Shown: positions 1 through 64,000 of the stretch, one piece after another | Layout: every line of letters begins with the position of its first letter | Position numbering within the stretch: the first letter of the stretch is position 1 | Assembly (NCBI GenBank): GCA_027493945.1 | Contig: JAOSJU010000001.1 | Coordinates: forward strand, 1,426,001 to 1,490,000 | Length of the DNA stretch: 64,000 nucleotides | DNA from: Burkholderiaceae bacterium | GTDB taxonomy: Bacteria > Pseudomonadota > Gammaproteobacteria > Burkholderiales > Burkholderiaceae_E | Direction of reading: 5' to 3' | The notes under the pieces: generated by a model | What the model was told of the DNA's origin: nothing | The model's database searches: none | The model's input: the letters and a program-made list of their open reading frames with translations, nothing else | Program-made: the position numbers and the translations under genes

Positions 1-1148
1 GCGACGCCGGTGACCACCGTTGGAGCGAAGAAACTCCCGGTCGAGCCGATCCGCTCACCGCCGCGCTCTACACGAGCGCCAGCCGAGACCGCATCGTCCA
101 CGAACGACAGCATCGACGAGATCCGGCGCTCATGGGCCAACGGTCCCATTCGAGTCGTCGGGTCAAGTCCGTTACCGACCGTGATTCGCTCGACTTCCTC
201 GAGAAACGTCGCCATGAACCGATCGTAGACCTGCTCCTGGACGTAGAAGCGGGTTGGCGCCACGCAGACCTGCCCCGCATTGCGGAACTTCTGCTGGACG
301 AGGAGACGCGCGGCAGATTCCACGTCTGCATCCGAAAAGATGATCACTGGCGTATGCCCGCCGAGTTCCATCGTTACGCGCTTCATGTGTGCACCGGCCA
401 ACGCGGCAAGGTGCTTGCCCACCGCAATCGACCCGGTGAACGAGATTTTGCGCACGATGGAGGAACGGACCAGGAAGTCGGAGATCTCCGCCGGGACGCC
501 CCAGACCATATTGACGCAACCAGGCGGACATCCGGCCTCCTCGAAAAGGCGGGCCAGTGCCATGACAGCGCTCGGCGAGTCCTCCGGACCCTTGAGAACG
601 ATCGTGCAGCCAGCCCCGAGTGCTGCAGCGATCTTGCGGATCGCCTGGTTGAATGGAAAGTTCCACGGAGTGAACGCCGCGACGACACCAACGGGCTCCC
701 GGGTGACGGACTGGCGAACGCCGGGCACGCGCGGCGGAATCAGCCGGCCGTAAATCCTGCGGCACTCCTCTGCATGCCATTCGGCGTGGTCGGCGCAGGC
801 CCTGACTTCGGCGATCGCTTCGACCAGGGGCTTTCCCTGGTCGAGCGTCATGTTGCGACCGATCGCCTCAGCGCGCTCACGGGCAAGCTCGGCAACGCGT
901 CGCAAGACCTTGCCGCGCTCGAGCGGCGAGGTGTGTCGCCATTCCCCAAAGGCCCTCTGCGCGGCCGCGAGCGCAACCTCCAGATCGCGTTGCGACGCGT
1001 GCGGAAGCCTTCCGAGAACCGAGCCGTCCGCCGGATTTGTGACTTCCTGTTCGCGCCGCCCTTCGCCCGACAGCCACTGTCCATCGATGAAGAGAGCGAG
1101 CTTCTCGTAGCTGCCTGCGTCGGTGACAGTCATCTGTTCAACACTCAT
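1..1148 (-). CDS. NAD(P)-dependent aldehyde dehydrogenase, succinate-semialdehyde dehydrogenase-like (3' end outside window)
   Basis: Oxidises an aldehyde to the acid with NAD(P). The frame is open from the ATG at 1148 to the window edge, giving about 382 of the usual ~480 residues; the C-terminal part is missing. Visible family motifs are TPWNFPFNQ near residue 164 (cofactor and substrate pocket), FTGS, MELGGH with the general-base Glu near residue 261, and GQVCVAP with the nucleophilic Cys near residue 293. The start ATG overlaps the stop of the upstream amidohydrolase gene by 11 bases, so it is translated in the same operon. In this context it may oxidise an aldehyde released by the thiamine-diphosphate enzyme or from the amide substrate; that is inference. 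An internal ATG at 1133 is an alternative start. Confidence 0.9.
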
Positions 1149-3366
1149 AGGGACCGTCCCGCACGGGCAGCGGCGTGGGATCGAGAAACCGGTCGAGCAC
1201 GTTCCGCGTGATCCGGATGACGGCGGCGTCGCCGCAATTGGCGGACAGCCCGCCGATCCAGGCCACCGAGCCGACCGAAAAGACAGCGCCACCACCTTCG
1301 GTCGCCAGAAGAAACACGTCGGATCTCACCGTCGATGAATAGTCGCCCGAAACCGTCGGGCGCGTGACCAGGAGCTCTTCATTAGCCATGAAGTAGGTGT
1401 CGTCGAACGGATGTGAGCTGGCCAGCAAGTATCCTTCGCGTGGCGAGCCCAAGAGTTCGTCCGCGCGGTCGATTTCGATTCCGGCACATCCACCTCCGAA
1501 TGCGCCCCGAGTGCCGAAGTCGGAGCCGGCAACGCCATCGAAGACGAATGCGACTTCGGCGCGCTCGCTGTCGGCTCCTCGCCGATACCCGACGCTGCGG
1601 CGAAAGCCTTGACCGCTGTACCCGACGCCGAGCCAGCTCTGCGGCGCGACGCCGCTGCGGCGCCAGAGCCCGCCGTACTGTCCGTCGAGTTGGTGGTAGT
1701 ACTCGCAAGGCTCCTCCGCCCAGCTCCTGTTCCCGTCTTCGGCGCGACGCAATTCGATCAATCCGGGACGCGCCGGATCCGTGGCGACCTTCCAGTAGAA
1801 GCCATTCCCGCCGAGATACATGAGGCGCCCCCGGCCTGCGGCAAATGCGCGATACGCCGCCAGCATGTTCGGCGTCGCGTACTCGGGATGACTACCCGTG
1901 AGCACGACTTCGTATGCGCGGAGCACCCGCTCACCCTCGCGGTCGATGTCCTCGTCGGTCAGCGCCTCCCAGGCAATGCCTTCCCGATGCAGCCATTCGA
2001 CCATCACCAGGTCGGCCGAATAGTTCCATCGACCAGAACCTTCCGCGCCCTGCCATGCGCGCTGATCCGGTGCGAAGGTGAGAACCGGGCGACGCCGCGA
2101 GGCCACCGAGACCCCCGAACCGTCGCGATGCGTGTCGTACAGCGATAGGCCCCACTCGGGATGCCGAGCCATCGCGACGTCTCGCGGCTCCAGTGGCGAT
2201 GGCACGCGCCGCGAGCACCTCGCCGTTGTTGCCGTGAAGCAGGGTATGGTCGTTGGAATAGGCCGGTAGGTGTAGGTCGGGAACACCACGGCCACTCGAG
2301 CCCTTCGACCCGGTTCGGCGGCACGGACAAACAACGGCAACAGCAGCGTCTCGCCGTCTCGGCAAACGCGCAGCGCATACGCCCCGGACGCCAGGTCGGC
2401 AGGAATCTGCAGCGACAAACTGGGCATCCAGCGAGCGTCGTCGAGGTCGTCGTCATGAAAATGGATCGCAGCGTATTCCTCGGGGCACGACGTCCAGTCG
2501 AAACGACGCCCGCTCCAGCGTACCCCGCGAACCGCCCGCTTCGGCGCGTTGAGCAGGCGGCCGTGCATGCCGTGCGGGCCGACATCCTCGATCTCCCGGG
2601 ACGGAACGCGCCGGGCAAAGTCCCAGCATGCGAACAGCTCGCCCGGCGGAGGCGCCACCTCCTCCAGGACCCATCGGGCGATCGAGGGCAGTCCGACCTG
2701 CCCTCCCAGGATGGCCGGCCGCTCGATGCGACCGTTGAAGTGATCTCCGATCGATCCTCCCGGATGCATGCGGCCAGCCAGGACGATCGGCAACCGGTTG
2801 TCGAACACGGGAGCCGCGCCCGTCCGGCGTATCTGCACGTTATCGAGCGCTTGGCCCCGGTCGGTCGCGACGACCAGCGTCACGTCGAACTCGTTCGCCC
2901 GCCATTCGAGAGCGAGCATGTACCACCGTCGTTTCGCCAGCTGGATGTTGCAGGTCGTGCGTCGACCGCCGATCGCCACGAAAGGCCGCCAGCACGCGTC
3001 GATGCCGATCGCTACGGTGCCGTCGGAGCCGCCGTTGCTGAAGATCACCGAGTCGCCGCTCGTCGCCGACCACGGCTGGCAGTAAAGCACCAGCACTCCG
3101 GTGCCCGGAATCGGAACCGGCCGCTCCATCCCCTCGATCAACGCGCACGAGCCGGCATCGGTCTGCTGCCAGTCGAGGAAGACGTCCTGTTCGGCCACCG
3201 ACGGCTCCCTGCCGAATCGGATTCCGTCCGCATCGGCTCGTTCCTCGCCCCGCCCCAGTGCTACCAGATCGACACTCGCCACCCCGGGCTGCTCCGAAGC
3301 AAGGTGAGCGGTCACCTGCTGGCCCGGTGCTGCGCACCACACATCGAGATAACCGAAGATCTTCAT
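1138..3366 (-). CDS. N,N-dimethylformamidase-like amidohydrolase, large (beta) subunit
   Basis: About 742 residues, close to the ~760 of the DMFase large subunit, which cleaves dimethylformamide to dimethylamine and formate with a mononuclear iron held by two Tyr and a carboxylate. The N-terminal half looks like a lectin/LamG-type beta domain. The C-terminal half carries the family signatures FPTYTY near residue 365 and [10 protein letters not shown] near residue 411. Between these two motifs (about 2160-2265) the literal frame is nonsense, while the next frame gives a plausible AYSNDH-type continuation. A base loss followed by a compensating gain is therefore likely (see findings). The start at 3366 is the ATG giving [10 protein letters not shown]; it overlaps the small-subunit stop by 4 bases. 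The true substrate is unknown because the family includes many uncharacterised paralogues. Confidence 0.82.
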
Positions 3367-3689
3367 TCCAGTGCAGTCTCCGGTTTCCAGCCAAAGAGGT
3401 CGAGCCAGCGCGCCGAGAACACGGCCCACTCGGCTTCTGCGAGGTCGTCGTAGCATCCGCCGATTGGCGTGACCGGCTCGCCGCGGTCTCCCATCCTGGC
3501 CAAGGTCCATGCATTGCGCCCGTCCAGACGAACCAGCACGTGTTTGCCCCGTGCCGGCACGCCTCTGAAGCGCAAAAGGAACGCCCGAAGATCCGGATCG
3601 TAGGGACCGAGCGGCGCGGCCCGAAAGCGCCGGATCAGTGCGACGACCGCGGGGTCGTTCCGGTTCGGTGTATCAGTCCAGTTCGACAT
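3363..3689 (-). CDS. N,N-dimethylformamidase-like small (alpha) subunit
   Basis: A 108-residue protein (MSNWTDTPNR...) placed directly before the large subunit. The DMFase small subunit is about 130 residues and is co-encoded just upstream of the large one, as here. It is all-alpha, with no signal peptide or membrane segment. The frame is open further upstream, but that extension lies inside the preceding gene. The ATG at 3689 overlaps the end of the thiamine-diphosphate enzyme gene by 17 bases, and its own stop overlaps the large-subunit start, so the three are translationally coupled. Assignment rests mainly on position and size, with weak sequence recognition (PVIxGGCYDDLAEAEWAVF-like ending). 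Confidence 0.7.
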   Translation of the reverse strand: MSNWTDTPNRNDPAVVALIRRFRAAPLGPYDPDLRAFLLRFRGVPARGKHVLVRLDGRNAWTLARMGDRGEPVTPIGGCYDDLAEAEWAVFSARWLDLFGWKPETALE

Positions 3690-5374
3690 GGTGTTCGAGT
3701 TGCGCGACGTGAATGTCGATGAAGCCCTGGTAGTAGTCGTGCGCGGCGATCTGCGCATCGATGAGGACCGGGACCCCCTTACCGTTGAGTTCCTTCGCAA
3801 GCGACACGGCTTCATCGACCTGACCCGGCTCGACGACACGAATACCGTGGCACCCTTGGGCCTGCGCGATCGCGGCAAAATCCGAGTTCACTGCAAATCC
3901 GGTCCCGATGAGCGGCTTGCGATTGAGCACCTGGTTGTACTGCACCCAACCGAACGCATGGTTGTTGAGCACGATCCATGTCACTCCGCAGCGATTCTCG
4001 GCTGCCGTGGCGAGTTCCGAGAGCGACATCTGCATTGCGCCGTCACCGGCGAAGCAGACCACCTGCTTTTCGGGCCGGGCGAGCTTGGCCCCGATTGCGC
4101 CGATCACTCCCATGCCCATCGCCGTCTGCTCGCCCATCGCGACGCAGTCGCCCACGTCGAGCACGCGGTAGTAGGGCCAGTAGTAGCACCACAGGTCGGC
4201 GGCACCGTTCTCCTTCATCAGGATTGTGTCGCGCCCGAAGATCCGGTTGACCGATTCGAGAATCTGAGGAGGCCGGATCGGGCTGCGCGTTGTCCTGGCC
4301 TCAGCCACGGCCTCCTCGGCAAATCGCCTGCCGGCGTCGGCGATTCGTTCGACCCTCTGCCGCTTCCGCAGATAGCGGCGACGCTTCGAGTTCGGCCGAC
4401 AAATCGCCGAGCGCAAGAGCGGCGTCGCCGACGACGTCGACGTCGGCGCGCCAGTTCAGGCTCAACGCGTCGGGGTCGAGGTCGATGCGGATCATCCGCG
4501 CCGACTTCGGATAGAACGACCAGCTGTTCGTGCTGAATGCCTCGAGCCTGGAGCCCACGACGATCAACAGGTCGGCACCATCGTGCCACGCCTTGCCTTC
4601 GCGCGAGAAATACAGGCCGACCTGACCCAGCGACAGAGGGCCGTCCTCCGGGTAGATGCCGCGGCCGCTGGGCGTCGTCAGAATGGGGGCGCCGATCAGC
4701 ATGCCCAGGTTCTCGACCTCCGCGTGCGCCTTCGCGATGATGCTTCCGCCGCCGCAGAGTAGCACCGGCTGCTTCGATTCCTGAACGAGGGACGCAGCCG
4801 CCTCGATCGTCGCGACATCAGGGCGGCAACGTTGCCGCGCAACCGACGCGACGTAGGCGGACATCGGCGCAGTCTGCGCGCTCAGGTCGGACGGAATCTC
4901 CACGAACGTCGCACCCGGCCGGCCGTTGCGGGCGAGCGAGAACGCCCGCTGCATGATCCACGGAACCCGGCGAATGTCTGTCACGCGGTTCGACCACTTC
5001 GTGACCGGCTTCATCAGCGTGTGCGTGTCGAGTTCCTGAAACGCACCCATTCCGTCGTAGCGCTGGACGACCCCGTTCGCGATCGCGACGATCGGCACAG
5101 AGCCGGACGTGGCCTCGAGCAGTCCCGACACGAGGCTCGTAATTCCGGGGCCGGGATTCGAGAACACCACACCCGGTTCGCCCGTCAGCCTGCCCCATGC
5201 GTAGGCGCAGGCAACGGCAGCTTTTTCGTCGCGCACCAGCACAAAGCGGATATCGGAATGTTCCGTCAGGTCGTAGACCAGATGCTTGGGGTTGCCCGGA
5301 AGCCCGAAGACGCAACGTACTCCTTCTGCCTTCAGGGCTTCGACAACTGCACGCCAGGGTCCCATGGTTTGCAT
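3673..5374 (-). CDS. Thiamine-diphosphate-dependent enzyme, acetolactate synthase-like large subunit (frameshifted)
   Basis: Three-domain ThDP enzyme of about 566 residues. The N-terminal Pyr domain has the activating Glu in VRDEKAA near residue 50. The central domain has LLCGGGS and the C-terminal PP domain has the metal/ThDP motif GDGAMQ...VLNN (plus-strand ~3970-4050). The reading frame changes at about 4340-4395: N-terminal residues up to ...AEAAEG are in one frame and ...IADAGRRFAEEAV onward in another. A single-base indel, probably a sequencing error, is the simplest cause. The start at 5374 is supported by an AAAGGTGA ribosome-binding site 8 bases upstream. It could be a carboligase or a 2-oxoacid decarboxylase acting on a product of the amidohydrolase; the substrate is unknown. 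Confidence 0.8.
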
Positions 5375-5381
5375 GCTTCGT

Positions 5382-7010
5382 TCACCTTTCGATTAGCGCC
5401 GGCATCTCGACCGAGCCGGCTTCTGTCATCCTCGGAACCGCCCTCACGAGCGACGCCGTGTACTCCTGCTCTGGATCGGCCAGGACGCGCTCCATACTGC
5501 TGGTCTCGACCATCATGCCCCCGCGCATGACCAGGGCGCGGTCGGCCATTCGCGCCGCCACGCGCAGGTCGTGCGTGATGAACAGCATCGCGAGCCCCTC
5601 TTCCTGCTGCAGCGAGTCGAGCAGGTCGAGGATTTCGGCCTGCACCGATACGTCGAGCGCCGAAACAGGTTCGTCGGCGACGAGCAGCTTCGGCCGCATG
5701 GCGAGCGCCCTGGCGATGACGATGCGCTGGCGCTGTCCGCCCGAGAACTCGTTCGGGTAGCGGTCAGCGGCCGCCGGGTCGAGCTGTACGCGCGCAAGGA
5801 GCTCCACCGTGCGTGCGCGGGCCGCCGCCGCCGACTCACCGTTGGCGCGCAGGCCGATCTCGATCGACTGGCCGACCGTCCTGCGCGGATTCAGCGACGA
5901 GTATGGATCCTGGAACACGAGCTGGATCGCCCGACGCACCGGCTGGAGGCTACGCGCCGGCAGCGACAGGTAGTCCGTGGCAATTCCATGGAGATCGGCA
6001 CACCCGTGATCGACGCGCGTGAGACAACACAGGGCCCTTGCAAGCGTTGACTTCCCCGATCCCGATTCGCCCACCACCGCAAGTGTCTCGCCCTGCCCAA
6101 GCTCCAGGGAAACCGAATCGAGCGCCTTCACCTCGCGGCCACGTCCGAACAGCCTGCCGCGCGTCCGCCACGTCTTCGTCAGGTGATCGGCGCGCAGAAG
6201 CGGCGGGTACGGCTCGGCCCGGCGGATCGTCCGCGCACGGAGTTCGGGAACCGCGCCCAACAGCCGCCGCGTATAGGGGTCACGCGCACGCGCGAGAACA
6301 TCCCGCTTGGCGCCCTCCTCGACGACGACGCCGTTGCGCATGACCGCGACCCGATCGGCCATCTCGTTGACGACGCCGAAATCGTGGGTGATGAGAAACA
6401 GTGCGATGCTGCGTCGTTGCCGCAACTCACGCAACAACGCCAGGATCTGGGCCTGCGTCGTCACGTCCAGAGCGCTGGTCGGCTCGTCGGCGATGACCAT
6501 GGCAGGCTCGCTGGCGATGGCCATCGCGATCATCACGCGCTGTCGCTGCCCGCCGGACAGCTGCCATGGAAAAGCATCGACCAGGGACTCGGGACTGGGC
6601 AAGTGCACGTCGCGGAGCGCCTCGACGACCCTGCGTTGCCGATCCCCGGGCCAGGCGTGCAGCTCGAGAACTTCCCTGATCTGCTTGCCGATTCGCTCCA
6701 GCGGATTGAGCGACGACATCGGATCCTGGAAGACATAGCCGATGCGCCCACCGCGAATCGCGCGAAGCCCTGACTCGCTCATACGCAGCGTGTCGCGCCC
6801 CTCGAAGAGGATGCTTCCCGAGCGCACCTTCAACCTCGGAGACGGGAGCAATCCGACGATTGCGCTGGCTGTCAACGACTTCCCCGAACCCGATTCGCCG
6901 ACGACACATAGCGTCTCGCCCGCCGCGACGTCGAGTGAGACCCGGTCGACGGCAAGTTGCCGATCGCTTCCAGGCGGAAGTGCGATCGAGAGGTCGCGAA
7001 TACGAAGCAT
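5382..7010 (-). CDS. Dipeptide/oligopeptide-type ABC importer ATPase, DppD-DppF fusion
   Basis: One 542-residue polypeptide with two complete nucleotide-binding domains. Each has a GESGSGKS Walker A (near residues 38 and 315), LSGGQRQR/FSGGQRQR signature and ADEPTSALD/ADEPVSALD Walker B. These correspond to the separate DppD and DppF subunits of the classical transporter. It energises uptake through the two permeases encoded immediately upstream (gap of 9 bases) with the family 5 binding protein. The gene stops 7 bases before the thiamine-diphosphate enzyme start, so importer and catabolic enzymes appear to be one operon. The cargo is probably a peptide-like or amide compound, by inference. 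Confidence 0.92.
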   Translation of the reverse strand: MLRIRDLSIALPPGSDRQLAVDRVSLDVAAGETLCVVGESGSGKSLTASAIVGLLPSPRLKVRSGSILFEGRDTLRMSESGLRAIRGGRIGYVFQDPMSSLNPLERIGKQIREVLELHAWPGDRQRRVVEALRDVHLPSPESLVDAFPWQLSGGQRQRVMIAMAIASEPAMVIADEPTSALDVTTQAQILALLRELRQRRSIALFLITHDFGVVNEMADRVAVMRNGVVVEEGAKRDVLARARDPYTRRLLGAVPELRARTIRRAEPYPPLLRADHLTKTWRTRGRLFGRGREVKALDSVSLELGQGETLAVVGESGSGKSTLARALCCLTRVDHGCADLHGIATDYLSLPARSLQPVRRAIQLVFQDPYSSLNPRRTVGQSIEIGLRANGESAAAARARTVELLARVQLDPAAADRYPNEFSGGQRQRIVIARALAMRPKLLVADEPVSALDVSVQAEILDLLDSLQQEEGLAMLFITHDLRVAARMADRALVMRGGMMVETSSMERVLADPEQEYTASLVRAVPRMTEAGSVEMPALIER

Positions 7011-7019
7011 TGCTGCGCT

Positions 7020-7844
7020 TCAGCCGCCGGTAAGCGAGCGTAGCGTCGGATTGCTTCGGTCGCCGATCGCTTCTGCGAGCAAGGTCACGGCAAGCACGGT
7101 GACCAGCAATGCAAGGCCGGGAAATACACTGAGCCACCACGCCTGACGAAATACGGTTCGGGCCGCTCCGATCATGTAACCCCAGCTGATCATGTTCGGG
7201 TCTGCCAACCCCAGGAAGCTCAGCGACGCCTCGGTCAGGATCGCAGTCGCCACCATCAGCGAGGCAACCGCGAGCACCGGCGGCAGGGCGTTCGGCATGA
7301 TCTCGGTAAATATGATCCGAATGTCCGAGAGCCCTGCGCCGCGCGCCGCCTCGACGAACTCGCGCTCCCTCAGCGTCATGAACTCGCTGCGCACCAGACG
7401 CGCGACCGGTGGCCAGATCACGAGTGCGATGCCGATGACGAGGTTCGCCACGCTCGGGGTCATGATCGCGACCAACAATACGACGAACAGGAACGACGGA
7501 ATGACCTGAAAGAATTCGGTGAAGCGCATCATGGTGCGGTCGGCCGCGCCGCCGAAGTACCCCGCCAGCGCTCCGATGGCTGTTCCCAAGACCAGCGAGA
7601 ACGCGGTGGAGACGATTCCGATCACCAACGAGACACGCGCGCCGAAGATCAGGCCCGACATCACGTCCCGGCCGAGCATGTCCGTGCCGAGCACGTGCCG
7701 GCCGCCGGGCGGCAACAATTGCGCACCGACAACCGCCCACGGATCGAATGGCGCCAGCCAGTGGGCCAACACCGCGACCATAGCTATCGCCGACAGCACG
7801 GCAATGCCGACCACGAAGCGCCACGAACGGAATATGCGTGACAT
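7020..7844 (-). CDS. ABC transporter permease, DppC/OppC-like
   Basis: A 274-residue inner-membrane protein with an N-terminal membrane segment (residues about 10-28), then a BPD_transp_1 domain. It has the EAA loop EAARGAGLSDIRIIFTEIMP facing the ATPase. The family feature GTDMLGRDVMSGLIFGARVSL precedes the core domain. It pairs with the DppB-like protein encoded 12 bases upstream to form the translocation pore. The length is normal for DppC (about 280-300) and the frame is intact. Confidence 0.92.
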   Translation of the reverse strand: MSRIFRSWRFVVGIAVLSAIAMVAVLAHWLAPFDPWAVVGAQLLPPGGRHVLGTDMLGRDVMSGLIFGARVSLVIGIVSTAFSLVLGTAIGALAGYFGGAADRTMMRFTEFFQVIPSFLFVVLLVAIMTPSVANLVIGIALVIWPPVARLVRSEFMTLREREFVEAARGAGLSDIRIIFTEIMPNALPPVLAVASLMVATAILTEASLSFLGLADPNMISWGYMIGAARTVFRQAWWLSVFPGLALLVTVLAVTLLAEAIGDRSNPTLRSLTGG

Positions 7845-7856
7845 GGCGCCGGGTCT

Positions 7857-8830
7857 CTACGCCCTTCCAATGCGTGGATCGATCATCCGCAGCGACACGT
7901 CGGTAAGCAGGTTCGCGACGACCACCAGCGCCGACGATACGAAGAACACGCCAAGGATCACGTTGTAGTCCCGCTGCATCAACGCGTCGAAGGCCAATCG
8001 CCCGATACCCGGCCAGGCGAAGACGGACTCGACCACCACTGCCCCGCCGAGCACCTGGCCGACCTGCAGCCCGGCGAGAGTGACAATCGGCAGTACCGAA
8101 TTGCGCAGGACGTGCCCGCGAACGACACCCGCCGACGACAGACCCTTGGCACGTGCCGCGCGAACGAAGTCGCGGCCGAGGACTTCAATGGTTGCAGCCC
8201 TGGCCACTCGAACGTAGACGGCCATGTAGAACAGCGCGAGGCTGACGACCGGCATCACGAGGTGTCGCAGTACGTCGAGCGCGCCGGGCAGGCCCGTCTT
8301 GCGGATGAAGCCCGACATTCCGAAGGGCGGCAGCAGGCCCAGCGACACCGACAGGAGCAGGATCAGCAGCAGGCCGACCCAGAATACGGGCGTCGCATAG
8401 AAAACCATCGCCAGCGACGTGATCAACGTGTCTTTCCAGGATCCTGCGCGTGTGGCTGCCAACATCCCGAGCGACGTGCCGACCAGGATCGCCGAGGAGC
8501 AGAGCCGGCACCGTCAACAGAAGCGTCGCCGGGACGCGCTCGAGGATGATATCGACCACCGGCCGCTGGGTGCGATAGCTGATTCCAAGATCGAGCGCCG
8601 CAAGCCGCCGCAGGTAGGAATAGACCTGCACGGGGGAACGTCTGATCGAGGCCGTAGTCACGCCGGATCCCGGCGATGAACTGCTCGTCCGAAGCTCCGC
8701 TTTCGCCAGCGATCACGGCCGCCGGATCCCCCGGCGCCATGCGAATCAGAGCGAAATTTAGCAAGCCGATTGCCGCCAGCATCAGGATCGCACGCGGCAA
8801 CCAGGCTGCAAACACCAGGACGAAGCGCAC
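7857..8830 (-). CDS. ABC transporter permease, DppB/OppB-like (two frameshifts)
   Basis: About 323 residues once three frame segments are joined. Segment one (from the ATG at 8830) gives a membrane helix, then MAPGDPAAV and RRDYGLDQ. Segment two, after a shift near 8630-8650, gives YLRRLAALDLGISYRTQRPV and PATLLLTVPALLL. Segment three, after a shift near 8490, gives MLAATRAGSWKDT and the rest of the permease domain with the EAA-type loop RAARAKGLSSAGVVRGHVLR. Everything matches the standard DppB plan, so two one-base errors are more likely than a decayed gene. It forms the pore with the DppC-like partner. Confidence 0.82.
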
Positions 8831-8855
8831 GGCGGCCCCCTCGCTACCCTCGCGC

Positions 8856-10427
8856 CTACCTTGCGATCCAGGTCTCTGCGAAGGTGGAATTGGGCCCCGA
8901 GCTGTCGATGACGACGTTGTTCACCTTCTTGTTGTTGACTGTCGGCCACACCAGTTCGACGAGCCATGCGACGGCGACGTCGTCGACGAGAATCTTCTGT
9001 GCCTCGGAGTACAGCTGCTTGCGCTTGCCCTCGTCGATCTCCGTGGCTGCACGCCGAAAGAGTTCGTCGACCTTGGCGTTGGTGTAGCCACTGTGGTTCG
9101 TGAACAGAACTCCCTTGCGCTGATTGTCCGACATGAAGGTTCTCGACACCCCAAGCGCGGGATCCGACAAGGTAGTGAGGAAATACATCGTCATGTCGAA
9201 ATCCCAGTTTCGCGTCCGGTCGGACCACCCGGCCGCATCCGAGGGTTCGAGGACCACCTCGACACCGACCTTCCTCAACGCCTGACGCGTGTACTCGGCG
9301 GCGCGGTTCCACATCTCTCCGTAAGGCAAACCCAGCAACTTCACGGTGGTCCGCACCCCGTCGGCGCCGCGTTTCATGCCCATCTCGTCGAGCAACGCTT
9401 CCGCTTTCGCCGGATTGAAATCGTAGGTGGGCACGTTGGGCTCATAGAACGGGGAACTCGAGTGAACCGGGCCGGTCGCGACCTTCGCGTAGGTCTGGAA
9501 AATCGTGTCGCGAATGAACTTCCGGTCGAGCGCGTACATGACGGCCTGCCTGAATCGCTTGTCGCCGAATGGCGCGCGCCGGTGATTCATCTCGATCCAG
9601 ACGATCGGCGAACCCCACTCCCAGCCTTTCGTCGTCACCGAGACGTACGGAAGCTTGCTGAGACGATTGACGTCCAACAATTCAAGGTCATTCTGAGTGG
9701 CGAGGTGCAGTTGCTGGGACTCAATCGCAATCGCGCGTGACGCTGCGTCCGGGACGAGGCGATAGTAGATTTCATCAAGGTAGGGGAGCCCCTTACGCCA
9801 GTAGTCACCGTTCCTCACCAGGTGCAGGTACTCGCCGCGCTTCCACTCTTTGAACTTGAAGGGTCCGGTCCCCACTGGCTTGGCGTTGTTGGGGTTCTTG
9901 CGGAAGTCGGTACCCTTGTACAGGTGCGCCGGTACGATCTCGGTACCGATGCCGAAGCTCCTGATCAGCGGTCCGAAGGGCTCTTCGAGGCGGAACTCCA
10001 CGGTGAAGTCGTCGACTTTCGCCACCTTCACCTTCTGAAACACGACCTTCATTCTGGGATGCACCTCGATCAGGTACTCGCCGAAGGTGAAAACAACGTC
10101 ATCGGCCGTAAGTGGCTTGCCGTCGTGCCACTTGATGCCGCGGCGCAACTTGAAGGTGTAGGTCTTTCCGTCGGGAGATACCTGCCACGACTCGGCCAAG
10201 TGGGGTTTTGGGTTGAGCTCGAAGTCGTACATCAGCAGGCTCTCGAACATCTTCGTCGAAACGAGAAGCGCCGGAGACTGCAGGAACTGCCCCGACATTA
10301 TCCCGGGGGCTCGGGCCAAAGGAGCGATTGCAGGGTCCCTCCTCTCGTCGGTTCCGCACCGTGCGCAGGCGCCAGGGACAGTGCAAGCGCCCATGCCGTG
10401 ATGAGCGTTACCGAGGATTCGCCTCAT
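8856..10427 (-). CDS. Periplasmic ABC substrate-binding protein, family 5 (DppA/OppA type)
   Basis: A 523-residue SBP_bac_5 protein binding the cargo of the Dpp-type importer. Recognisable blocks include LAESWQVSPDGKTYTFKLR, GIKWHDGKPLTADDVVFTF, VGTGPFKFKEW and FRQAVMYALDR. The literal N terminus after MRRILGN is not a signal peptide. Reading the next frame over about 10310-10405 gives LITAWALALSLAPAHGAEP, a good signal peptide with an AHG-A cleavage site, then RGGTLQSLLWPEPPG. Two compensating one-base errors are therefore likely, the second in a CCCCC run. The start at 10427 has a GAGAGGAG ribosome-binding site. Divergent from the MocR gene, with a 149-base shared control region. Confidence 0.9.
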   Translation of the reverse strand: MRRILGNAHHGMGACTVPGACARCGTDERRDPAIAPLARAPGIMSGQFLQSPALLVSTKMFESLLMYDFELNPKPHLAESWQVSPDGKTYTFKLRRGIKWHDGKPLTADDVVFTFGEYLIEVHPRMKVVFQKVKVAKVDDFTVEFRLEEPFGPLIRSFGIGTEIVPAHLYKGTDFRKNPNNAKPVGTGPFKFKEWKRGEYLHLVRNGDYWRKGLPYLDEIYYRLVPDAASRAIAIESQQLHLATQNDLELLDVNRLSKLPYVSVTTKGWEWGSPIVWIEMNHRRAPFGDKRFRQAVMYALDRKFIRDTIFQTYAKVATGPVHSSSPFYEPNVPTYDFNPAKAEALLDEMGMKRGADGVRTTVKLLGLPYGEMWNRAAEYTRQALRKVGVEVVLEPSDAAGWSDRTRNWDFDMTMYFLTTLSDPALGVSRTFMSDNQRKGVLFTNHSGYTNAKVDELFRRAATEIDEGKRKQLYSEAQKILVDDVAVAWLVELVWPTVNNKKVNNVVIDSSGPNSTFAETWIAR

Positions 10428-10576
10428 GATGTCTCCTCTCGTTGTTCTCCGCCAACGCGGACCCCGCCGACTGGACGCGATCCGCGCAGCGGTAGTCGCG
10501 TGGCAGCGTATCGGCCATTATGCTGCGATGTGGGCTGGCCGCAAGCACCACTTATTTAAGAATCGAAGGAGCCACT

Positions 10577-12163
10577 TTGCAGCGCCGAAGCGGAGGAAGG
10601 CATTTGCCCGCGTTCCCAATTGCCCCGCTGTCACGCGAGGACGGGTATCTCCACCGGGAGCTGTACCAGCGGATCCGCAATGCCATCATCGGCGGTGCGA
10701 TGCCGGCCGGATATCGGCTGCCGTCCACGCGAGTACTCTCGGCTCAGCTCGGAGTCGCACGCAATACAGTCCTTGTCGCCTACGAGCAGCTGCATTCAGA
10801 GGGTTACGTCGAGTCGCGCCGCGGTTCCGGCCACTACGTCGCGGAGTTCGTTCCCGATGCATTCGAGCGTTTGACCGCGACACGTCGGCGCCCCGAAGTG
10901 GTTCGCGGCAGCCCGTCCGCACAGGTCGCCAACCGCTTCGCATTCGTGCCGGAGTCGTTCCGTCGCGCGATTCCCGCTGTTCCGTTTCGTGCCAATCTTC
11001 CCGCGCTGGACGTTGCGCGACTTCAGGCGTGGATTCGGCTCTACACGAAGTTCCTGAGGCAGGCAGGACGCTCCGCCCAGCAGCCAGGTCACTTCGGGGA
11101 AACTGACGCGATCGGCGACCCGCTGCTGCGCCGCGCCATCGCCGAATACGCGTCGCTTTCGCGCGGGGTTCGGTGCTCGCCCGAGCAGATCGTGATCACC
11201 GCCGGGGCCCAGCATGCGATGGACCTGCTGTTGCGAGTGATCGGAAGGTACGGCGAGAAGGCCCGGATCGAGGACCCTTGCTTTCCCGGCGCGCTGGCTG
11301 CGCTGCGCGGCGCCGGGCTCGAACCGGTCCCGGTCCCGGTAGACGACGAGGGGATCGACGTCGATCGCGCGATCCGGGTAGCTCCGCAGGCGCGACTTGC
11401 GATGGTCTGCCCATCGAAGCAGTTCCCGCTCGGCCACGTCATGTCCCTACCGCGGCGGTTGGCGCTGATTCAGTGGGCTCGCGAGCGCAGGGCGTGGGTC
11501 ATCGAGGACGACTACGACAGCGAGTACCGCTTCTCGGGAAAGACGATCCCCTCGCTGCAGGGACTCGACGGCGGCGAGTTCGTCGTTTACGTGGGCACCT
11601 TCAGCAAGGTGCTGTTTCCGGGACTTCGCCTGGGTTTCATCGTCGCGCCGCCGATGCTCGTCGATTCGATCGTTGCGGTTCGTACGCTGGCGGGCAGGCA
11701 TGGCAATCCACTGGACCAGCAGGTATTGGCGCGATTCATTCTTGACGGCCACTTAGGACGTCACGTGCGAAGGATGCGCAAGCTCTACGAGACACGAATG
11801 GAAGCACTGCTGCTGTCGACGCGGCGCTGGCTGGCGGGCGCCGTAGCGGTTGAACCGGCCGAGGCAGGCCTTCAGACAGTGGGGTGGCTGAACTCCGAGT
11901 TCGACGATCGGTCTGTTTCGACGCACGCCGCCGAGGCAGGAATCGAGGTCGCTCACCTGTCACGGTACTGCATCGACACGATACGCCCCCCCGGACTGGT
12001 GTTCGGGTTCGGCGCCTTCGACGAGCGCGAGATCGACACAGGCGCTCGACAGCTTGCGCGTGTTCTCGAACGCGAGAGGGTAAGCGCGGCGCCAGCAACC
12101 GGGCAGGTTACCGCCGGGACGGGAGCCGAACCAAGCGCCGCTAGTGTAGTGTTCGATTCTTGA
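10577..12163 (+). CDS. MocR-family (GntR-type HTH plus aminotransferase domain) transcriptional regulator, 3' end fused to an IS
   Basis: An N-terminal winged helix (residues about 25-90; LPSTRVLSAQLGVARNTVL...SRRGSGHYV) is followed by a fold-type I aminotransferase domain with the PLP-binding Lys in GTFSKVLFPGLRLGF. Such regulators use PLP or an amino compound as effector. TTG at 10577 is preferred as start because AAGGAG lies 5 bases before it; an in-frame ATG at 10520 is the alternative. It is divergent from the binding-protein gene and so probably controls the 1-10.4 kb operon. The stop codon at 12161 is inside the left end of the IS630 element: the last five or six residues are IS-encoded (see findings). 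Confidence 0.88.
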   Translation: MQRRSGGRHLPAFPIAPLSREDGYLHRELYQRIRNAIIGGAMPAGYRLPSTRVLSAQLGVARNTVLVAYEQLHSEGYVESRRGSGHYVAEFVPDAFERLTATRRRPEVVRGSPSAQVANRFAFVPESFRRAIPAVPFRANLPALDVARLQAWIRLYTKFLRQAGRSAQQPGHFGETDAIGDPLLRRAIAEYASLSRGVRCSPEQIVITAGAQHAMDLLLRVIGRYGEKARIEDPCFPGALAALRGAGLEPVPVPVDDEGIDVDRAIRVAPQARLAMVCPSKQFPLGHVMSLPRRLALIQWARERRAWVIEDDYDSEYRFSGKTIPSLQGLDGGEFVVYVGTFSKVLFPGLRLGFIVAPPMLVDSIVAVRTLAGRHGNPLDQQVLARFILDGHLGRHVRRMRKLYETRMEALLLSTRRWLAGAVAVEPAEAGLQTVGWLNSEFDDRSVSTHAAEAGIEVAHLSRYCIDTIRPPGLVFGFGAFDEREIDTGARQLARVLERERVSAAPATGQVTAGTGAEPSAASVVFDS

Positions 12164-13308
12164 CAAATCTTAAGGGATTGTGCTGATGCTCATGCTCTAC
12201 TGCTGCAACCACAGGAGTCAGAGCGTGCGAGTTGCCCCGGCGATCGAGTTGAATGCGCAAGAGCAGGCCGAACTGACCCGCCTGTCGCGCGCGAAGACGA
12301 CCAGCGTGCGATTGGCCGAGCGTGCGCGCATCGTCTTGCTGGCCGCGCAGGGGCTGCAGAACCGCGAGATCGCCGAGCAGTTGGGAATCGACCGCATGAC
12401 CGCCGGGCGCTGGCGCCAGCGCTACCGGAGTCGGGGCTCGAGGGAATCGAACGCGATCTGCCGCGTGGTGCGCCGCCCGTGAAGGTGGATGCGGCGCGAT
12501 TGGTCGAGCTGACCACGCAGACGACGCCCGAGGCGGCCACGCACTGGAGCACGCGCAAGATGGCCACGGTGCTCGGCGTGGCCCCCAGCACGGTGATGCG
12601 CCACTGGCAGGCCCATGGCCTGAAGCCGCACCTGGTGCGCGGATTCAAGATCTCGCGCGACCCGCAGTTCGTCGAGAAGCTCGAAGACATCGTCGGCCTG
12701 TACATGTCCCCGCCCGAGCACGCGATCGTGCTGTGCTGCGACGAGAAGAGCCAGGTCCAGGCGCTCGATCGCACGCAGCCCGGGCTGCCGATGAAGAAGG
12801 GCCGCGCGCAGACGATGACGCACGACTACAAGCGTCACGGCACGACGACGCTGTTCGCCGCGCTCAACGTGCTCGATGGAAAGGTGATCGGCCAGTGCCA
12901 CGAGCGACACACCCACGCCGAATGGCTGAAGTTCCTGCGCAGGATCGAGCGCGAGACCACCAAGGACAAGACCTTGCATCTGATTGCCGACAACTACGCC
13001 ACCCATAAGCACCCGGCGGTGCAGCAGTGGCTCGCCCGGCATCCGCGCATCGCCATGCACTTCACGCCGACCTCGGCGTCGTGGCTGAACATGGTCGAGC
13101 GGTTCTTCCGCGACCTGACCACCGAACGGCTGCGCCGAGGCGTGTTCACCAGCGTGCCGGAGTTGGTGGACGCGATCGACGGGTACGTTGCGCATCACAA
13201 CACCGACCCCAAGCCGTTTATCTGGACGAAGAACGCGCGAGACATCCTGCAGAAGGTCATTCGGGCGAACTCGCGCTTAAGCGGCAAACAGAACGCAACA
13301 CTGCACTA
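12142..13308 (+). mobile_element. IS630-family insertion sequence with TA target duplication
   Basis: Left end GTGTAGTGTTCGATTCT starts at 12144, directly after TA. The right end read inward, GTGCAGTGTTGCGTTCT, starts at 13306 and is followed by TA (13307-13308). The imperfect terminal inverted repeats, the TA duplication and the ~1.16-kb length are all as expected for IS630/Tc1-mariner elements. It carries one transposase gene, frameshifted in this sequence. It inserted into the last codons of the MocR gene. Confidence 0.88.
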
Positions 13309-13309
13309 G
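12225..13309 (+). CDS. IS630-family DDE transposase (frameshifted)
   Basis: Cut-and-paste transposase. The N-terminal part has two helix-turn-helix regions (ERARIVLLAAQGLQNREIAE; TRKMATVLGVAPSTVMRHW). The C-terminal DDE catalytic domain shows the three acids in CCDEKS, IADNYATHK and NMVERFF. The start is GTG 12225 with AGGAG 9 bases upstream. The frame breaks at about 12433 (literal stop at 12480); loss of one G from a CGGGAG sequence would join RWRQRY to the GLEGIERDLPRGAPP continuation. Because programmed frameshifting is known in IS families and the window is rich in indel errors, activity cannot be judged. The TAG stop uses the duplicated TA plus a flanking G. Confidence 0.88.
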
Positions 13310-13404
13310 TCCGGTCGGCGGCACCTTGGTCGAGCTGGAAGGATGGCCCATCTACGTTATTCGCCATTTCGAATCGGGCTCGTACTGGCCGATCGGCTAG
13401 CCGT

Positions 13405-14550
13405 TCAGTCGGATGCAAAGCGTGCAAGCTCTCCGAGATCCGGCGGCGGTCCGATTCCGGGCTCGGTGCCCAGCGACAGGGTGCCCTCCCGGACGAGGGG
13501 CAAGCCGTCACAGGTCAGCTCGCGCAGCGGATTCGGATTCGTGTCGATCTCGAGCAGGCCGTCGCCGCCCGCGGCCGCCAGCAAGTGCGCGGACATCCTC
13601 AGGCCGATACCGGCGCCGAGGTAATGCGGGCAGTAGAGCAAGCCTGCTGCGAGTGCGGAGCGAGCCACCTCGAGACAGCCGCTGACGCCTCCCCACTTCG
13701 CGACGTCCGGTTGCAGCACGGCCAGCGCCCCGGTAGCGATTGCCGCCTCGAAGCTCGCGCGGCCGATCAAGTTTTCGCCAGCGGCCAGGGCGGCATCGGC
13801 ATGTCCGGCAAGTCGACACCATGCTTCCGTGGGCGCGTCGGCACGCAGCGGCTCCTCGATCCAACGCACACCGAACTCCGCCAGCTCCGGGCATCGTTGC
13901 ATCGCCGTGTCCGGGTCCCATGCCTGATTCGCATCCACCATCAGCGTCGCGTCGGCCCCGAGCGCCTCACGCAGGGCGCACAGCCGACGCAAGTCCTCGA
14001 TGCGGTCAAATCCGACCTTCAACTTGAATGCCACGTGGCCACGCTCGCGTGCCGCGAGCGCCGCCGGCACCGCGCCTTCGGGACCGAGGCCGCTCGCGTA
14101 AACGCGGATCGCGCCACGCTCACCGCCCAGCAGCCGCCACAGCGGCAGGCCCAAGCGCCGGGCAGCGAGATCCCACAGGGCCTGGTCGATGCCTGCCAGC
14201 GTCTGCGCGATCGGGCCGAACTCGCCGCTCTGGATCGCCAGCACCTCCAGCCGCCGATGCAGTGATCCGGAAAGCGCCGACGGGGATTCGAGCACGGCGC
14301 CTGTCAGCAGGGGCGCCACGACGGTCCGCACCAGAGCCGCGCGATGATCCGCGCCGACGCCCGGGAAGTTGCACCAGATCTCGCCCCAGCCTTGCGCACC
14401 GTCGTTGTCGCGCACTCGCACCAGCACCGCCGGCCGGTCGTGGATCACGCCGAATGACGTACGCACCGGCACCTCGCAGGGTGCGCGAAAGACGAACGCA
14501 TCGACGCCCTCGAGCGTCGCCGCGTTCCAGTTCGTGCCTGGGCCGGTCAT
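13405..14550 (-). CDS. Mandelate racemase/muconate-lactonizing enzyme family protein
   Basis: A 381-residue enolase-superfamily enzyme: alpha/beta capping domain (about 1-135), then the barrel. Acid/base Lys in FKLKVG, metal ligands in VDANQAW, WIEEPL and AGENL, then QPDVAKWGG, and a late His in CPHYLG. These enzymes abstract the alpha proton of a carboxylate; substrates are usually sugar acids or amino-acid derivatives and cannot be assigned here. It stands alone between the IS630 and IS110 elements and has its own GAGGGG ribosome-binding site. With the IS110 element directly upstream, its original promoter may have been displaced. Confidence 0.88.
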   Translation of the reverse strand: MTGPGTNWNAATLEGVDAFVFRAPCEVPVRTSFGVIHDRPAVLVRVRDNDGAQGWGEIWCNFPGVGADHRAALVRTVVAPLLTGAVLESPSALSGSLHRRLEVLAIQSGEFGPIAQTLAGIDQALWDLAARRLGLPLWRLLGGERGAIRVYASGLGPEGAVPAALAARERGHVAFKLKVGFDRIEDLRRLCALREALGADATLMVDANQAWDPDTAMQRCPELAEFGVRWIEEPLRADAPTEAWCRLAGHADAALAAGENLIGRASFEAAIATGALAVLQPDVAKWGGVSGCLEVARSALAAGLLYCPHYLGAGIGLRMSAHLLAAAGGDGLLEIDTNPNPLRELTCDGLPLVREGTLSLGTEPGIGPPPDLGELARFASD

Positions 14551-14592
14551 CGACGATCCCCTCTCAAGAAACAGAACTGACGACGGCCGGTT

Positions 14593-15915
14593 TCATGCGG
14601 CTGCCGCCAGTGGGTTGATCTGGAAGCCCAGCGCGGCGGCGCGCCTCTTCAGGGCGGCGATGCTGCGCTGGCGATGCTGCTCTTCGTAGTGCTGTTGGCC
14701 CTGATCGACGAAGGCTTCGCCGCGGGTGAGCATGAAGTACACCATGCGCGCGAGCTTGTGCGCGGTCGCGGTGTTGGCTCGCGGCTTGTCCATGCGCATG
14801 CACAATCGGCGGTCTAAGGCACCGAGCGCCGAGTCGCTGCGCGACAGGCACATGGCGGCCATGCGAAACGCCTGCCGTGCCCGGTTGGCCGAACGCTTGG
14901 TGCCCGCCGAGAGCACCTTGCCGCCGCTGATCTTGGTCGACGGACACAACCCCAGCCATGAGCAGAAGTGCTTGACGTTGGCGAACCGGCTCAGGTCCGT
15001 GCCGATCTCGCTGAGGATCTTCATCACCGAGTCCGGGCCCAGACCGTTGATGCGCGTCAGATCCACCCCCGCCCAGTTCGCCAGCGTCTGGCGCGCATCG
15101 AATTCGGCGCGCGCCCGGGTGCCCGGGCGCGGCTGCTTGCCCAGCTCGACGCGGCCCGCGGCCCGCTCGCTGAGCAACGACTGCAGCTTCTCGTCACACG
15201 CGAGCAGATGCCGGGCGATGTCGTCGTACATCCCCAGCGCCTGCTCCAGCACGAACAGGTGCTCCTCGCGCCAGTTCCCCGTGAGCGCGCCCACGATCTC
15301 GTCCTTGCTCGCCCGGATGCGCCGATGCCGATGTTGCGCGAGCACCTGTGGGTCACGCTCACCGGCGACGATGGCGCGGATGATCGCCCGGCCGGTGGCG
15401 CCCATCACGTCGCTGATCACCTCGGTGAGCTGCAGGTTCATCTGCACCAGCGACTTCTGCATGCGCTGCACCCAGCTGGCCTGCTGGGTAAGCAGCACCT
15501 CGCGCTGGCGCGCCACCGCACGAATCGTGCACACCTCGGCCGCAGGCCGGAACGCCGCCCGCAGCAGACCGTGGCTCATCAGCTTCTGTAGCCACTGGCA
15601 GTCCTGAACGTCGCTCTTGCGCCCCGGCACGTACTTGACCTGCCGTGCATCGACCAGCCACACCTTCAGCCCACGGCTCTCGAGCACCTCGTATACCGGA
15701 ATCCAGTACACCCCGGTGGATTCGAGCGCCACCACGTCCACCCCGCACGCAAGCAGCCAATCGGCCAGCGCGTGCAGATCCGCCGTCATCGTCCCGACCT
15801 CGCGCACCGGTGCGTCGGTTGCGTGTGCCGGCACCGCCACCCAGTGGCTCGATGCACCGATATCGATTCCCGCCGCGTTCGGAAACACTTCGTCGTCTCT
15901 CTTGCGTACCGCCAT
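14593..15915 (-). CDS. IS110-family transposase (DEDD type)
   Basis: A 440-residue recombinase guided by a bridge RNA. The N-terminal RuvC-like DEDD domain shows GIDIG (first Asp), LEST (Glu) and KSDVQD (two Asp). The C-terminal Transposase_20 domain carries INGLGPDSVMKILSEIG and the conserved Ser region in LGLCPSTKISGGK. The start at 15915 (MAVRKRDDEVF) has GGGGGA 5 bases upstream; the frame is open to 16209 but the extension has no family similarity. The gene is intact. Confidence 0.92.
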   Translation of the reverse strand: MAVRKRDDEVFPNAAGIDIGASSHWVAVPAHATDAPVREVGTMTADLHALADWLLACGVDVVALESTGVYWIPVYEVLESRGLKVWLVDARQVKYVPGRKSDVQDCQWLQKLMSHGLLRAAFRPAAEVCTIRAVARQREVLLTQQASWVQRMQKSLVQMNLQLTEVISDVMGATGRAIIRAIVAGERDPQVLAQHRHRRIRASKDEIVGALTGNWREEHLFVLEQALGMYDDIARHLLACDEKLQSLLSERAAGRVELGKQPRPGTRARAEFDARQTLANWAGVDLTRINGLGPDSVMKILSEIGTDLSRFANVKHFCSWLGLCPSTKISGGKVLSAGTKRSANRARQAFRMAAMCLSRSDSALGALDRRLCMRMDKPRANTATAHKLARMVYFMLTRGEAFVDQGQQHYEEQHRQRSIAALKRRAAALGFQINPLAAAA

Positions 15916-16180
15916 GGCTTCCCCCATCATCGTTGACGAACGGCGGCGCCATGGGAGACGTCGAAATTGACTCCATCTCTCAAACGGGATGCGGCTCACG
16001 CCGCTCACCAGTGTCACCGACGAATCCCGGACCATGCTCAGAGACGGGCTCGCAACAAGGCGTCGCTCAACGCTGCGTGCTCGCACCAATGACGTGTCGG
16101 TCATCTCGGCGTCGCCGTTCACCTTGTAGCGCATCCTCGTTTCTTCCGGAACACCGGGGCCGCGCGCGGGCCTGAATTGC
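15916..16180 (-). ncRNA. Candidate bridge RNA region of the IS110 element
   Basis: Non-coding left end of the IS110 element, upstream of the transposase start. In characterised IS110-subgroup elements this interval is transcribed into a structured bridge RNA with one loop pairing to the target and one to the donor ends. Short self-complementary stretches are present (for example GCGGCTCACGCCGC near 16000). I have not derived a full fold or the loop sequences, so this is a positional prediction. Confidence 0.35.
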
Positions 16181-17832
16181 TCAGAGTTCGTGAACTTTTC
16201 GGCCGACACCGCGCGGGCGTCTGAACGGACCCGCCCAGGCAGGTGAAGCCGTCCGGCGTTTACACCAGCGATTCACCGGGGTCCGGAGCGCGTCCGGTGC
16301 CGCCCGAGTCGGGTTTTCGGTCATTTTCCTTCCTTTACGCGGTGCCTGGGCCGATCGCGCACGGAGCTTGGGTGTCCGAGAACATCTTCGGCATCAGCAC
16401 GATGCTGCGCATCAGGTTGTGGGCCAGCGCGAACAGCAGCGCCACGCAGCGCACCTTCGCCTGTCCGCGCACCGGCAGACGCTGCAGGCCCCGGTTGCGC
16501 GCCTGCGCGTTGACGCATTCGGCCGTCGCCGCCCTGAGCCTGTAGAGGTCCTTGGCCCGGGGCGTGGCCATCCGCTCGCGCCACTGCGCGACGGCGTCGC
16601 TATCGTCGGGCTTGCGCTCATGATTGCCCGGGCATCCACCGCCGCCGCCTTGCTCGTCTTTGTCGCCTTTGTCGGCGCGTGCCTGCGGCACCGGCGCGTA
16701 GACCTCGGTCTTGCCGGCAACCGCCTCGATCTGCTCGTGCGCCGGGTACCCTCCATCGACCAACCACTGATCGGGCGTGGTGCCGAAGCGCTGCTCCAGT
16801 TGCTCGACCATGGGCTCGAGCTGCGCCATGTCCGAGCCGCTCGTGCTCACCTGCACTCCCACCACCACGAGGCTGTCGCAGTCGCTGGCGAACTGCACGT
16901 TGTACGCCGGCCGGTACCCGCCGTCGGCCATCTTCATCACGCTCGCCTGCGCGTCGCTGCTCGAGGCGCGCGCCTGCTCGATCGGCTTGCCGTTGCGCTT
17001 CTTGATCGCCTCCATCTCCGGCAAACGCGCCAGCGCCGCTTCCAGACGCTGCTCGAGCTCGCGGCGCGCCCGCTGCTGCGCGGCCGCCTTGCGCCGGCTC
17101 TCGAGCCCGGGATCCGCCTCGAGTTGATCCTTCAGCCCACGCACTCGCTCGCGCGCCCGCTCCAGGTTCTCCTGCAGACTCGCTCGACGACGAAACGACG
17201 CCGCGCCCGCACTGGCGCGAACCCGAACCCCATCCTGCGCCACCGTCGCCAGCTTCACCGCCCCGGCGCTCATCAGCATCGCCACGCTCGCGCTGAGCAT
17301 CTCGTCGAGCGCCTCACCGTGCCCGACCCGAAAGTCCGACAAGCTGTGGTGGTTCACCTGCACCCCGCCACTGATCCAGCGGTACGCATCGTGCTCGAGA
17401 ATCAGCCGTGACAGTTGCCGCGCACTGCCCACGCCTTCGAGCGTCGCATACAGCCACAGCGCAAACAGGATCTCCGGCGCAATCGCCGCGCGTCCCACCG
17501 TGCCCTCGCGCGCCTCGATGCGCTCGTACATCGCGCTCAGATCCTGTCGGCGCACCCACTCCCACACCAGACGCGCACGGTGTCCCGCCGGCAGCAGCGA
17601 CTCCAGGTCCATCGGGCGCAATTCCACCTGCTCGCGATTGGGCATCAGCACGCGCGCTTTGCCGCGCGCCGCCGCGACCGGCTTGCTCGGTGAACGTTCG
17701 ACATACGGCAGCGCCTCGAACAACTCGCGCTCCCGCGGCTCGGATTCTGCTTCGTGTCTCGTGTGCATGGACACTCAACGCTGCTCAGCTCGATTCGTGT
17801 ACCTGCGCGGCGAAAAATTCACAGGCTCTCAG
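16181..17832 (-). mobile_element. IS1182-family insertion sequence
   Basis: About 1.65 kb bounded by imperfect inverted repeats. The left end reads CTCAGAGTTCGTGAACTTTT from 16181. The right end read inward reads CTGAGAGCCTGTGAATTTTT from 17832. It encloses one intact transposase gene. The right end overlaps the stop codon of the GntR/UTRA regulator at 17829. A MITE-like element with the same terminal sequence occurs near petC (41229-41394). Confidence 0.82.
16335..17768 (-). CDS. IS1182-family transposase
   Basis: A 477-residue DDE transposase. The N-terminal domain (LMPNREQVELRPMDLESLLP; SRLILEHDAYRWISGG) is typical of DUF772/IS1182. A long charged, probably coiled-coil insert follows (residues about 185-245), then the catalytic domain with ASVMKMADGGYRPAYN and WLVDGGYPAHEQIE, and a C-terminal GLQRLPVRGQAKV region. 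The ATG at 17768 is chosen; a GTG two codons upstream is possible. The frame is intact. Confidence 0.9.
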   Translation of the reverse strand: MHTRHEAESEPRERELFEALPYVERSPSKPVAAARGKARVLMPNREQVELRPMDLESLLPAGHRARLVWEWVRRQDLSAMYERIEAREGTVGRAAIAPEILFALWLYATLEGVGSARQLSRLILEHDAYRWISGGVQVNHHSLSDFRVGHGEALDEMLSASVAMLMSAGAVKLATVAQDGVRVRASAGAASFRRRASLQENLERARERVRGLKDQLEADPGLESRRKAAAQQRARRELEQRLEAALARLPEMEAIKKRNGKPIEQARASSSDAQASVMKMADGGYRPAYNVQFASDCDSLVVVGVQVSTSGSDMAQLEPMVEQLEQRFGTTPDQWLVDGGYPAHEQIEAVAGKTEVYAPVPQARADKGDKDEQGGGGGCPGNHERKPDDSDAVAQWRERMATPRAKDLYRLRAATAECVNAQARNRGLQRLPVRGQAKVRCVALLFALAHNLMRSIVLMPKMFSDTQAPCAIGPGTA

Positions 17833-18572
17833 TAACCGGGTTCGCGCTGGTACTCATGCCGCGCGGTGTTCACGTACGAGCGCCTGAACTCCACCGGTCG
17901 ATCGCCCAGCGTGAATGCCACGCGACGAATCAGCAGCAGCGGGCTGCCATCTGGCACGCCGAGCAGCAGCGCGACGTCGGCGGGCGCGCCCACCGCGCGC
18001 ACGGTCTCGACGGTGCGCACCACCGACAGCCCGAAGCCGTGCTGGTACAGGTGGTAGATGGTGTTGGTGCGCTCGCGCAGCCGTTCGGCAGTGAGACCCG
18101 CGAACAGCTCGGCCGGCACCGCGATGTCGTCGACGATCACCGGTTCGCCACCGAGCCGCAGCGCATTGCGGTAGGCGAACACCGGCGCGCGCGACGCCAG
18201 TTGCAGCCGCTCGGCGGTCTCGTCGTCGGCGCGCGCCTTGCGAAAGCCCAGCAGCTCGACCTGCGGGTATTCCTTCACCCCGTCGTGCCGGATGATGTTG
18301 AAGAACAGGAACAGCATCCGGTCGCGCGTGTGCGTGGCGACGAAGGTGCCGCGTCCCTGCTGGCGCAGCAGCACGTTCTCGGCGACCAGTTCGTCGATCG
18401 CCTTGCGCAGCGTACCGATCGCGATGCCGAAGCGCTCGGCCAGCCTCGGCTCGGCCGGGATCGCCTCGCCGGGCTTCCATTCGCTCGCGGCGAGCGCCGC
18501 CAGCATCTTGCGCTTGACCTCCTTGTAGATCGGCCCGCCCGAGGGCGCGGTGATGGCGTCGTGTCTGTCCAT
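17829..18572 (-). CDS. GntR family (HutC/UTRA) transcriptional regulator, probable regulator of the sulfolactate genes
   Basis: A 247-residue regulator. A winged HTH at residues about 12-75 (EPRLAERFGIAIGTLRKAID, then QQGRGTFVATH) is followed by a UTRA ligand-binding domain. It is divergent from suyA across a 152-base region that contains the palindrome AGTCATCTAGTTGACT, a likely operator. The start at 18572 (MDRHDAITAP) is chosen because the further upstream open frame crosses the promoter region. The stop codon coincides with the IS1182 right end, so the insertion lies exactly at the 3' end of the gene. Effector probably a pathway intermediate (inference). Confidence 0.88.
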   Translation of the reverse strand: MDRHDAITAPSGGPIYKEVKRKMLAALAASEWKPGEAIPAEPRLAERFGIAIGTLRKAIDELVAENVLLRQQGRGTFVATHTRDRMLFLFFNIIRHDGVKEYPQVELLGFRKARADDETAERLQLASRAPVFAYRNALRLGGEPVIVDDIAVPAELFAGLTAERLRERTNTIYHLYQHGFGLSVVRTVETVRAVGAPADVALLLGVPDGSPLLLIRRVAFTLGDRPVEFRRSYVNTARHEYQREPGY

Positions 18573-18658
18573 GCGAGGGTCCGCCGCGGCGCGCCCGGAG
18601 CGGGCGATGCGTGCCCCGCCATTCTGACAGCAAATTCCACGAGCGTGTAACTGAGTTG

Positions 18659-18674
18659 AGTCATCTAGTTGACT
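18659..18674. promoter_or_regulatory. Palindromic operator candidate in the suy divergent promoter
   Basis: AGTCATCTAGTTGACT is a 16-base near-perfect palindrome centred on CTAG (arms AGTCA/TGACT). It sits about 50 bases before the suyA start and between the two divergent genes. GntR/HutC regulators bind such short palindromes as dimers. Confidence 0.5.
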
Positions 18675-18724
18675 TACCGAGACTGCTCGTCTAGCATCGA
18701 CCGACCCATCCCAAGGAGCGCTCA

Positions 18725-19006
18725 ATGATTCACGTCGTATTGCACGACGCCAGGGACACCGTCGCGGTGGCGGTCGTCGAGGGCATCAAGGCCGGCACGC
18801 AACTCAGTGCCTGGATCATGGACGAGGACAAGACGATCACGGTCAAGGCCACGCAGGACATCCCGATCGGACACAAGGTCGCGCTGAAGGACATGGCAGT
18901 CGGCGACACCGTCTACAAGTACGGCATCGACATCGGCAAGGTGGTGGCGCCGATCAAGGCCGGCGAGCACGCGCACGTGCACAACATCAAGACCAAGCGC
19001 TGGTAA
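18725..19006 (+). CDS. suyA: Sulfolactate sulfo-lyase, small subunit (UxaA/SAF domain)
   Basis: A 93-residue SAF-domain protein, as in the N-terminal part of altronate dehydratase and in the separate small subunit SuyA. With SuyB it removes sulfite from (R)-3-sulfolactate, leaving pyruvate. The start at 18725 has AAGGAG 8 bases upstream. The next gene, the large subunit, begins 40 bases later. Split subunits of about 90 and 390 residues match SuyAB rather than the single-chain altronate dehydratase of enterobacteria, and the following two dehydrogenases support this. A sugar-acid dehydratase remains the main alternative. Confidence 0.75.
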
Positions 19007-19046
19007 GCCGCCGCTGCGTCGTCACCCAACCGAAAGAGTCAGTCAA

Positions 19047-20222
19047 ATGTCAGTGATCGACAAGAACACCACCTTCTGGGGCTATCGCCGCGAGAACGGT
19101 CGCGTCGGCGTTCGCAACCACGTCATCATCCTGCCGCTGGACGACCTGTCCAACGCCGCCGCCGAGGCGGTCGCGGTGGCGATCAAGGGCACGATGGCGA
19201 TCCCGCACCCCTACGGCCGCCTGCAGTTCGGCCCCGACCTCGACCTGCACTTCCGCACGCTGATCGGCACCGGCTCGAACCCGAACGTCGCCGCGGTGGT
19301 GGTGATCGGCATCGAGGACGGCTGGACGAAGAAGGTCGTCGACGGCATCGCGAAGACCGGCAAGCCGGTGGTCGGCTTCGGCATCGAGGGTCACGGCGAC
19401 CACGAGACGATCAAGCGCGCGTCGATGGCCGCCAAGCAGTTCGTCCAGCACGCGACCGCGCTGCACCGCGTCGAATGCCCGATCGCCGACCTGTGGGTGT
19501 CCACGAAGTGCGGCGAATCGGACACCACCTCGGGCTGCGGGTCGAACCCGACCGTGGGCAACGCGTTCGACAAGCTGCACCCGCTGGGTACGACGCTGTG
19601 CTTCGGCGAAACCTCCGAGATCACCGGCGGCGAGAACATCGTGGCGGCGCGCTGCGCCAACGACCAGGTCCGCGAGCGCTTCATGTTCATGTTCGACCGT
19701 TACCAGGACATGATCAACCGCTGGCGCACCACCGACCTGTCCGAGTCGCAGCCGACCAAGGGCAACATCGCCGGCGGCCTGACGACGATCGAGGAGAAGG
19801 CGCTCGGCAACATCCAGAAGATCGGCAAGAAGTGCACCGTCGACGGCGTGATCGACAAGGCCGAGGAGCCGACGCACCCGGGGCTGTGGTTCATGGACTC
19901 GTCGTCGGCGGCCGCCGAGATGGTGACGCTGTGTGCGGCCTCGGGCTACGTGGTGCACTTCTTCCCGACCGGACAGGGCAACGTGATCGGCAACCCGATC
20001 CTGCCGGTGATCAAGCTGTGCGCGAACCCGCGCACCGTGAGGCTGATGAGCGAGCACATCGACCTCGATTGCTCGGGGCTCCTGCAACGCGAGACGACGC
20101 TCGACCAGACCGGCGACAAGCTGCTCGAGGCGATGCTCGCCACGGCCAACGGGCGCTGGACCTCCGCGGAGGCGCTCGGTCACCGCGAGTTCGTGCTCAC
20201 GCGCATCCACGAGTCGGCGTGA
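19047..20222 (+). CDS. suyB: Sulfolactate sulfo-lyase, large subunit (UxaA family)
   Basis: A 391-residue UxaA/altronate dehydratase C-terminal family protein and the catalytic partner of SuyA. Conserved features include [13 protein letters not shown] at the N terminus, [17 protein letters not shown] with clustered Cys for an iron centre, [12 protein letters not shown] and [19 protein letters not shown]. The length is that of SuyB. The stop overlaps the GTG start of the SlcC-like gene (GTGA), indicating translational coupling to a dehydrogenase known from sulfolactate degraders. Assignment is by family plus context; the substrate is not proven by sequence. Confidence 0.76.
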
Positions 20223-21151
20223 CGCGCGTCGTCGTCAGCGAGTTCATGGACCTGCCGGCGGTCGAGTCGCTGCGCGATGTGTTCGACGTCGACTACACGC
20301 CGGATCTGGTCGACGACCGCGCGGGGCTGCTCGCGCGCGTCGCGGGTGCGGATGCGCTGATCGTGCGCAACCGTTCCCGCGTCGACCGCGAACTGCTCGC
20401 CGCCGCGCCGCGGCTGCGCGCGGTCGGCCGCCTCGGCGTGGGCCTCGACAACATCGACACCGCCGCCTGCGAGGCGGCCGGCATCGCGGTCTTTCCGGCC
20501 ACCGGCGCCAACAGCCTGGCAGTCGCGGAGTACGTCGTTGCCACCGCGATGGTGCTGCTTCGGGGTGCGTACCTGTCGGGCAACGAGGTGGCCGCGGGCC
20601 AGTGGCCCCGGGCACGCATGTCGCAGGGCCGCGAAACCGCGGGCAAGACGATCGGGCTGGTCGGCTTCGGCGGCATCGGCCGGATGACCGCGAAGCTCGC
20701 GCAGTGCCTGGGCATGCGCGTGCTCGCGCACGACCCGGCACTGGCGCCCGATGCGCGCGCCTGGTCGGACAGCGGCGTCGGCCGGCGCGAGCTCGACGCG
20801 CTGCTCGCCGAGGCCGACGTGGTCAGCCTGCACGTGCCGCTCGTCGATTCGACGCGCGGCCTGATCGACGCCGCGCGCCTCGCGCGGATGAAACCCGAAG
20901 CCGTCCTGATCAACACCGCGCGCGGCGGCGTCGTCGACGAAGCGGCGCTGGCCGCCGCGCTGCAGGCAGGGCGTCTCGGCGGCGCGGCGCTCGATGTCTT
21001 CGAGAGCGAGCCGCTTCGCGCCGATTCGCCGCTGGCCGGCGCGCCGAACCTGATCCTCACGCCGCACATCGGCGGCGTCACGCGCGAGTCGAACGAGCGG
21101 GTCAGCTCGCTGATCGCCGAGCGCATCCGCGGCTTCTTCCGGAACCCGTGA
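20219..21151 (+). CDS. slcC: (S)-sulfolactate dehydrogenase-like D-2-hydroxyacid dehydrogenase
   Basis: A 310-residue NAD-dependent 2-hydroxyacid dehydrogenase. Nucleotide-binding motif GFGGIG near residue 148, catalytic Arg in NTARGG near 232, Glu in FESEP and His in TPHIGG near 282. In Chromohalobacter-type sulfolactate degradation SlcC oxidises (S)-sulfolactate to sulfopyruvate and ComC reduces it to the (R) isomer used by SuyAB; both partners are present here in order. The GTG start at 20219 is set by the 4-base overlap with suyB; no in-frame ATG fits the family N terminus. Confidence 0.75.
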
Positions 21152-21215
21152 TCCTGAACCGTCTGGCACGCGCCGGCGCGCCATCACATACTGCAGGTTT
21201 GCCCGCGGAGCACGC

Positions 21216-22217
21216 ATGCCCCGACTTACCGTCGAGCGATTGAACGAACTCGCCGCCGGCGCACTGCAGCGCGCCGGCGCCACGGCCGAGACCGCGCGCA
21301 TCACCGCCGCCGCGCTCGTGGCCGCCGAGGCGCAAGGCCTCGGTTCTCATGGCCTGGCGCGCGTCGCCCAATACGCCGCACACCTGCGCCACGGCCGCGT
21401 CGCCGGCGATGCACAGGCGCGCGTCGTGCGCGCACGCGCTGCCGCCTGCCTGGTCGATGCCGACGAGGGCCTCGCGTTTCCCGCCTGCGCGCTGGCGGTG
21501 CGCGAAGCGATCGCGCGCGCCCGCGCGGCCGGCGCCGCGTTCGCCGGCGTCACGCGCAGCCACCACTTCGGTGCGGCCGCCCGGCACCTGCAGCCGGTGG
21601 CCGAGGCGGGCATGGTGGGGTTGGCGTTCGGCAACTCACCGGCGGCGATGCCCGCCTGGGGCGGCCGGCGCGCGATCTTCGGCACGAATCCGATCGCGGC
21701 GGTTTTTCCGCGCCGTGGCGCGCCGTCGCTCACGATCGACCTCTCGCTGTCCGGGGTCGCGCGCGGCAAGCTGATGGTCGCCGCGCGCGAAGGCAGGCCG
21801 ATCCCGGCCGGCTGGGCGCTCGACAAGGACGGCAACCCGACCACCGACCCGAAAGCGGGCCTCGAAGGAATGATGCTGCCGGCCGGCGGCGTCAAGGGCG
21901 CGATGCTCGCGCTGATGGTCGAACTCATCTGCTGCGCGCTCACCGGCGCCGCGTTCGGCTTCGAGGCCGATTCGTTCTTCACCGACGAAGGCAACCGGCC
22001 ACGGATCGGCCAGGCCTTCATCGTGATCGATCCGGGCGCGCTCGCCGGCAACGACGTGTTTCACGAGCGCATCGAAACGCTGGTGGCGACGATGCTGGTC
22101 GATCCCGAAGTGCGGCTGCCCGGGCAACGGCGCGTCGAGCTCGCGCGGCGCGCCGAGGCTGAAGGCATCGAAGTGCCGGCTCAGTTGGTCGCGCAACTCG
22201 AGTCGCTGGCCGGCTGA
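21216..22217 (+). CDS. comC: (R)-sulfolactate dehydrogenase-like, Ldh2/malate-lactate-ureidoglycolate dehydrogenase family
   Basis: A 333-residue Ldh2-family NAD(P) oxidoreductase. Family marks are the N-terminal helical part with EAQGLGSHGLARV (catalytic His), GVTRSHHFGAAARHL, FGTNPIAAVFPR and GGVKGAMLALMVE. ComC interconverts sulfopyruvate and (R)-sulfolactate, so with the preceding SlcC-like gene it would form a two-enzyme racemase feeding SuyAB. The 64-base gap after slcC contains no obvious terminator. Other Ldh2 substrates (malate, lactate, ureidoglycolate) cannot be excluded without context. Confidence 0.74.
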   Translation: MPRLTVERLNELAAGALQRAGATAETARITAAALVAAEAQGLGSHGLARVAQYAAHLRHGRVAGDAQARVVRARAAACLVDADEGLAFPACALAVREAIARARAAGAAFAGVTRSHHFGAAARHLQPVAEAGMVGLAFGNSPAAMPAWGGRRAIFGTNPIAAVFPRRGAPSLTIDLSLSGVARGKLMVAAREGRPIPAGWALDKDGNPTTDPKAGLEGMMLPAGGVKGAMLALMVELICCALTGAAFGFEADSFFTDEGNRPRIGQAFIVIDPGALAGNDVFHERIETLVATMLVDPEVRLPGQRRVELARRAEAEGIEVPAQLVAQLESLAG

Positions 22218-22238
22218 TCGGCCGCGCAAGCTTCGTCG

Positions 22239-23198
22239 ATGAAAATCTTCGACGCCCCGGCCACGCGCGACGCGCTGCCCTTCGAGCGGCTCGTCGAAGC
22301 ACTGCGCGCGATGTTCGCCACCGGCTGCGAGGTGCCGCCGCGCCACGTGCACGAAATCGGCGCGCCCGGCGGCAACGCGCTGGTTTCGCTGATCATGCCG
22401 GCATGGACCGCGCGCCACTACGGCATCAAGACGGTCAATGTCGCGCCGGGCAACGCGGCGCAAGACCTGCCGGGCCTGCACGCGGTGTACCTGCTGTTCG
22501 ATGCAGTCACCGGCGTGCCGCTGGCACAGCTCGACGGCAACGTCATCACTTCGCGCCGAACGGCAGCGGCCTCGGCGCTCGCCGCATCCTGGCTCGCGCG
22601 CGAGGATGCGCGGCACCTGCTCGTGGTCGGCGCGGGCGCGGTCGCGCGGCTGCTGCCGTCGGCCTATCGCGCGGTACGGCGAATCGAGCGCGTCACCGTC
22701 TGGGCGCGGCGCAGCGATGCCGCGCAGGCGCTGGCCGCGGAGCTGCGCGGGCAAGGCTTCGACGCCGCGGCAGCGGCCGACCTCGGCACTGCAGTCGCAG
22801 CGGCCGACATCGTCAGCTGCGCGACGCTCGCCACCGAGCCGATCGTGCACGGCCGATGGCTGCGCGCCGGCAGCCACCTCGACCTGATCGGCAGCTTCAC
22901 TCCGGCGATGCGCGAGGCCGACGACGACTGCTTCGCCGGCGCGGCGCTCTACGTCGACACCGACGAGGCGCTACAGAAGAGCGGCGAGCTGCTCGGCCCC
23001 ATGTCGCGCGGGGTGTTCGGGCGCGGCGACGTCCGCGGCACGCTGGCCGCGCTCGCGCGCGGCGAGGCCAGGGGAAGGCTCAGCCACGACGAACGCACCG
23101 TATTCAAGTCGGTGGGCACCGCGCTCGAGGACCTCGCCGCGGCGACGCTGGTCTGGGAGACGACTCAAGGTACCGGCCCCACCCCCGATTGCGGATGA
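22239..23198 (+). CDS. Ornithine cyclodeaminase/mu-crystallin family protein
   Basis: A 319-residue Rossmann-type protein of the OCD/mu-crystallin family: MPAWTARHYGIKTVNVAPGN, the conserved SRRTAAASALAASWLAR segment, the dinucleotide site VVGAGAVARLL and DLIGSFTPAMREAD. Members reduce ketimines or interconvert amino and oxo acids with NAD(P)H. It lies in the sulfolactate operon, 21 bases after comC and overlapping the exporter gene by ATGA. A role in amination or deamination of sulfopyruvate or cysteate is possible but speculative. Confidence 0.88.
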   Translation: MKIFDAPATRDALPFERLVEALRAMFATGCEVPPRHVHEIGAPGGNALVSLIMPAWTARHYGIKTVNVAPGNAAQDLPGLHAVYLLFDAVTGVPLAQLDGNVITSRRTAAASALAASWLAREDARHLLVVGAGAVARLLPSAYRAVRRIERVTVWARRSDAAQALAAELRGQGFDAAAAADLGTAVAAADIVSCATLATEPIVHGRWLRAGSHLDLIGSFTPAMREADDDCFAGAALYVDTDEALQKSGELLGPMSRGVFGRGDVRGTLAALARGEARGRLSHDERTVFKSVGTALEDLAAATLVWETTQGTGPTPDCG

Positions 23199-23932
23199 AC
23201 CTGCCCATCGAGACGCTCGCGGGCGTCGGCCTCGTCGTCGTCTTCGCCTACACGGTGGTCGGCCTCGCCGGTTTCGGCGCATCGATGGTCGCGATGCCGA
23301 TGCTGGTTCAGCTGTTGCCGCTGAAGCTCGCGCTGCCGATGATGCTGATCTACGACCTGGTCGGCGGCGTGGCGATCGGCGTGCGCAACCGCAAGTCCGT
23401 CGATCGCGGCGAGTTGCTGCGCCTGGTGCCGTTCATGCTGGCAGGGATCGTCCTGGGCGTGACCATGCTGGTGAAGGCACCGGAGCGCGCGCTGCTGCTG
23501 CTGCTCGGCGTCTTCGTGCTCGCGTTCGCGGCCCGGAGCCTGCTGGTCCGCCCGGGGCGCGCGCGGATCGCCCCGGCATGGGCCGCACCGCTCGGAACCG
23601 TGGGCGGCGTGTTCAGCGCGCTGTTCGGCACCGGCGGGCCGATCTACACGATCTACCTCGCGCGGCGCATCGAGGACAAGAGCCGGCTGCGCGCGACGAT
23701 CTCGCTGCTACTGTTCATGAGCGCGCTGGCGCGACTCGCCTCGTTCATCGCGGCAAGTCTGTTCTCGCCGCCGGGGCTGCCGATGCTGCTCGCGACGATG
23801 CTGCCCTGCGCGCTGGCAGGGATGTACCTCGGCACGCACCTGCATCATCGGCTGCCTGCGCATCGCATCGTCCAGGCCGTCTGGGCGATCCTGGTCGTGG
23901 GCGGCGCGACGCTGGTGCTGCGCAACGTCTGA
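23195..23932 (+). CDS. TSUP family membrane protein, TauE/SafE-type sulfite exporter
   Basis: A 245-residue integral membrane protein with about eight helices and the TSUP repeats (VVGLAGFGASMVAMPML; VGGVFSALFGTGGPIYTIYL). TauE/SafE members export sulfite or organosulfur acids. As the last gene of an operon that should release sulfite from sulfolactate, a sulfite exporter is the natural role. The ATG overlaps the preceding stop (ATGA). It converges on the flavoprotein gene from the opposite strand with 57 bases between stops. Confidence 0.85.
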   Translation: MNLPIETLAGVGLVVVFAYTVVGLAGFGASMVAMPMLVQLLPLKLALPMMLIYDLVGGVAIGVRNRKSVDRGELLRLVPFMLAGIVLGVTMLVKAPERALLLLLGVFVLAFAARSLLVRPGRARIAPAWAAPLGTVGGVFSALFGTGGPIYTIYLARRIEDKSRLRATISLLLFMSALARLASFIAASLFSPPGLPMLLATMLPCALAGMYLGTHLHHRLPAHRIVQAVWAILVVGGATLVLRNV

Positions 23933-23989
23933 GGCCGACCCGCGCGCGCCACCGCGTCGGCGCCGCGAAGGACTCGTGCCATCGATCGT

Positions 23990-25720
23990 TCAGGCCGCTT
24001 CGCCGTCGGCGATCAGGCTCTGTCCGGGTCGAACCCGGCTGAACGCCACCGGCTCGCGGCCGATGCTCACGGCACCGTCGTGCCATCGGGCGACCGTATA
24101 GCTGGATCGCTCGGGATCGCCGGCCTCCGGGTGATCCTCGCGGAAGTGCGCGCCGCGCGAGTCCTCGCGCGAAATCGCGGCGGCGGCGATCACGCGACTC
24201 ACCGAGATCAGGCTCCTCAGGTTCATCCAGTCGTGCCAGCTCAGGTTGAACGCGCGGTCGGTATCGGCCACGCCGGTGCGCGACAGCTGCGCATCGAGCT
24301 CCGCGAGCCGCTTCGCCGCGCGCGCGAGCCCTTCGGCATTACGCAGGATGCCGACGTCGTCCCACATGCACTCATACAGCGCCTCGCGGATTTCCTCGAC
24401 ACTGCCGGGCGCCAGCGAGAACGGCGCCTCGTGCGCGGCGATGCTGCGCGCGATCGCCGTCATGTCCGGCTCGCGATACGCGGGATGCCTGCCGATCCAG
24501 GCGGCCATGCTGTCGCCGGCGATGCCGCCGAACACCGTGGAGTTGGCCACGCCGTTGCCGCCGAGGCGATTCGCGCCGTGCACGCCACCGGTGTCCTCGC
24601 CGGCGGCGAACAGGCCCGTCAGCGGCGTCGTGCAATCGACGCCGAACACGACGCCGCCCATCATGTAGTGCGCGGTCGGGACGACCTCGACCAGCCCGCC
24701 CGCGAGGTCGAAGCCGCAATCGGCGCAGCGCTCAACCATGCCCTTGAACATCCGGCGCACGTTGTCGGGCCCGAGGTGGTCCATCCGGATGTAGACGCCG
24801 CCATTGGGCGAGGTGCGCCCCGCGCGCATCTCCGAATAGATCGAGCGCGAGACGATGTCGCGCGTCGCGCGCTCGGCGCGCGGATCGTAGCGCTGCATGA
24901 AGCGCTCGCTCGCGCCGTTGAGCAACTGTCCGCCGGCGCCGCGCAGGCCCTCCTCGAGCACGGTGCCGGTCATCCTGGTGCCCGGCCCCGCGAGCAGCCC
25001 GGTGGGGTGGAACTGCACCATCTCCATGTCGCGCAGCGCGAGCCCGGCGCGCAGCGCCATCGCCAGCCCGTCGCAACTCTTGTCGCCCGACGGCGTGTGG
25101 TACTTGTACATCGTCGGACCACCGCCGGTGGCCAGCAGCACCGCCTTCGCCTGCACGAAGACGAAGTCGCCGGTGCGCATGTCGATCATCAGCACGCCGG
25201 CAAGTGCCGACCCATCGGCAGTACGCACCAGCTCGATCGCGCGATGCTCCTCGAGCCGCCCGATGCCGCGCGACCAGGCCTGCTCGGCCAGCCGGTTGAT
25301 GATCTCGATGCCGGTGAGGTCGCCCTTGTGCACCGTGCGGTCGAAGGTCTGCCCGGCGAAAGCCTTCTGGTGCACCGTGCCGTCGGGGTTGCGATCGAAG
25401 AAGCAGCCGAGCTCGTTCTCGAGCTCGCGGATGCGCTCGACCGCGCCGGTGACCAGCGTCCAGGCGAGATCCTGGTCGGACAGCCACTTGCTGCCCTCGA
25501 TCGTGTCCATGAAGTGACGCTCGATCGAGTCGCCTTCGGCCAGAGCGACGTTGTAGCCGCCCTGCACCATCCGCGTGCAGCCGCTCTTGCCGAGCAGTCC
25601 CTTCACCGCGACGATGATCGACAGTGCCGGATTCGCCTGGTGCGCGTGCAGCGCGGCGAACAGGCCCGCGCCACCGGAACCGAGGATCAGGATATCGGTC
25701 TGCAGCCTGCCCAGCTTCAC
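23990..25720 (-). CDS. Succinate dehydrogenase/fumarate reductase-like flavoprotein subunit
   Basis: A 576-residue SdhA/FrdA/NadB-family FAD protein. GSGGAGLFAALHA binds the ADP part of FAD near residue 15; substrate-site blocks FHPTGLL and GGVHGANRLGGNGVANS are present. At the place where membrane SdhA has the His that binds FAD covalently (SHTVSAQGG), this protein has GCTRMVQGG with Cys/Thr, so FAD is probably non-covalent. Last gene of the 29.8-24.0 kb operon, with the iron-sulfur and cytochrome subunits at the other end. GTG start at 25720 by overlap with the hydratase stop. It may oxidise or reduce a substituted succinate/fumarate rather than succinate itself (inference). Confidence 0.88.
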   Translation of the reverse strand: MKLGRLQTDILILGSGGAGLFAALHAHQANPALSIIVAVKGLLGKSGCTRMVQGGYNVALAEGDSIERHFMDTIEGSKWLSDQDLAWTLVTGAVERIRELENELGCFFDRNPDGTVHQKAFAGQTFDRTVHKGDLTGIEIINRLAEQAWSRGIGRLEEHRAIELVRTADGSALAGVLMIDMRTGDFVFVQAKAVLLATGGGPTMYKYHTPSGDKSCDGLAMALRAGLALRDMEMVQFHPTGLLAGPGTRMTGTVLEEGLRGAGGQLLNGASERFMQRYDPRAERATRDIVSRSIYSEMRAGRTSPNGGVYIRMDHLGPDNVRRMFKGMVERCADCGFDLAGGLVEVVPTAHYMMGGVVFGVDCTTPLTGLFAAGEDTGGVHGANRLGGNGVANSTVFGGIAGDSMAAWIGRHPAYREPDMTAIARSIAAHEAPFSLAPGSVEEIREALYECMWDDVGILRNAEGLARAAKRLAELDAQLSRTGVADTDRAFNLSWHDWMNLRSLISVSRVIAAAAISREDSRGAHFREDHPEAGDPERSSYTVARWHDGAVSIGREPVAFSRVRPGQSLIADGEAA

Positions 25721-26332
25721 CGCGACTGCACCCCGAGGCTGGCGAGCACCTGCGCGCGCCGCGCGTCGACGTCGTGCCTGACCGCGTCGTAGAGGCTGCC
25801 GCCGTGGCTGTCCATCGCCACGAGCAGCGGGCCGAAGTCGCGGATGCGGAACTTCCACAGCGACTCGGGGTTCAGGTCGTCGAGGTCGACGTCCTCGATG
25901 CTCTCGATCCAGGTCGTCTCCAGCGCCGCCGTGCCGCCGACGATCGCGAGGTAGACGCCGCCCAGGTCGCGAAACGCCGCGAGCGATGCGTCGCGCAGCC
26001 CGCCCTTGCCGACGATGATGCGCACCCCGTCGCGCTGCATCAGCGGCCGGGTGAAGCGCTCCATCCGGTCCGAGGTCGTCGTGCCGATGCACACCGGCGC
26101 GTAGCCCGCCGGATGCTCGGCGCTCGGCTCGACCTTCTTCACGTTGGGCGCGGTGTGGATCACCGCGTGTCCGCGCAGGTCGAAGCGCGTGGTTCGCCCG
26201 CGGTCGAACATCGCGATCTGCGTGGCGTCGCGAATGCCGAACAGCGTGCGCTGGAGCGTGACCGTGTCGTCGACCGCGCAGCTGCCGGACCTGCTCCTCG
26301 GTGACCGGCGTGGCGAGCTCGTAGTGGGCCAT
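25717..26332 (-). CDS. Class I fumarase/tartrate dehydratase-type hydratase, beta subunit (frameshifted near start)
   Basis: About 205 residues once the frames are joined. MAHYELATPVTEEQVRQLR from the ATG at 26332 is in one frame; VDDTVTLQRTLFGIRDATQI onward is in another. The break lies at about 26270-26282. The C-terminal part has GTTTSDRMERFTRPL and IVGKGGL, as in Fumerase_C/TtdB. With the alpha subunit it adds or removes water across a fumarate-like double bond; family activities include fumarase, L-tartrate dehydratase and mesaconase. It lies 2 bases after the alpha subunit and overlaps the flavoprotein start (GTGA). Confidence 0.84.
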
Positions 26333-26334
26333 GT

Positions 26335-27210
26335 TCAGAATCCGAACGACACGCCCTCGGGCGTGAATGTCGCCGTCGCGCGCCGCGCCGAGTGGCACTG
26401 CATGTTCACCGCCACCGGGTTCATCGTGATATGCGTCGCGGCGAGCTCCACGTGGACCGCGAACGCGGTGGAGTCGCCGCCCAGCCCCTGCGGGCCGACG
26501 CCGAGGCGATTGACCGCCGCGCTCAGCTGTTCCTCGATCTTCGCGCCTTCGGGGTCGCCGCAGCGACTACCCAGCTCGCGCGTGGCCGCGCGCTTGGCCA
26601 GCGCGACGCACAGGTCGGAGGTGCCGCCGATGCCCACCCCGACGATGGTGGGCGGGCAGGTCTTGCCGCCCGCCGCGATCACGCAGTCGACGACGAAGGT
26701 CTTGATCGCGTCGACGCCCTCGGCGGGAATCGCCATCTTCAGGAACGAGTTGTTCTCCGAGCCGCTTCCCTTGGGCACCATTTCGATCTGCAGCTCTTCG
26801 GAACGGTCGCTGAAGTCGACGTGGATGACCGGCACCCCGATGCCGCAGGAGGTGTGCTCGTTGCGGCGCGTGAGCGGATGCACGACCGACGAGCGCAGCG
26901 GATGCTCGCGAGTCGCGCGCTCGCAGCCCTTGCGGATCGCCTGCTTCAGCGCATGTCCGTCGACCTCGACGCCACGGCCGATCAGCACGTTGTAGATCGG
27001 GATACCCGTGTCCTGGCACAGCAGGTTGTGCGTGTCCTCGGCCACCCTGATGTTGGTGACCATCGTGGCCAGCACGCGCTGCGCGGTATGGTCGGTCTCG
27101 CCCGCCGTCAAGCGGGCGAATCCGTCCTTGATATCCGGCGGCAGGATCTTCAGCGCCCGGATGTAGAGTTCCCTGGCGGCCTCCTCGACCGCCTGCGGAT
27201 CGACTTTCAA
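26335..27210 (-). CDS. Class I fumarase/tartrate dehydratase-type hydratase, alpha subunit
   Basis: A 291-residue Fumerase (TtdA-like) subunit carrying the [4Fe-4S] cluster. Likely cluster Cys are in LLCQDTG, GGKTCPP and GGTSDLCVAL. Other conserved blocks are NEHTSCGIGVP, PKGSGSENNSFLKM and GPQGLGGD. Two-subunit class I enzymes act as fumarase, tartrate dehydratase or mesaconase. In an operon with an SDH-like complex, and possibly co-regulated with a glutamate-mutase cluster, mesaconase (mesaconate to citramalate) is an attractive but unproven role. The frame is intact. Confidence 0.88.
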   Translation of the reverse strand: MKVDPQAVEEAARELYIRALKILPPDIKDGFARLTAGETDHTAQRVLATMVTNIRVAEDTHNLLCQDTGIPIYNVLIGRGVEVDGHALKQAIRKGCERATREHPLRSSVVHPLTRRNEHTSCGIGVPVIHVDFSDRSEELQIEMVPKGSGSENNSFLKMAIPAEGVDAIKTFVVDCVIAAGGKTCPPTIVGVGIGGTSDLCVALAKRAATRELGSRCGDPEGAKIEEQLSAAVNRLGVGPQGLGGDSTAFAVHVELAATHITMNPVAVNMQCHSARRATATFTPEGVSFGF

Positions 27211-27211
27211 G

Positions 27212-28215
27212 TCAGTTCGCCTTCAGCTTGCGACGCTCGACCACCTTCGCCCAATGCGCCGACTCCTTGTCGATCGCCGCAGCGAACTCCGCCGGCGAAT
27301 TGCCGACCGGGTTCATGCCTGCCACGAACAGCCGCGCCTTCATTTCGGTGTTCTGGAGCGCCTTGACCGTGTCGCGGTGGATCTTGTCGACGATCGCTTG
27401 CGGCGTGCCGGCCGGAACCATGAAGCCGAACCAGCCGGTGTTCTCGAAGCCGGGCAGCCCGTTCTCGGCGGCCGTCGGCACGTTCGGGAGCAGCGGCGAG
27501 CGCGTCTTGCTCGTCACCGCGAGCGCGCGCAGGCGGCCATTGGCCACATAGGGCGCCACCGCGGCGATGTTGCCGACCACCAGCTGGAGCGCGCCCGTCA
27601 CGAGGTCGGGGTACGAAGCGGCTTCGCCCTTGTACGGGACGTGGACGAGGTCGATGCCGGCCGCGTCGATGAAGCTTTCCCCCGCCATGTGCACCTGGCT
27701 GCCGATGCCGGCCGAGCCGAAATTGAGCTTGCCCGGCTGGCTCTTCGCGTAGGCGATGAATTCCTTCAGCGTCTTCGCCGGGATCGACGGATTCACCGTC
27801 ACCACCTGCGGGCCGCTCGCCACGTTCGTCACGGCGATGAAGTCCTTCTTCGCGTCGAAGGGCATCTTCGGATACATGTGCGGATTGACGGTAAAGATGC
27901 TGCCCGATGTCATCAGCAACGTGTAGCCGTCCGGGGCCGATTTCGCCACGACGTCGGCGCCGATGTTGCCGCCGGCGCCACCGCGGTTCTCGACGACCAC
28001 CGACTGGCCCCACATCTCGCTCAGGTCCTTGGCGAGCGCCCCCGGCGACCACGTCGGTGGTGCCGCCGGCCACGAACGGCACAACGACCTTCACCGGCCG
28101 CACGGGCCACGCGTCCTGGGCGGCGGCATGCTGCGGCGCCCAGAACGCCAGCGCACAGCTGGCGGCTGCGAGGCCCATCACGGCCCGGCGATTGCGATCT
28201 GCGATGGTTTTCAAG
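27212..28215 (-). CDS. Tripartite tricarboxylate transporter substrate-binding protein (TctC/Bug) (frameshifted)
   Basis: Periplasmic Bug-family protein of about 333 residues with a signal peptide (MGLAAASCALAFWAPQHAAAQ). PVKVVVPFVAGGTTDVVA is in one frame; ALAKDLSEMWGQSVVVENRGG and the remainder are in another. The break is at about 28040-28060. Ligand-loop motifs PYKGEA and GKLNFGSAGIGS fit the family. TTG 28215 is taken as start because GAGGAG lies 7 bases upstream. It sits between the membrane-anchor genes and the hydratase genes with no own TctAB; it may use the tctAB products encoded at 29.9-32.0 kb. Confidence 0.85.
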
Positions 28216-28274
28216 CTGTATCTCCTCTTCCGGTTCGATGCGATCGTCACGATCATGTGCGGGCGCCGCGCGCG

Positions 28275-28691
28275 CTACCCGACCAGCGCCAGCGCGAAGG
28301 CGAGGCCCGCGGCGAAGCCCAGGCCGGCGACTGCGGCGATCCAGTTCTTGCGCAGCCCCGACCAGGGCCTGAATTCGATCACGAGCAGGCGCAGCCCGCC
28401 AGTCAGGTGAATCGCCAACAGGACCACCAGCCCCCATTCGCCGAGCTTGAACAGCGGCCGATCGGCGAATCGCAGGAAGCCGTCGAGCGCCGCTTCGCCG
28501 TGAAGCGCCTGCGCGAGCGCCCAGAAGTGCAGCGGCAGGAACGCCGCAAGGGCGATGCCAGACAGGCGATGCGCGAAAAATGCCCACCACGCCGGATGGC
28601 TGCGCGCGCGAAAGTCGTTGCGGCGCGCCGGCGCGCGCCTTGCCGCCGGCTCCCTGCGCCCCGTCATGTCGTTGCTGGCGGCCGCGTTCAT
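28275..28691 (-). CDS. Succinate dehydrogenase-like membrane anchor, cytochrome b subunit (SdhC/D type, second anchor)
   Basis: A 138-residue protein with three membrane helices. HPAWWAFFAHRLSGIALAAF and LPLHFWAL resemble the quinone/heme b region of Sdh_cyt proteins; RLSG and the following His (heme ligand) are the family marks. The ATG overlaps the stop of the first anchor gene (ATGA). It would hold the iron-sulfur and flavoprotein subunits to the inner membrane and pass electrons to or from quinone. The 59-base gap to tctC contains its ribosome-binding site only. Confidence 0.8.
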   Translation of the reverse strand: MNAAASNDMTGRREPAARRAPARRNDFRARSHPAWWAFFAHRLSGIALAAFLPLHFWALAQALHGEAALDGFLRFADRPLFKLGEWGLVVLLAIHLTGGLRLLVIEFRPWSGLRKNWIAAVAGLGFAAGLAFALALVG

Positions 28692-29071
28692 GCGATCACC
28701 GCATAGACAGCGCGCAGGCCGAGCGCGGCCAGCGCCAGCGCCACCACGATCGCCGCGGCATTGGCGAGCTTCGGGCGCCAGCCCAGCCATTCCTCCGCGA
28801 CGCGCGCGAGCCCGATCGGGACATGCACCGCACAGGCGACGACGAACGCACCGTAGAACGCCGCCACCAGCCAGCTGCCCTGCGTTCGCGCGAGGATCTC
28901 CGCGCCGCTCAACCCGCCGCGCACCGCGAAGACGATGGTTGCGAGGTGAACGGCCACGAACAGCGCGAGCGCCATCGCGCTCAGTCGCTGCAGGTACCAG
29001 AGCCTGGCTTGCGTAGCGACGGAGCTCACCGCCCGCCCCCCGGGCTGCGCGTTTCGCGGCCCATGCGTCAC
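28688..29071 (-). CDS. Succinate dehydrogenase-like membrane anchor, cytochrome b subunit (first anchor)
   Basis: A 127-residue three-helix protein: QARLWYLQRLSAMALALFVAVHLATIVFAV, with RLSA and a heme-type His in helix one, and a second His in ACAVHVPIGLARV. It resembles fumarate reductase FrdC/FrdD-like anchors. The GTG at 29071 is chosen from the GTGA overlap with the iron-sulfur subunit stop; a later GTG at 29029 is possible. It forms the membrane part of the complex together with the next gene. Confidence 0.75.
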   Translation of the reverse strand: MTHGPRNAQPGGRAVSSVATQARLWYLQRLSAMALALFVAVHLATIVFAVRGGLSGAEILARTQGSWLVAAFYGAFVVACAVHVPIGLARVAEEWLGWRPKLANAAAIVVALALAALGLRAVYAVIA

Positions 29072-29784
29072 AATTCTCCGCGCATCGCGCGCCGTGCGGC
29101 GAGCCGCTTGAGCCCGGAGATGCCGGCGGTCGGCGCAATCGCCTTCGGGCATCGCTCGGTGCACGATCCCTGCGTGTGGCAGGCGTGGCAGCCGGCGTCG
29201 CCCGCGACCGCCCGCAGCCGCTCGGCCTGGTCGATGTCGCGCAGGTCGTTGACCAGCGTCCACGCGCGATTGAGCGCCGCCGGCCCGAGGTAGTCGGGCC
29301 GCCAGGCGACCACGTCGCAGGAGGCGTAGCAGGCGCCGCAGCCGATGCATTCGATGCCCGCGTTCGCGGCGATGCGCTCGGGCGACGCAGGGTCGATACG
29401 GGCGAAATCGTCGTGGCGCGCCCTCGCGCCGCGGAAACGCCCCTTCGCGCGCGCCCACTTGTCGAAGAACTCGCCCATGTCGGTGGCGAGGTCCTTGATG
29501 ACCGGCAGGTTCGCGAGCGGTGCGATCTCCAGCGAATCGCCGTCGACCACTTTCGACACGTGCGTGCGACAGGTCCAGCGCGCGACGCCGTTGACGGTCA
29601 TCGCGCACGAGCCGCACATGCCGACCCGACAGGAAAAGCGGTAGCTCAGCGTCGGCTCGAGCCGGCGCTGGATGTAGGTGACGACGTCGAGCACCGTCTG
29701 GCTGGCCTGCCGCGGCACCTCGTAGGTGGAGAAATCGCCGCCGGCGCCGCCGCGCCAGACCTTCACGCGCAAGTTGCTGGGCAT
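29068..29784 (-). CDS. Succinate dehydrogenase/fumarate reductase-like iron-sulfur subunit
   Basis: A 238-residue SdhB/FrdB-type protein. The N-terminal ferredoxin domain has CRVGMCGSC plus a fourth Cys (WTCRTH) for [2Fe-2S]. The C-terminal part has CIGCGACYASC for [4Fe-4S] and CHACHTQGSCTERCP for [3Fe-4S]. It passes electrons between the FAD subunit and quinone. First gene of the operon: the 21-bp motif shared with the mutase operon lies 22-42 bases before its start at 29784. ATG at 29784 gives MPSNLRVKVWRGG, a good N terminus. Confidence 0.9.
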   Translation of the reverse strand: MPSNLRVKVWRGGAGGDFSTYEVPRQASQTVLDVVTYIQRRLEPTLSYRFSCRVGMCGSCAMTVNGVARWTCRTHVSKVVDGDSLEIAPLANLPVIKDLATDMGEFFDKWARAKGRFRGARARHDDFARIDPASPERIAANAGIECIGCGACYASCDVVAWRPDYLGPAALNRAWTLVNDLRDIDQAERLRAVAGDAGCHACHTQGSCTERCPKAIAPTAGISGLKRLAARRAMRGEL

Positions 29785-29805
29785 GGCGGCATTGTGCGGG
29801 TTTGG

Positions 29806-29826
29806 TCAATGAAGGAAAATGGATTT
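29806..29826. promoter_or_regulatory. Shared palindromic motif upstream of the SDH-like/hydratase operon
   Basis: TGAAGGAAAAT followed by GGATTT, with the palindromic core AAATGGATTT. A near-identical 21-bp sequence (differing at one flank base and in the two central bases) occurs at 38688-38708 in front of the mutase operon and the LysR gene. Probably a common operator. Confidence 0.5.
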
Positions 29827-29876
29827 ATTCTTGCATCGAAACAAAGTTTTTCTGGATTGACGACTTCCTCGCCCGA

Positions 29877-31410
29877 TCAGGCTCGGGCCGCAACCCGGGG
29901 GGACCGCGCGTTGCGGCGTTTCTGTTGCACCGCGCGCACGAGCGGCCAGAACAGCCCGGCGAGGGCGAGCAGCATCACGGCGGCGCTGATCGGGCGGCGA
30001 AACAGCACCGTCCAGTCGTTGTCGAAGCTCACCATCATGGTCATGAAATTGGTTTCGGCCAGCGGCCCGAGGATCGTGCCCAGCACCAGCGGGGCGATCG
30101 GGAAGCGGAAGCGCTCGAACAGGTAACCCACCAGGCCGAAGGCGGAGATCACGTACAGGTCGGACAGGCTGTTGCGCGCGGCGAACGCGCCGACGAAGCA
30201 GAACACCACCACGAAGGCCGAGACGATGGCCTCGGGCGCATCGAGCACCTTGCACAACGGCTTGATCGCGAAGTAGCCCAGCACGCACATGCCGATGATC
30301 GACAGGAACACCGCCGCGAACACCGTGTAGACCAAGGCCGGTGCTGCTCACGAACACCTGCGGGCCGGGCTGGATGCCGTGCAGCAGGAACGCCGCCAGG
30401 ATGATCGCGGTGGCGCCGCTGCCCGGAATGCCCATCGCCAGCAGCGGCACCAGCGCGCCCCCCACCGACGCGGTGGCCGCCGACTTGGCCGCCACGATGC
30501 CCTCGGGCGCTCCGGTGCCCAGCTGCTTGCGGTTGGCGCCGTACTGGCTCTCCAGCCCGTAGGCGACGAAGGCCGAGACCGTCGCCCCGGCCCCCGGCAC
30601 GATACCCACCACCACGCCGGTGAGCGTGCCGCGCAGCAGCGTGAACTTCATCCGCGCGATTTCGGCCCAGCGCGGCAGCGCAGTGCGAAAGCGCGCCTGC
30701 CCGTCGCCCGCCGCGCCGGCTTCGGAGGCAAAGCCCGCGCGCAGCCGCGTGAGCACTTCGCCGATGCCGTAGGCGCCCACCATCACCAGCAGGAACTCGA
30801 TGCCGTCGAGCAGGAACGGCTGCTCGAAGGCGAAGCGCTCGGCGCCGTAGATCGCGTCCACGCCCACCGTCGCGATCAGCAAGCCCATGCACAGGCTCAC
30901 CAGCGCGTTCACCACCGAGTCGCCCGACAGGGCCACCACGCTGATCAGTCCGAAGAACAGGATCGCGAAGAACTCGGGCGACGAAAAGCTCAGCGCCACG
31001 CGTGCCACCGGCTCGGCCATCGCCACCATCATCACCGCCGAAGCAATTCCGCCGATGAACGAGGCGGCCAGCGACCAGCCCAGCGCGCGCGCGGCCTGCC
31101 CCTTGCGCGTCATCTCGTAGCCGTCCCACAGCAGCGGCACGTCCATCGGCTCGCCGGGAATGCGGAACAGGATCGAGGTGATCGCCCCCGCGTAGGTGCC
31201 CGAGGCGTACATCGCGGTGAGCAGGATCAGCGCCGGACCCACGCCCATCTTGTAGGTGAAGGGCAGCGCCAGCACCACTCCCATCACCAGCGTGAGCCCG
31301 GGCAGCACCGCGACCAGCATGCCCAGCACCAGCCCGATGAGCAGCACCAGGAAGTTCAGCGGCGTGAGCACCGTCGCCACGCCGCCGAGCAGGTGCGTCA
31401 GCACGTCCAT
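29877..31410 (-). CDS. tctA: Tripartite tricarboxylate transporter large membrane subunit (frameshifted)
   Basis: About 511 residues and about 12 helices. Typical blocks are LIGLVLGMLVAVLPGLTLVMG, GIVPGAGATVSAFVAYGLE and LLAMGIPGSGATAIILAAFL. The frame changes at about 30335-30340: ...QVFVSSTGL in one, LVYTVFAAVFLS onward in the other; one extra base explains it. Without the correction the protein would run on as an unrelated basic tail. TctA is the proton- or sodium-coupled transport unit for carboxylates delivered by TctC. It follows tctB by 13 bases and ends the operon that begins at 38617. Confidence 0.88.
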
Positions 31411-31423
31411 CGTTCGTGCTCCT

Positions 31424-32027
31424 TCAGCTCACGCCCAGCAGGCGCAGCAGCGCCAGCGATACTTCGCGAAACGGCCCCGCGCCCAGCGGCAGCGAGATGT
31501 AGGCCACGCGCATGAAGATCACGATCAGCGCGAAGCTGCCCGCCACTCCGATCGCGCACGCCAGCAGCGGCCGCCTCAGGCCGCCGATCAGCATGAATGC
31601 CGCCAGGAACACCGCCGTGGCCACGAAGAATCCCAGCCAGTCGACGCCGAGCGCGAACGCCGCGATCAGGACGATTCCGGCCAGCAGCCGCCCCGGGTAC
31701 TCGCGCTGCGGTTGCTGCCCCGAGTCCGGCGTAGCGCCGGCGGCCGCCGCCGTCTCCTCGGCGACCGGCGCGGGCCCGGCCGGGTTCTGATGCAACTCGC
31801 CGGTGAGCCCCTCGGCGGTGAAGCTGCTCTTCACCACCAGCCGCTTGACGACCTCGTACAGGCACAACGCGCCCATGATCACGATGATCGCCTTCGGCCA
31901 GAAATCGGGCCCGATGCGCCGCCCCCTCGGCGGCGCGCGTGTCGATCTGCATCGCCGCCCAGTACAGCAGCGCCGAGACCAGCAGCATCACCGGGTGCGG
32001 CAGCGCCCACCTCAGGCGGTGGGTCAT
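31424..32027 (-). CDS. tctB: Tripartite tricarboxylate transporter small membrane subunit (frameshifted)
   Basis: About 200 residues. The first helix (HPVMLLVSALLYWAAMQI) is in one frame, then RIGPDFWPKAIIVIMGALCL and three further helices are in another. The break lies at about 31925-31935, next to a CCCCC run. TctB proteins have four helices and pair with TctA. It is located between tctC and tctA in normal order. An Ala/Pro-rich cytoplasmic loop lies between helices two and three. Confidence 0.82.
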
Positions 32028-32049
32028 CGCAGATCGCTCCCAAACACCC

Positions 32050-33006
32050 TCATCTGGCGCTCGCGTGCTTCTTCATCGCCTCGAGCTCGCCACGCAGGAA
32101 CGCCAACGCTTCCTTCGCCGGGATGTAGCTGTCCGACTCGGCGAGCTGGTCCTCGAGATATCGCGCATAGTCCGCTGACTTCGCGACCTTCGCGAGTTCG
32201 TCCGAGAGCAGCTTGACCTTCTCGGGATCGGTCCCCGCCTTCATGGTGACCATGCGGAACTGGGGCATCGTGATGTCGAAGCCGAGCTCCTTCGAGACCG
32301 GCACCCCGGCGAACGCAGGGTGTCGCTTCTCGCCGAAAAGGATCACCGGACGCATCTGCTTGCCGTCGATGAAGTTGCGCACGTCGCCCGGCTGCTCGTA
32401 GAGGAGGTCGGCGTGCCCGCCGAGGATCGCCGAGTAGCGCTCGCCGGGCTTGGAAAAGGGCACGCTCACAAGCTTCAGGCCGCGCCGCACGAAATAATTG
32501 ACGGTCATGTCGTCGGGGCTGCCGAACCCGGTGACCGCGACCTTGAGCGGTCGCGTCTTCGCCTCGCGCTCCACGTCCGCCCAAGTCTTGATCGGGCCGT
32601 TCTCGGCCGCGAGAAACGCCGAGGGTTGCCGGATCATGATCGCCACCGGGATCAGCGCGTCGAGGTTCCAGCTGGCGTTCGGGTCCACCAACAGGCCGAA
32701 GGTGTCGCCGGTCATGATCGAAATCGTGTAACCGTCCGCGGGGGCCGACAGCATCTTGTTCAGGCCCGTTCGCCCGGTGGCGCCTGGCACGTTGATGATC
32801 GGAAACGACGCCTTCAGGCTGTCCTCGAGCATCTTTCCGGCCTTGCGAGCGACCGCGTCGGCGCCACCGCCGGGCCCCCAGGGCACGATGAACTCGACCG
32901 GCCGCGAAGGGTACTTATCCTGCGAGCGGGCGGCTCGCGACACGACGGACAGGGCCGCCGCCGATACGATCCCGGCGACGACAGCTCTTCTCTCGATCGA
33001 ATGCAT
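32050..33006 (-). CDS. tctC: Tripartite tricarboxylate transporter substrate-binding protein (TctC/Bug)
   Basis: A 318-residue periplasmic Bug protein. The signal peptide ends at about residue 29 (SVVSRAARSQ). YPSRPVEFIVPWGPGGGADAVAR and ATGRTGLNKM are family motifs, and FGSPDDM lies in the ligand loop. It is followed at normal spacing by tctB and tctA, forming a full transporter for the carboxylate used by the glutamate-mutase-type operon. The frame is intact. Confidence 0.9.
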   Translation of the reverse strand: MHSIERRAVVAGIVSAAALSVVSRAARSQDKYPSRPVEFIVPWGPGGGADAVARKAGKMLEDSLKASFPIINVPGATGRTGLNKMLSAPADGYTISIMTGDTFGLLVDPNASWNLDALIPVAIMIRQPSAFLAAENGPIKTWADVEREAKTRPLKVAVTGFGSPDDMTVNYFVRRGLKLVSVPFSKPGERYSAILGGHADLLYEQPGDVRNFIDGKQMRPVILFGEKRHPAFAGVPVSKELGFDITMPQFRMVTMKAGTDPEKVKLLSDELAKVAKSADYARYLEDQLAESDSYIPAKEALAFLRGELEAMKKHASAR

Positions 33007-33036
33007 GGTTGTCTCCTCGTTGTTGATGGATTGTGC

Positions 33037-34026
33037 TCAGCGGACGCGTAACAGAAGCTTTCCCCGGCTCTCGCCGGCCTCCAGGAAGCGGTGCGCATCG
33101 GCCGCCTCCTCGAGGGGAAATACCCGATCAATCGTGACCTTCAAGCGCCCTTCGCCGACCCATCGGAACAGGTCATCGGTGCGTCGCAGGATCTCGTCAC
33201 GGTCGGCCGTGTAGTCGGCGAGGTGGGGGCGGGTGAAGAAGACCGAGCCGGCCTCGCCCAGTTCGATCGGCTCGATTGAGGACACCGGCCCCGAGCTCGC
33301 GCCGTACAGAATGCAGGTGCCGCGCCGGCGCAGGCTGCGAATGCTGCGCGCGATCGTGTCGAACCCCACCGAGTCGTAGACCACGTCGACGCCGCGCCCT
33401 TCGGTGAGGCGGCGCACCTCGTCGCGGAAATCCTGGCTGCGATACAGGATGACTTCGTCGGCGCCGCGCGCGCGCGCGATCGCTGCCTTCTCCTCGCTGC
33501 CCACGGTCGCGATCACTCGCGCGCCCCGCAATCTGGCGACCTGTGTCAGCAGCTGTCCGACCCCGCCGGCGGCCGCATGGACCGGGCAGGTGTCGCCGGC
33601 CTCGAGTTGGAACGCCGAGTGCGCCAGGTAGTGCGCGGTGCAACCCTGCAGCATCAACGTGACCGCGACTTCGTCGGAGACGCCGTCGGGTACCGGCACG
33701 GCCCGCCATGCCGGCACGCACGCGTATTGGGCGTAGCTGCCCCGCGCAAGGCACCACGCCACCCGGTCGCCCGGCGCAACGCCGGCGACGCCCTCGCCCA
33801 GTGCCGACACACGTCCGACGCCCTCCATGCCGAGTCCCATCGGCAGCGGCGTCCGGTACGTCTGCGACTTCGCATAGGTGCCGTTGCGCATGTAGATGTC
33901 GATGAAGTTCAGGCCTGCCAGGTTGACCTCGACCTGCACCTCGCCCGGCCCGGGAGCATGCGGTTCGACCTCGCGCAGGGTCATCACGTCCGGCGCGCCG
34001 AAGCCGTCGATCCGGATCGCGCGCAT
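33037..34026 (-). CDS. Quinone oxidoreductase-like zinc-free medium-chain dehydrogenase/reductase
   Basis: A 329-residue MDR protein: GroES-like N-terminal domain (GPGEVQVEVNLAGLNFIDIYMRNG) and Rossmann domain with AAAGGVGQLLTQVARLRGARVIATV. It has the QOR marks, lacks the structural-zinc Cys cluster, and should reduce a quinone or an enone with NADPH. The ATG overlaps the stop of glmE (ATGA), so it belongs to the mutase operon. Its role there is unknown; reduction of an unsaturated dicarboxylate derivative is one idea. Confidence 0.88.
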   Translation of the reverse strand: MRAIRIDGFGAPDVMTLREVEPHAPGPGEVQVEVNLAGLNFIDIYMRNGTYAKSQTYRTPLPMGLGMEGVGRVSALGEGVAGVAPGDRVAWCLARGSYAQYACVPAWRAVPVPDGVSDEVAVTLMLQGCTAHYLAHSAFQLEAGDTCPVHAAAGGVGQLLTQVARLRGARVIATVGSEEKAAIARARGADEVILYRSQDFRDEVRRLTEGRGVDVVYDSVGFDTIARSIRSLRRRGTCILYGASSGPVSSIEPIELGEAGSVFFTRPHLADYTADRDEILRRTDDLFRWVGEGRLKVTIDRVFPLEEAADAHRFLEAGESRGKLLLRVR

Positions 34027-35551
34027 CACGGCTCGCTCCCGTGTTCCGGCGCGTCTTTCGCCCATCCATCGGACAGCAACACGCCCAACGGCTCGGACAA
34101 CTCGTAGACGCTGGAGACGGCAAGGTCGTAACCCATCTCGAGCTTCTCGCGGCTGGCCCGGCGCGCCAGCCGCACCCGATGCTCTTCGAGCACCTCGGGA
34201 TCGATCGGCACGGCGCCGGGGTCCAGGATGCGCAGATAGCCGTCGGCATCGCGCGCCGGTAGCACGCGCGACGCCACCTGGCGGTTGGGCGACCAAGGCA
34301 CGTCGAGGACCCCTGCCTCGAAGGCCCTCACCGTACCGATCGCAACGTCGCCATCACCGATCTCGAGCACACGGTCGACGATACCGCGCACCTCCCGCCG
34401 GATCAGCGCCTTCTCTCGCTCGTATTCGGGAAGGCCGTCGAGGCGCAGGTTGCGTGCCGGTAGATCGCCATCCGCGTCATCCGCAAGCCTTCGGCGTTGG
34501 CCTGAGGCGTCGGGATGCCGAGCGCCTCGTGCGTCGACTTGGTCGTCACCGACACCGCGCCGCCGACCGCCGCCACCGTGCCTCCGTAGGCGACCAGCGC
34601 CGCGGCCTGCGCCTCGTCGTGCGGCCACGCACCCATCCAGTGCAGAGAGGTAATCGGCGTCTCGACGTCGGTGTAGCCGCGCTTGGCCAGGTACTCCTGC
34701 GCCATCTCCTCGCAGACCGAGATCGCCGCGGCGTCCTGCACAAGGTGCAGTGTCTGCGCGAGCTCCAGTCCGTACTGCCGCACGCCCTGAGCGGCGGCGA
34801 GCAAACAGTCGAGCACCGCAATCGCAATCGCGATGCACGGGGGGATGTTGGTCCCGGTGAGGAATCCCGGCTGACGGCGATGCAGCAGCACGCCGCGCGT
34901 TGAATAGAGCGCGGCGAGCCGGTCGAGGTACTGGTAGTTCCGGATGCCGTCCTCGATTGAGTACTCCTTCGTGTACGAAGTCGTGTATGCAATACCGGAC
35001 CCAAGAAAGCCGGAATAGCCGGCCGCGTAGCCGATCTCGCCGACCAGCTTCGGCATCGCAGTGCCGGTCAGCATGATCGCCGGCTTGTCGATCGCCTCGA
35101 CAAGTTCGCGGCACGCGACCACGCCGTAATTGACGATCGGAAATCCGTTCAGAAGCGACCGGCCGGCAGACTCGGACTCCTCCGAGCCCCGCTCCGCCTG
35201 CGCGAAATGTTCGTTGCGCGTGTAGCTATCGGTCGTCGTCGGCACGATATCGGCGAGGCCGTCGCGATCGAGCGTCTGCATCAGCGCCTTTTGCAGCCGC
35301 AGCGTGCCGAAGCCGCCCCGAGGCTGCGTCAGGCAGCGACGCTCGGCCTTCGCCCGCCGTAACACCTCGGCAAGCCGCTTGTGGCGCGCGAGGCCGAGGT
35401 GGAACTCGACCGCCTCGTCTAGGTCGACCGCCGCACCGGTCGGCCAGCGCGCCAGGTTCTCGGCACGCATCGCGTCGAATTCGTCCCAGGGAATCGCCGC
35501 CTCGCCGAGCGGCCGCTTCGTGCGAAGCGACTCCGAAATCACGCTAGCCAT
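34026..35551 (-). CDS. glmE: Methylaspartate (glutamate) mutase epsilon subunit (frameshifted)
   Basis: About 508 residues, near the family's ~480. It forms the TIM-barrel catalytic half of the B12-dependent mutase interconverting glutamate and 3-methylaspartate. Family stretches include LTQPRGGFGTLRLQKALMQ, TTTDSYTRNEHFAQAERG, LLNGFPIVNYGV, GYAAGYSGFLGSGIAYTTSY, and GGAVSVTTKSTHEALGIPT. The frame breaks near 34440-34480; the C-terminal part (DGLPEYEREKALIRREVRGI) continues in another frame. The start at 35551 overlaps the glmL stop by 8 bases. Related B12 mutases on other dicarboxylates are possible. Confidence 0.86.
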
Positions 35552-36950
35552 GCGCGTTCTCCTCCCCGAGTTGGACAAGGCTCGACCGCGCGAGCGCGAA
35601 AGCGGCCGCCGGCTCATATTCCGCAAGCAACCCGGCGGCGTAGAGCAGGTAATCGCGGTCGAGCCACAGGGCGGCCGCGCGCGGCGCGAGCGACGACGGA
35701 TCGCGACCGTCGGCGAGCGCCGCCGAGAGCAGGGCGTGCGGCTCGGGTGCCGCGGCGAGCACCCCGCCGGTGCCGATCACCGCGTTCAGCCGGGTCAGGT
35801 CCTTGCCGCGCTGGACGCGCACCGGGCCCTGAGCCGTGAACACGGTCTCGATGCGCCCGGCGTGCCGAGCGACCGCGATGCGCACCGCGGCACCGGCCAG
35901 CGCGCGATCGATCGCGCGTTCCTCGTTGTTGCGAGGCAGGCGGTCGACGTCGCGCGCCAGTTCCTCGACCAACTCACGCGTGCGCGCGGCGCCGAGCCCG
36001 GCGTCGCGAGCGATCGACTCGAGCCCTGCGACCTCGACAATGGTCAGCGCGTTGTGCCGCATGCCGAGGTCACCCTCGACGGTCCGCTTGGCGTAGGGCT
36101 CGGGAAGCCCGTACGGCAGCACGCCGGGCTCCGCCGGCTCGCCCTTGCCGATCGAGTGCACGTCGGTCGTCGCACCGCCGGGGTCGATCACCATCAGGTC
36201 GCCGAGTCCGGGCTCGCCACCCGCGCCTTCGGCAAGCAGCCGCGCACCCTCGAGCACCGCGGCCGGGGTCGGCATCAGGACCCGGTCGAACTTCGCCTGC
36301 GCGCGGTCGATGCCCTTGGCCGTGACGATCCTCGCCATGAACAGCTCGCGGATCGCCTTGCGCGCGGGCTCGATCGACAGCACGTTCAGCTCCGGCATCA
36401 CGTTGTCAGTCACCAGCGCGAGCTTGCCCGCCGCGGCGAGGCTCCGCGCAACCTCGTCGGCAGCCTCGCGGTTGCCGGCGACCACGAACGGACAACCGAG
36501 ACTGCTGGCGGCCAGCGCGCGGGCGTTGTGGAGAATGACGTCGCCGTTGCCACCGTCGGTACCGCCGCACAGCAGCAGCAGGTCGGGGGCGAGATCCGCC
36601 AGTCGACGCAGGTCGCTCGCAGTGAGGCGGTAGGCGAAGCTACCGACCAGCTTAGCGCCAGCGCCCAGTGCGGCCTGTCGCGCTGCCTCGGCAGTGAGCT
36701 CGCGCACCAGTCCGACGGTGGCCATCCGCAGGCCCCCGGCGGCGCTGCTCGACGCGAGCCGGTAGCGAAACCCCGGCAGCCCGCCCAACTCGCCGGCCAG
36801 TCCGGCCAGCGCGGCGTCCAGCCCCAAGTTGACGTCGCTGGTCACGGTCGACGGTGCCTGCGCCGTCGCGACGATCCGGCAAGCGTCGAGGTCGACCGCG
36901 CGCAGCTTCGTGAACGTACTGCCGAAGTCGATGAGCAGCGCGGCGCTCAT
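35544..36950 (-). CDS. glmL: GlmL/MutL-type ATPase, methylaspartate mutase accessory protein
   Basis: A 468-residue ASKHA-fold ATPase starting MSAALLIDFGSTFTKLRAVD (phosphate-1 motif). Later blocks LLLCGGTDGGNGDVI, VIDPGGATTDVHSIG (phosphate-2) and NAVIGTGGVLA (adenosine) follow. GlmL genes lie between glmS and glmE in methylaspartate mutase operons and the protein is thought to reactivate the B12 enzyme or act as its chaperone. The start overlaps the glmS stop (ATGA), as expected. The frame is intact. Confidence 0.9.
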   Translation of the reverse strand: MSAALLIDFGSTFTKLRAVDLDACRIVATAQAPSTVTSDVNLGLDAALAGLAGELGGLPGFRYRLASSSAAGGLRMATVGLVRELTAEAARQAALGAGAKLVGSFAYRLTASDLRRLADLAPDLLLLCGGTDGGNGDVILHNARALAASSLGCPFVVAGNREAADEVARSLAAAGKLALVTDNVMPELNVLSIEPARKAIRELFMARIVTAKGIDRAQAKFDRVLMPTPAAVLEGARLLAEGAGGEPGLGDLMVIDPGGATTDVHSIGKGEPAEPGVLPYGLPEPYAKRTVEGDLGMRHNALTIVEVAGLESIARDAGLGAARTRELVEELARDVDRLPRNNEERAIDRALAGAAVRIAVARHAGRIETVFTAQGPVRVQRGKDLTRLNAVIGTGGVLAAAPEPHALLSAALADGRDPSSLAPRAAALWLDRDYLLYAAGLLAEYEPAAAFALARSSLVQLGEENAHG

Positions 36951-37387
36951 GCCTGTCGGCTGCGCGGTCTCTCGGCGCGCGCCCCGAAGTCCTGCGCCAA
37001 CGCCTCGAGCACCGCACCGACGCGGGTACCTGGCGGGAAGGCGCGGTCGAAGCCCATGTCGAGGAACTTGCGCTCGACCTCCGTCCAGGGCGTCTTGCCG
37101 ACCACCAGGTTGCCGCCGACGTAGATCAGGATGCCCTCGAGGCCGGCTTCAACGCACAGATCGCGAAAGCCCCGGCAGTCGATTTCACCCTGCCCGTACA
37201 GCGACGAGACCATGATGCCATCGGCGTCGGTCTCGATCGCCGCCTTGACGAAGTCCTGGGCCGGCGTCAGCGCGCCGAGCGCGACGACCTTGTAGCCGGC
37301 CTTCTCGAGCGCGAGGCTCAGGATCCGGTTGCCGACGATGTGCGTGTCGGCGCCGATGACTCCCGTCACCAGCATGCGCTGCTTCAT
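36947..37387 (-). CDS. glmS: Methylaspartate (glutamate) mutase sigma subunit, cobalamin-binding
   Basis: A 146-residue B12-binding protein. GADTHIVGN is the DxHxxG motif that supplies the lower His ligand to cobalt; SSLYGQGE and YVGGNLVVGK are the other two family segments. It combines with GlmE to form the active mutase. ATG at 37387 is preferred (GGGGGAG six bases upstream) over an earlier in-frame Met. The literal end of the enolase-superfamily gene overlaps its first 200 bases in another frame, which is probably an artefact. Confidence 0.9.
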   Translation of the reverse strand: MKQRMLVTGVIGADTHIVGNRILSLALEKAGYKVVALGALTPAQDFVKAAIETDADGIMVSSLYGQGEIDCRGFRDLCVEAGLEGILIYVGGNLVVGKTPWTEVERKFLDMGFDRAFPPGTRVGAVLEALAQDFGARAERPRSRQA

Positions 37388-38477
37388 GCGGGTCTCCCCC
37401 GTGTCGGTCAATCTCGTAATACGCGAGCGCATCCCCGTCGGGAACGCCGCAGAATCCGGGCTGCAGTACGATCGCGCCGTCTTCGAAGGCGAGCGGACGC
37501 CCGAGCAGCCCCGCGTGCGGCTTGAGGAAGCCGTTCATCTCGCCGGCGTTGTCGATGTGGCGCGCGGCGACGCAGGCCTCCATCCAGCAGCCGAGGTCGC
37601 AGGCCACGCCGTTGCCGAGCACCGGGATCATTCCGAGCGCGCGGATCCTTTCGATCGCCCCGACGAGGTCGTCCAGGCTCACCAGCTTCATCAGCTTCAC
37701 CTTGACGTAGCGCGCGGCGCCGAGCCGTGCGGCACGCTCGATGTCGGCGAGCCCGTAAATCGATTCGTCGAGCATCAGCGGCACCGTCGAGTGCGGCACC
37801 ACCGACATGTGCGCGTCCCAGTCGCCGGCCGCGCACGGCTGCTCGAAGAGCTCGAGGCCCGTCGGATCGAGCGCGCCGGCGAAGCGCTGTGCCTGCTGTG
37901 CCGTGTAACCTTGGTTGGCGTCCAGGCGCAGGCGGGCGCGTCCTGCCACCCGCGCCTGGATCAGCGCGACGCGCCGCAAGTCGGACTCGACGTCGAACCC
38001 GACCTTCACCTTCAGCGTTTGGTAGCCCGCACCGAGCAGCCGCTCGATCTCGGTCTCGAGCGCGCCGTCGTCGGTCTCGTTGAGGATGCCAAGAATCGGT
38101 ACCCGGGTCGGTACGTCGACCGTCAGGAGCGGGTGCGCACGCAACGCATCGAGCGCGGTCATGAACGCGGTGGCGAGAAACGGCGACGACGGCGCGACCG
38201 GCGATACCTTGCGAGCGACCTCACGAGCCGATGCTCCGGCCAGCGCTGTCGCGAGCGCACGCGCCCCGCCCCACGCGCCCTCGATGGTTTCGTCGGTATA
38301 GCCGGTCAGCAGCGTGGCCTCGCCGGCCCCGCGGCGGCCCTCGTCATCGTGCATCAGCACGACCAACGTGTCGAACGCCGTGACCGGGCCGAAGGCCAAC
38401 TTGTACGGGCGAACCAGCGGCACCCGCAGGCGGACGACCTCGATCCGGATCGGCGCGTCGCGCGGCTCGTTCGTCAC
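37185..38477 (-). CDS. Mandelate racemase/muconate-lactonizing enzyme family protein (3' end uncertain)
   Basis: Enolase-superfamily enzyme with a capping domain, then TLKVKVG (acid/base Lys), LDANQGY, LFEQPC and LMLDES metal-ligand blocks, KLMK and GNGVACDLGCWME. It resembles dipeptide epimerase/N-acylamino acid racemase-type members more than classical methylaspartate ammonia-lyase, but that lyase belongs to the same superfamily. Recognisable similarity stops near 37410. The literal frame runs on to 37185 inside glmS as a basic, non-homologous tail, suggesting an indel around the GGGGG run at about 37396-37402. The GTG start at 38477 overlaps the stop of the small membrane peptide (GTGA). 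It could act on the amino acid handled by the mutase. Confidence 0.8.
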   Translation of the reverse strand: MTNEPRDAPIRIEVVRLRVPLVRPYKLAFGPVTAFDTLVVLMHDDEGRRGAGEATLLTGYTDETIEGAWGGARALATALAGASAREVARKVSPVAPSSPFLATAFMTALDALRAHPLLTVDVPTRVPILGILNETDDGALETEIERLLGAGYQTLKVKVGFDVESDLRRVALIQARVAGRARLRLDANQGYTAQQAQRFAGALDPTGLELFEQPCAAGDWDAHMSVVPHSTVPLMLDESIYGLADIERAARLGAARYVKVKLMKLVSLDDLVGAIERIRALGMIPVLGNGVACDLGCWMEACVAARHIDNAGEMNGFLKPHAGLLGRPLAFEDGAIVLQPGFCGVPDGDALAYYEIDRHGGDPHEAAHAGDGSHRRRHAHRRQPDPEPRAREGRLQGRRARRADAGPGLRQGGDRDRRRWHHGLVAVRAG

Positions 38478-38617
38478 GTCGCGACACGAACAGTCGAGGC
38501 GTCGAGGCGCGCCAAGGCGAGCGCGCCCAACGGGATGACAATCGCCAGCGCGACGATGCCGAAAGTCAATGATCCGGCAAGCGCCCCGGCGATCAGCACG
38601 ACCAGGTTGGTGTCCAT
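38474..38617 (-). CDS. 47-residue single-span membrane peptide, first gene of the mutase operon
   Basis: MDTNLVVLIAGALAGSLTFG starts a peptide with one or two hydrophobic helices (residues about 4-40) and a short polar tail. It is not a protein I recognise. Evidence for translation is its position directly behind the operon promoter, the GTGA overlap with the next gene and the good hydrophobic pattern. A role as transporter partner is possible but unsupported. Confidence 0.45.
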   Translation of the reverse strand: MDTNLVVLIAGALAGSLTFGIVALAIVIPLGALALARLDASTVRVAT

Positions 38618-38687
38618 GCGTTGGCGTCCCCGTTGTCCTGCCGCGATGCCGGCGGCGGATTGTTCTGGAAGCATTGTCCGGAATCCG

Positions 38688-38708
38688 TCGATGAAGGAAA
38701 ATCCATTT
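38688..38708. promoter_or_regulatory. Shared palindromic motif in the LysR/mutase divergent promoter
   Basis: TGAAGGAAAAT followed by CCATTT, with the palindromic core AAAATCCATTTT. Located between the LysR gene (starts at 38741) and the divergent mutase operon (starts at 38617), where a LysR autoregulatory site is expected. It matches the motif at 29806-29826 at 18 of 21 positions. A further GGAAAACTTTT half-palindrome at 38728-38738 may be a second site. Confidence 0.52.
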
Positions 38709-38740
38709 TTGGTTCACCCACACGCAAGGAAAACTTTTGA

Positions 38741-39643
38741 ATGTCCTCGATCCGCACGATGAAGACCTTCCTCGCGGTCGCCCGGCACGGCAGCTTCGCG
38801 GCAGCCGGCGCGGAAATCGGGCTGAGCGCGGCCGCGGTTGGCCTGCAGATGCGCGCCCTCGAGGAGAACCTGAAGCAGCGGCTGTTCGATCGCAGCGGCC
38901 GCTCGGTGGTGCTGAACACGGCGGGCCGGCGCGCGATTCCGCGAATCGAGGAACTCGTACTGCGCTACGAGGACCTGATCGGCGGCCGCGACGGCGACTC
39001 GCTGTCGGGCACGGTCGTGATGGGCGCGCTGGTGTCGACACTGATGGGCGCCTTCGCCGATGCGCTGTGGTCGCTCAAGCGCGAGAACCCGGGGCTGGAA
39101 GTGAAGCTCTTCGCGGGGCAATCCAGTGACTTCGCCAACCGCGTCGAGCAGGGGCTGCTCGACGCGGCGATCGTCACCCGCCCGCCGCGCCCGCTGCCGC
39201 GCAGCCTCGCGTGGACGCAGCTGTACGTCGAGCCGATGGTGATGATCGTTCCGCGCCGGCCGCATTTCGAGCTGCCGAAAGACCCGCTGCAGGCGCTGCG
39301 GGAATCGCCGTTCATCCGCTTCGACCGCGAAACCTGGACCGGCCTGCTGGTGCGCGACGTGCTGAACCGCTGCCGCGTCGAAGTCCGCGACGGGATGGAG
39401 TTGAACTCGGTCGAAGCGATCCCGGCGATCGTGCGCCAGGGTTTCGGCGTGTCGATCGTGCCGAAACTCGCCAACGTGCGCTGGACCGAAGACCGCGAAC
39501 TGCGCGTCGTCGAGTTGCCCGGCGTCGACGTGCGCAGGCGCGTCGGCCTGCTCGAGCGCTCGCGGCACGCGCGGATGCGCTTCACCGGTGCGATCAAGCG
39601 CTACTTCACCGATGCCGGACGCCGCAAGAGGGCGGGGGCATAG
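38741..39643 (+). CDS. LysR-family transcriptional regulator
   Basis: A 300-residue LTTR. The N-terminal HTH (residues about 3-60; MKTFLAVARHGSFAAAGAEI, then LFDRSGRSVVLN) is followed by a two-lobed effector domain. It is divergent from the mutase operon with a 123-base shared control region. Because the same motif occurs before the SDH-like operon, it may control both. The effector is probably the imported carboxylate or a product (inference). Confidence 0.9.
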   Translation: MSSIRTMKTFLAVARHGSFAAAGAEIGLSAAAVGLQMRALEENLKQRLFDRSGRSVVLNTAGRRAIPRIEELVLRYEDLIGGRDGDSLSGTVVMGALVSTLMGAFADALWSLKRENPGLEVKLFAGQSSDFANRVEQGLLDAAIVTRPPRPLPRSLAWTQLYVEPMVMIVPRRPHFELPKDPLQALRESPFIRFDRETWTGLLVRDVLNRCRVEVRDGMELNSVEAIPAIVRQGFGVSIVPKLANVRWTEDRELRVVELPGVDVRRRVGLLERSRHARMRFTGAIKRYFTDAGRRKRAGA

Positions 39644-39664
39644 CGAACGCAGTGCGCCTTTGCA

Positions 39665-39740
39665 TGGTGCCGACTCCCCGACTCGAACGGGGGACCTACC
39701 GCTTACAAGGCGGTTGCTCTACCAGCTGAGCTAAGCCGGC
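39665..39740 (-). tRNA. tRNA-Thr (anticodon TGT)
   Basis: On the minus strand the sequence starts GCCGGCTTAGCTCAGC and ends GTCGGCACCA with encoded CCA. The anticodon stem-loop is ACCGC-CTTGTAA-GCGGT, giving anticodon TGT. The T arm contains GTTCGAGTC. The acceptor stem pairs fully with one G-T pair. It decodes ACA. Confidence 0.95.
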
Positions 39741-39802
39741 ACGAACGGCAGAGTTTAGCCGAAGGCCGCCTCGCAGCCGCCGCGCCGCGAGCCGTGATCC
39801 GC

Positions 39803-40551
39803 CTACTTGACCCGCTTCAGGTGGGGCCTGCCCGTCGGCCCGGAGCCGGGGCCGGAGCCGTCGTCGTCCGGCGAATCGCGCGAAGGGCCGGCGGCACGAT
39901 CGTCGGCAGGACTCGTTTTGCCGGACTGCGCCTGATCACCTGGCAGGGCCGGACCTGCCGCAGCGGGTTCGCCGCGGCCGGGCGAATCGCGCGACGCCTT
40001 CCTGCCGCTCGGCACCGCCGAGATCTGCGGTTTGCGGCGCGCAGGTTTCGGTGCTTCCTCGCCGGGGGCAGGAACCGCCGAGAGCTTCGGCCGCCGGCGG
40101 GAGCGGCTGTTCGATGGCGTGGCGGCAGTGCCCGCCTCGTGCTCGTCGGCGGGCAGCGCCGCCGCGTCGGCTCCCGCCGCGGCGTCCGGTTCGCCTGCAG
40201 CGACGGCGGTCGGCGCGGGCACCGGGGCCGCTCCCGGCGCCCTGGCCACTTCGAAGGCCATTCCGTGGCCGTTTTCCTGCGCGAAGATCGCCGAGACGTT
40301 CTCGATCGGGATCGACACCGGCGGGCGACTCCGCTGAAGCGCGCCTCGAACTCGATCGACTCGTTGCCGATCGCGAGCCGGTTGGTCGCGGTCGCCGAGA
40401 TGTTCAGCACGATCTCGCCGTTGCGCACGAATTCGCGCGGCACGATCGTGCGCTCGTCGACGGCCACCGCGATATAGGGGCGATAACCGTTGTCCGTACA
40501 CCACTCGTAGAGCGCGCGGATCAGGTACGGCTTGGTGGAGATCTCCGCCAT
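39803..40551 (-). CDS. sspB: Stringent starvation protein B, ClpXP specificity factor (frameshifted)
   Basis: Adaptor that hands SsrA-tagged proteins to ClpXP. The folded domain starts MAEISTKPYLIRALYEWCTD and includes VVPREFV-like and LNISATATNRL segments. The frame breaks near 40325 (...FEARFSG then VSIPIENVSAIFAQ). A long Ala/Pro/Arg-rich linker follows, ending GRPHLKRVK, the ClpX-binding tail motif. The linker holds two copies of a KPxxSAVP-like element and is longer (~130 residues) than in E. coli. ATG overlaps the sspA stop (ATGA), the usual sspAB coupling. Confidence 0.88.
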
Positions 40552-41166
40552 CAGCGTCGCATCACCTTCTCGGACGGCGTCAGCGCCTCGATGTAGGCCG
40601 GGCGCGAGAAGATGCGCTCGGCGTAGCGCAGCAGCGGCGCCGCGGTCTTGGGCATGTCGATGCCGTAGTGGTCGAGGCGCCACAGCAGCGGCGCGATCGC
40701 GACGTCGAGCATCGAGAAATCCTCGCCGAGCATGTACTTGTTCTTGATGAAGATCGGCGTGAGCTGCGTGAGCCGGTCGCGGATCTGCGAGCGCGCCTTG
40801 TCCATCGCCTTCGAGGCGTCGCGCGCCTGGTCGCGGCGCTCGAGCTGCTGCACGTGCACGAACAGTTCGCGCTCGAAGTTGAACAGGAACAGCCGCGCGC
40901 GCGCGCGCATCACCGGGTCGGCCGGCATCAGCTGCGGGTGCGGAAAGCGCTCGTCGATGTACTCGTTGATGATGTTCGACTCATACAGGATCAGGTCGCG
41001 TTCGACCGAGGATGGGGACCTGGCCGTACGGGTTCATGATCGAGATGTCTTCGGGCTTGTTGTAGAGATCGACGTCGCGGATCTCGAAATCCATGCCCTT
41101 CTCGAACAGCACGAAACGGCAGCGCTGCGAGAACGGGCAGGTCGTGCCGGAATACAGCACCATCAT
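40551..41166 (-). CDS. sspA: Stringent starvation protein A, GST-fold RNA polymerase-binding factor (frameshifted)
   Basis: About 205 residues. Thioredoxin-like N-terminal domain MMVLYSGTTCPFSQRCRFVL...NPYGQVPIL, then in a shifted frame VERDLILYESNIINEYIDER and the helical C-terminal domain. One extra G near 41005-41010 explains the break. SspA binds RNA polymerase during stress. It is located upstream of sspB and downstream of petABC, the standard betaproteobacterial order. The start is ATG 41166 or 41163. Confidence 0.88.
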
Positions 41167-41228
41167 GGTCGAGCTCCTGAAAAATCCGGGTACCGCATGA
41201 AAAAAATCAGGGTGAGCCCGGCGGCGGA

Positions 41229-41394
41229 CTCAGAGCCTGTGAATGAATCCGGCGCGCCCGAGCGGCTGGCCCGAACAGCGTCAATCGAGGCGCAAAGCGC
41301 AGCCGTAGCACGGGCTACGGCGAGCATTTGCAACGAAGAGTGGCGCCGTTCGGGACGGACGAGCGGGCGTGACGGATTCTTTCACAGGCTCTCA
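41229..41394. repeat. MITE-like element with IS1182-type terminal inverted repeats
   Basis: About 166 bp with no coding capacity. The left end reads AGAGCCTGTGAATGAATCCG; the right end read inward reads AGAGCCTGTGAAAGAATCCG. The 13 bases GAGAGCCTGTGAA at the right end are identical to the right end of the IS1182 element at 17832. It lies in the 254-base gap between petC and sspA, so it is probably transcribed as part of the pet-ssp region. Confidence 0.65.
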
Positions 41395-41420
41395 CCCTGC
41401 ATCGGGTCGGCGCCGCGCCG

Positions 41421-42287
41421 CTACTTGACGTCTTTCCAGTATTCGCGGTTCAGCATCCACGCAAAGACGGTGAACAGGCCGAGGAACAGCAACACCCAGA
41501 CGCCGAGCCGCGTGCGCGTCTGCGCGGTCGGGTCGGACATGTAGGTGATGTAGGCGACCAGGTCGGCGACGGTGTCGTCGAACTCGGCCTGCGACAGCTT
41601 GCCGCCCGCCGGCGCGGCGAGCGTCCAGTGGCGCGACGCATGATGGTTCGCGCCGTCGAGCTTCTCGGACTTCTCGGTGCGCACGCCATCCGCGTCGAAG
41701 GTGACGACCGACTTCGCGAAACCGGCGGCCTTGCCGGTCTGCTCGTCGACGAGCTCCTTGACCTCTTCGAGCGTCGCGCCGCGCGAGCCCTGCAGCTCCC
41801 AGAACGCGTGCGGCATGCCGACGTTCTCGAACAGCACGTTGTTCCAGCCCTGCGGGCGGGTGGAGTCGCGGAAGTAGGCGCGCAGGTAGGTGTACAGCCA
41901 GTCGGAGCCCGAGCCGGCGCCCGACGAACGGGCGCGGGCGATCACCGAGAGGTCGGGCGGCAGCGCGCCGAACCACTCCTTCGCGTCGGCCGGCCGGATC
42001 GCGACCTTCATCAGGTCTCCGACCTTGTCGCCGGTAAACAGCAGGCTCTTCCTGATCTGGTCGTCGGTGAGCCCGATGTCGTGCAACCGGTTGTAGCGCA
42101 TCAGCGCCGCCCCGTGGCAGTTCAGGCAGTAGTTGACGAACAGCTTCGCGCCGTTCTGCAGCGCCGGCTGCTGCGTGAGCTTCTCGGTGGGGAAGTGGTC
42201 GAGCGGATAACCGGCCCCGGCCGCGAACGCTCCGCCGATCGAGAGCGCCGTGACGAGCGCCGCGAGGGTCTTGACGAGATTTTTCAT
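41421..42287 (-). CDS. petC: Cytochrome c1 of the cytochrome bc1 complex
   Basis: A 288-residue periplasm-facing heme c protein. Signal peptide MKNLVKTLAALVTALSIGG, heme-binding CLNCH near residue 54, axial Met in GMPHAFWE and a C-terminal anchor (TRLGVWVLLFLGLFTVFAWM). It passes electrons from the Rieske protein to soluble cytochrome c. Third gene of petABC, 32 bases after petB. The frame is intact. Confidence 0.95.
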   Translation of the reverse strand: MKNLVKTLAALVTALSIGGAFAAGAGYPLDHFPTEKLTQQPALQNGAKLFVNYCLNCHGAALMRYNRLHDIGLTDDQIRKSLLFTGDKVGDLMKVAIRPADAKEWFGALPPDLSVIARARSSGAGSGSDWLYTYLRAYFRDSTRPQGWNNVLFENVGMPHAFWELQGSRGATLEEVKELVDEQTGKAAGFAKSVVTFDADGVRTEKSEKLDGANHHASRHWTLAAPAGGKLSQAEFDDTVADLVAYITYMSDPTAQTRTRLGVWVLLFLGLFTVFAWMLNREYWKDVK

Positions 42288-42319
42288 GTTCCGTGCAGCT
42301 CCGTGTGCCCCGGTTGCGC

Positions 42320-43704
42320 TCAGTGCGCCGCGAAGGTGACGCGGTCGGGCACCGGCTGAAGGTGCCCATCGTGCTCCACCACGGCATCAGCAGGAAGAAC
42401 GCGAAGTAGATCAGCGTGCCGATCTTCGAGAACAGTTCGTTCACCGGCGACGGCGACAGCGTGCCGAAGTAGCCGAGCACGAAGAAGACGACCACGAAGA
42501 CCCCGTACAGCCACCAGTGGAACTTCGGGCGGTAGCGGATCGAGCGCGCCGGACTCTGGTCGATCCAGGGCAGCGTGAACAGGATCATCACCGAGGCGCC
42601 CATCGCGACGACGCCCCAGAACTTCGCGTCGACCACGAAGAAGCCGACGATCATCACGGCGCTCACCGCCACCGCGATCGCCTTCGACAGGCCGCTGCGC
42701 GCGCTGGCCAGCACCAGCAGCGTGAACGCGACCAGGAAGGGGATCATCCAGAACATCAGGAAGTCGGCGGTGGTCGCGCGCAGGATCGAGTAGAACGGCG
42801 TGAAGTACCAGACCGGCGCGATGTGCGGCGGCGTGACCAGCGGGTCGGCCGGGATGAAGTTGTTGTACTCGATGAAGTAGCCGCCGAACTCGGGCGCGAA
42901 GAACAGCACCGCCGAAAAGGCGATCAGGAACACGGCCACGCCGAGGATGTCGTGCACCGTGTAGTACGGGTGGAACGGGATGCCGTCGAGCGGAATGCCG
43001 CGGGCGTCTTTCTTCGCCTTGATCTCGATGCCGTCGGGGTTGTTGGAACCCACCTCGTGCAGCGCGATGATGTGCGCGACGACCAGCCCGAGCAGCACCA
43101 GCGGCACGGCGATCACGTGGAACGAGAAGAAGCGGTTCAGCGTCGCGTCGCCGATCACGTAGTCGCCGCGGATCCAGATCGACAGGTCGGGGCCGATGAA
43201 CGGGATCGCCGAGAACAGGTTGACGATCACCTGCGCGCCCCAGTACGACATCTGGCCCCAGGGCAGCAGGTAGCCCATGAAGGCCTCTGCCATCAGGGCG
43301 AGGAAGATCATGCAGCCGAAGATCCAGACCAGTTCGCGCGGCTTGCGGTACGAGCCATAGAGCAGGCCGCGGAACATGTGCAGGTAGACGACGATGAAGA
43401 ACGCCGACGCGCCGGTGGAGTGCAGGTAGCGGATCAGCCAGCCCCAGGGCACGTCGCGCATGATGTACTCGACCGACGCGAAGGCCTGCGCCGCGTCGGG
43501 CTTGTAGTGCATGACCAGAACGATGCCGGTGACGATCTGGATGACCAGCACCAGCATCGCCAGCGAGCCGAAGAAGTACCAGAAGTTGAAGTTCTTCGGC
43601 GCGTAATACTCGGAGAGGTGCTCTTTCCAGAGCTTCGTCAGCGGAAAGCGCTGATCGATCCAGCCCAGCAGGCCGGTGGTGTCGACTGTTTTTTCCTGCG
43701 CCAT
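42320..43704 (-). CDS. petB: Cytochrome b of the cytochrome bc1 complex (frameshift near 3' end)
   Basis: About 460 residues with eight to nine helices. Heme His pairs lie in RYLHSTGASAF/VVYLHMFRG and SFHVIAVP/AHIIALHEVG; the quinol-oxidation motif PEW appears as PEF in LFFAPEFGG. Near 42355 one base (probably A of TTCAAG) is missing. The correct frame ends PVPDRVTFAAH at 42320, whereas the literal frame runs on through petC as a basic shadow. The long read-through product should be ignored. Confidence 0.94.
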
Positions 43705-43802
43705 CTTCTATGCTCCCCGCGAGGCTGCGCGAGTGACGGGTTGGTTCCGGGAATCGAGGGACGCGGCGCGCCCCGCAGGCCGTCCTGGCATCGGACTGCT
43801 CG

Positions 43803-44407
43803 TCAGGCCGCGTTCTTGTCTTCGCCGATCAGCAGCCGCGAATCGGACAGGTACACGTGAGGCGGCACCTCGAGGTTGTCGGGCGCCGGCTTGTTCTTGA
43901 AGACCCGGCCGGCGAGGTCGAAAGTGGAGCCGTGGCACGGGCACAGGAAGCCGCCGGCCCAGTCGGCGGGCAGCGACGGGTCGCCGCCGGCCTGGAATTT
44001 CTCCACCGGGGAGCAGCCCAAATGGGAGCAGATTCCGACGACGACCGGTATTCGGGCTTGATCGAGCGGTACTGGTTCTTCGCGTATTCGGGCGTCGGGT
44101 AGGCGGTGCGGTGCGAGTCCGGATCGGCGACCTTCTCCTCGGTCTTCTTCAGCGTCTCGAGCATCTCCGGCGTGCGACGGACCACCCAGACCGGCTTGCC
44201 GCGCCACTCGACCCGCTTCAGATCGCCGGGCTTCATGTCGCCGATGTCGACTTCGACCGGCGCGCCCGCTGCCTTGGCCTTTTCGGAGGGCGCCATGCTG
44301 CTGACGAACGGAATCGCCACGGCCACGGTGCCGACGGCGCCCGCGGCACACGTCAGACCGATCGCGGTCCGGCGCGCCGGGTCGAGGGACTTGGGTGAAT
44401 CGCTCAT
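43803..44407 (-). CDS. petA: Rieske iron-sulfur protein of the cytochrome bc1 complex (frameshifted)
   Basis: About 201 residues. N-terminal twin-arginine-type region (DPARRTAIGL) and membrane anchor, then in a shifted frame after about 44055 the Rieske domain with CSHLGC and CPCHGS, whose Cys and His hold the [2Fe-2S] cluster. GGDPSLPADWAGGFL precedes the second motif. First gene of petABC with a promoter candidate at 44454-44482. The twin-Arg anchor means it relies on the Tat system encoded at 47.2-48.9 kb. Confidence 0.92.
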
Positions 44408-44453
44408 GACTTCCCTGTTGGAGATGATGTCGGGCGGGATTCAAAAACCCTGC

Positions 44454-44482
44454 ATTTTAGCGTATTGCGGCGCCACGATTAA
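44454..44482 (-). promoter_or_regulatory. Sigma-70-like promoter candidate for petABC
   Basis: On the minus strand TTAATC and TAAAAT are separated by 17 bases, 47 bases before the petA start. The -10 is good and the -35 is weak. Confidence 0.4.
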
Positions 44483-44667
44483 AGGGGGCGGTGGTTGGGG
44501 CGCGACGCGGCAGGTCCGGGCGGCCGTGCCGAGGCGGCATTCGCCCCTGGCCCCGGGCTCCGCGCGTGACGCTCGCGACGCGGCGATGCTAAGGTGAGCG
44601 CCGCAGTGCGGCCGCGACCGGCGCGGCCAGCGGCCGCTTGAACAACAACCGACCCGGGAGAAGCGAC

Positions 44668-45102
44668 ATGAGCATGATGGCGGAGTTCAAGGCATTCGCG
44701 ATGAAGGGCAGCGTGATGGATCTCGCCATCGGCGTGATCATCGGCGGCGCCTTCGGCAAGATCGTCGACTCGCTGGTCGGCGACGTGATCATGCCGTTGA
44801 TCTCGGCCATCCTGGGAGGCCGCTTCGATTTCAGCGGGCTGTTCGTCGCGCTCGGTGCGGTGCCCGAGGGCACCGCGATGACGCTCGATGCGCTGAAGAA
44901 GGCCGGCGTGCCGGTCTTCGCCTACGGCAACTTCATCACCATCGTGATCAACTTCGTCATCCTGGCCTTCGTCATCTTCATGATGGTGAAGATGATGAAC
45001 CGCTGGAAGCAGGAGCCCGCGCCCGAGGCTCCGGCAGCCCCGCCGGCCCAGGAAGTGCTGCTGGGTGAAATCCGCGACCTGCTGAAGAAGCGCCCCGCCT
45101 GA
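44668..45102 (+). CDS. mscL: Large-conductance mechanosensitive channel
   Basis: A 144-residue inner-membrane channel that opens on hypo-osmotic shock. [20 protein letters not shown] is the conserved N-terminal amphipathic helix and start of TM1 with the pore Gly/Ala pattern [18 protein letters not shown]2 is [20 protein letters not shown] and a C-terminal helix bundle ([11 protein letters not shown]) follows. ATG 44668 with GGGAGAAG upstream is preferred over the earlier TTG at 44638. Confidence 0.95.
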
Positions 45103-45114
45103 GCCTGCGCGTCC

Positions 45115-45135
45115 GGCCCGGTGCGAGCCCGGGCC
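45115..45135. terminator. Hairpin between convergent mscL and Nif3-like genes
   Basis: GGCCCGG (45115-45121) and CCGGGCC (45129-45135) form a 7-bp GC stem with a 7-base loop. It lies in the 37-base gap between the two stop codons. No T-run follows, so termination strength is uncertain. Confidence 0.4.
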
Positions 45136-45139
45136 GCCG

Positions 45140-45886
45140 TCAGGCCGGGTTGTCGTCGTCGATGAAGCGGTGCGCGATGCGCAGCCGCGCGGCGACGTGC
45201 TCGCCGAGCGCCTGCACGCCGTAGCGCTCGGTCGCGTGGTGGCCGGCGGCGAAATAGACGACGCCGGCCTCGCGCGCCAGATGCGTGGTGCGCTCGGCGA
45301 TCTCGCCGCTCACGAAAGCGTCGGCCCCCACGTCGATCGCCTGCTGCAGCATGTCCTGCGCGGCGCCGGTGCACCAGGCCAGGCGGCGGATCGGCCGCTG
45401 CAGCGCCCCCACCGCCAGCGGGGCGCGCCCGAGGCGCTCGCGCAGGCGGCGGCCGAGCAGCGCGGCGCTCGCCGGCCGGGGCAGGTCGTGCCAGGCGATC
45501 AGGTCCTGGTCGCCCGCGTGGCCGTCCACGCGCCAGCCCATCCGCGCGCCGAGTTGCGCGTTGTTGCCGAACACCGGGTGAACGTCGAGCGGCAGGTGGT
45601 ACGCGAACAGGTGAAGGCCGTGGCCGAGCACTTCGGCGAGCCGGGCGCGGCGCGCGCCGGTCACGCGCGGATCCTCGCCGCGCCAGAACCATCCGTGGTG
45701 CACCAGCAGCGCGTCGGCACCGCCGGCGACCGCCGCGCGGATCAGCGCGAGGCTTGCGGTCACGCCGCTCGCCAGCCGGCGGATCGGGCGCTCGCCTTCC
45801 ACCTGCAGCCCGTTTGGGCAATAATCCGCGAACCTGCTCGCCCCGAGTACTTCCTCGAAGCACGCCGACAGTTCGGCGGCGGTCAC
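45140..45886 (-). CDS. Nif3/YbgI-like dinuclear metal-binding protein
   Basis: About 248 residues of the NIF3 family (GTP cyclohydrolase I type 2 homologues). DYCPNGLQVEGE, GVTASLALI, VHHGWFWRGEDP, HLPLDVHPVFGNNAQL and FAAGHHATERYGVQAL supply the His/Glu metal ligands. GTG 45886 is chosen because it aligns with the E. coli YbgI N terminus and leaves 52 bases to the divergent protease; an ATG at 45940 would overlap that gene. The function in vivo is unclear. Confidence 0.85.
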   Translation of the reverse strand: MTAAELSACFEEVLGASRFADYCPNGLQVEGERPIRRLASGVTASLALIRAAVAGGADALLVHHGWFWRGEDPRVTGARRARLAEVLGHGLHLFAYHLPLDVHPVFGNNAQLGARMGWRVDGHAGDQDLIAWHDLPRPASAALLGRRLRERLGRAPLAVGALQRPIRRLAWCTGAAQDMLQQAIDVGADAFVSGEIAERTTHLAREAGVVYFAAGHHATERYGVQALGEHVAARLRIAHRFIDDDNPA

Positions 45887-45938
45887 CGCCGCGGCAGCCG
45901 AATCCCCTTGCGTGCGTCCCTCTCCGCGTCGCCGAGTC

Positions 45939-47162
45939 ATGCTGAAGAAGCTCTGGTTGGTCTTTGCGCAGGCCGTCACGATCCTGCTGGCGCTGCTGTT
46001 CACCTTCGCGACGCTTCGCCCCGAGTGGCTGCCGCAACGGCTCGCCCGCGAGCGCCCGCCCGTGTCGCTGCCCGTGCCGGCCCCCGCCGGCCGCGGCGAA
46101 CCGGGCGCGGCCAACGGCCCGCCCCCCGAGACTGCAGCCGGCACCGCGACGGGCCGCGCCGTACCGATTCTGTCATACAGCGAGGCGGCGCGCCGGGCCA
46201 CCGCCGCGGTGGTGAACATCTACACGACGAAGGCGGCGCGCTCGCAGCAGGACCATCCGCTGTTCGGCGACCCGCTGTTCCGCAGGTACTTCGGCGACCA
46301 GCTCGGCGAGCGCCCGCAGACCAACAGCCTGGGATCGGGCGTCATCGTCTCGGCCGACGGCTACGTGCTCACCAATCATCACGTGGTCGAAGGCGCCGAC
46401 GAGATCGAGGTGCTGCTCGCCGACGGCTCGAAGGCGCGCGCCAGGGTGGTGGGCACCGATCCGGAGACCGACCTCGCGGTGCTGCGCATCGACATGTCCG
46501 ACCTGCCGGCGATCGCGTTCGGCAACGCCGACGGCGCGCGGGTCGGCGACGTGGTGCTGGCGGTGGGCAACCCGTTCGGCGTCGGCCAGACGGTGACGAT
46601 GGGGATCATCAGCGCGCTGGGCCGCACGCAACTGGGCATCAACACCTTCGAGAACTTCATCCAGACCGACGCGGCGATCAACCCGGGCAACTCGGGCGGC
46701 GCGCTGGTCGACACGGAGGGACGGCTGCTGGGGATCAACACCGCGATCTATTCGCGCACCGGGGGCTCGCTCGGCATCGGATTCGCGATCCCGGTGAGCA
46801 CGGCGCACCAGGTGATGGACCAGATCGTCGCCACCGGCTCGGTCACGCGCGGCTACATCGGCGTGGAGCCGCAGGACGTGACGCCCGAAATCGCGGAAGC
46901 CTTCAGGCTGCCGCGCAAGGACGGCGCGATCATCGCCGGCATCATGCGCAATGGCCCGGCCGATCGCGCCGGCGTCAAGGTGGGCGACATCCTGATCGAG
47001 GTCGACGGCAAGCCGGTGACCAACACCGCCACGATGCTCAACGTGATCGCGCAGTTGCAGCCCGGCTCGACCGCGCGATTCCGGTTCGTGCGCGACGGCG
47101 AGACGGTCGAGCTCCCGATCCGGATCGGCAAGCGCCCGAAGCCGGGCTCGCCGCGCGAGTGA
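45939..47162 (+). CDS. HtrA/DegS-type periplasmic serine protease with one PDZ domain
   Basis: A 407-residue protein anchored by an N-terminal helix (VFAQAVTILLALLFTFATLR). The trypsin-like domain has the catalytic triad His in TNHHVV near 147, Asp in ETDLAVL near 177 and Ser in NPGNSGGAL near 251. One PDZ domain follows (from about 300; RNGPADRAGVKVGDIL). A single PDZ plus membrane anchor fits DegS/AlgW/MucD-like quality-control proteases of the envelope. Convergent with tatC across a hairpin. Confidence 0.93.
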   Translation: MLKKLWLVFAQAVTILLALLFTFATLRPEWLPQRLARERPPVSLPVPAPAGRGEPGAANGPPPETAAGTATGRAVPILSYSEAARRATAAVVNIYTTKAARSQQDHPLFGDPLFRRYFGDQLGERPQTNSLGSGVIVSADGYVLTNHHVVEGADEIEVLLADGSKARARVVGTDPETDLAVLRIDMSDLPAIAFGNADGARVGDVVLAVGNPFGVGQTVTMGIISALGRTQLGINTFENFIQTDAAINPGNSGGALVDTEGRLLGINTAIYSRTGGSLGIGFAIPVSTAHQVMDQIVATGSVTRGYIGVEPQDVTPEIAEAFRLPRKDGAIIAGIMRNGPADRAGVKVGDILIEVDGKPVTNTATMLNVIAQLQPGSTARFRFVRDGETVELPIRIGKRPKPGSPRE

Positions 47163-47180
47163 GCGGCCTCGCGTTCGCGG

Positions 47181-47205
47181 GCGGCCCGCTTCGGTGACGG
47201 GCCGC
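47181..47205. terminator. Hairpin between convergent protease and tatC genes
   Basis: GCGGCCCG (47181-47188) pairs with CGGGCCGC (47198-47205) around a 9-base loop, giving an 8-bp GC stem in the 66-base gap between the stops. No clear T-run. Confidence 0.42.
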
Positions 47206-47228
47206 GCCTCGGCGAGCGGCCGCGCCTC

Positions 47229-48095
47229 TTACGGCTGGCGGCTGCCGGGCGACGCGGGGTCGGCCGGCGGCGCGATGGCGGCGGCGCCCGCGTCGGCGAC
47301 GGCAGTGGCTTCGGCGGTAGCGGCCGCTTCGGCCGAGCCCGCCGCGGCCGGCTCGGCCTCCTCGTCGTCGGGAGCGCGGCTGCGCGCCTTGATGAAGCCC
47401 GCCAGCACGATGCCCAGCTCGTACAGCAGGATCAGCGGGATCGCCAGCATGAACTGGCTGAGCACGTCGGGCGGCGTGAGCACCGCCGCGACGATGAAGG
47501 CGCCGACCACCACATAGCGGCGGGCCGCGCGCAGCTGCTCGGTGGTGACCATGCCCAGCTTGACCAGCAGCATCTCGGCGACCGGCACCTCGAAGGTGAT
47601 GCCGAAGCCGAAGAAGATCGCCAGCGTGAAATCCCAGTACTTCTGCAGGTCCTGCAGCACGTCGGCGCCGGTGCGCGAGGCGAACGCGAAGAAGAACTTG
47701 TAGGCGGCCGGCAGCACGAACCAGTAGGCGAAGGCGATGCCGACGACCAGGAAGAAAATGCTCGAGACGATCAGCGGCAGCGCGAAGCGCTTCTCGTGCT
47801 CGTAAAGGCCCGGAGCGACGAATGCCCGGGCCTGGTACATGACCCAGGGCAGCGACAGCAGCACCGCGGTGAGGAACGAGACCTTGGTCAGCGTGAAGAA
47901 CGCGCCCGCCTGGTCGATGAAGATCGGCCGGGTGCCCGGCGGCAGCGCCTGGTACAGCGGCTGCGACAGGAACCGCATGATGTCGCCCGAGAAGTAGAAG
48001 CAGACGCCGAACAGCACCAGGATGACGACCAGCGAGCGGATCATCCGGTCGCGCAGTTCGACGAGGTGTGAGACGAAGCTTTCTTCCTGGCTCAT
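47229..48095 (-). CDS. tatC: Sec-independent protein translocase TatC
   Basis: A 288-residue, six-helix protein of the twin-arginine translocase. MSQEESFVSHLVELRDRMIR is the classic N terminus, and a conserved Glu lies in FGFGITFEVPVAEMLL. It recognises twin-Arg signal peptides with TatB. A C-terminal Ala/Glu-rich tail of about 50 residues extends beyond the usual end. Third gene of tatABC. Confidence 0.95.
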   Translation of the reverse strand: MSQEESFVSHLVELRDRMIRSLVVILVLFGVCFYFSGDIMRFLSQPLYQALPPGTRPIFIDQAGAFFTLTKVSFLTAVLLSLPWVMYQARAFVAPGLYEHEKRFALPLIVSSIFFLVVGIAFAYWFVLPAAYKFFFAFASRTGADVLQDLQKYWDFTLAIFFGFGITFEVPVAEMLLVKLGMVTTEQLRAARRYVVVGAFIVAAVLTPPDVLSQFMLAIPLILLYELGIVLAGFIKARSRAPDDEEAEPAAAGSAEAAATAEATAVADAGAAAIAPPADPASPGSRQP

Positions 48096-48128
48096 GGAGG
48101 TCGGGTCGGGCTACGCATCGCGCGCAGG

Positions 48129-48150
48129 CCCGATGCCGCGCGGCATCGGG
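48129..48150. other. Perfect 22-nt palindrome between tatB and tatC
   Basis: CCCGATGCCGCGCGGCATCGGG is an exact palindrome able to form an 8- to 9-bp hairpin. It sits in the 62-base gap between the tatB stop and the tatC start. It could attenuate or stabilise tatC mRNA, or be a repeat copy; nothing further can be said from one copy. Confidence 0.45.
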
Positions 48151-48157
48151 GGCGTGT

Positions 48158-48591
48158 TCAGTGGAGGCGGCGCTTCGGACGCTTGTGCCCGAGTTCCTTT
48201 TCGCGCTCGACGCGCCGGTCGTGGATGCGCTCGCGCAGGCGACGTTGCGCGTAGACCTTGTCCCAGTCGGTGGCGGGCTCGACCGGATCGGCCCCCCGGC
48301 GCCTTCGAGGTCGGCGGCGATCGAGTCGAACTGCGAGCGGGTTTCCGAGACCGTGGATTGGAGCGTGTCCTGCAGTTCGCGCGCCGCGCCGCTGACCTCG
48401 CCCTGCAGCTTGCGCAGTTCGTCGAGCTCCATCTGGCGGTTGATGTCGGACTTCACGTCGGCGACGTAGCGCTGCAGCTTGCCGAGCCACTGCCCGGCCT
48501 GCTTCGCGACTTTCGGCAGGCGCTCGGGCCCGAGGACGATCAGGCCGACGATCGCCACGATGATCATCTCGGAGAAGCCGAAATCGAACAT
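48158..48591 (-). CDS. tatB: Sec-independent protein translocase TatB (frameshifted)
   Basis: About 144 residues. MFDFGFSEMIIVAIVGLIVL, then GPERLPKVAKQAGQWLGKLQ gives the membrane helix, hinge and amphipathic helix. The frame breaks at about 48290-48300 in a CCCCCC run. The correct continuation reads DPVEPATDWDKVYAQRRLRE and ends KRPKRRLH at 48158; the literal frame runs through tatC as a shadow. Forms the receptor complex with TatC. Confidence 0.9.
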
Positions 48592-48697
48592 CTTCGGGGC
48601 TCAGGCAGGCGCAAGCGCGCGGATCGCGGCACCCGGAAACGACGCGAGCGGCCGCAGGCGACCGCTCGCAGGCGAAACGGGGCGCGAAATGCGGCGG

Positions 48698-48910
48698 TCA
48701 GCTCTTTTCGCGGGCCTCGACATCGATGGTCTTCGACGACGCCTGCTGGCTCTCGGAGGCCGCCTTCTCGGTGCCTTCCTTGACACCTTCCTTGAAGCCG
48801 CGCACCGCTCCGCCGAGATCGGCGCCGATGTTGCGCAGCTTCTTGGTCCCGAAGATGAGCATGATGATCACCAGCACGATCAACCAGTGCCAGATGCTGA
48901 AACTTCCCAT
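48698..48910 (-). CDS. tatA: Sec-independent protein translocase TatA
   Basis: A 70-residue pore subunit: [20 protein letters not shown], then [20 protein letters not shown] with the conserved FGxKKL hinge, and a charged tail. First of tatABC, 12 bases after the hinT stop. Oligomers of TatA form the passage for folded proteins such as the Rieske subunit. Confidence 0.95.
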
Positions 48911-48922
48911 TGCGTACTCCTG

Positions 48923-49306
48923 TCAGGGGCGGTTCATGCCCGAGCCCAATGGCGTGGGCCCGCCCAGTACATGCACATGAAGATGATACACCTCCTGCCT
49001 TCCCACCCGGCCGTTGTTGACGACCACCCGGAAGCCGTCGACCGCGCCCTGCTCGCGCGCCAGTTGCCCGGCCATGCCGAGCAGCTTGCCGAGCAGCGCC
49101 TGGTGTTTCATGTCGGCGTCGTAGAGGTTTTCGAGGTGCATGCGCGGCACGATCATGAAATGGACCGGCGCCGACGGATGGATGTCGTGGAAGGCGACGA
49201 TGTCGTCGTCCTCGTAGACCTTGCGCGACGGAATCTCGCCGCGCACGATCCGGCAGAACAGGCAGTCGTCGTGGCGGCCCGCCTCGGCCCCTTGCTTCGT
49301 GCTCAC
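48923..49306 (-). CDS. hinT: HIT-family purine nucleoside phosphoramidase
   Basis: A 127-residue histidine-triad protein. [20 protein letters not shown] is the N-terminal family signature and [10 protein letters not shown] contains the HxHxH catalytic triad. It hydrolyses nucleoside 5'-phosphoramidates such as AMP-lysine. The ATG overlaps the hisE stop (ATGA), the common arrangement hisE-hinT-tatABC in betaproteobacteria. Confidence 0.94.
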
Positions 49307-49694
49307 CTGCGTACCTCCGTGGAACCGGACTGCCTCGCCGCCTTCTCGTCGAGTCCGGAAAGGCCCTCGCGGCGGGCCAGTTCGTCGAGCACCTGGCGCG
49401 GCGAGAGCCCGAAGTGGGCGAGCATCACCAGGCAGTGGAACCAGAGATCGGCGGTCTCGGCGACGATGCGCTCGGGCGCGCCGTCCTTGGCGGCCATCAC
49501 GGTTTCGGTCGCTTCCTCGCCGATCTTCTTCAGGATCGCGTCGGGTCCCTTGGCCAGCAGCCGCGCGACGTACGAGCGCTCGGGATCGCCCCCTTGCGCG
49601 ATTCGAGCACCGCGGCCAGCCGGTCGAGGATTGCCCCGGCGTCGGCCGGCGCAGCGGCCGCGCCCGCCTTCGGATCGTCGCGCGACATCGTCAT
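49303..49694 (-). CDS. hisE: Phosphoribosyl-ATP pyrophosphatase (frameshifted)
   Basis: About 130 residues; step 2 of histidine synthesis, hydrolysing PR-ATP to [22 protein letters not shown] is in one frame; [29 protein letters not shown] (the EExxE metal motif) and [10 protein letters not shown] are in another. Loss of one G from a GGGGGG run near 49591 explains the break. The ATG at 49694 overlaps the hisI stop. Confidence 0.88.
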
Positions 49695-50108
49695 CGGTAG
49701 ATCGACTCCGGATCCTTCAGCACCGGGTCGACCGTGACCCAGCGTCCGTCTTCCAGGCGCCTGAAGAAGCACGAATGGCGCCCGGTGTGGCAGGCGATGC
49801 CGCCGTGCTGCTCGACCGACAGCAGCACCACGTCGCCGTCGCAGTCGAGCCGCAATTCGCGCAGCGCACTGGAAATGCCCGGATTCCTCGCCCTTGCGCC
49901 ACAGCCGGGCACGCGAGCGCGACCAGTACACCGCGCGCCCGGTGGCGACGGTTTCGGCCAGCGCCTCGCGGTTCATCCACGCCATCATCAGGATGCGCCC
50001 GCTCGACGCCTCCTGGGCGATCGCCGGCACGAGGCCGTCGGCGTCCCAGCGGACTTCGTCCAGCCAGGCGGTGTCGCCGCCCGGCTTGCCGGTGCTCGGG
50101 GTATTCAT
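49691..50108 (-). CDS. hisI: Phosphoribosyl-AMP cyclohydrolase (frameshifted)
   Basis: About 139 residues; opens the purine ring of PR-AMP (step 3). [20 protein letters not shown] and [13 protein letters not shown] are in one frame; [15 protein letters not shown] and [10 protein letters not shown] (zinc and Mg ligands) continue in another after a one-base error near 49865-49878. HisI and HisE are separate genes here, as usual in Burkholderiales. Start ATG 50108, 8 bases after the hisF stop. Confidence 0.88.
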
Positions 50109-50116
50109 GGCGCGCT

Positions 50117-50878
50117 TCAGTCGAGCCGCACCGGGATGCCGCGCTCGGCCAGGTAGCGCTTGGCCTCGCCGACGGTGAACTCGCCGAAGTGGAAGATGCT
50201 GGCGGCGAGCACCGCGTCGGCGCGACCTTCGGTGACGCCGTCGGCCAGGTGCTGCAGCGTGCCCACGCCGCCGGAGGCGATCACCGGCACGCCGACCGCA
50301 TCGGCCACCGCGCGGGTGAGCGCCAGGTCGAAGCCCTGCTTCGTGCCGTCGCGATCCATGCTGGTGAGGAGAATCTCGCCGGCGCCCAGCCGCTCGACCT
50401 CGCGCGCCCATTCGACGGCGTCGCGGCCGGTGGGCCGGCGCCCGCCGTGGGTGAAGACCTCCCAGCGCCCGGGCGCGACCGCCTTCGCGTCGATCGCGCA
50501 GACGATGCACTGAGCGCCGTAGCGCGCGCTGGCGTCGGCGAGCAGCTGCGGATTCTGCAGCGCCGCGGTGTTGATCGACACCTTGTCGGCGCCGGCGTTG
50601 AGCAGCCGGCGCACGTCGTCGACCGCGCGCACGCCGCCGCCGACGGTGAGCGGGATGAAGACTTCGTCGGCCACCGACTCGATCACCTGCAGGATGATGT
50701 CGCGCTCGTCGCTCGACGCGGTGATGTCGAGGAAGGTGAGTTCGTCGGCGCCCTGCTCGTTGTAGCGGCGTGCGATTTCCACCGGATCGCCGGCGTCGCG
50801 CAGGCCAACGAAGTTCACGCCCTTGACGACCCGGCCGGCCGTCACGTCGAGGCAGGGAATGATGCGCTTGGTGAGCAT
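50117..50878 (-). CDS. hisF: Imidazole glycerol phosphate synthase, cyclase subunit
   Basis: A 253-residue TIM barrel. [20 protein letters not shown] holds catalytic Asp11; CAIDAK holds the second Asp; phosphate loops are TVGGGVR and ASGGVGT. With HisH it makes IGP and AICAR from PRFAR. Two bases separate it from the hisA stop. Intact. Confidence 0.96.
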
Positions 50879-50880
50879 CG

Positions 50881-51621
50881 TCAGCCGTTCAGCTCGTCGG
50901 CGCGCGCCTGGGCGGCGCGAAAGTCGAGCTTGCCCTCGTACAGGGCGCGCCCCAGGATCGCGCCGGTGACGCCGTCGGCCTCGATCGCGCACAGCTTCTC
51001 GACGTCTTCGAGGCTGGCGAAGCCGCCCGAGGCGATGACCGGAATGTGCAGCTCGCGCGCCAGCCGGACCGTGGCCTCGACGTTCACGCCGGTGAGCATG
51101 CCGTCGCGCCCGATGTCGGTGTAGATGACCGCCTCGACGCCGTAGCCCTCGAACTTCCGGGCGAGGTCGAGCACGTCGTGGCGGGTGAGCTTGCTCCAGC
51201 CGTCGGTGGCCACCTTGCCGTCGCGGGCGTCGAGCCCGACGATGATCTGCCCGGGGAACGCGCTGCAGGCGTCGTGCAGGAAGCCCGGGTTCTTCACCGC
51301 GGCAGTGCCGATGATCACGTAGCTGATGCCGTCGTCGAGGTAGCGCTCGATGGTGTCGAGGTCGCGGATGCCGCCGCCGAGCTGCACCGGCACGTTGCCG
51401 CCGACCGCGTCGACGATCGCCCTGATCGCCGCTTCGTTGCGCGGGCGCCCGGCCACCGCGCCGTTCAGGTCGACCAGGTGGATGCGGCGCGCCCCCTGCT
51501 CGACCCAATTGCGCGCGACGGCGCCCGGGTCGTCGGAGAAAACGGTTTCGGCGTTCATGTCGCCCTGCTTCAGGCGGACGCAACGGCCGTCCTTCAGGTC
51601 GATCGCTGGAATGAGGAGCAT
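50881..51621 (-). CDS. hisA: ProFAR isomerase (phosphoribosylformimino-AICAR-P isomerase)
   Basis: A 246-residue TIM barrel and paralogue of His[21 protein letters not shown] contains the catalytic Asp8 in AIDLKDG; the second Asp is in [15 protein letters not shown] and ASGGFAS are phosphate loops. Performs the Amadori rearrangement in step 4. Intact. A 115-base non-coding gap separates it from hisH. Confidence 0.96.
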
Positions 51622-51736
51622 CGGATTGGTGACGGTGGGTTCAAAAGCCCGGGGGGCGCGATGCTGCCACGCCCGGCCCGTAACGCTGCACGACGGCCGG
51701 CGGGCCGGGGCATGGTCGGGCTAGGGCGTGTTCACA

Positions 51737-52372
51737 CTAGGGTTGCCAGTGGATGAAGTTCTCGTAGAGCCTCAGGCCGTTGGCCGCGCTCTTCTCCGGG
51801 TGGAACTGGGTCGCGAAAATGTTATCCCGCGCCACCGCCGAGGTAAAGCGAAGCCCGTACTCGGTTTCCCCGACCGTGAGCTCGCCGTTGGCGGGCGCCG
51901 CGAAGAAGCTGTGCACGAAATAGAAGAATGCGCCGTCGGGCACGCCGGACCACAGCGGGTGCGCGCGAACCTGAAAAACGCGGTTCCAGCCCATGTGCGG
52001 CACCTTCAGCGCCGCGCCGTCGGGCGCGCGCATCGCCTGGAGGCGAAACCGCAGCACCTCGCCCGGCACCAGGCCGAGCCCGCTCGTGTCGCCCTCCTCG
52101 CTGCGCTCGAACAGCATCTGCTCGCCCACGCAGACCCCGAACATCGGCTTGCTGCGCGCAGCGCGCAGCACCGCGTCGCGCAGGCCGGCCTCATCCAGGA
52201 AGCGCATGCAGTCGGGCATCGCGCCCTGCCCCGGAAAGACGACGCGGTCGGCGGAATCGATGCCCGCCGCGGTGCCGGCGATCACGACGCGCGCCTTCGG
52301 CGCGACGTGCTCGAGCGCCTTGGCCACCGACCGCAGGTTGCCCATCCCGTAGTCGACGACCGCGATCAGCAC
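51737..52372 (-). CDS. hisH: Imidazole glycerol phosphate synthase, glutamine amidotransferase subunit
   Basis: A 211-residue class I amidotransferase with Cys in [10 protein letters not shown] and His/Glu in TQFHPEKS. It supplies ammonia to HisF. Starts with GTG at 52372 ([15 protein letters not shown]), directly behind a purine-rich, G-rich tract that contains its ribosome-binding site. Intact. Confidence 0.95.
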
Positions 52373-52428
52373 CCCCTGCTCCCTTCCCGCTCCCCCTTCT
52401 CCCTTCCCCCTTCTCCCTTCTCGTCCTC
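52373..52428 (-). repeat. G-rich polypurine tract between hisB and hisH
   Basis: On the minus strand nearly all purine, with repeated GGGAGAAGGG-type units and at least six G-runs of three or more. It directly precedes the hisH GTG start. G-runs this dense can form a quadruplex in mRNA or DNA, which could modulate hisH translation. Confidence 0.5.
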
Positions 52429-53014
52429 ACAGCGCTTCCTTCGTGGACGGGACGCGCCCAGCGGCGCGCGGATCGGGCTCGATCGCCATGCGCAGCGCGC
52501 GCGCGAACGCCTTGAACACCGTTTCGCACTGGTGGTGAGCGTTCTCGCCGCGCAGGTTGTCGACGTGCAGCGTGACCTGCGCGTGGTTGACGAACCCGCG
52601 GAAGAATTCGCTGGCGAGGTCGACGTCGAAGTGGCCGATCATCGCGCGGGTGAAAGGCACGTTCCAGTGCAGGCCGGGCCTGCCGGAGAAATCGATCACC
52701 ACGCGCGTGAGCGCCTCGTCGAGCGGCACGTAGGCATGGCCGTAGCGGCAGATGCCTTTCTTGTCGCCGATCGCGCGCGCGACCGCCTGGCCGAGGGTGA
52801 TGCCGATGTCCTCGACCGTGTGGTGCGCGTCGATGTGCAGGTCGCCCTGCGCCTCGACCTCGAGGTCGACGAGGCCGTGGCGCGCGACCTGGTCGAGCAT
52901 GTGGTCGAGGAAGGGCACGCCGGTGGCCAGCTTCTGCTGGCCGGTGCCGTCGAGCGCGACGCGGACCCGGATGCGGGTCTCGGCGGTGTTGCGGGTGACT
53001 TCGGCGGTACGCAT
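52427..53014 (-). CDS. hisB: Imidazoleglycerol-phosphate dehydratase
   Basis: A 195-residue monofunctional [13 protein letters not shown] and GENAHHQCE give the two manganese-binding His/Glu sets; [10 protein letters not shown] and FFRGFVNHA are conserved. It lacks the phosphatase domain of the enterobacterial HisB fusion. ATG 53014 is preferred over 53059, which would run into the hisC stop region. Confidence 0.95.
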
Positions 53015-53055
53015 GGGCTCGCGATGCTCGGGCGGCGCGACGCGCGCCGCGGGGT

Positions 53056-54141
53056 TCAAAGGGATGCGCGCAGGGCCTCGACCAGCAGCCGGTTCTCCTC
53101 GGGCGTTCCGACCGTCAGGCGCAGGCAGTCGCGCAGCGACGGGTCCATTCTACCGACGTCCTTGACCAGCACGCCGCGCGCGCGCAGCCGCTCGAAGCTC
53201 GCCGGCCCGTCGGGCAGCCGGACCAGCAGGAAATTGGCGCGCGACGGGAACACCCGCGCCCCCGGCAGCCCCGCCAGCAGCTCGCCGAGCGCCTTCGCCA
53301 GCGCTTCGCGATCGGCGCGCAGCCGCGCCGCCTGGTCCTCGAAGACGTCGAGGTGCTCCAGCGCGAAGCGCACGGCCGCCTCGGTCAGCACGTTGACGTT
53401 GTACGGCGGGCGCAGCTTCTCGAGTTCGTCGAGCCAGGGCCGGGCCGCGCACAGGTAGCCCAGCCGCAGGCCGGCCAGCCCGAGCTTGGAGACGGTGCGC
53501 AGCACCGCCAGGTTCGGGTACCGCGGCAGCCGCGGCAGCCAGCTGTCGATGGCGAAGGGCTGGTAGGCCTCGTCGATCACGACCAGGCCGGGCGCGGCCT
53601 CGAGCACGCGCTCGACCGCCGCCGGGTCGAAGCAGTTGCCGGTGGGGTTGTTCGGCGAGGACAGCCAGACGATCGCCGGACGATGCGCGTCGATCGCCGC
53701 CAGCGTGGCTGGCAGGTCGAGCGAAAAGTCGGCGGCCAGCGGCACGCCGACGAAACGGCTGCCGGCAAACCGCGCCGACAGCTCGTACATCACGAACGAA
53801 GGCCACGGCGACAGCTGCACCGCGCCCGGCCGCGCGGTGGCGAGCGTGAGCAGCGTGATCAGCTCGTCGGAACCGTTGCCGAGCAGCACGTCGTGGCCGG
53901 CAGGCACGCCGAAGCGCTCGCGGATCGCGCGCCGCAGCGCCGGATGGTCGGGCGCCGGATAACGGTTGATCGCCACTTCGGCGAGGCGTCGGCCCAGCTC
54001 GGCCCGCAACGGCTCGGGAAGCCGGTACGGGTTCTCCATCGCGTCGAGCTTGACCAGGCCGGCAGCGTCGGGAACCCGGTAGCCCTGCATCGCGAGGATC
54101 TCGGGGCGCAGCAGCCCCGCCGGCGTGGCGGGCGCGTTCAC
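53056..54141 (-). CDS. hisC: Histidinol-phosphate aminotransferase
   Basis: A 361-residue fold-type I PLP enzyme. [11 protein letters not shown] near the N terminus, [26 protein letters not shown] and the PLP Lys in [15 protein letters not shown] are visible. Converts imidazole-acetol phosphate to histidinol phosphate. The GTG start at 54141 overlaps the hisD stop (GTGA). Confidence 0.95.
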
Positions 54142-55454
54142 GAGCCGCGCTCCAGGCGCATCTCGGCGCTGCGCGCGTGCGCTTCGAGCCCTTCGCCGCG
54201 GGCCAGCGTCGCGGCGATGCGGCCCAGCGTGCGCGCGCCGGCCGCCGACACCTCGATGATGCTGGTGCGCTTCTGGAAGTCGTAGACGCCCAGCGGCGAG
54301 GAGAAGCGCGCGGTGCGCATCGTCGGCAGCACGTGGTTCGGACCGGCGCAGTAGTCGCCGATCGCCTCCGACGTCCAGGGCCCGAGGAACATCGCGCCGG
54401 CATGACGGATTCTCGCCGCCCACTCCGGCGCGTCGGCGGCAGAGATTTCCAGGTGCTCGGGGGCGATGCGATTGGCGATCTCGCAGGCTTCCTCCATGCT
54501 GCGCACGAGAACCAGCGCGCCGCGGTCGGCGAGCGAGCGGGCGATGACCTCGCGGCGCTGCATCGTGGGCAGCAGCCGCGCGATCGAGGCCGCCACCCGG
54601 TCGATGAAAGCGGCGTCGGGGGTGAGCAGGATCACCTGCGCCATCTCGTCGTGCTCGGCCTGCGAGAACAGGTCCATCGCCACCCAGTCGGGGTCGGTGG
54701 CGCCGTCGCAGAGCACGAGGATCTCGCTGGGCCCGGCGATCATGTCGATGCCGACCGTGCCGAACACGCGGCGCTTGGCCTCGGCGACGTAGGCGTTGCC
54801 GGGTCCGACGATCTTGTCCACCGCGGGCACCGTGGCGGTGCCGTAGGCGAGCGCGGCCACCGCCTGCGCGCCGCCGATCGTGAACACCCGGTCGACGCCG
54901 GCGATGCAGGCGGCGGCAAGCACCAGCGGATTGCGCACGCCGTCGGGAGTGGGCACGACCATCACCAGCTCGGGGACGCCGGCCACGCGGGCGGGCAGCG
55001 CATTCATGAGCACCGACGACGGATAGGCGGCCTTGCCGCCCGGGACATAGAGCCCGACGCGATCGAGCGGCGTGACCTGCTGGCCGAGCCGGGTGCCGTC
55101 GGCCTCGACGTACGACCACGACTTCGCCAGCTGGTGCGAGTGGTAGGCCCGCACGCGCTCGGCGGCGACCTGCAGCGCGTCGCGCTCGGCCTCGCCCAGC
55201 GAGTCGAGCGCCGCCTTCAGCTCGGCGCGCGACAGCTCGAGCGCAGCCGCATCGGCGACGTCGACGCGGTCGAACCGCCGGGTGTATTCGAGCAGCGCTT
55301 CGTCGCCGCGGCGGCGCACTTCCTGCAGGATCGAGGCGACCGCGCGCTCGATCTCGCCGTCCTGCATCGGCTCCCACGCGACCAGCGCGGCGAGCCGGCG
55401 ATCGAAGTCGGGAGCGCGGCTGTCGAGCCGCGCGATCGGCACGGCGGCGCTCAT
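54138..55454 (-). CDS. hisD: Histidinol dehydrogenase
   Basis: A 438-residue zinc enzyme oxidising histidinol to histidine in two NAD-linked steps. [20 protein letters not shown] is the signature; [13 protein letters not shown] and LFSQAEHDE (zinc ligands) follow; catalytic His in [13 protein letters not shown] at 55454 overlaps the hisG stop. Intact. Confidence 0.96.
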
Positions 55455-56095
55455 CGGGTGCTCCCCGCCGCACGCCCGATCGCGGCGACCAGCGGCTCGA
55501 GGCGCGCCGACTTCGTCTTCAGCGACGCCTGGTTGACGATCAGCCGCGACGAGATCTGCATGATTTCCTCGACTTCGACCAGGTGGTTGGCACGCAGCGT
55601 GCTGCCGGTGCTCACCGGGTCGACGATGGCGTCGGCCAGCCCGACCAGCGGCGCGAGCTCCATCGAGCCGTAGAGCTTGATCAGGTCGACGTGCACGCCC
55701 TTGGCGGCGAAGTGCTCGCGCGCGACCTGGACATACTTGGTGGCGATGCGCAGCCGCGCGCCCGGGCGCACCGCCTCGGCGTAGCGAAAGCCGGCCGGCG
55801 CCGCCACGGACATCCGGCAGCGCGCGATGCCGAGATCGATCGGCTGGTACAGGCCCTCGCCGCCGTGCTCGAGCAGGACATCCTTGCCGGCCACGCCGAG
55901 GTCGGCGGCGCCGTATTGCACGTAGGTCGGCACGTCGGAGGCGCGCACGATGATCAGCCGCAGGTCGGGGTCGCCCGTGGGCAGGATCAGCGTGCGCGAG
56001 GCACCGATCGAGGCGTCCACCGCGATGCCCGCGGCCGCCAGCAGCGGCAGCGTCTCGTCGAAGATGCGGCCCTTGGACAGGGCTAGCGTAATCAC
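55451..56095 (-). CDS. hisG: ATP phosphoribosyltransferase, short form
   Basis: A 214-residue HisG of the short type, which needs the HisZ regulatory subunit (not in this window). [19 protein letters not shown] is the N terminus; [10 protein letters not shown] and [18 protein letters not shown] (PRPP loop) are conserved. First and committed step of histidine synthesis. Start GTG 56095; the long upstream open frame lies in the repeat region and is not coding. First gene of hisGDCB-HAFIE. Confidence 0.94.
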
Positions 56096-56222
56096 GTCAG
56101 TGGCTCCAGCGCGCGCGGCGCGTTCTGCGATACGGGATGTTTGCGCGTGCAAAGGCGCGGGCCGTGCGCCGCGGGCGCGCCGGGTGCTTGCCCCCGCTTC
56201 ACGGGGGTGCCCTGCGATGTCA

Positions 56223-56382
56223 GTGCAGTGTGCCCGCCTATGCGACGCCTGTGGGCCGCGCCTTTGCCCGGGTGGCAGCGTTGCGAATCCTCGCCATGCC
56301 GCCCGGCATGGCTGCGGTTCGCGCCTTGCCACCCGGGCAAATCCGCTGGCCCACAAGCGCCGCATAGGCGGGCACACTGCAC
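56223..56382. repeat. 160-bp imperfect palindrome
   Basis: Arms 56223-56244 and 56361-56382 are perfect 22-base complements (outer sequence GTGCAGTGTGCCCGCC). Complementarity continues imperfectly to the centre near 56302 (CATGCCGCCCGGCATG). Confidence 0.75.
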
Positions 56383-56616
56383 CGGCATCACCGGCTGGCG
56401 CGGCGAAACTCGCTGCGCTCGCTGCGCGAGCTCCGCTCGGACAGTCGCCGCGAGAATGATGAACGATGCGCGCTGCGCGCGCCGCCGGTGCCGCTGCGCT
56501 TCTCGGCTGCGCACAAGGCGCGCGCGCGGCGCACGGCCCGCGCCTTTGCCGGCACCGTCGTGGTGTTCGTGGGCAACAGCCCCGTCTTCGGTCCGATTGC
56601 CACTGACGCTGCCAGA

Positions 56617-57021
56617 GCGGCCGTCGGTAGCCGGACGGGGCGCCGCGCCCGAGGCGAACGGGTTGGGCGGCGCGCCTGCGCCGGGGCGCTCGGGCCAGGG
56701 GCGGCGCGCGCGCTGGGCCAGTCGGGGCGATTTCGGCGGCGCCGAGCAGCGCAGCCTCGGGGTCGGCGCGCGAAGCGCACTTCGTACTTCTGACTTGCGG
56801 CGCCCTGTCTGAGCGGAGCTCGCGCAGCGAGCGCAGCGAGTTGCGCCGCACGACCCCGGGGCGAGCAGCGGAGGGGAGTCGGTGCGAAGCGCCGACCGCC
56901 GCCGCCATCGCCCCGACTGGCCCAGCGCGCGCGCCGCCCCTCGCCCGAGCGCCCCGGCGCAGGCGCGCCGCCCAACCCGTTCGCCTCGGGCGCGGCGCCC
57001 CGTCCGGCTACCGACGGCCGC
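56617..57021. repeat. Long inverted repeat with 115-bp arms
   Basis: 56617-56731 and 56907-57021 are reverse complements with one mismatch (GGGCCAGGG against GGGCGAGGG). They enclose a 175-base spacer that itself contains one arm of another inverted repeat. Confidence 0.8.
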
Positions 57022-57046
57022 GACGCGCAAGCATCCGCAGGTCATC

Positions 57047-58613
<1,567 letters not shown>

Positions 58614-58674
58614 GGCGCAATCCGGGCGGAACGATGTCGGTTGGAGGATGGATCGGGTGCCGCGACGGGCGGCG

Positions 58675-59469
58675 TCAGTGCCGCAGCCGGTAGCCGCTCG
58701 CCAGCAGCCGCAGCGCGATCGCGCTGACCGCAGCCAGCGTGGCGGCAACGACCACGAAGCTGGTCGCCGGCGGCACGTCGGAGGCTCCGAAGAAGCCGTA
58801 GCGGAAGCCGTCGACCATGTAGAAGAACGGGTTCAGGTGCGACAGCGTCTGCCAGAAACCGGGCAGCGACTTCACCGAATAGAACACGCCGGACAGGAAC
58901 GTGAGCGGCATGATGATGAAGTTCTGGAAGGCCGCGATCTGGTCGAACTTCTCGGCCCAGATCCCCACGATCAGGCCCATTGTACCGAGAATCGCGCTGC
59001 CCAGCAGCGCGAAGAGCAGGATCCAGCCCGGGGCGGCGAACGAGAGATTGGCGAACCAGGCGGTGACGAAGAACACGCCGGCGCCCACCGCCATGCCGCG
59101 CAGCATCGACGCGAGCACGTAGGCGGCGTACATCTCGCGGTGCGACAGCGGCGCGAGCAGCAGGAACACGATGTTGCCGGTGATCTTGCTCTGGATCAGC
59201 GACGACGAGCTGTTGGCGAACGCGTTCTGCAGCACCGACATCATCACCAGGCCGGGCAGCAGGAACGAGGTGTAGGACACCCCTTCGAAGACCTGCACCC
59301 GGTCCTCGAGCACGTGCGAGAAGATCACCAGGTACAGCATCGCGGTGAGCACCGGCGCGGCAACCGTCTGCACGCCCACCTTGGCGAAGCGCAGGATCTC
59401 CTTGTGCAGCAGCGTCGCGAAACCCTGCATCGAGAACGAGCCGGCGGCGCCGCCGCGAGCGGAATCCAT
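58675..59469 (-). CDS. ABC-2 type exporter permease (YadH-like)
   Basis: A 264-residue, six-helix ABC2_membrane protein: GFATLLHKEILRFAKVGVQT at the N terminus, LLPGLVMMSVLQNAFANSSS and FLSGVFYSVKSLPGFWQTLS. It pairs with the ATPase whose stop abuts its start. Cargo unknown. The position between mla and bolA-murA is conserved in betaproteobacteria. Confidence 0.92.
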   Translation of the reverse strand: MDSARGGAAGSFSMQGFATLLHKEILRFAKVGVQTVAAPVLTAMLYLVIFSHVLEDRVQVFEGVSYTSFLLPGLVMMSVLQNAFANSSSSLIQSKITGNIVFLLLAPLSHREMYAAYVLASMLRGMAVGAGVFFVTAWFANLSFAAPGWILLFALLGSAILGTMGLIVGIWAEKFDQIAAFQNFIIMPLTFLSGVFYSVKSLPGFWQTLSHLNPFFYMVDGFRYGFFGASDVPPATSFVVVAATLAAVSAIALRLLASGYRLRH

Positions 59470-60408
59470 TCAGCGCGTCTCCTTCATCACGCGAACGAAG
59501 ACGTCTTCGAGGTCGGTGCGCGCGAGCTCCATCTCCTCGATGCGGCAGCCCGCCTCGCGCAGCGCCGCGAGGATCGCCTCGACCTCGCCGACGTCGTCGA
59601 CGCGCAGGCTGACCCTGGCACCGCCCGCGGCCTGCTGCGGCGCGGGCGCCGCCGCCCCGGGCTCCATGATGCGCAGCGGCTCGAGCGCCGCCGGCAGCGG
59701 CGCGCCGGCCAGCCGCAGCTGCAGGCGCCCGGACGCGAAGCGGCGCAGCAGCGCGCTGGTGCGGTCGAGCGCCACCACCGCGCCGTTCTTCAGCATCGCG
59801 ATGCGGTCGCACAGCTCCTGCGCCTCTTCCAGATAGTGCGTGGTGAGCACGATCGTGTGCCCGTCGGCATTGAGCCGGCGGATGAACTGCCACAGCGTCT
59901 GGCGCAGCTCGACGTCGACACCCGCGGTCGGTTCGTCGAGCACGATCACCGGCGGCCGGTGGACCAGTGCCTGCGCGACCAGCACGCGGCGCTTCATGCC
60001 GCCGGAGAGCGCGCGCATGTTCACGTCGGCCTTCGATGCGAGATCGAGGTTGGCGAGCACCTCGTCGATCCAGTCGTCGTTGCGCCGGATCCCGTAGTAG
60101 CCCGAAGTGATGCGCAGCGTCTCGCGCACGGTGAAGAAAGGGTCGAAGACCAGCTCCTGCGGCACCACGCCGAGTGCGCGCCGCGCGGCGCGAAACTCGC
60201 GCACCACGTCGTGGCCCATCACCGAGGCTTCGCCCGAACTGGCGCGCACGAGTCCGGCGACGATCGAAATCAGCGTGGTCTTTCCCGCCCCGTTGGGGCC
60301 GAGCAGCCCGAAGAACTCGCCCTCGTCGATCGACAGCGAAACGCCGCGCAGCGCCTCGAAGCTGCCGTAGCGCTTGGCCACGGAGCGCGCCTCGATCGCC
60401 GCGGTCAT
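59470..60408 (-). CDS. ABC-2 type exporter ATP-binding protein (YadG-like)
   Basis: A 312-residue ATPase: LLGPNGAGKTTLISIVAG (Walker A), LSGGMKRRVLVAQAL (signature), VIVLDEPTAGVD (Walker B), TTHYLEEA (switch His). A C-terminal extension of about 80 residues follows, as in other drug/lipid exporters. ATG 60408 overlaps the mlaB stop by 4 bases (ATGA). The cargo is unknown. Confidence 0.93.
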   Translation of the reverse strand: MTAAIEARSVAKRYGSFEALRGVSLSIDEGEFFGLLGPNGAGKTTLISIVAGLVRASSGEASVMGHDVVREFRAARRALGVVPQELVFDPFFTVRETLRITSGYYGIRRNDDWIDEVLANLDLASKADVNMRALSGGMKRRVLVAQALVHRPPVIVLDEPTAGVDVELRQTLWQFIRRLNADGHTIVLTTHYLEEAQELCDRIAMLKNGAVVALDRTSALLRRFASGRLQLRLAGAPLPAALEPLRIMEPGAAAPAPQQAAGGARVSLRVDDVGEVEAILAALREAGCRIEEMELARTDLEDVFVRVMKETR

Positions 60409-60788
60409 GGTGCGGTTCGGGTGGCTGCGCCGTGGCCGGCGCCCGCATCCGCGTTGCCGGCATGCGCGCTGCCCGCGCCGAACAGCAGGCTCTCGACGCC
60501 GTACAGGCCGCACAGCTTGCGCAGGTTGTCCGATGCGCCGACGAACTCGCAGCGGCGCCCGCTGGCCGACGCGCGGCGCGACAACTCGAGCAGCACGCCG
60601 ACCAGCGACGAGTCGAAGTGCAGGCACGCCGAAAGGTCGAACGCGGGCCGTTCGTCGGCGAGGCTCGGCATCGCCTGCTCCAGCACGGTGTTCGCGCCGG
60701 CGAAGGTGACCTCGGCCGGCAGCGCGAACGCGCCGGCTGCAGGCACGCCGGCTGCAGGCTGCACGGCGACGGTTCGGGCTTCGCTCAC
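60405..60788 (-). CDS. mlaB: STAS-domain protein MlaB of the Mla phospholipid transporter
   Basis: A 127-residue STAS protein: FALPAEVTFAGANTVLEQAM, then FDLSACLHFDSSLVGVLLEL with the conserved DSS, and a C-terminal Ala-rich tail. It stabilises the MlaFE ABC unit in the cytoplasm. The GTG start at 60788 overlaps the mlaC stop (GTGA). Confidence 0.88.
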   Translation of the reverse strand: MSEARTVAVQPAAGVPAAGAFALPAEVTFAGANTVLEQAMPSLADERPAFDLSACLHFDSSLVGVLLELSRRASASGRRCEFVGASDNLRKLCGLYGVESLLFGAGSAHAGNADAGAGHGAATRTAP

Positions 60789-61414
60789 GTCTTGCCGTTC
60801 GCCGCGGGCTTCCTGTTCTTCTCGCTCAGGCTGCGGATCAGGCCCTCGATGCCTCCGGCGCTGACCTCCTGGGCGAACTGCGTGCGATAGGTTTCGACCA
60901 GCCACACGCCGAGCACGTTGACGTCGTAGATCTTCCAGCCGTCGGCGACCTTCGACATCCGGTAGTCGAGCTGGATCGGCTCGCCGCGGGGCTGGACGAC
61001 CTCGCTGCGCACGATCACGTCGGTGTCCTGCGGGTTGGCGCGCAGCGGCCGCATCCGCACCTTCTGGTCGGCCACCGACGAAAGGGCGCCGGCGTAAGTG
61101 CGGATCAGCAGCGCGCGGAACTCGTCCATCAGCTGCTTTTGCTGCTCCGGCGTCGCGGCACGCCAGTTGCGGCCGACGGACAACGCGGTCATGCGCCTGA
61201 AGTCGACGTGCGGCATCACGGTGTTGTCCACCAGGTCGTCGAGCTTCTTCCGGTCGCCCGCCTGCAGGGCCGCATCCGCCTTGATGCGGTCGAGAATCTC
61301 GTTGCTCAGCCGTTCGATCAGCTTGTCGGGCGACTCTGCCGCCGAGGCCGCGACAGTGACCGCGGGCACGGCGAGCAGCAGCCACAGGAAAAACGAAAGC
61401 AGTTTCTTCATCAT
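60785..61414 (-). CDS. mlaC: Periplasmic phospholipid-binding protein MlaC
   Basis: A 209-residue Tol_Tol_Ttg2 protein. The signal peptide ends near AASA at about residue 26. VDNTVMPHVDFRRMTALSVG, FRALLIRTYAGAL and YDVNVLGVWLVETYRTQFA are family marks. It shuttles phospholipids between the outer-membrane MlaA and inner-membrane MlaFEDB. Lies 3 bases after mlaA. Confidence 0.94.
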   Translation of the reverse strand: MMKKLLSFFLWLLLAVPAVTVAASAAESPDKLIERLSNEILDRIKADAALQAGDRKKLDDLVDNTVMPHVDFRRMTALSVGRNWRAATPEQQKQLMDEFRALLIRTYAGALSSVADQKVRMRPLRANPQDTDVIVRSEVVQPRGEPIQLDYRMSKVADGWKIYDVNVLGVWLVETYRTQFAQEVSAGGIEGLIRSLSEKNRKPAANGKT

Positions 61415-61417
61415 CGG

Positions 61418-62302
61418 TTACCGTCGGTTCGGGGGTGCGGATGCCGGCGCAGTCGCTGGTGCAGTCGCTGGTGCAGTCGCTGGTGCAGTCGCTGGTGCAG
61501 TCGCCGGTGCAGTCGCCGGCGCAGTCGCCGGTGCAGTTGCCGGCGCAGCGCCGGGTGCGCCGGGCGCCTCGGGGTCGTCCGCCTCGTCGTAGGCCGGCAC
61601 CGCTTCCTCGGGCGGATTGCCGTCGTAGACCTGATTGCGCCGGCGCTGCAGGTAGCCGTCGCGAATGAACGAATAGCGGTCGAGGGCCGCGCCTTCGACC
61701 AGGCGCTGGGCGCGCAGCAACTGCGCGCGATCGCCGACCGTGCGCAGCACGATCGCGCTGTTGCGCTGCCCGTTGGAGTCGATCGCCAGCACCAGGTCGC
61801 CCTGGTAGTCGACGAAGCGCCCAGGCGCGTCGCGCAGGCTGGAGGGCCCGAGCAGCGGCAGCACCGGGTACGGCCCCGCGGGCAGTCCCCAGCGGCCCAG
61901 CGTCTGGCCGAAGTCCTCGTGGTGCTTCTCGAAGCCGGCCGGCGTGGCGATGTCGCCCAGGCCGGCGAAGCCGAGCGTCGAGTTGAGCACGAAGCGCGAC
62001 AGGTCGGATGCCGCTTCGGCCGGCTTGCCCTGCAGCAACTGGTTCGCGGCGGTCCACAGATCGGCGAGGTTTCCGAACACGTTGCCGACCACCATGCGCA
62101 GGTTCTCGGGAAGGTAGTCGTGGTAGCGCCGGGCCACCGGCTCGAGCACCGTCCGGTCGATCGCGTCGTTGAATTCGAACACTGCCCGGTTCAAAGGTTC
62201 GAGCGGATCGCGCGCGGCCGCCGGGCTGCCGACGGTGGCGCAGCCGCCCAGCAGCGACGCGGCCGCGAGCCACGCGATGGCGGCCAGCCTCGCCACCTTC
62301 AC
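61418..62302 (-). CDS. mlaA: Outer-membrane lipoprotein MlaA (VacJ) with a repetitive C-terminal tail
   Basis: A 294-residue lipoprotein: signal with lipobox LLGGC near residue 21, then DPLEPLNRAVFEFNDAIDR and FGQTLGRWGLPAGPYPVLPL, both typical of VacJ. It draws misplaced phospholipid from the outer leaflet. The last ~45 residues are about eight APAT repeats encoded by the 12-bp tandem repeat at 61449-61544. In this lineage mlaA lies inside the mla operon between mlaD and mlaC. Confidence 0.94.
   Translation of the reverse strand: MKVARLAAIAWLAAASLLGGCATVGSPAAARDPLEPLNRAVFEFNDAIDRTVLEPVARRYHDYLPENLRMVVGNVFGNLADLWTAANQLLQGKPAEAASDLSRFVLNSTLGFAGLGDIATPAGFEKHHEDFGQTLGRWGLPAGPYPVLPLLGPSSLRDAPGRFVDYQGDLVLAIDSNGQRNSAIVLRTVGDRAQLLRAQRLVEGAALDRYSFIRDGYLQRRRNQVYDGNPPEEAVPAYDEADDPEAPGAPGAAPATAPATAPATAPATAPATAPATAPATAPATAPASAPPNRR
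61449..61544. repeat. Eight copies of a 12-bp tandem repeat in mlaA
   Basis: Units GCAGTCGCTGGT (four identical) then four variants, in phase with the mlaA frame, encoding APAT. Length changes would add or remove whole repeats without a frameshift. Confidence 0.85.
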
Positions 62303-62769
62303 TTGCCGCCTCCCTCGGCGGCCTTGCCGTAGAGGAGTTGGCCGACGAGGTTCTCGAGCACGACCGCCGACTGCGTCATCGCGATGCGATCGCCGCCCGC
62401 CAGCATCTCGCTGTCGCCGCCCGGCTCGAGCCCGATGTACTGCTCGCCGAGCAGCCCCGAAGTGAGGATCTTCGCCGACGAATCCTTCGGGAACCGGTAG
62501 CGCTGGTCGAGCGCCAGCACCACCTCGGCCTGGTAGCTCTGGTCGTCGAAGCGGATCGCGGCGACGCGGCCGACCACGACCCCGGCGCTGCGCACCGCGG
62601 CGCGCGGCTTCAGCCCGCCGATGTTGTCGAAGCGCGCGAGCGTTTCGTAGGTGGGGCCCAGGCCCACCGCGCTGCTCATGTTGCCCGCGCGCAGCGCCAG
62701 GAAGACCAGCGCGCCGAAGCCGAGCAGCACGAACAGCCCGACCAGCAGGTCGACTCCCGTGCGTTTCAT
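62299..62769 (-). CDS. mlaD: MCE-domain protein MlaD
   Basis: A 156-residue protein: N-terminal membrane helix (DLLVGLFVLLGFGALVFLAL), then an MCE domain with FDNIGGLKPRAAVRSAGVVV and ILTSGLLGEQYIGLEPGGD. Hexameric MlaD receives lipid from or passes it to MlaC. The stop overlaps the mlaA start (ATGA). Confidence 0.94.
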   Translation of the reverse strand: MKRTGVDLLVGLFVLLGFGALVFLALRAGNMSSAVGLGPTYETLARFDNIGGLKPRAAVRSAGVVVGRVAAIRFDDQSYQAEVVLALDQRYRFPKDSSAKILTSGLLGEQYIGLEPGGDSEMLAGGDRIAMTQSAVVLENLVGQLLYGKAAEGGGK

Positions 62770-62812
62770 CGAAAGTTCTCCATGTGCATGTTCCGGTCGC
62801 GACGGCGTGCGC

Positions 62813-63592
62813 TCAGTCGGTGCTGAACATCAGCGCGGTCATGATGAAGTCGAGGCCGAGGATCGCCAGCGAGGCCGCCACCACCGTCGTGGTGGTGGCC
62901 CGCGCAACCCCTTCGGGCGTGGGTTGCGCGTTGTAGCCGACGAACAGCGCGACGTACGCCACGGTGAAGCCGAACACCACGCTCTTCACCACGCCGTTGC
63001 CGACGTCGTCGAGCCAGTCGACGCCGCCCTGCATCTGCCCCCAGAACGATCCGGCGTCGACGCCGATCATCACGACGCCGACGAGGTAGCCGCCGAGCAC
63101 GCCGAGCGCCGAGAACAGTGCCGCAAGCAAGGGCATCGAGAGCACCGCAGCCGCGAAGCGCGGCGCGAGCACCCTCGACACCGGGTCGACCGCCATCATT
63201 TCCATCGCGTCGATCTGCTCGCCGGCCTTCATCAGCCCGACCTCGGCAGTGAGCGAAGTGCCCGCCCGGCCCGCGAACAGCAGCGCAGTGACCACCGGCC
63301 CCAGCTCGCGCACCAGCGACAGCGTGACCAGTACGCCGAGCGCCTCCTCGGAGCCGTAGCGGCGCAGCGTGTAGTAGCCCTGCAGGCCGAGCACGAAACC
63401 GATCAGCAGCCCGGAGACGAGAATGATCGACAACGAGTAGTTGCCGATGAAGTGCACCTGGTCGACGACCAGCCGCGGCCGGCGCAGCGACCCCATGGCC
63501 AGCCAGCACAGGTGAACGAAGAAGCGCGCGCCCTTGCCGACCGAGGCGACGAACCCGGCCAGCCATTGCAGCGGAAGCAGCAGCGCGCGCAT
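62813..63592 (-). CDS. mlaE: Mla phospholipid ABC transporter permease MlaE
   Basis: A 259-residue MlaE/YrbE permease: [40 protein letters not shown] (the signature loop) and [20 protein letters not shown]. The ATG at 63592 overlaps the mlaF stop (ATGA). Forms the inner-membrane unit with MlaF, MlaD and MlaB. Confidence 0.95.
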
Positions 63593-64000
63593 CAGGCCCC
63601 CAGGCCGAGTTCGTCGGCGAGCGGTCTGGCCTGGAAATGGAAGGCGATCGGCCCGTCGATGTCGCCGTCGAGGAACTGGCGGACGTTCGGATCGTCCGAG
63701 GCCTTCATCGCGTCGGGCGTGCCGTGCGCGGCAATGTGGCCGCCGGCGAGCAGGTACACGTGGTCGGCAATCGCGAAGGCGTCCTTGATGTCGTGCGAGA
63801 CCACGATCGACGCGCAACCGAGCGCGTCGTTGAGCCGGCGGATGAGTTGCGCGACGGTGGCGAGCGCGACCGGATCGAGGCCCGCGAACGGTTCGTCGTA
63901 CATGATCAGCGGCGGGTCGAGCGATATCGCCCGCGCCAGCGCGACGCGCCGCGCCATGCCGCCCGAGAGTTCGGAGGTCTGGAACTGCGCCGCACCGCGC
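63592..64000 (-). CDS. mlaF: Mla phospholipid ABC transporter ATPase MlaF (5' end outside window)
   Basis: C-terminal ~135 residues only. The ABC signature [14 protein letters not shown], Walker [14 protein letters not shown] and switch [13 protein letters not shown] are present; Walker A lies beyond the window edge. The frame is open to the edge. First visible gene of mlaFEDACB. Confidence 0.93.

Follow-up and report, generated by a model that had tools for sequence, protein, structure and literature searches.

We find that a B12-dependent operon of the glutamate-mutase type in a Burkholderiaceae bacterium very probably acts on small sulfonated acids. In the 64,000-nucleotide stretch of DNA that we analysed (hereafter the window) and its relatives, we observe the operon's genes, a changed mutase pocket, an association with genes of sulfonate metabolism, and paralogues of SDH and fumarase distinct from the other genomic copies. 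Our assignment of the exact substrate, as the pair 2-sulfopropionate and 3-sulfopropionate, is evenly poised.

Profile matches confirm that glmS, glmL, glmE, an enolase-superfamily gene of MLE type, a quinone-oxidoreductase-like gene and tctCBA lie together on the minus strand, as the initial annotation proposed, and its picture of an aerobic-type host with a B12-dependent mutase of GlmES type and a dedicated tripartite importer for carboxylates is also borne out. On this strand, the MLE-subgroup enzyme (38477-~37400; MR_MLE_C, 105 bits) is followed by the B12-binding subunit GlmS (36947..37387; TIGR01501, 175.7 bits, above the cut-off of 135.8), whose DxHxxG motif is readable as DTHIVG, the accessory or reactivating protein GlmL (35544..36950; NF040745, 569.8 versus a cut-off of 475), and the catalytic subunit GlmE with its altered substrate pocket (34027..35551, in two frames split near 34460). 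Next are an MDR-family, quinone-oxidoreductase-like reductase (33037..34026), among whose PDB relatives are quinone oxidoreductases and 2-haloacrylate reductase (1wly), and, by Pfam, the substrate-binding protein TctC (32050..33006) and the membrane subunits TctB (31424..31882) and TctA (29877..31410, two frames split near 30335). The operon had been taken to end at 29877; the same-strand unit in fact continues to 23990, through an SdhB/FrdB-like iron-sulfur subunit (29068..29784), two Sdh cytochrome-type membrane subunits (28688..29014 and 28275..28691), a second TctC (tctC2, 27212..28256, frame split near 28043), the alpha (26335..27210) and beta (25717..26211, start displaced by an indel near 26275) subunits of a class I (Fe-S) fumarase-family hydratase, and an SdhA/FrdA-like flavoprotein of a GlmE-linked group (23990..25717). 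This extension from SdhB to SdhA beyond tctA is also present in the near relative L009. A LysR-type regulator (38741..39643, plus strand; Pfam HTH_1 and LysR_substrate) is divergent from the operon, and its gene is also found in relatives L009 and L010. Convergent to the operon, on the plus strand, lie genes for the SuyA-like small subunit (18725..19006, named by gene order and homology, with no NCBIfam match) and SuyB-like large subunit (19047..20222) of sulfolactate sulfo-lyase, a sulfolactate-dehydrogenase-like protein (21216..22217; best NCBIfam match NF040650, 225.8 bits, below the cut-off of 500) and, at the end of the group, a TauE/SafE-family permease (23195..23932; 119 bits).

Relative to L009, one-base indels disrupt the reading frames of glmE, tctA, tctC2 and fumarase beta and of the MLE gene near its 3' end. 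Because a split is visible by eye in the cytochrome bc1 gene at 41392-43704 too and the Xsc match of the window's genome is spread over two frames, the operon indels look like assembly errors, a judgement made from the assembled sequences. The two halves of the window's GlmE match TIGR01503 model positions 9-349 and 362-473 with 329.9 and 109.9 bits, each below the curated cut-off of 390.1, which is passed by the intact GlmE of all three relatives tested (L009, 451.9; L014, 436.5; L044, 479.6). What was first described as a leading small membrane peptide (38617-38474) proves to be the remnant of a TauE/SafE-type permease (38474..38617, minus strand), with 47 residues left after internal deletions; the L009 permease is intact (~247 residues, from 6334; Pfam TauE, 80.3 bits) and lies directly upstream of the MLE gene.

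According to the relevant passages of PMC9545868, glutamate mutase binds the glycyl part of its substrate, which migrates, through R66, R149 and E171, and the acrylate part through R100 and Y177. We examined these sites in 46 loci that were retrieved because their GlmE closely resembles that of the window, and the uniform pocket seen there describes this clade (monophyletic, support 0.999) rather than proteobacterial GlmE generally. The pocket sites are covered in 46 clade sequences, namely the window's and those of 45 loci, L052 beginning downstream of them. Both R149 and E171 are replaced by leucine in 46/46; position 95 is Thr in 46/46 (Ile or Val in six canonical sequences), P180S is equally invariant, R66, R100, N123, Y177 and Y181 are retained in 46/46, and K326 and E330 in 47/47. 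The six canonical GlmE genes, picked after annotation showed methylaspartate ammonia-lyase beside them, all retain R66, R149 and E171. With R149 and E171 lost and R100 and Y177 retained, the pocket keeps its acrylate half, while the half that binds the migrating group is remodelled and has no site for an amine. The system passes the S- and E-subunit cut-offs of glutamate mutase and lacks the full set of glycyl-holding residues and the ammonia-lyase partner, for which (PF07476) the window's genome, 88.8% complete, gives no match. By record titles, the clade spans at least Alpha-, Beta- and Gammaproteobacteria.

The genes around the mutase point to sulfonates. The initial annotation had favoured use of a branched dicarboxylate or amino acid; the neighbourhood, with SuyAB, Xsc, SauS and TauE, is instead one of sulfonate catabolism and not of glutamate or C5-dicarboxylates. 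At least one of Xsc, SauS, SuyB and TauE lies near GlmE in 24/46 relatives: Xsc in 13/46 by family cluster (8/46 at >=55% identity), SauS in 9/46 (8/46 by strict identity), TauE in 8/46 and SuyB in 4/46, within a few kb and in several different gene orders. Curated cut-offs are passed by Xsc of L017 and L018 and by SauS of L048 and L026. Loci with no such marker number 22/46 by family clusters and 26/46 by strict identity, many of them short contigs, and the six canonical glutamate-mutase loci have none in flanks of only 4-8 kb. Across the genomes of the 46 relatives, Xsc is found in 40, SuyB in 31 and either in 45. Order-wide, Xsc or SuyB occurs in 83/399 genomes, made up of 7/7 mutase-positive (the window's own included) and 76/392 mutase-negative genomes, counts that are not independent since the seven positives fall in four genera.

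Two further sets of enzymes accompany the mutase. An MLE relative is present in 31/46 GlmE loci, with starts 1.5-9.5 kb apart, a recurrence that argues against chance pairing; it was not detected in the other 15, some of which are cut by contig ends, and a Sulfitobacter relative belongs to a TctCBA cluster in which no mutase is annotated. Alignment to 1jpm shows K156, K158, D186, E212, D237, K259 and K261 conserved in 32/32 MLE sequences, which matches the MLE-subgroup motif (KxK, three acidic metal ligands and a second lysine). The L009 homologue, modelled with AlphaFold2 (pLDDT 94), has dipeptide epimerases and muconate lactonizing enzyme as its nearest folds, and the earlier suggestion that this partner could be an epimerase stands as a possibility. 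The operon SdhA has Glu at the position of FrdA T244, which lies at the substrate carboxylate, as do 5/5 GlmE-linked relatives covering the site; the window genome's separate SdhA (34% identical to the operon copy) and E. coli FrdA have Thr. The catalytic residues Arg287, His355 and Arg390 (numbered as in E. coli FrdA) are conserved wherever covered. The genome also encodes another class I fumarase, at a separate site and 36% identical to the operon copy. An SDH-like flavoprotein lies near GlmE in only 5/46 relatives (L023 adds a 54-residue piece) and a fumarase in 1/46, so this downstream arm is not fixed. SuyB is 91% identical to a Cupriavidus pinatubonensis gene downstream of hpsN-hpsO that is annotated as a UxaA family hydrolase, and its only NCBIfam match, galactarate dehydratase, is far below cut-off; homologues of both SuyA and SuyB thus occur here in a sulfonate context.

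From these data we infer the following scheme, including all its substrates and its direction, the reaction of MLE and the migration of SO3; as a whole we would give it an even chance. TctCBA would import a small sulfonated carboxylic acid, and the MLE-type enzyme would racemise or epimerise its alpha carbon. GlmS-GlmE, with AdoCbl and kept active by GlmL, would then move SO3 in a 1,2-shift that interconverts 2-sulfopropionate and 3-sulfopropionate, using the fragmentation-recombination mechanism of glutamate mutase with acrylate as the common fragment and a sulfite radical replacing the glycyl radical. The SDH-like complex may oxidise 3-sulfopropionate, a succinate analogue, to 3-sulfoacrylate, a fumarate analogue; the class I fumarase may hydrate this to 3-sulfolactate, a malate analogue; SuyAB would split sulfolactate into pyruvate and sulfite; and the sulfite would leave the cell through TauE-type permeases. 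Reduction of an acrylate-type by-product is one possibility for the quinone-oxidoreductase-like enzyme. A thesis cited in PMC11489063 is credited there with degradation of 3-sulfopropionate via sulfoacrylate and sulfolactate, and TTT importers for sulfolactate are described in part of PMC5812351.

Several observations count against the scheme or favour other routes. Without R149 the pocket has one positive charge fewer, a change that is not obviously favourable for a sulfonate. SauS (8/46) and SucC/SucD-like ligases (6/46, with a SucC-like gene in six of the eight SauS loci) suggest a sulfoacetyl-CoA route that the scheme does not need. Such a route could follow if the mutase interconverted 2-methyl-3-sulfopropionate and 4-sulfobutyrate by migration of CH2SO3, with sulfoacetyl-CoA, SauS and Xsc downstream; some loci have genes for thiolase, OB-fold and SDR proteins close to GlmE, which would fit, and the hydrophobic L149 and L171 could take the extra carbon. 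We regard this as unlikely, since the operon SDH, fumarase and SuyAB suit C3 sulfonates and are left unexplained, a sulfomethyl radical should on chemical reasoning enjoy little of the stabilisation of a sulfite radical, and the annotated clusters hold no complete beta-oxidation set. Were 3-sulfopropionate itself imported, the arm of SDH, fumarase and SuyAB could do without the mutase, which also counts against our scheme. The mutase could then run in reverse, from imported 3-sulfopropionate to 2-sulfopropionate, ahead of the MLE and the MDR reductase, which often adjoin each other and the latter of which has the 2-haloacrylate reductase relative. To our knowledge, no sulfite-releasing step starts at 2-sulfopropionate, and the window already encodes a route from 3-sulfopropionate, leaving this direction similarly unlikely even with 3-sulfopropionate a documented bacterial product of anaerobic dihydroxypropanesulfonate degradation, as noted in PMC11489063. 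For 2-sulfopropionate, we found no source or report in the open-access literature. Still less probable is a sulfur-free carboxylic acid as substrate, with the mutase only happening to share a catabolic island with sulfonate genes: the 22 loci with no marker in view would allow it and the association seen across genomes might reflect a wide catabolic repertoire, but the frequency of Xsc or SuyB in clade genomes relative to the order, the several gene orders close to GlmE, and the retained R66, which suggests a charged migrating group, speak against it. Finally, although GlmS, GlmL and intact clade GlmE pass the curated methylaspartate-mutase cut-offs and a fumarase gene, which could serve as mesaconase, is also found in three fetched alphaproteobacterial glutamate-mutase loci, we reject the glutamate/3-methylaspartate interconversion first suggested, with MLE replacing methylaspartate ammonia-lyase, as highly improbable given R149L and E171L in 46/46, no PF07476 match in the genome and recurrent sulfonate markers around the clade.

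In agreement with the initial annotation, we found no described pathway with this exact gene set in the open-access literature. Among the closest systems is glutamate mutase (GlmES/MutSE with GlmL; Clostridium cochlearium, 1cb7), with which the subunits, the B12-binding motif and the acrylate-side R100 and Y177 are common and to which L009 GlmE aligns over 463 residues without gaps; the clade differs in its two leucines, in having no ammonia-lyase found, and in keeping company with MLE, TctCBA and genes of sulfonate metabolism. The sulfolactate degradation (SuyAB; Xsc) of C. pinatubonensis and Roseovarius nubinhibens has the close SuyB, from the former, and a TTT importer, while the relevant passages of those papers mention no mutase, MLE or SDH-fumarase pair, which here would feed sulfolactate. 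In Enterococcus gilvus, HpfXYZ is described, in the pertinent passages, as forming 3-sulfopropionate in fermentation with an acylating dehydrogenase and a SucCD-like ligase, resembling SauS and the SucC-like gene of six relatives; the clusters here are mostly proteobacterial and contain a mutase. L-Ala-D/L-Glu epimerase and muconate lactonizing enzyme (1jpm, 1muc) share the fold of the L009 MLE model (TM 0.84) and its lysine and acidic positions, at <=27% identity among the 50 folds listed.

Our proposal, which we make tentatively and rate at somewhat below an even chance, is that this is the first B12-dependent mutase that shifts a sulfonate between neighbouring carbons, from 2- to 3-sulfopropionate, within a sulfo-analogue of the methylmalonate-succinate-fumarate-malate sequence ending in sulfolactate and sulfite. 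According to the passages of PMC11489063 that treat it, bacterial degradation of 3-sulfopropionate had not been reported apart from the thesis, and Bilophila wadsworthia uses the compound as an electron acceptor. If the proposal is true, a widespread clade that a curated model places with glutamate mutase would be a sulfonate enzyme, radical B12 chemistry would gain a new migrating group, and there would be candidate genes for the degradation of C3 sulfocarboxylates such as 3-sulfopropionate.

The mutase genes lie in a minus-strand unit that runs from 38477 to 29877 and encodes an enolase-superfamily enzyme of the MLE type, GlmS, GlmL, GlmE, a quinone-oxidoreductase-like (MDR) enzyme and the carboxylate importer subunits TctC, TctB and TctA. 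This is the gene set named in the initial annotation, but the operon does not end at 29877 as proposed there: genes for SdhB, two Sdh cytochromes, a second TctC, the alpha and beta subunits of a class I fumarase and SdhA continue the unit on the same strand down to 23990. Convergent to it, on the plus strand at 18725-23932, are genes for SuyA-like and SuyB-like proteins, a sulfolactate-dehydrogenase-like protein that falls under the curated cut-off, an ornithine-cyclodeaminase-family protein and a TauE permease. In a related locus whose GlmE is 95% identical (L009), the order from LysR to SdhA matches that of the window, with TauE sitting between LysR and MLE. The supposed small membrane peptide ahead of MLE is actually an internally deleted TauE/SafE remnant, the intact gene lying directly upstream of MLE in L009. 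Relative to L009, one-base indels also break the frames of MLE (at its 3′ end), glmE, tctA, the second tctC and the fumarase beta subunit gene. Because an Xsc match of the window's genome (C1:1019363-1021151) is likewise split over two frames and a cytochrome bc1 gene (41392-43704) is, by eye, split as well, the breaks suggest assembly errors and not operon decay; those outside the operon suggest base-level errors throughout the assembly. Elsewhere on the minus strand of the window are a second enolase-superfamily gene (13405-14550), closest to talarate/galactarate dehydratase and far under that cut-off, and, beside the suyAB group, a putative IS1182-type transposase gene recognized by eye (16335-17774). 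The sole Rfam match in the window at the gathering threshold is a tRNA-Thr.

The E subunit of the clade formed by the window's GlmE and its close relatives clears the NCBI curated methylaspartate-mutase cut-off in all three intact relatives tested, which means that an annotation pipeline would label it glutamate mutase. According to PMC9545868, R149 and E171 hold the migrating glycyl group in that enzyme. Both positions are Leu in 46/46 clade sequences covering them (the window plus 45 loci), a uniformity that holds for this clade, the loci having been chosen because their GlmE closely resembles the window's. R66, R100, N123, Y177 and Y181 are retained in the same 46/46, which also have Thr at position 95 (numbered from the alignment) and Ser at position 180, and K326 and E330 are retained in 47/47, a count that takes in L052, whose GlmE starts downstream of the pocket sites. 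By comparison, all six canonical GlmE, encoded at loci where a methylaspartate ammonia-lyase is annotated, retain R149, H150, E171 and P180, and two more distant GlmE (L061 and L062) also retain R149 and E171. The clade is monophyletic (support 0.999) against 11 outgroups, which comprise the six canonical GlmE, the two distant ones and three same-genus paralogues (L005, L007 and L008). A plasmid search with GlmE yielded 28 records, all with relatives below 60% identity, and six of the eight regions retrieved are the canonical controls. Methylaspartate ammonia-lyase (PF07476) has no match in the window's genome, which is 88.8% complete. On the active-site residues and the lack of an ammonia-lyase match together we reject the glutamate/methylaspartate pathway, and with it the earlier suggestion that the mutase links glutamate and 3-methylaspartate; judged by its residues, clade GlmE is very probably no glutamate mutase in its chemistry.

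A role of the mutase operon in sulfonate metabolism is, in our judgement, highly probable. Xsc or SuyB is encoded in 45 of 46 clade genomes (Xsc 40, SuyB 31, both 26; E at most 1e-100), and the GlmE locus of the sole exception (L045) ends in an Xsc fragment. Among 399 genomes of the order (E at most 1e-120), the mutase occurs in seven, the window's own included, Xsc in 49, SuyB in 71 and either in 83. SuyB is present in 7/7 of the mutase genomes (Fisher p 4e-6) and Xsc in 6/7 (p 2e-5), p-values that are indicative only, since the seven span four genera and are non-independent. The two comparisons differ in E threshold, the 46 genomes span several classes, and at least two order genomes (G090 and G134) appear identical to members of the 46 (G463 and G429).

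Scanning genome contigs with GlmE gave 46 loci, mostly from metagenome-assembled genomes by their titles, of which 18 are at least 19 kb long. At strict identity, MLE is found in 31, with the MDR enzyme in 24, TctC in 22 and TctA in 14; SucC-like and SucD-like proteins occur in 6 each, SdhA in 5 and FumA in 1. Sulfonate markers are found near GlmE in 20/46 loci at strict identity (Xsc 8, SauS 8, TauE 8, SuyB 4) and in 24/46 by looser family clusters (Xsc 13, SauS 9, TauE 6). We report both Xsc counts because the L018 member clears the Xsc cut-off despite 47% identity: the 13 come from single-linkage clusters, which may take in other TPP enzymes, and the 8 from 55% identity. Curated cut-offs are cleared by Xsc of L017 and L018 and by SauS of L048 and L026. 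In the six canonical loci no sulfonate marker was found, in flanks of only 4-8 kb. Genes for a biotin carrier, a PYC/OadA-type carboxyltransferase, a thiolase with an OB-fold partner and an SDR recur in varying combinations near GlmE in four loci (L018, L020, L024, L042); no coherent route emerged from carboxylation-type schemes for the biotin genes of L018, L042 and the plasmid locus L063. Near glmE, Xsc and suyAB of another locus (L041:4094-6847) are CobS-/CobT-like genes, under cut-offs, which perhaps serve cobalamin supply; L039 and L050 share these gene clusters.

As for the chemistry, 3-sulfopropionate, 3-sulfoacrylate and 3-sulfolactate are analogues of succinate, fumarate and malate. 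Given this mimicry, the SDH-like complex and class I fumarase of the operon would offer a direct route to the SuyAB substrate. The mutase would then give access to the branched isomer 2-sulfopropionate, a methylmalonate analogue, with acrylate and a sulfite radical as the predicted fragments of a fragmentation-recombination as proposed for glutamate mutase; the acrylate-binding residues are intact. In the binding mode envisaged, R66, T95, T/S150 and S180 would contact the sulfonate and R100 and Y177 the carboxylate. The operon's SdhA and fumarase are 34% and 36% identical to separate copies elsewhere in the genome, and the flavoprotein has GlmE-linked relatives (54-94% identical) in L009, L028, L036, L042 and L044. 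These five have Glu at position 244 (FrdA numbering) and the separate SdhA has Thr. A thesis cited in PMC11489063 has 3-sulfopropionate degraded through sulfoacrylate and sulfolactate, and TTT importers for sulfolactate are on record in PMC5812351. Among the matches listed, from a search largely outside the subscription literature, no paper described a sulfonate mutase or 2-sulfopropionate metabolism or joined methylaspartate mutase with Xsc or sulfolactate, and the initial claim that no pathway with such a gene set is described stood; the literature searched gave no natural source of 2-sulfopropionate. We regard 2-/3-sulfopropionate as the exact substrate pair as an evenly balanced proposal. 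Sulfosuccinate was rejected as a substrate by reasoning, as its 1,2-shift would be degenerate or unproductive.

In 32/32 sequences the MLE enzyme retains the lysines and the acidic residues typical of its subgroup, and the nearest folds to a predicted model of the L009 homologue include epimerases and racemases. Racemization of the substrate's alpha carbon would fit both observations, and of the two roles first suggested for this enzyme that of an epimerase agrees with them, the replacement of an ammonia-lyase being part of the rejected glutamate reading. The structural matches are generic MLE/epimerase ones and do not fix the substrate. Alternatively, MLE may be a lyase that eliminates sulfite from 3-sulfopropionate, the MDR reductase then dealing with acrylate, but the operon would in that case have no need of its SDH and fumarase or of SuyAB. 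Interconversion of 2- and 3-sulfopropionate has its own misfits as a general scheme: SDH-like and fumarase genes lie near few other mutases, and SauS with a SucCD-like ligase in other genomes points to sulfoacetyl-CoA. Nor does it fit a Sulfitobacter sp. LC.270.F.C4 plasmid cluster (L063, 5688-20271), in which an MLE relative (43%) occurs with TctCBA but no mutase is annotated; it may represent a form of the pathway that dispenses with the mutase. This cluster also has genes for a putative sulfate exporter, a MetK-family protein, a CoA ligase and a CoA ester lyase, as well as biotin carboxylase genes.

The predicted departure from glutamate chemistry may extend beyond the clade. In GlmE paralogues of same-genus genomes, R149 and E171 are both replaced by residues other than those of the clade: L007 and L008, two copies about 4 kb apart in one genome (G002), have R66Q, R149N, E171N/S and Y177E, and L005 (G004) has R149V, E171S and Y177S. 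These pockets suggest that further non-glutamate GlmE classes exist.
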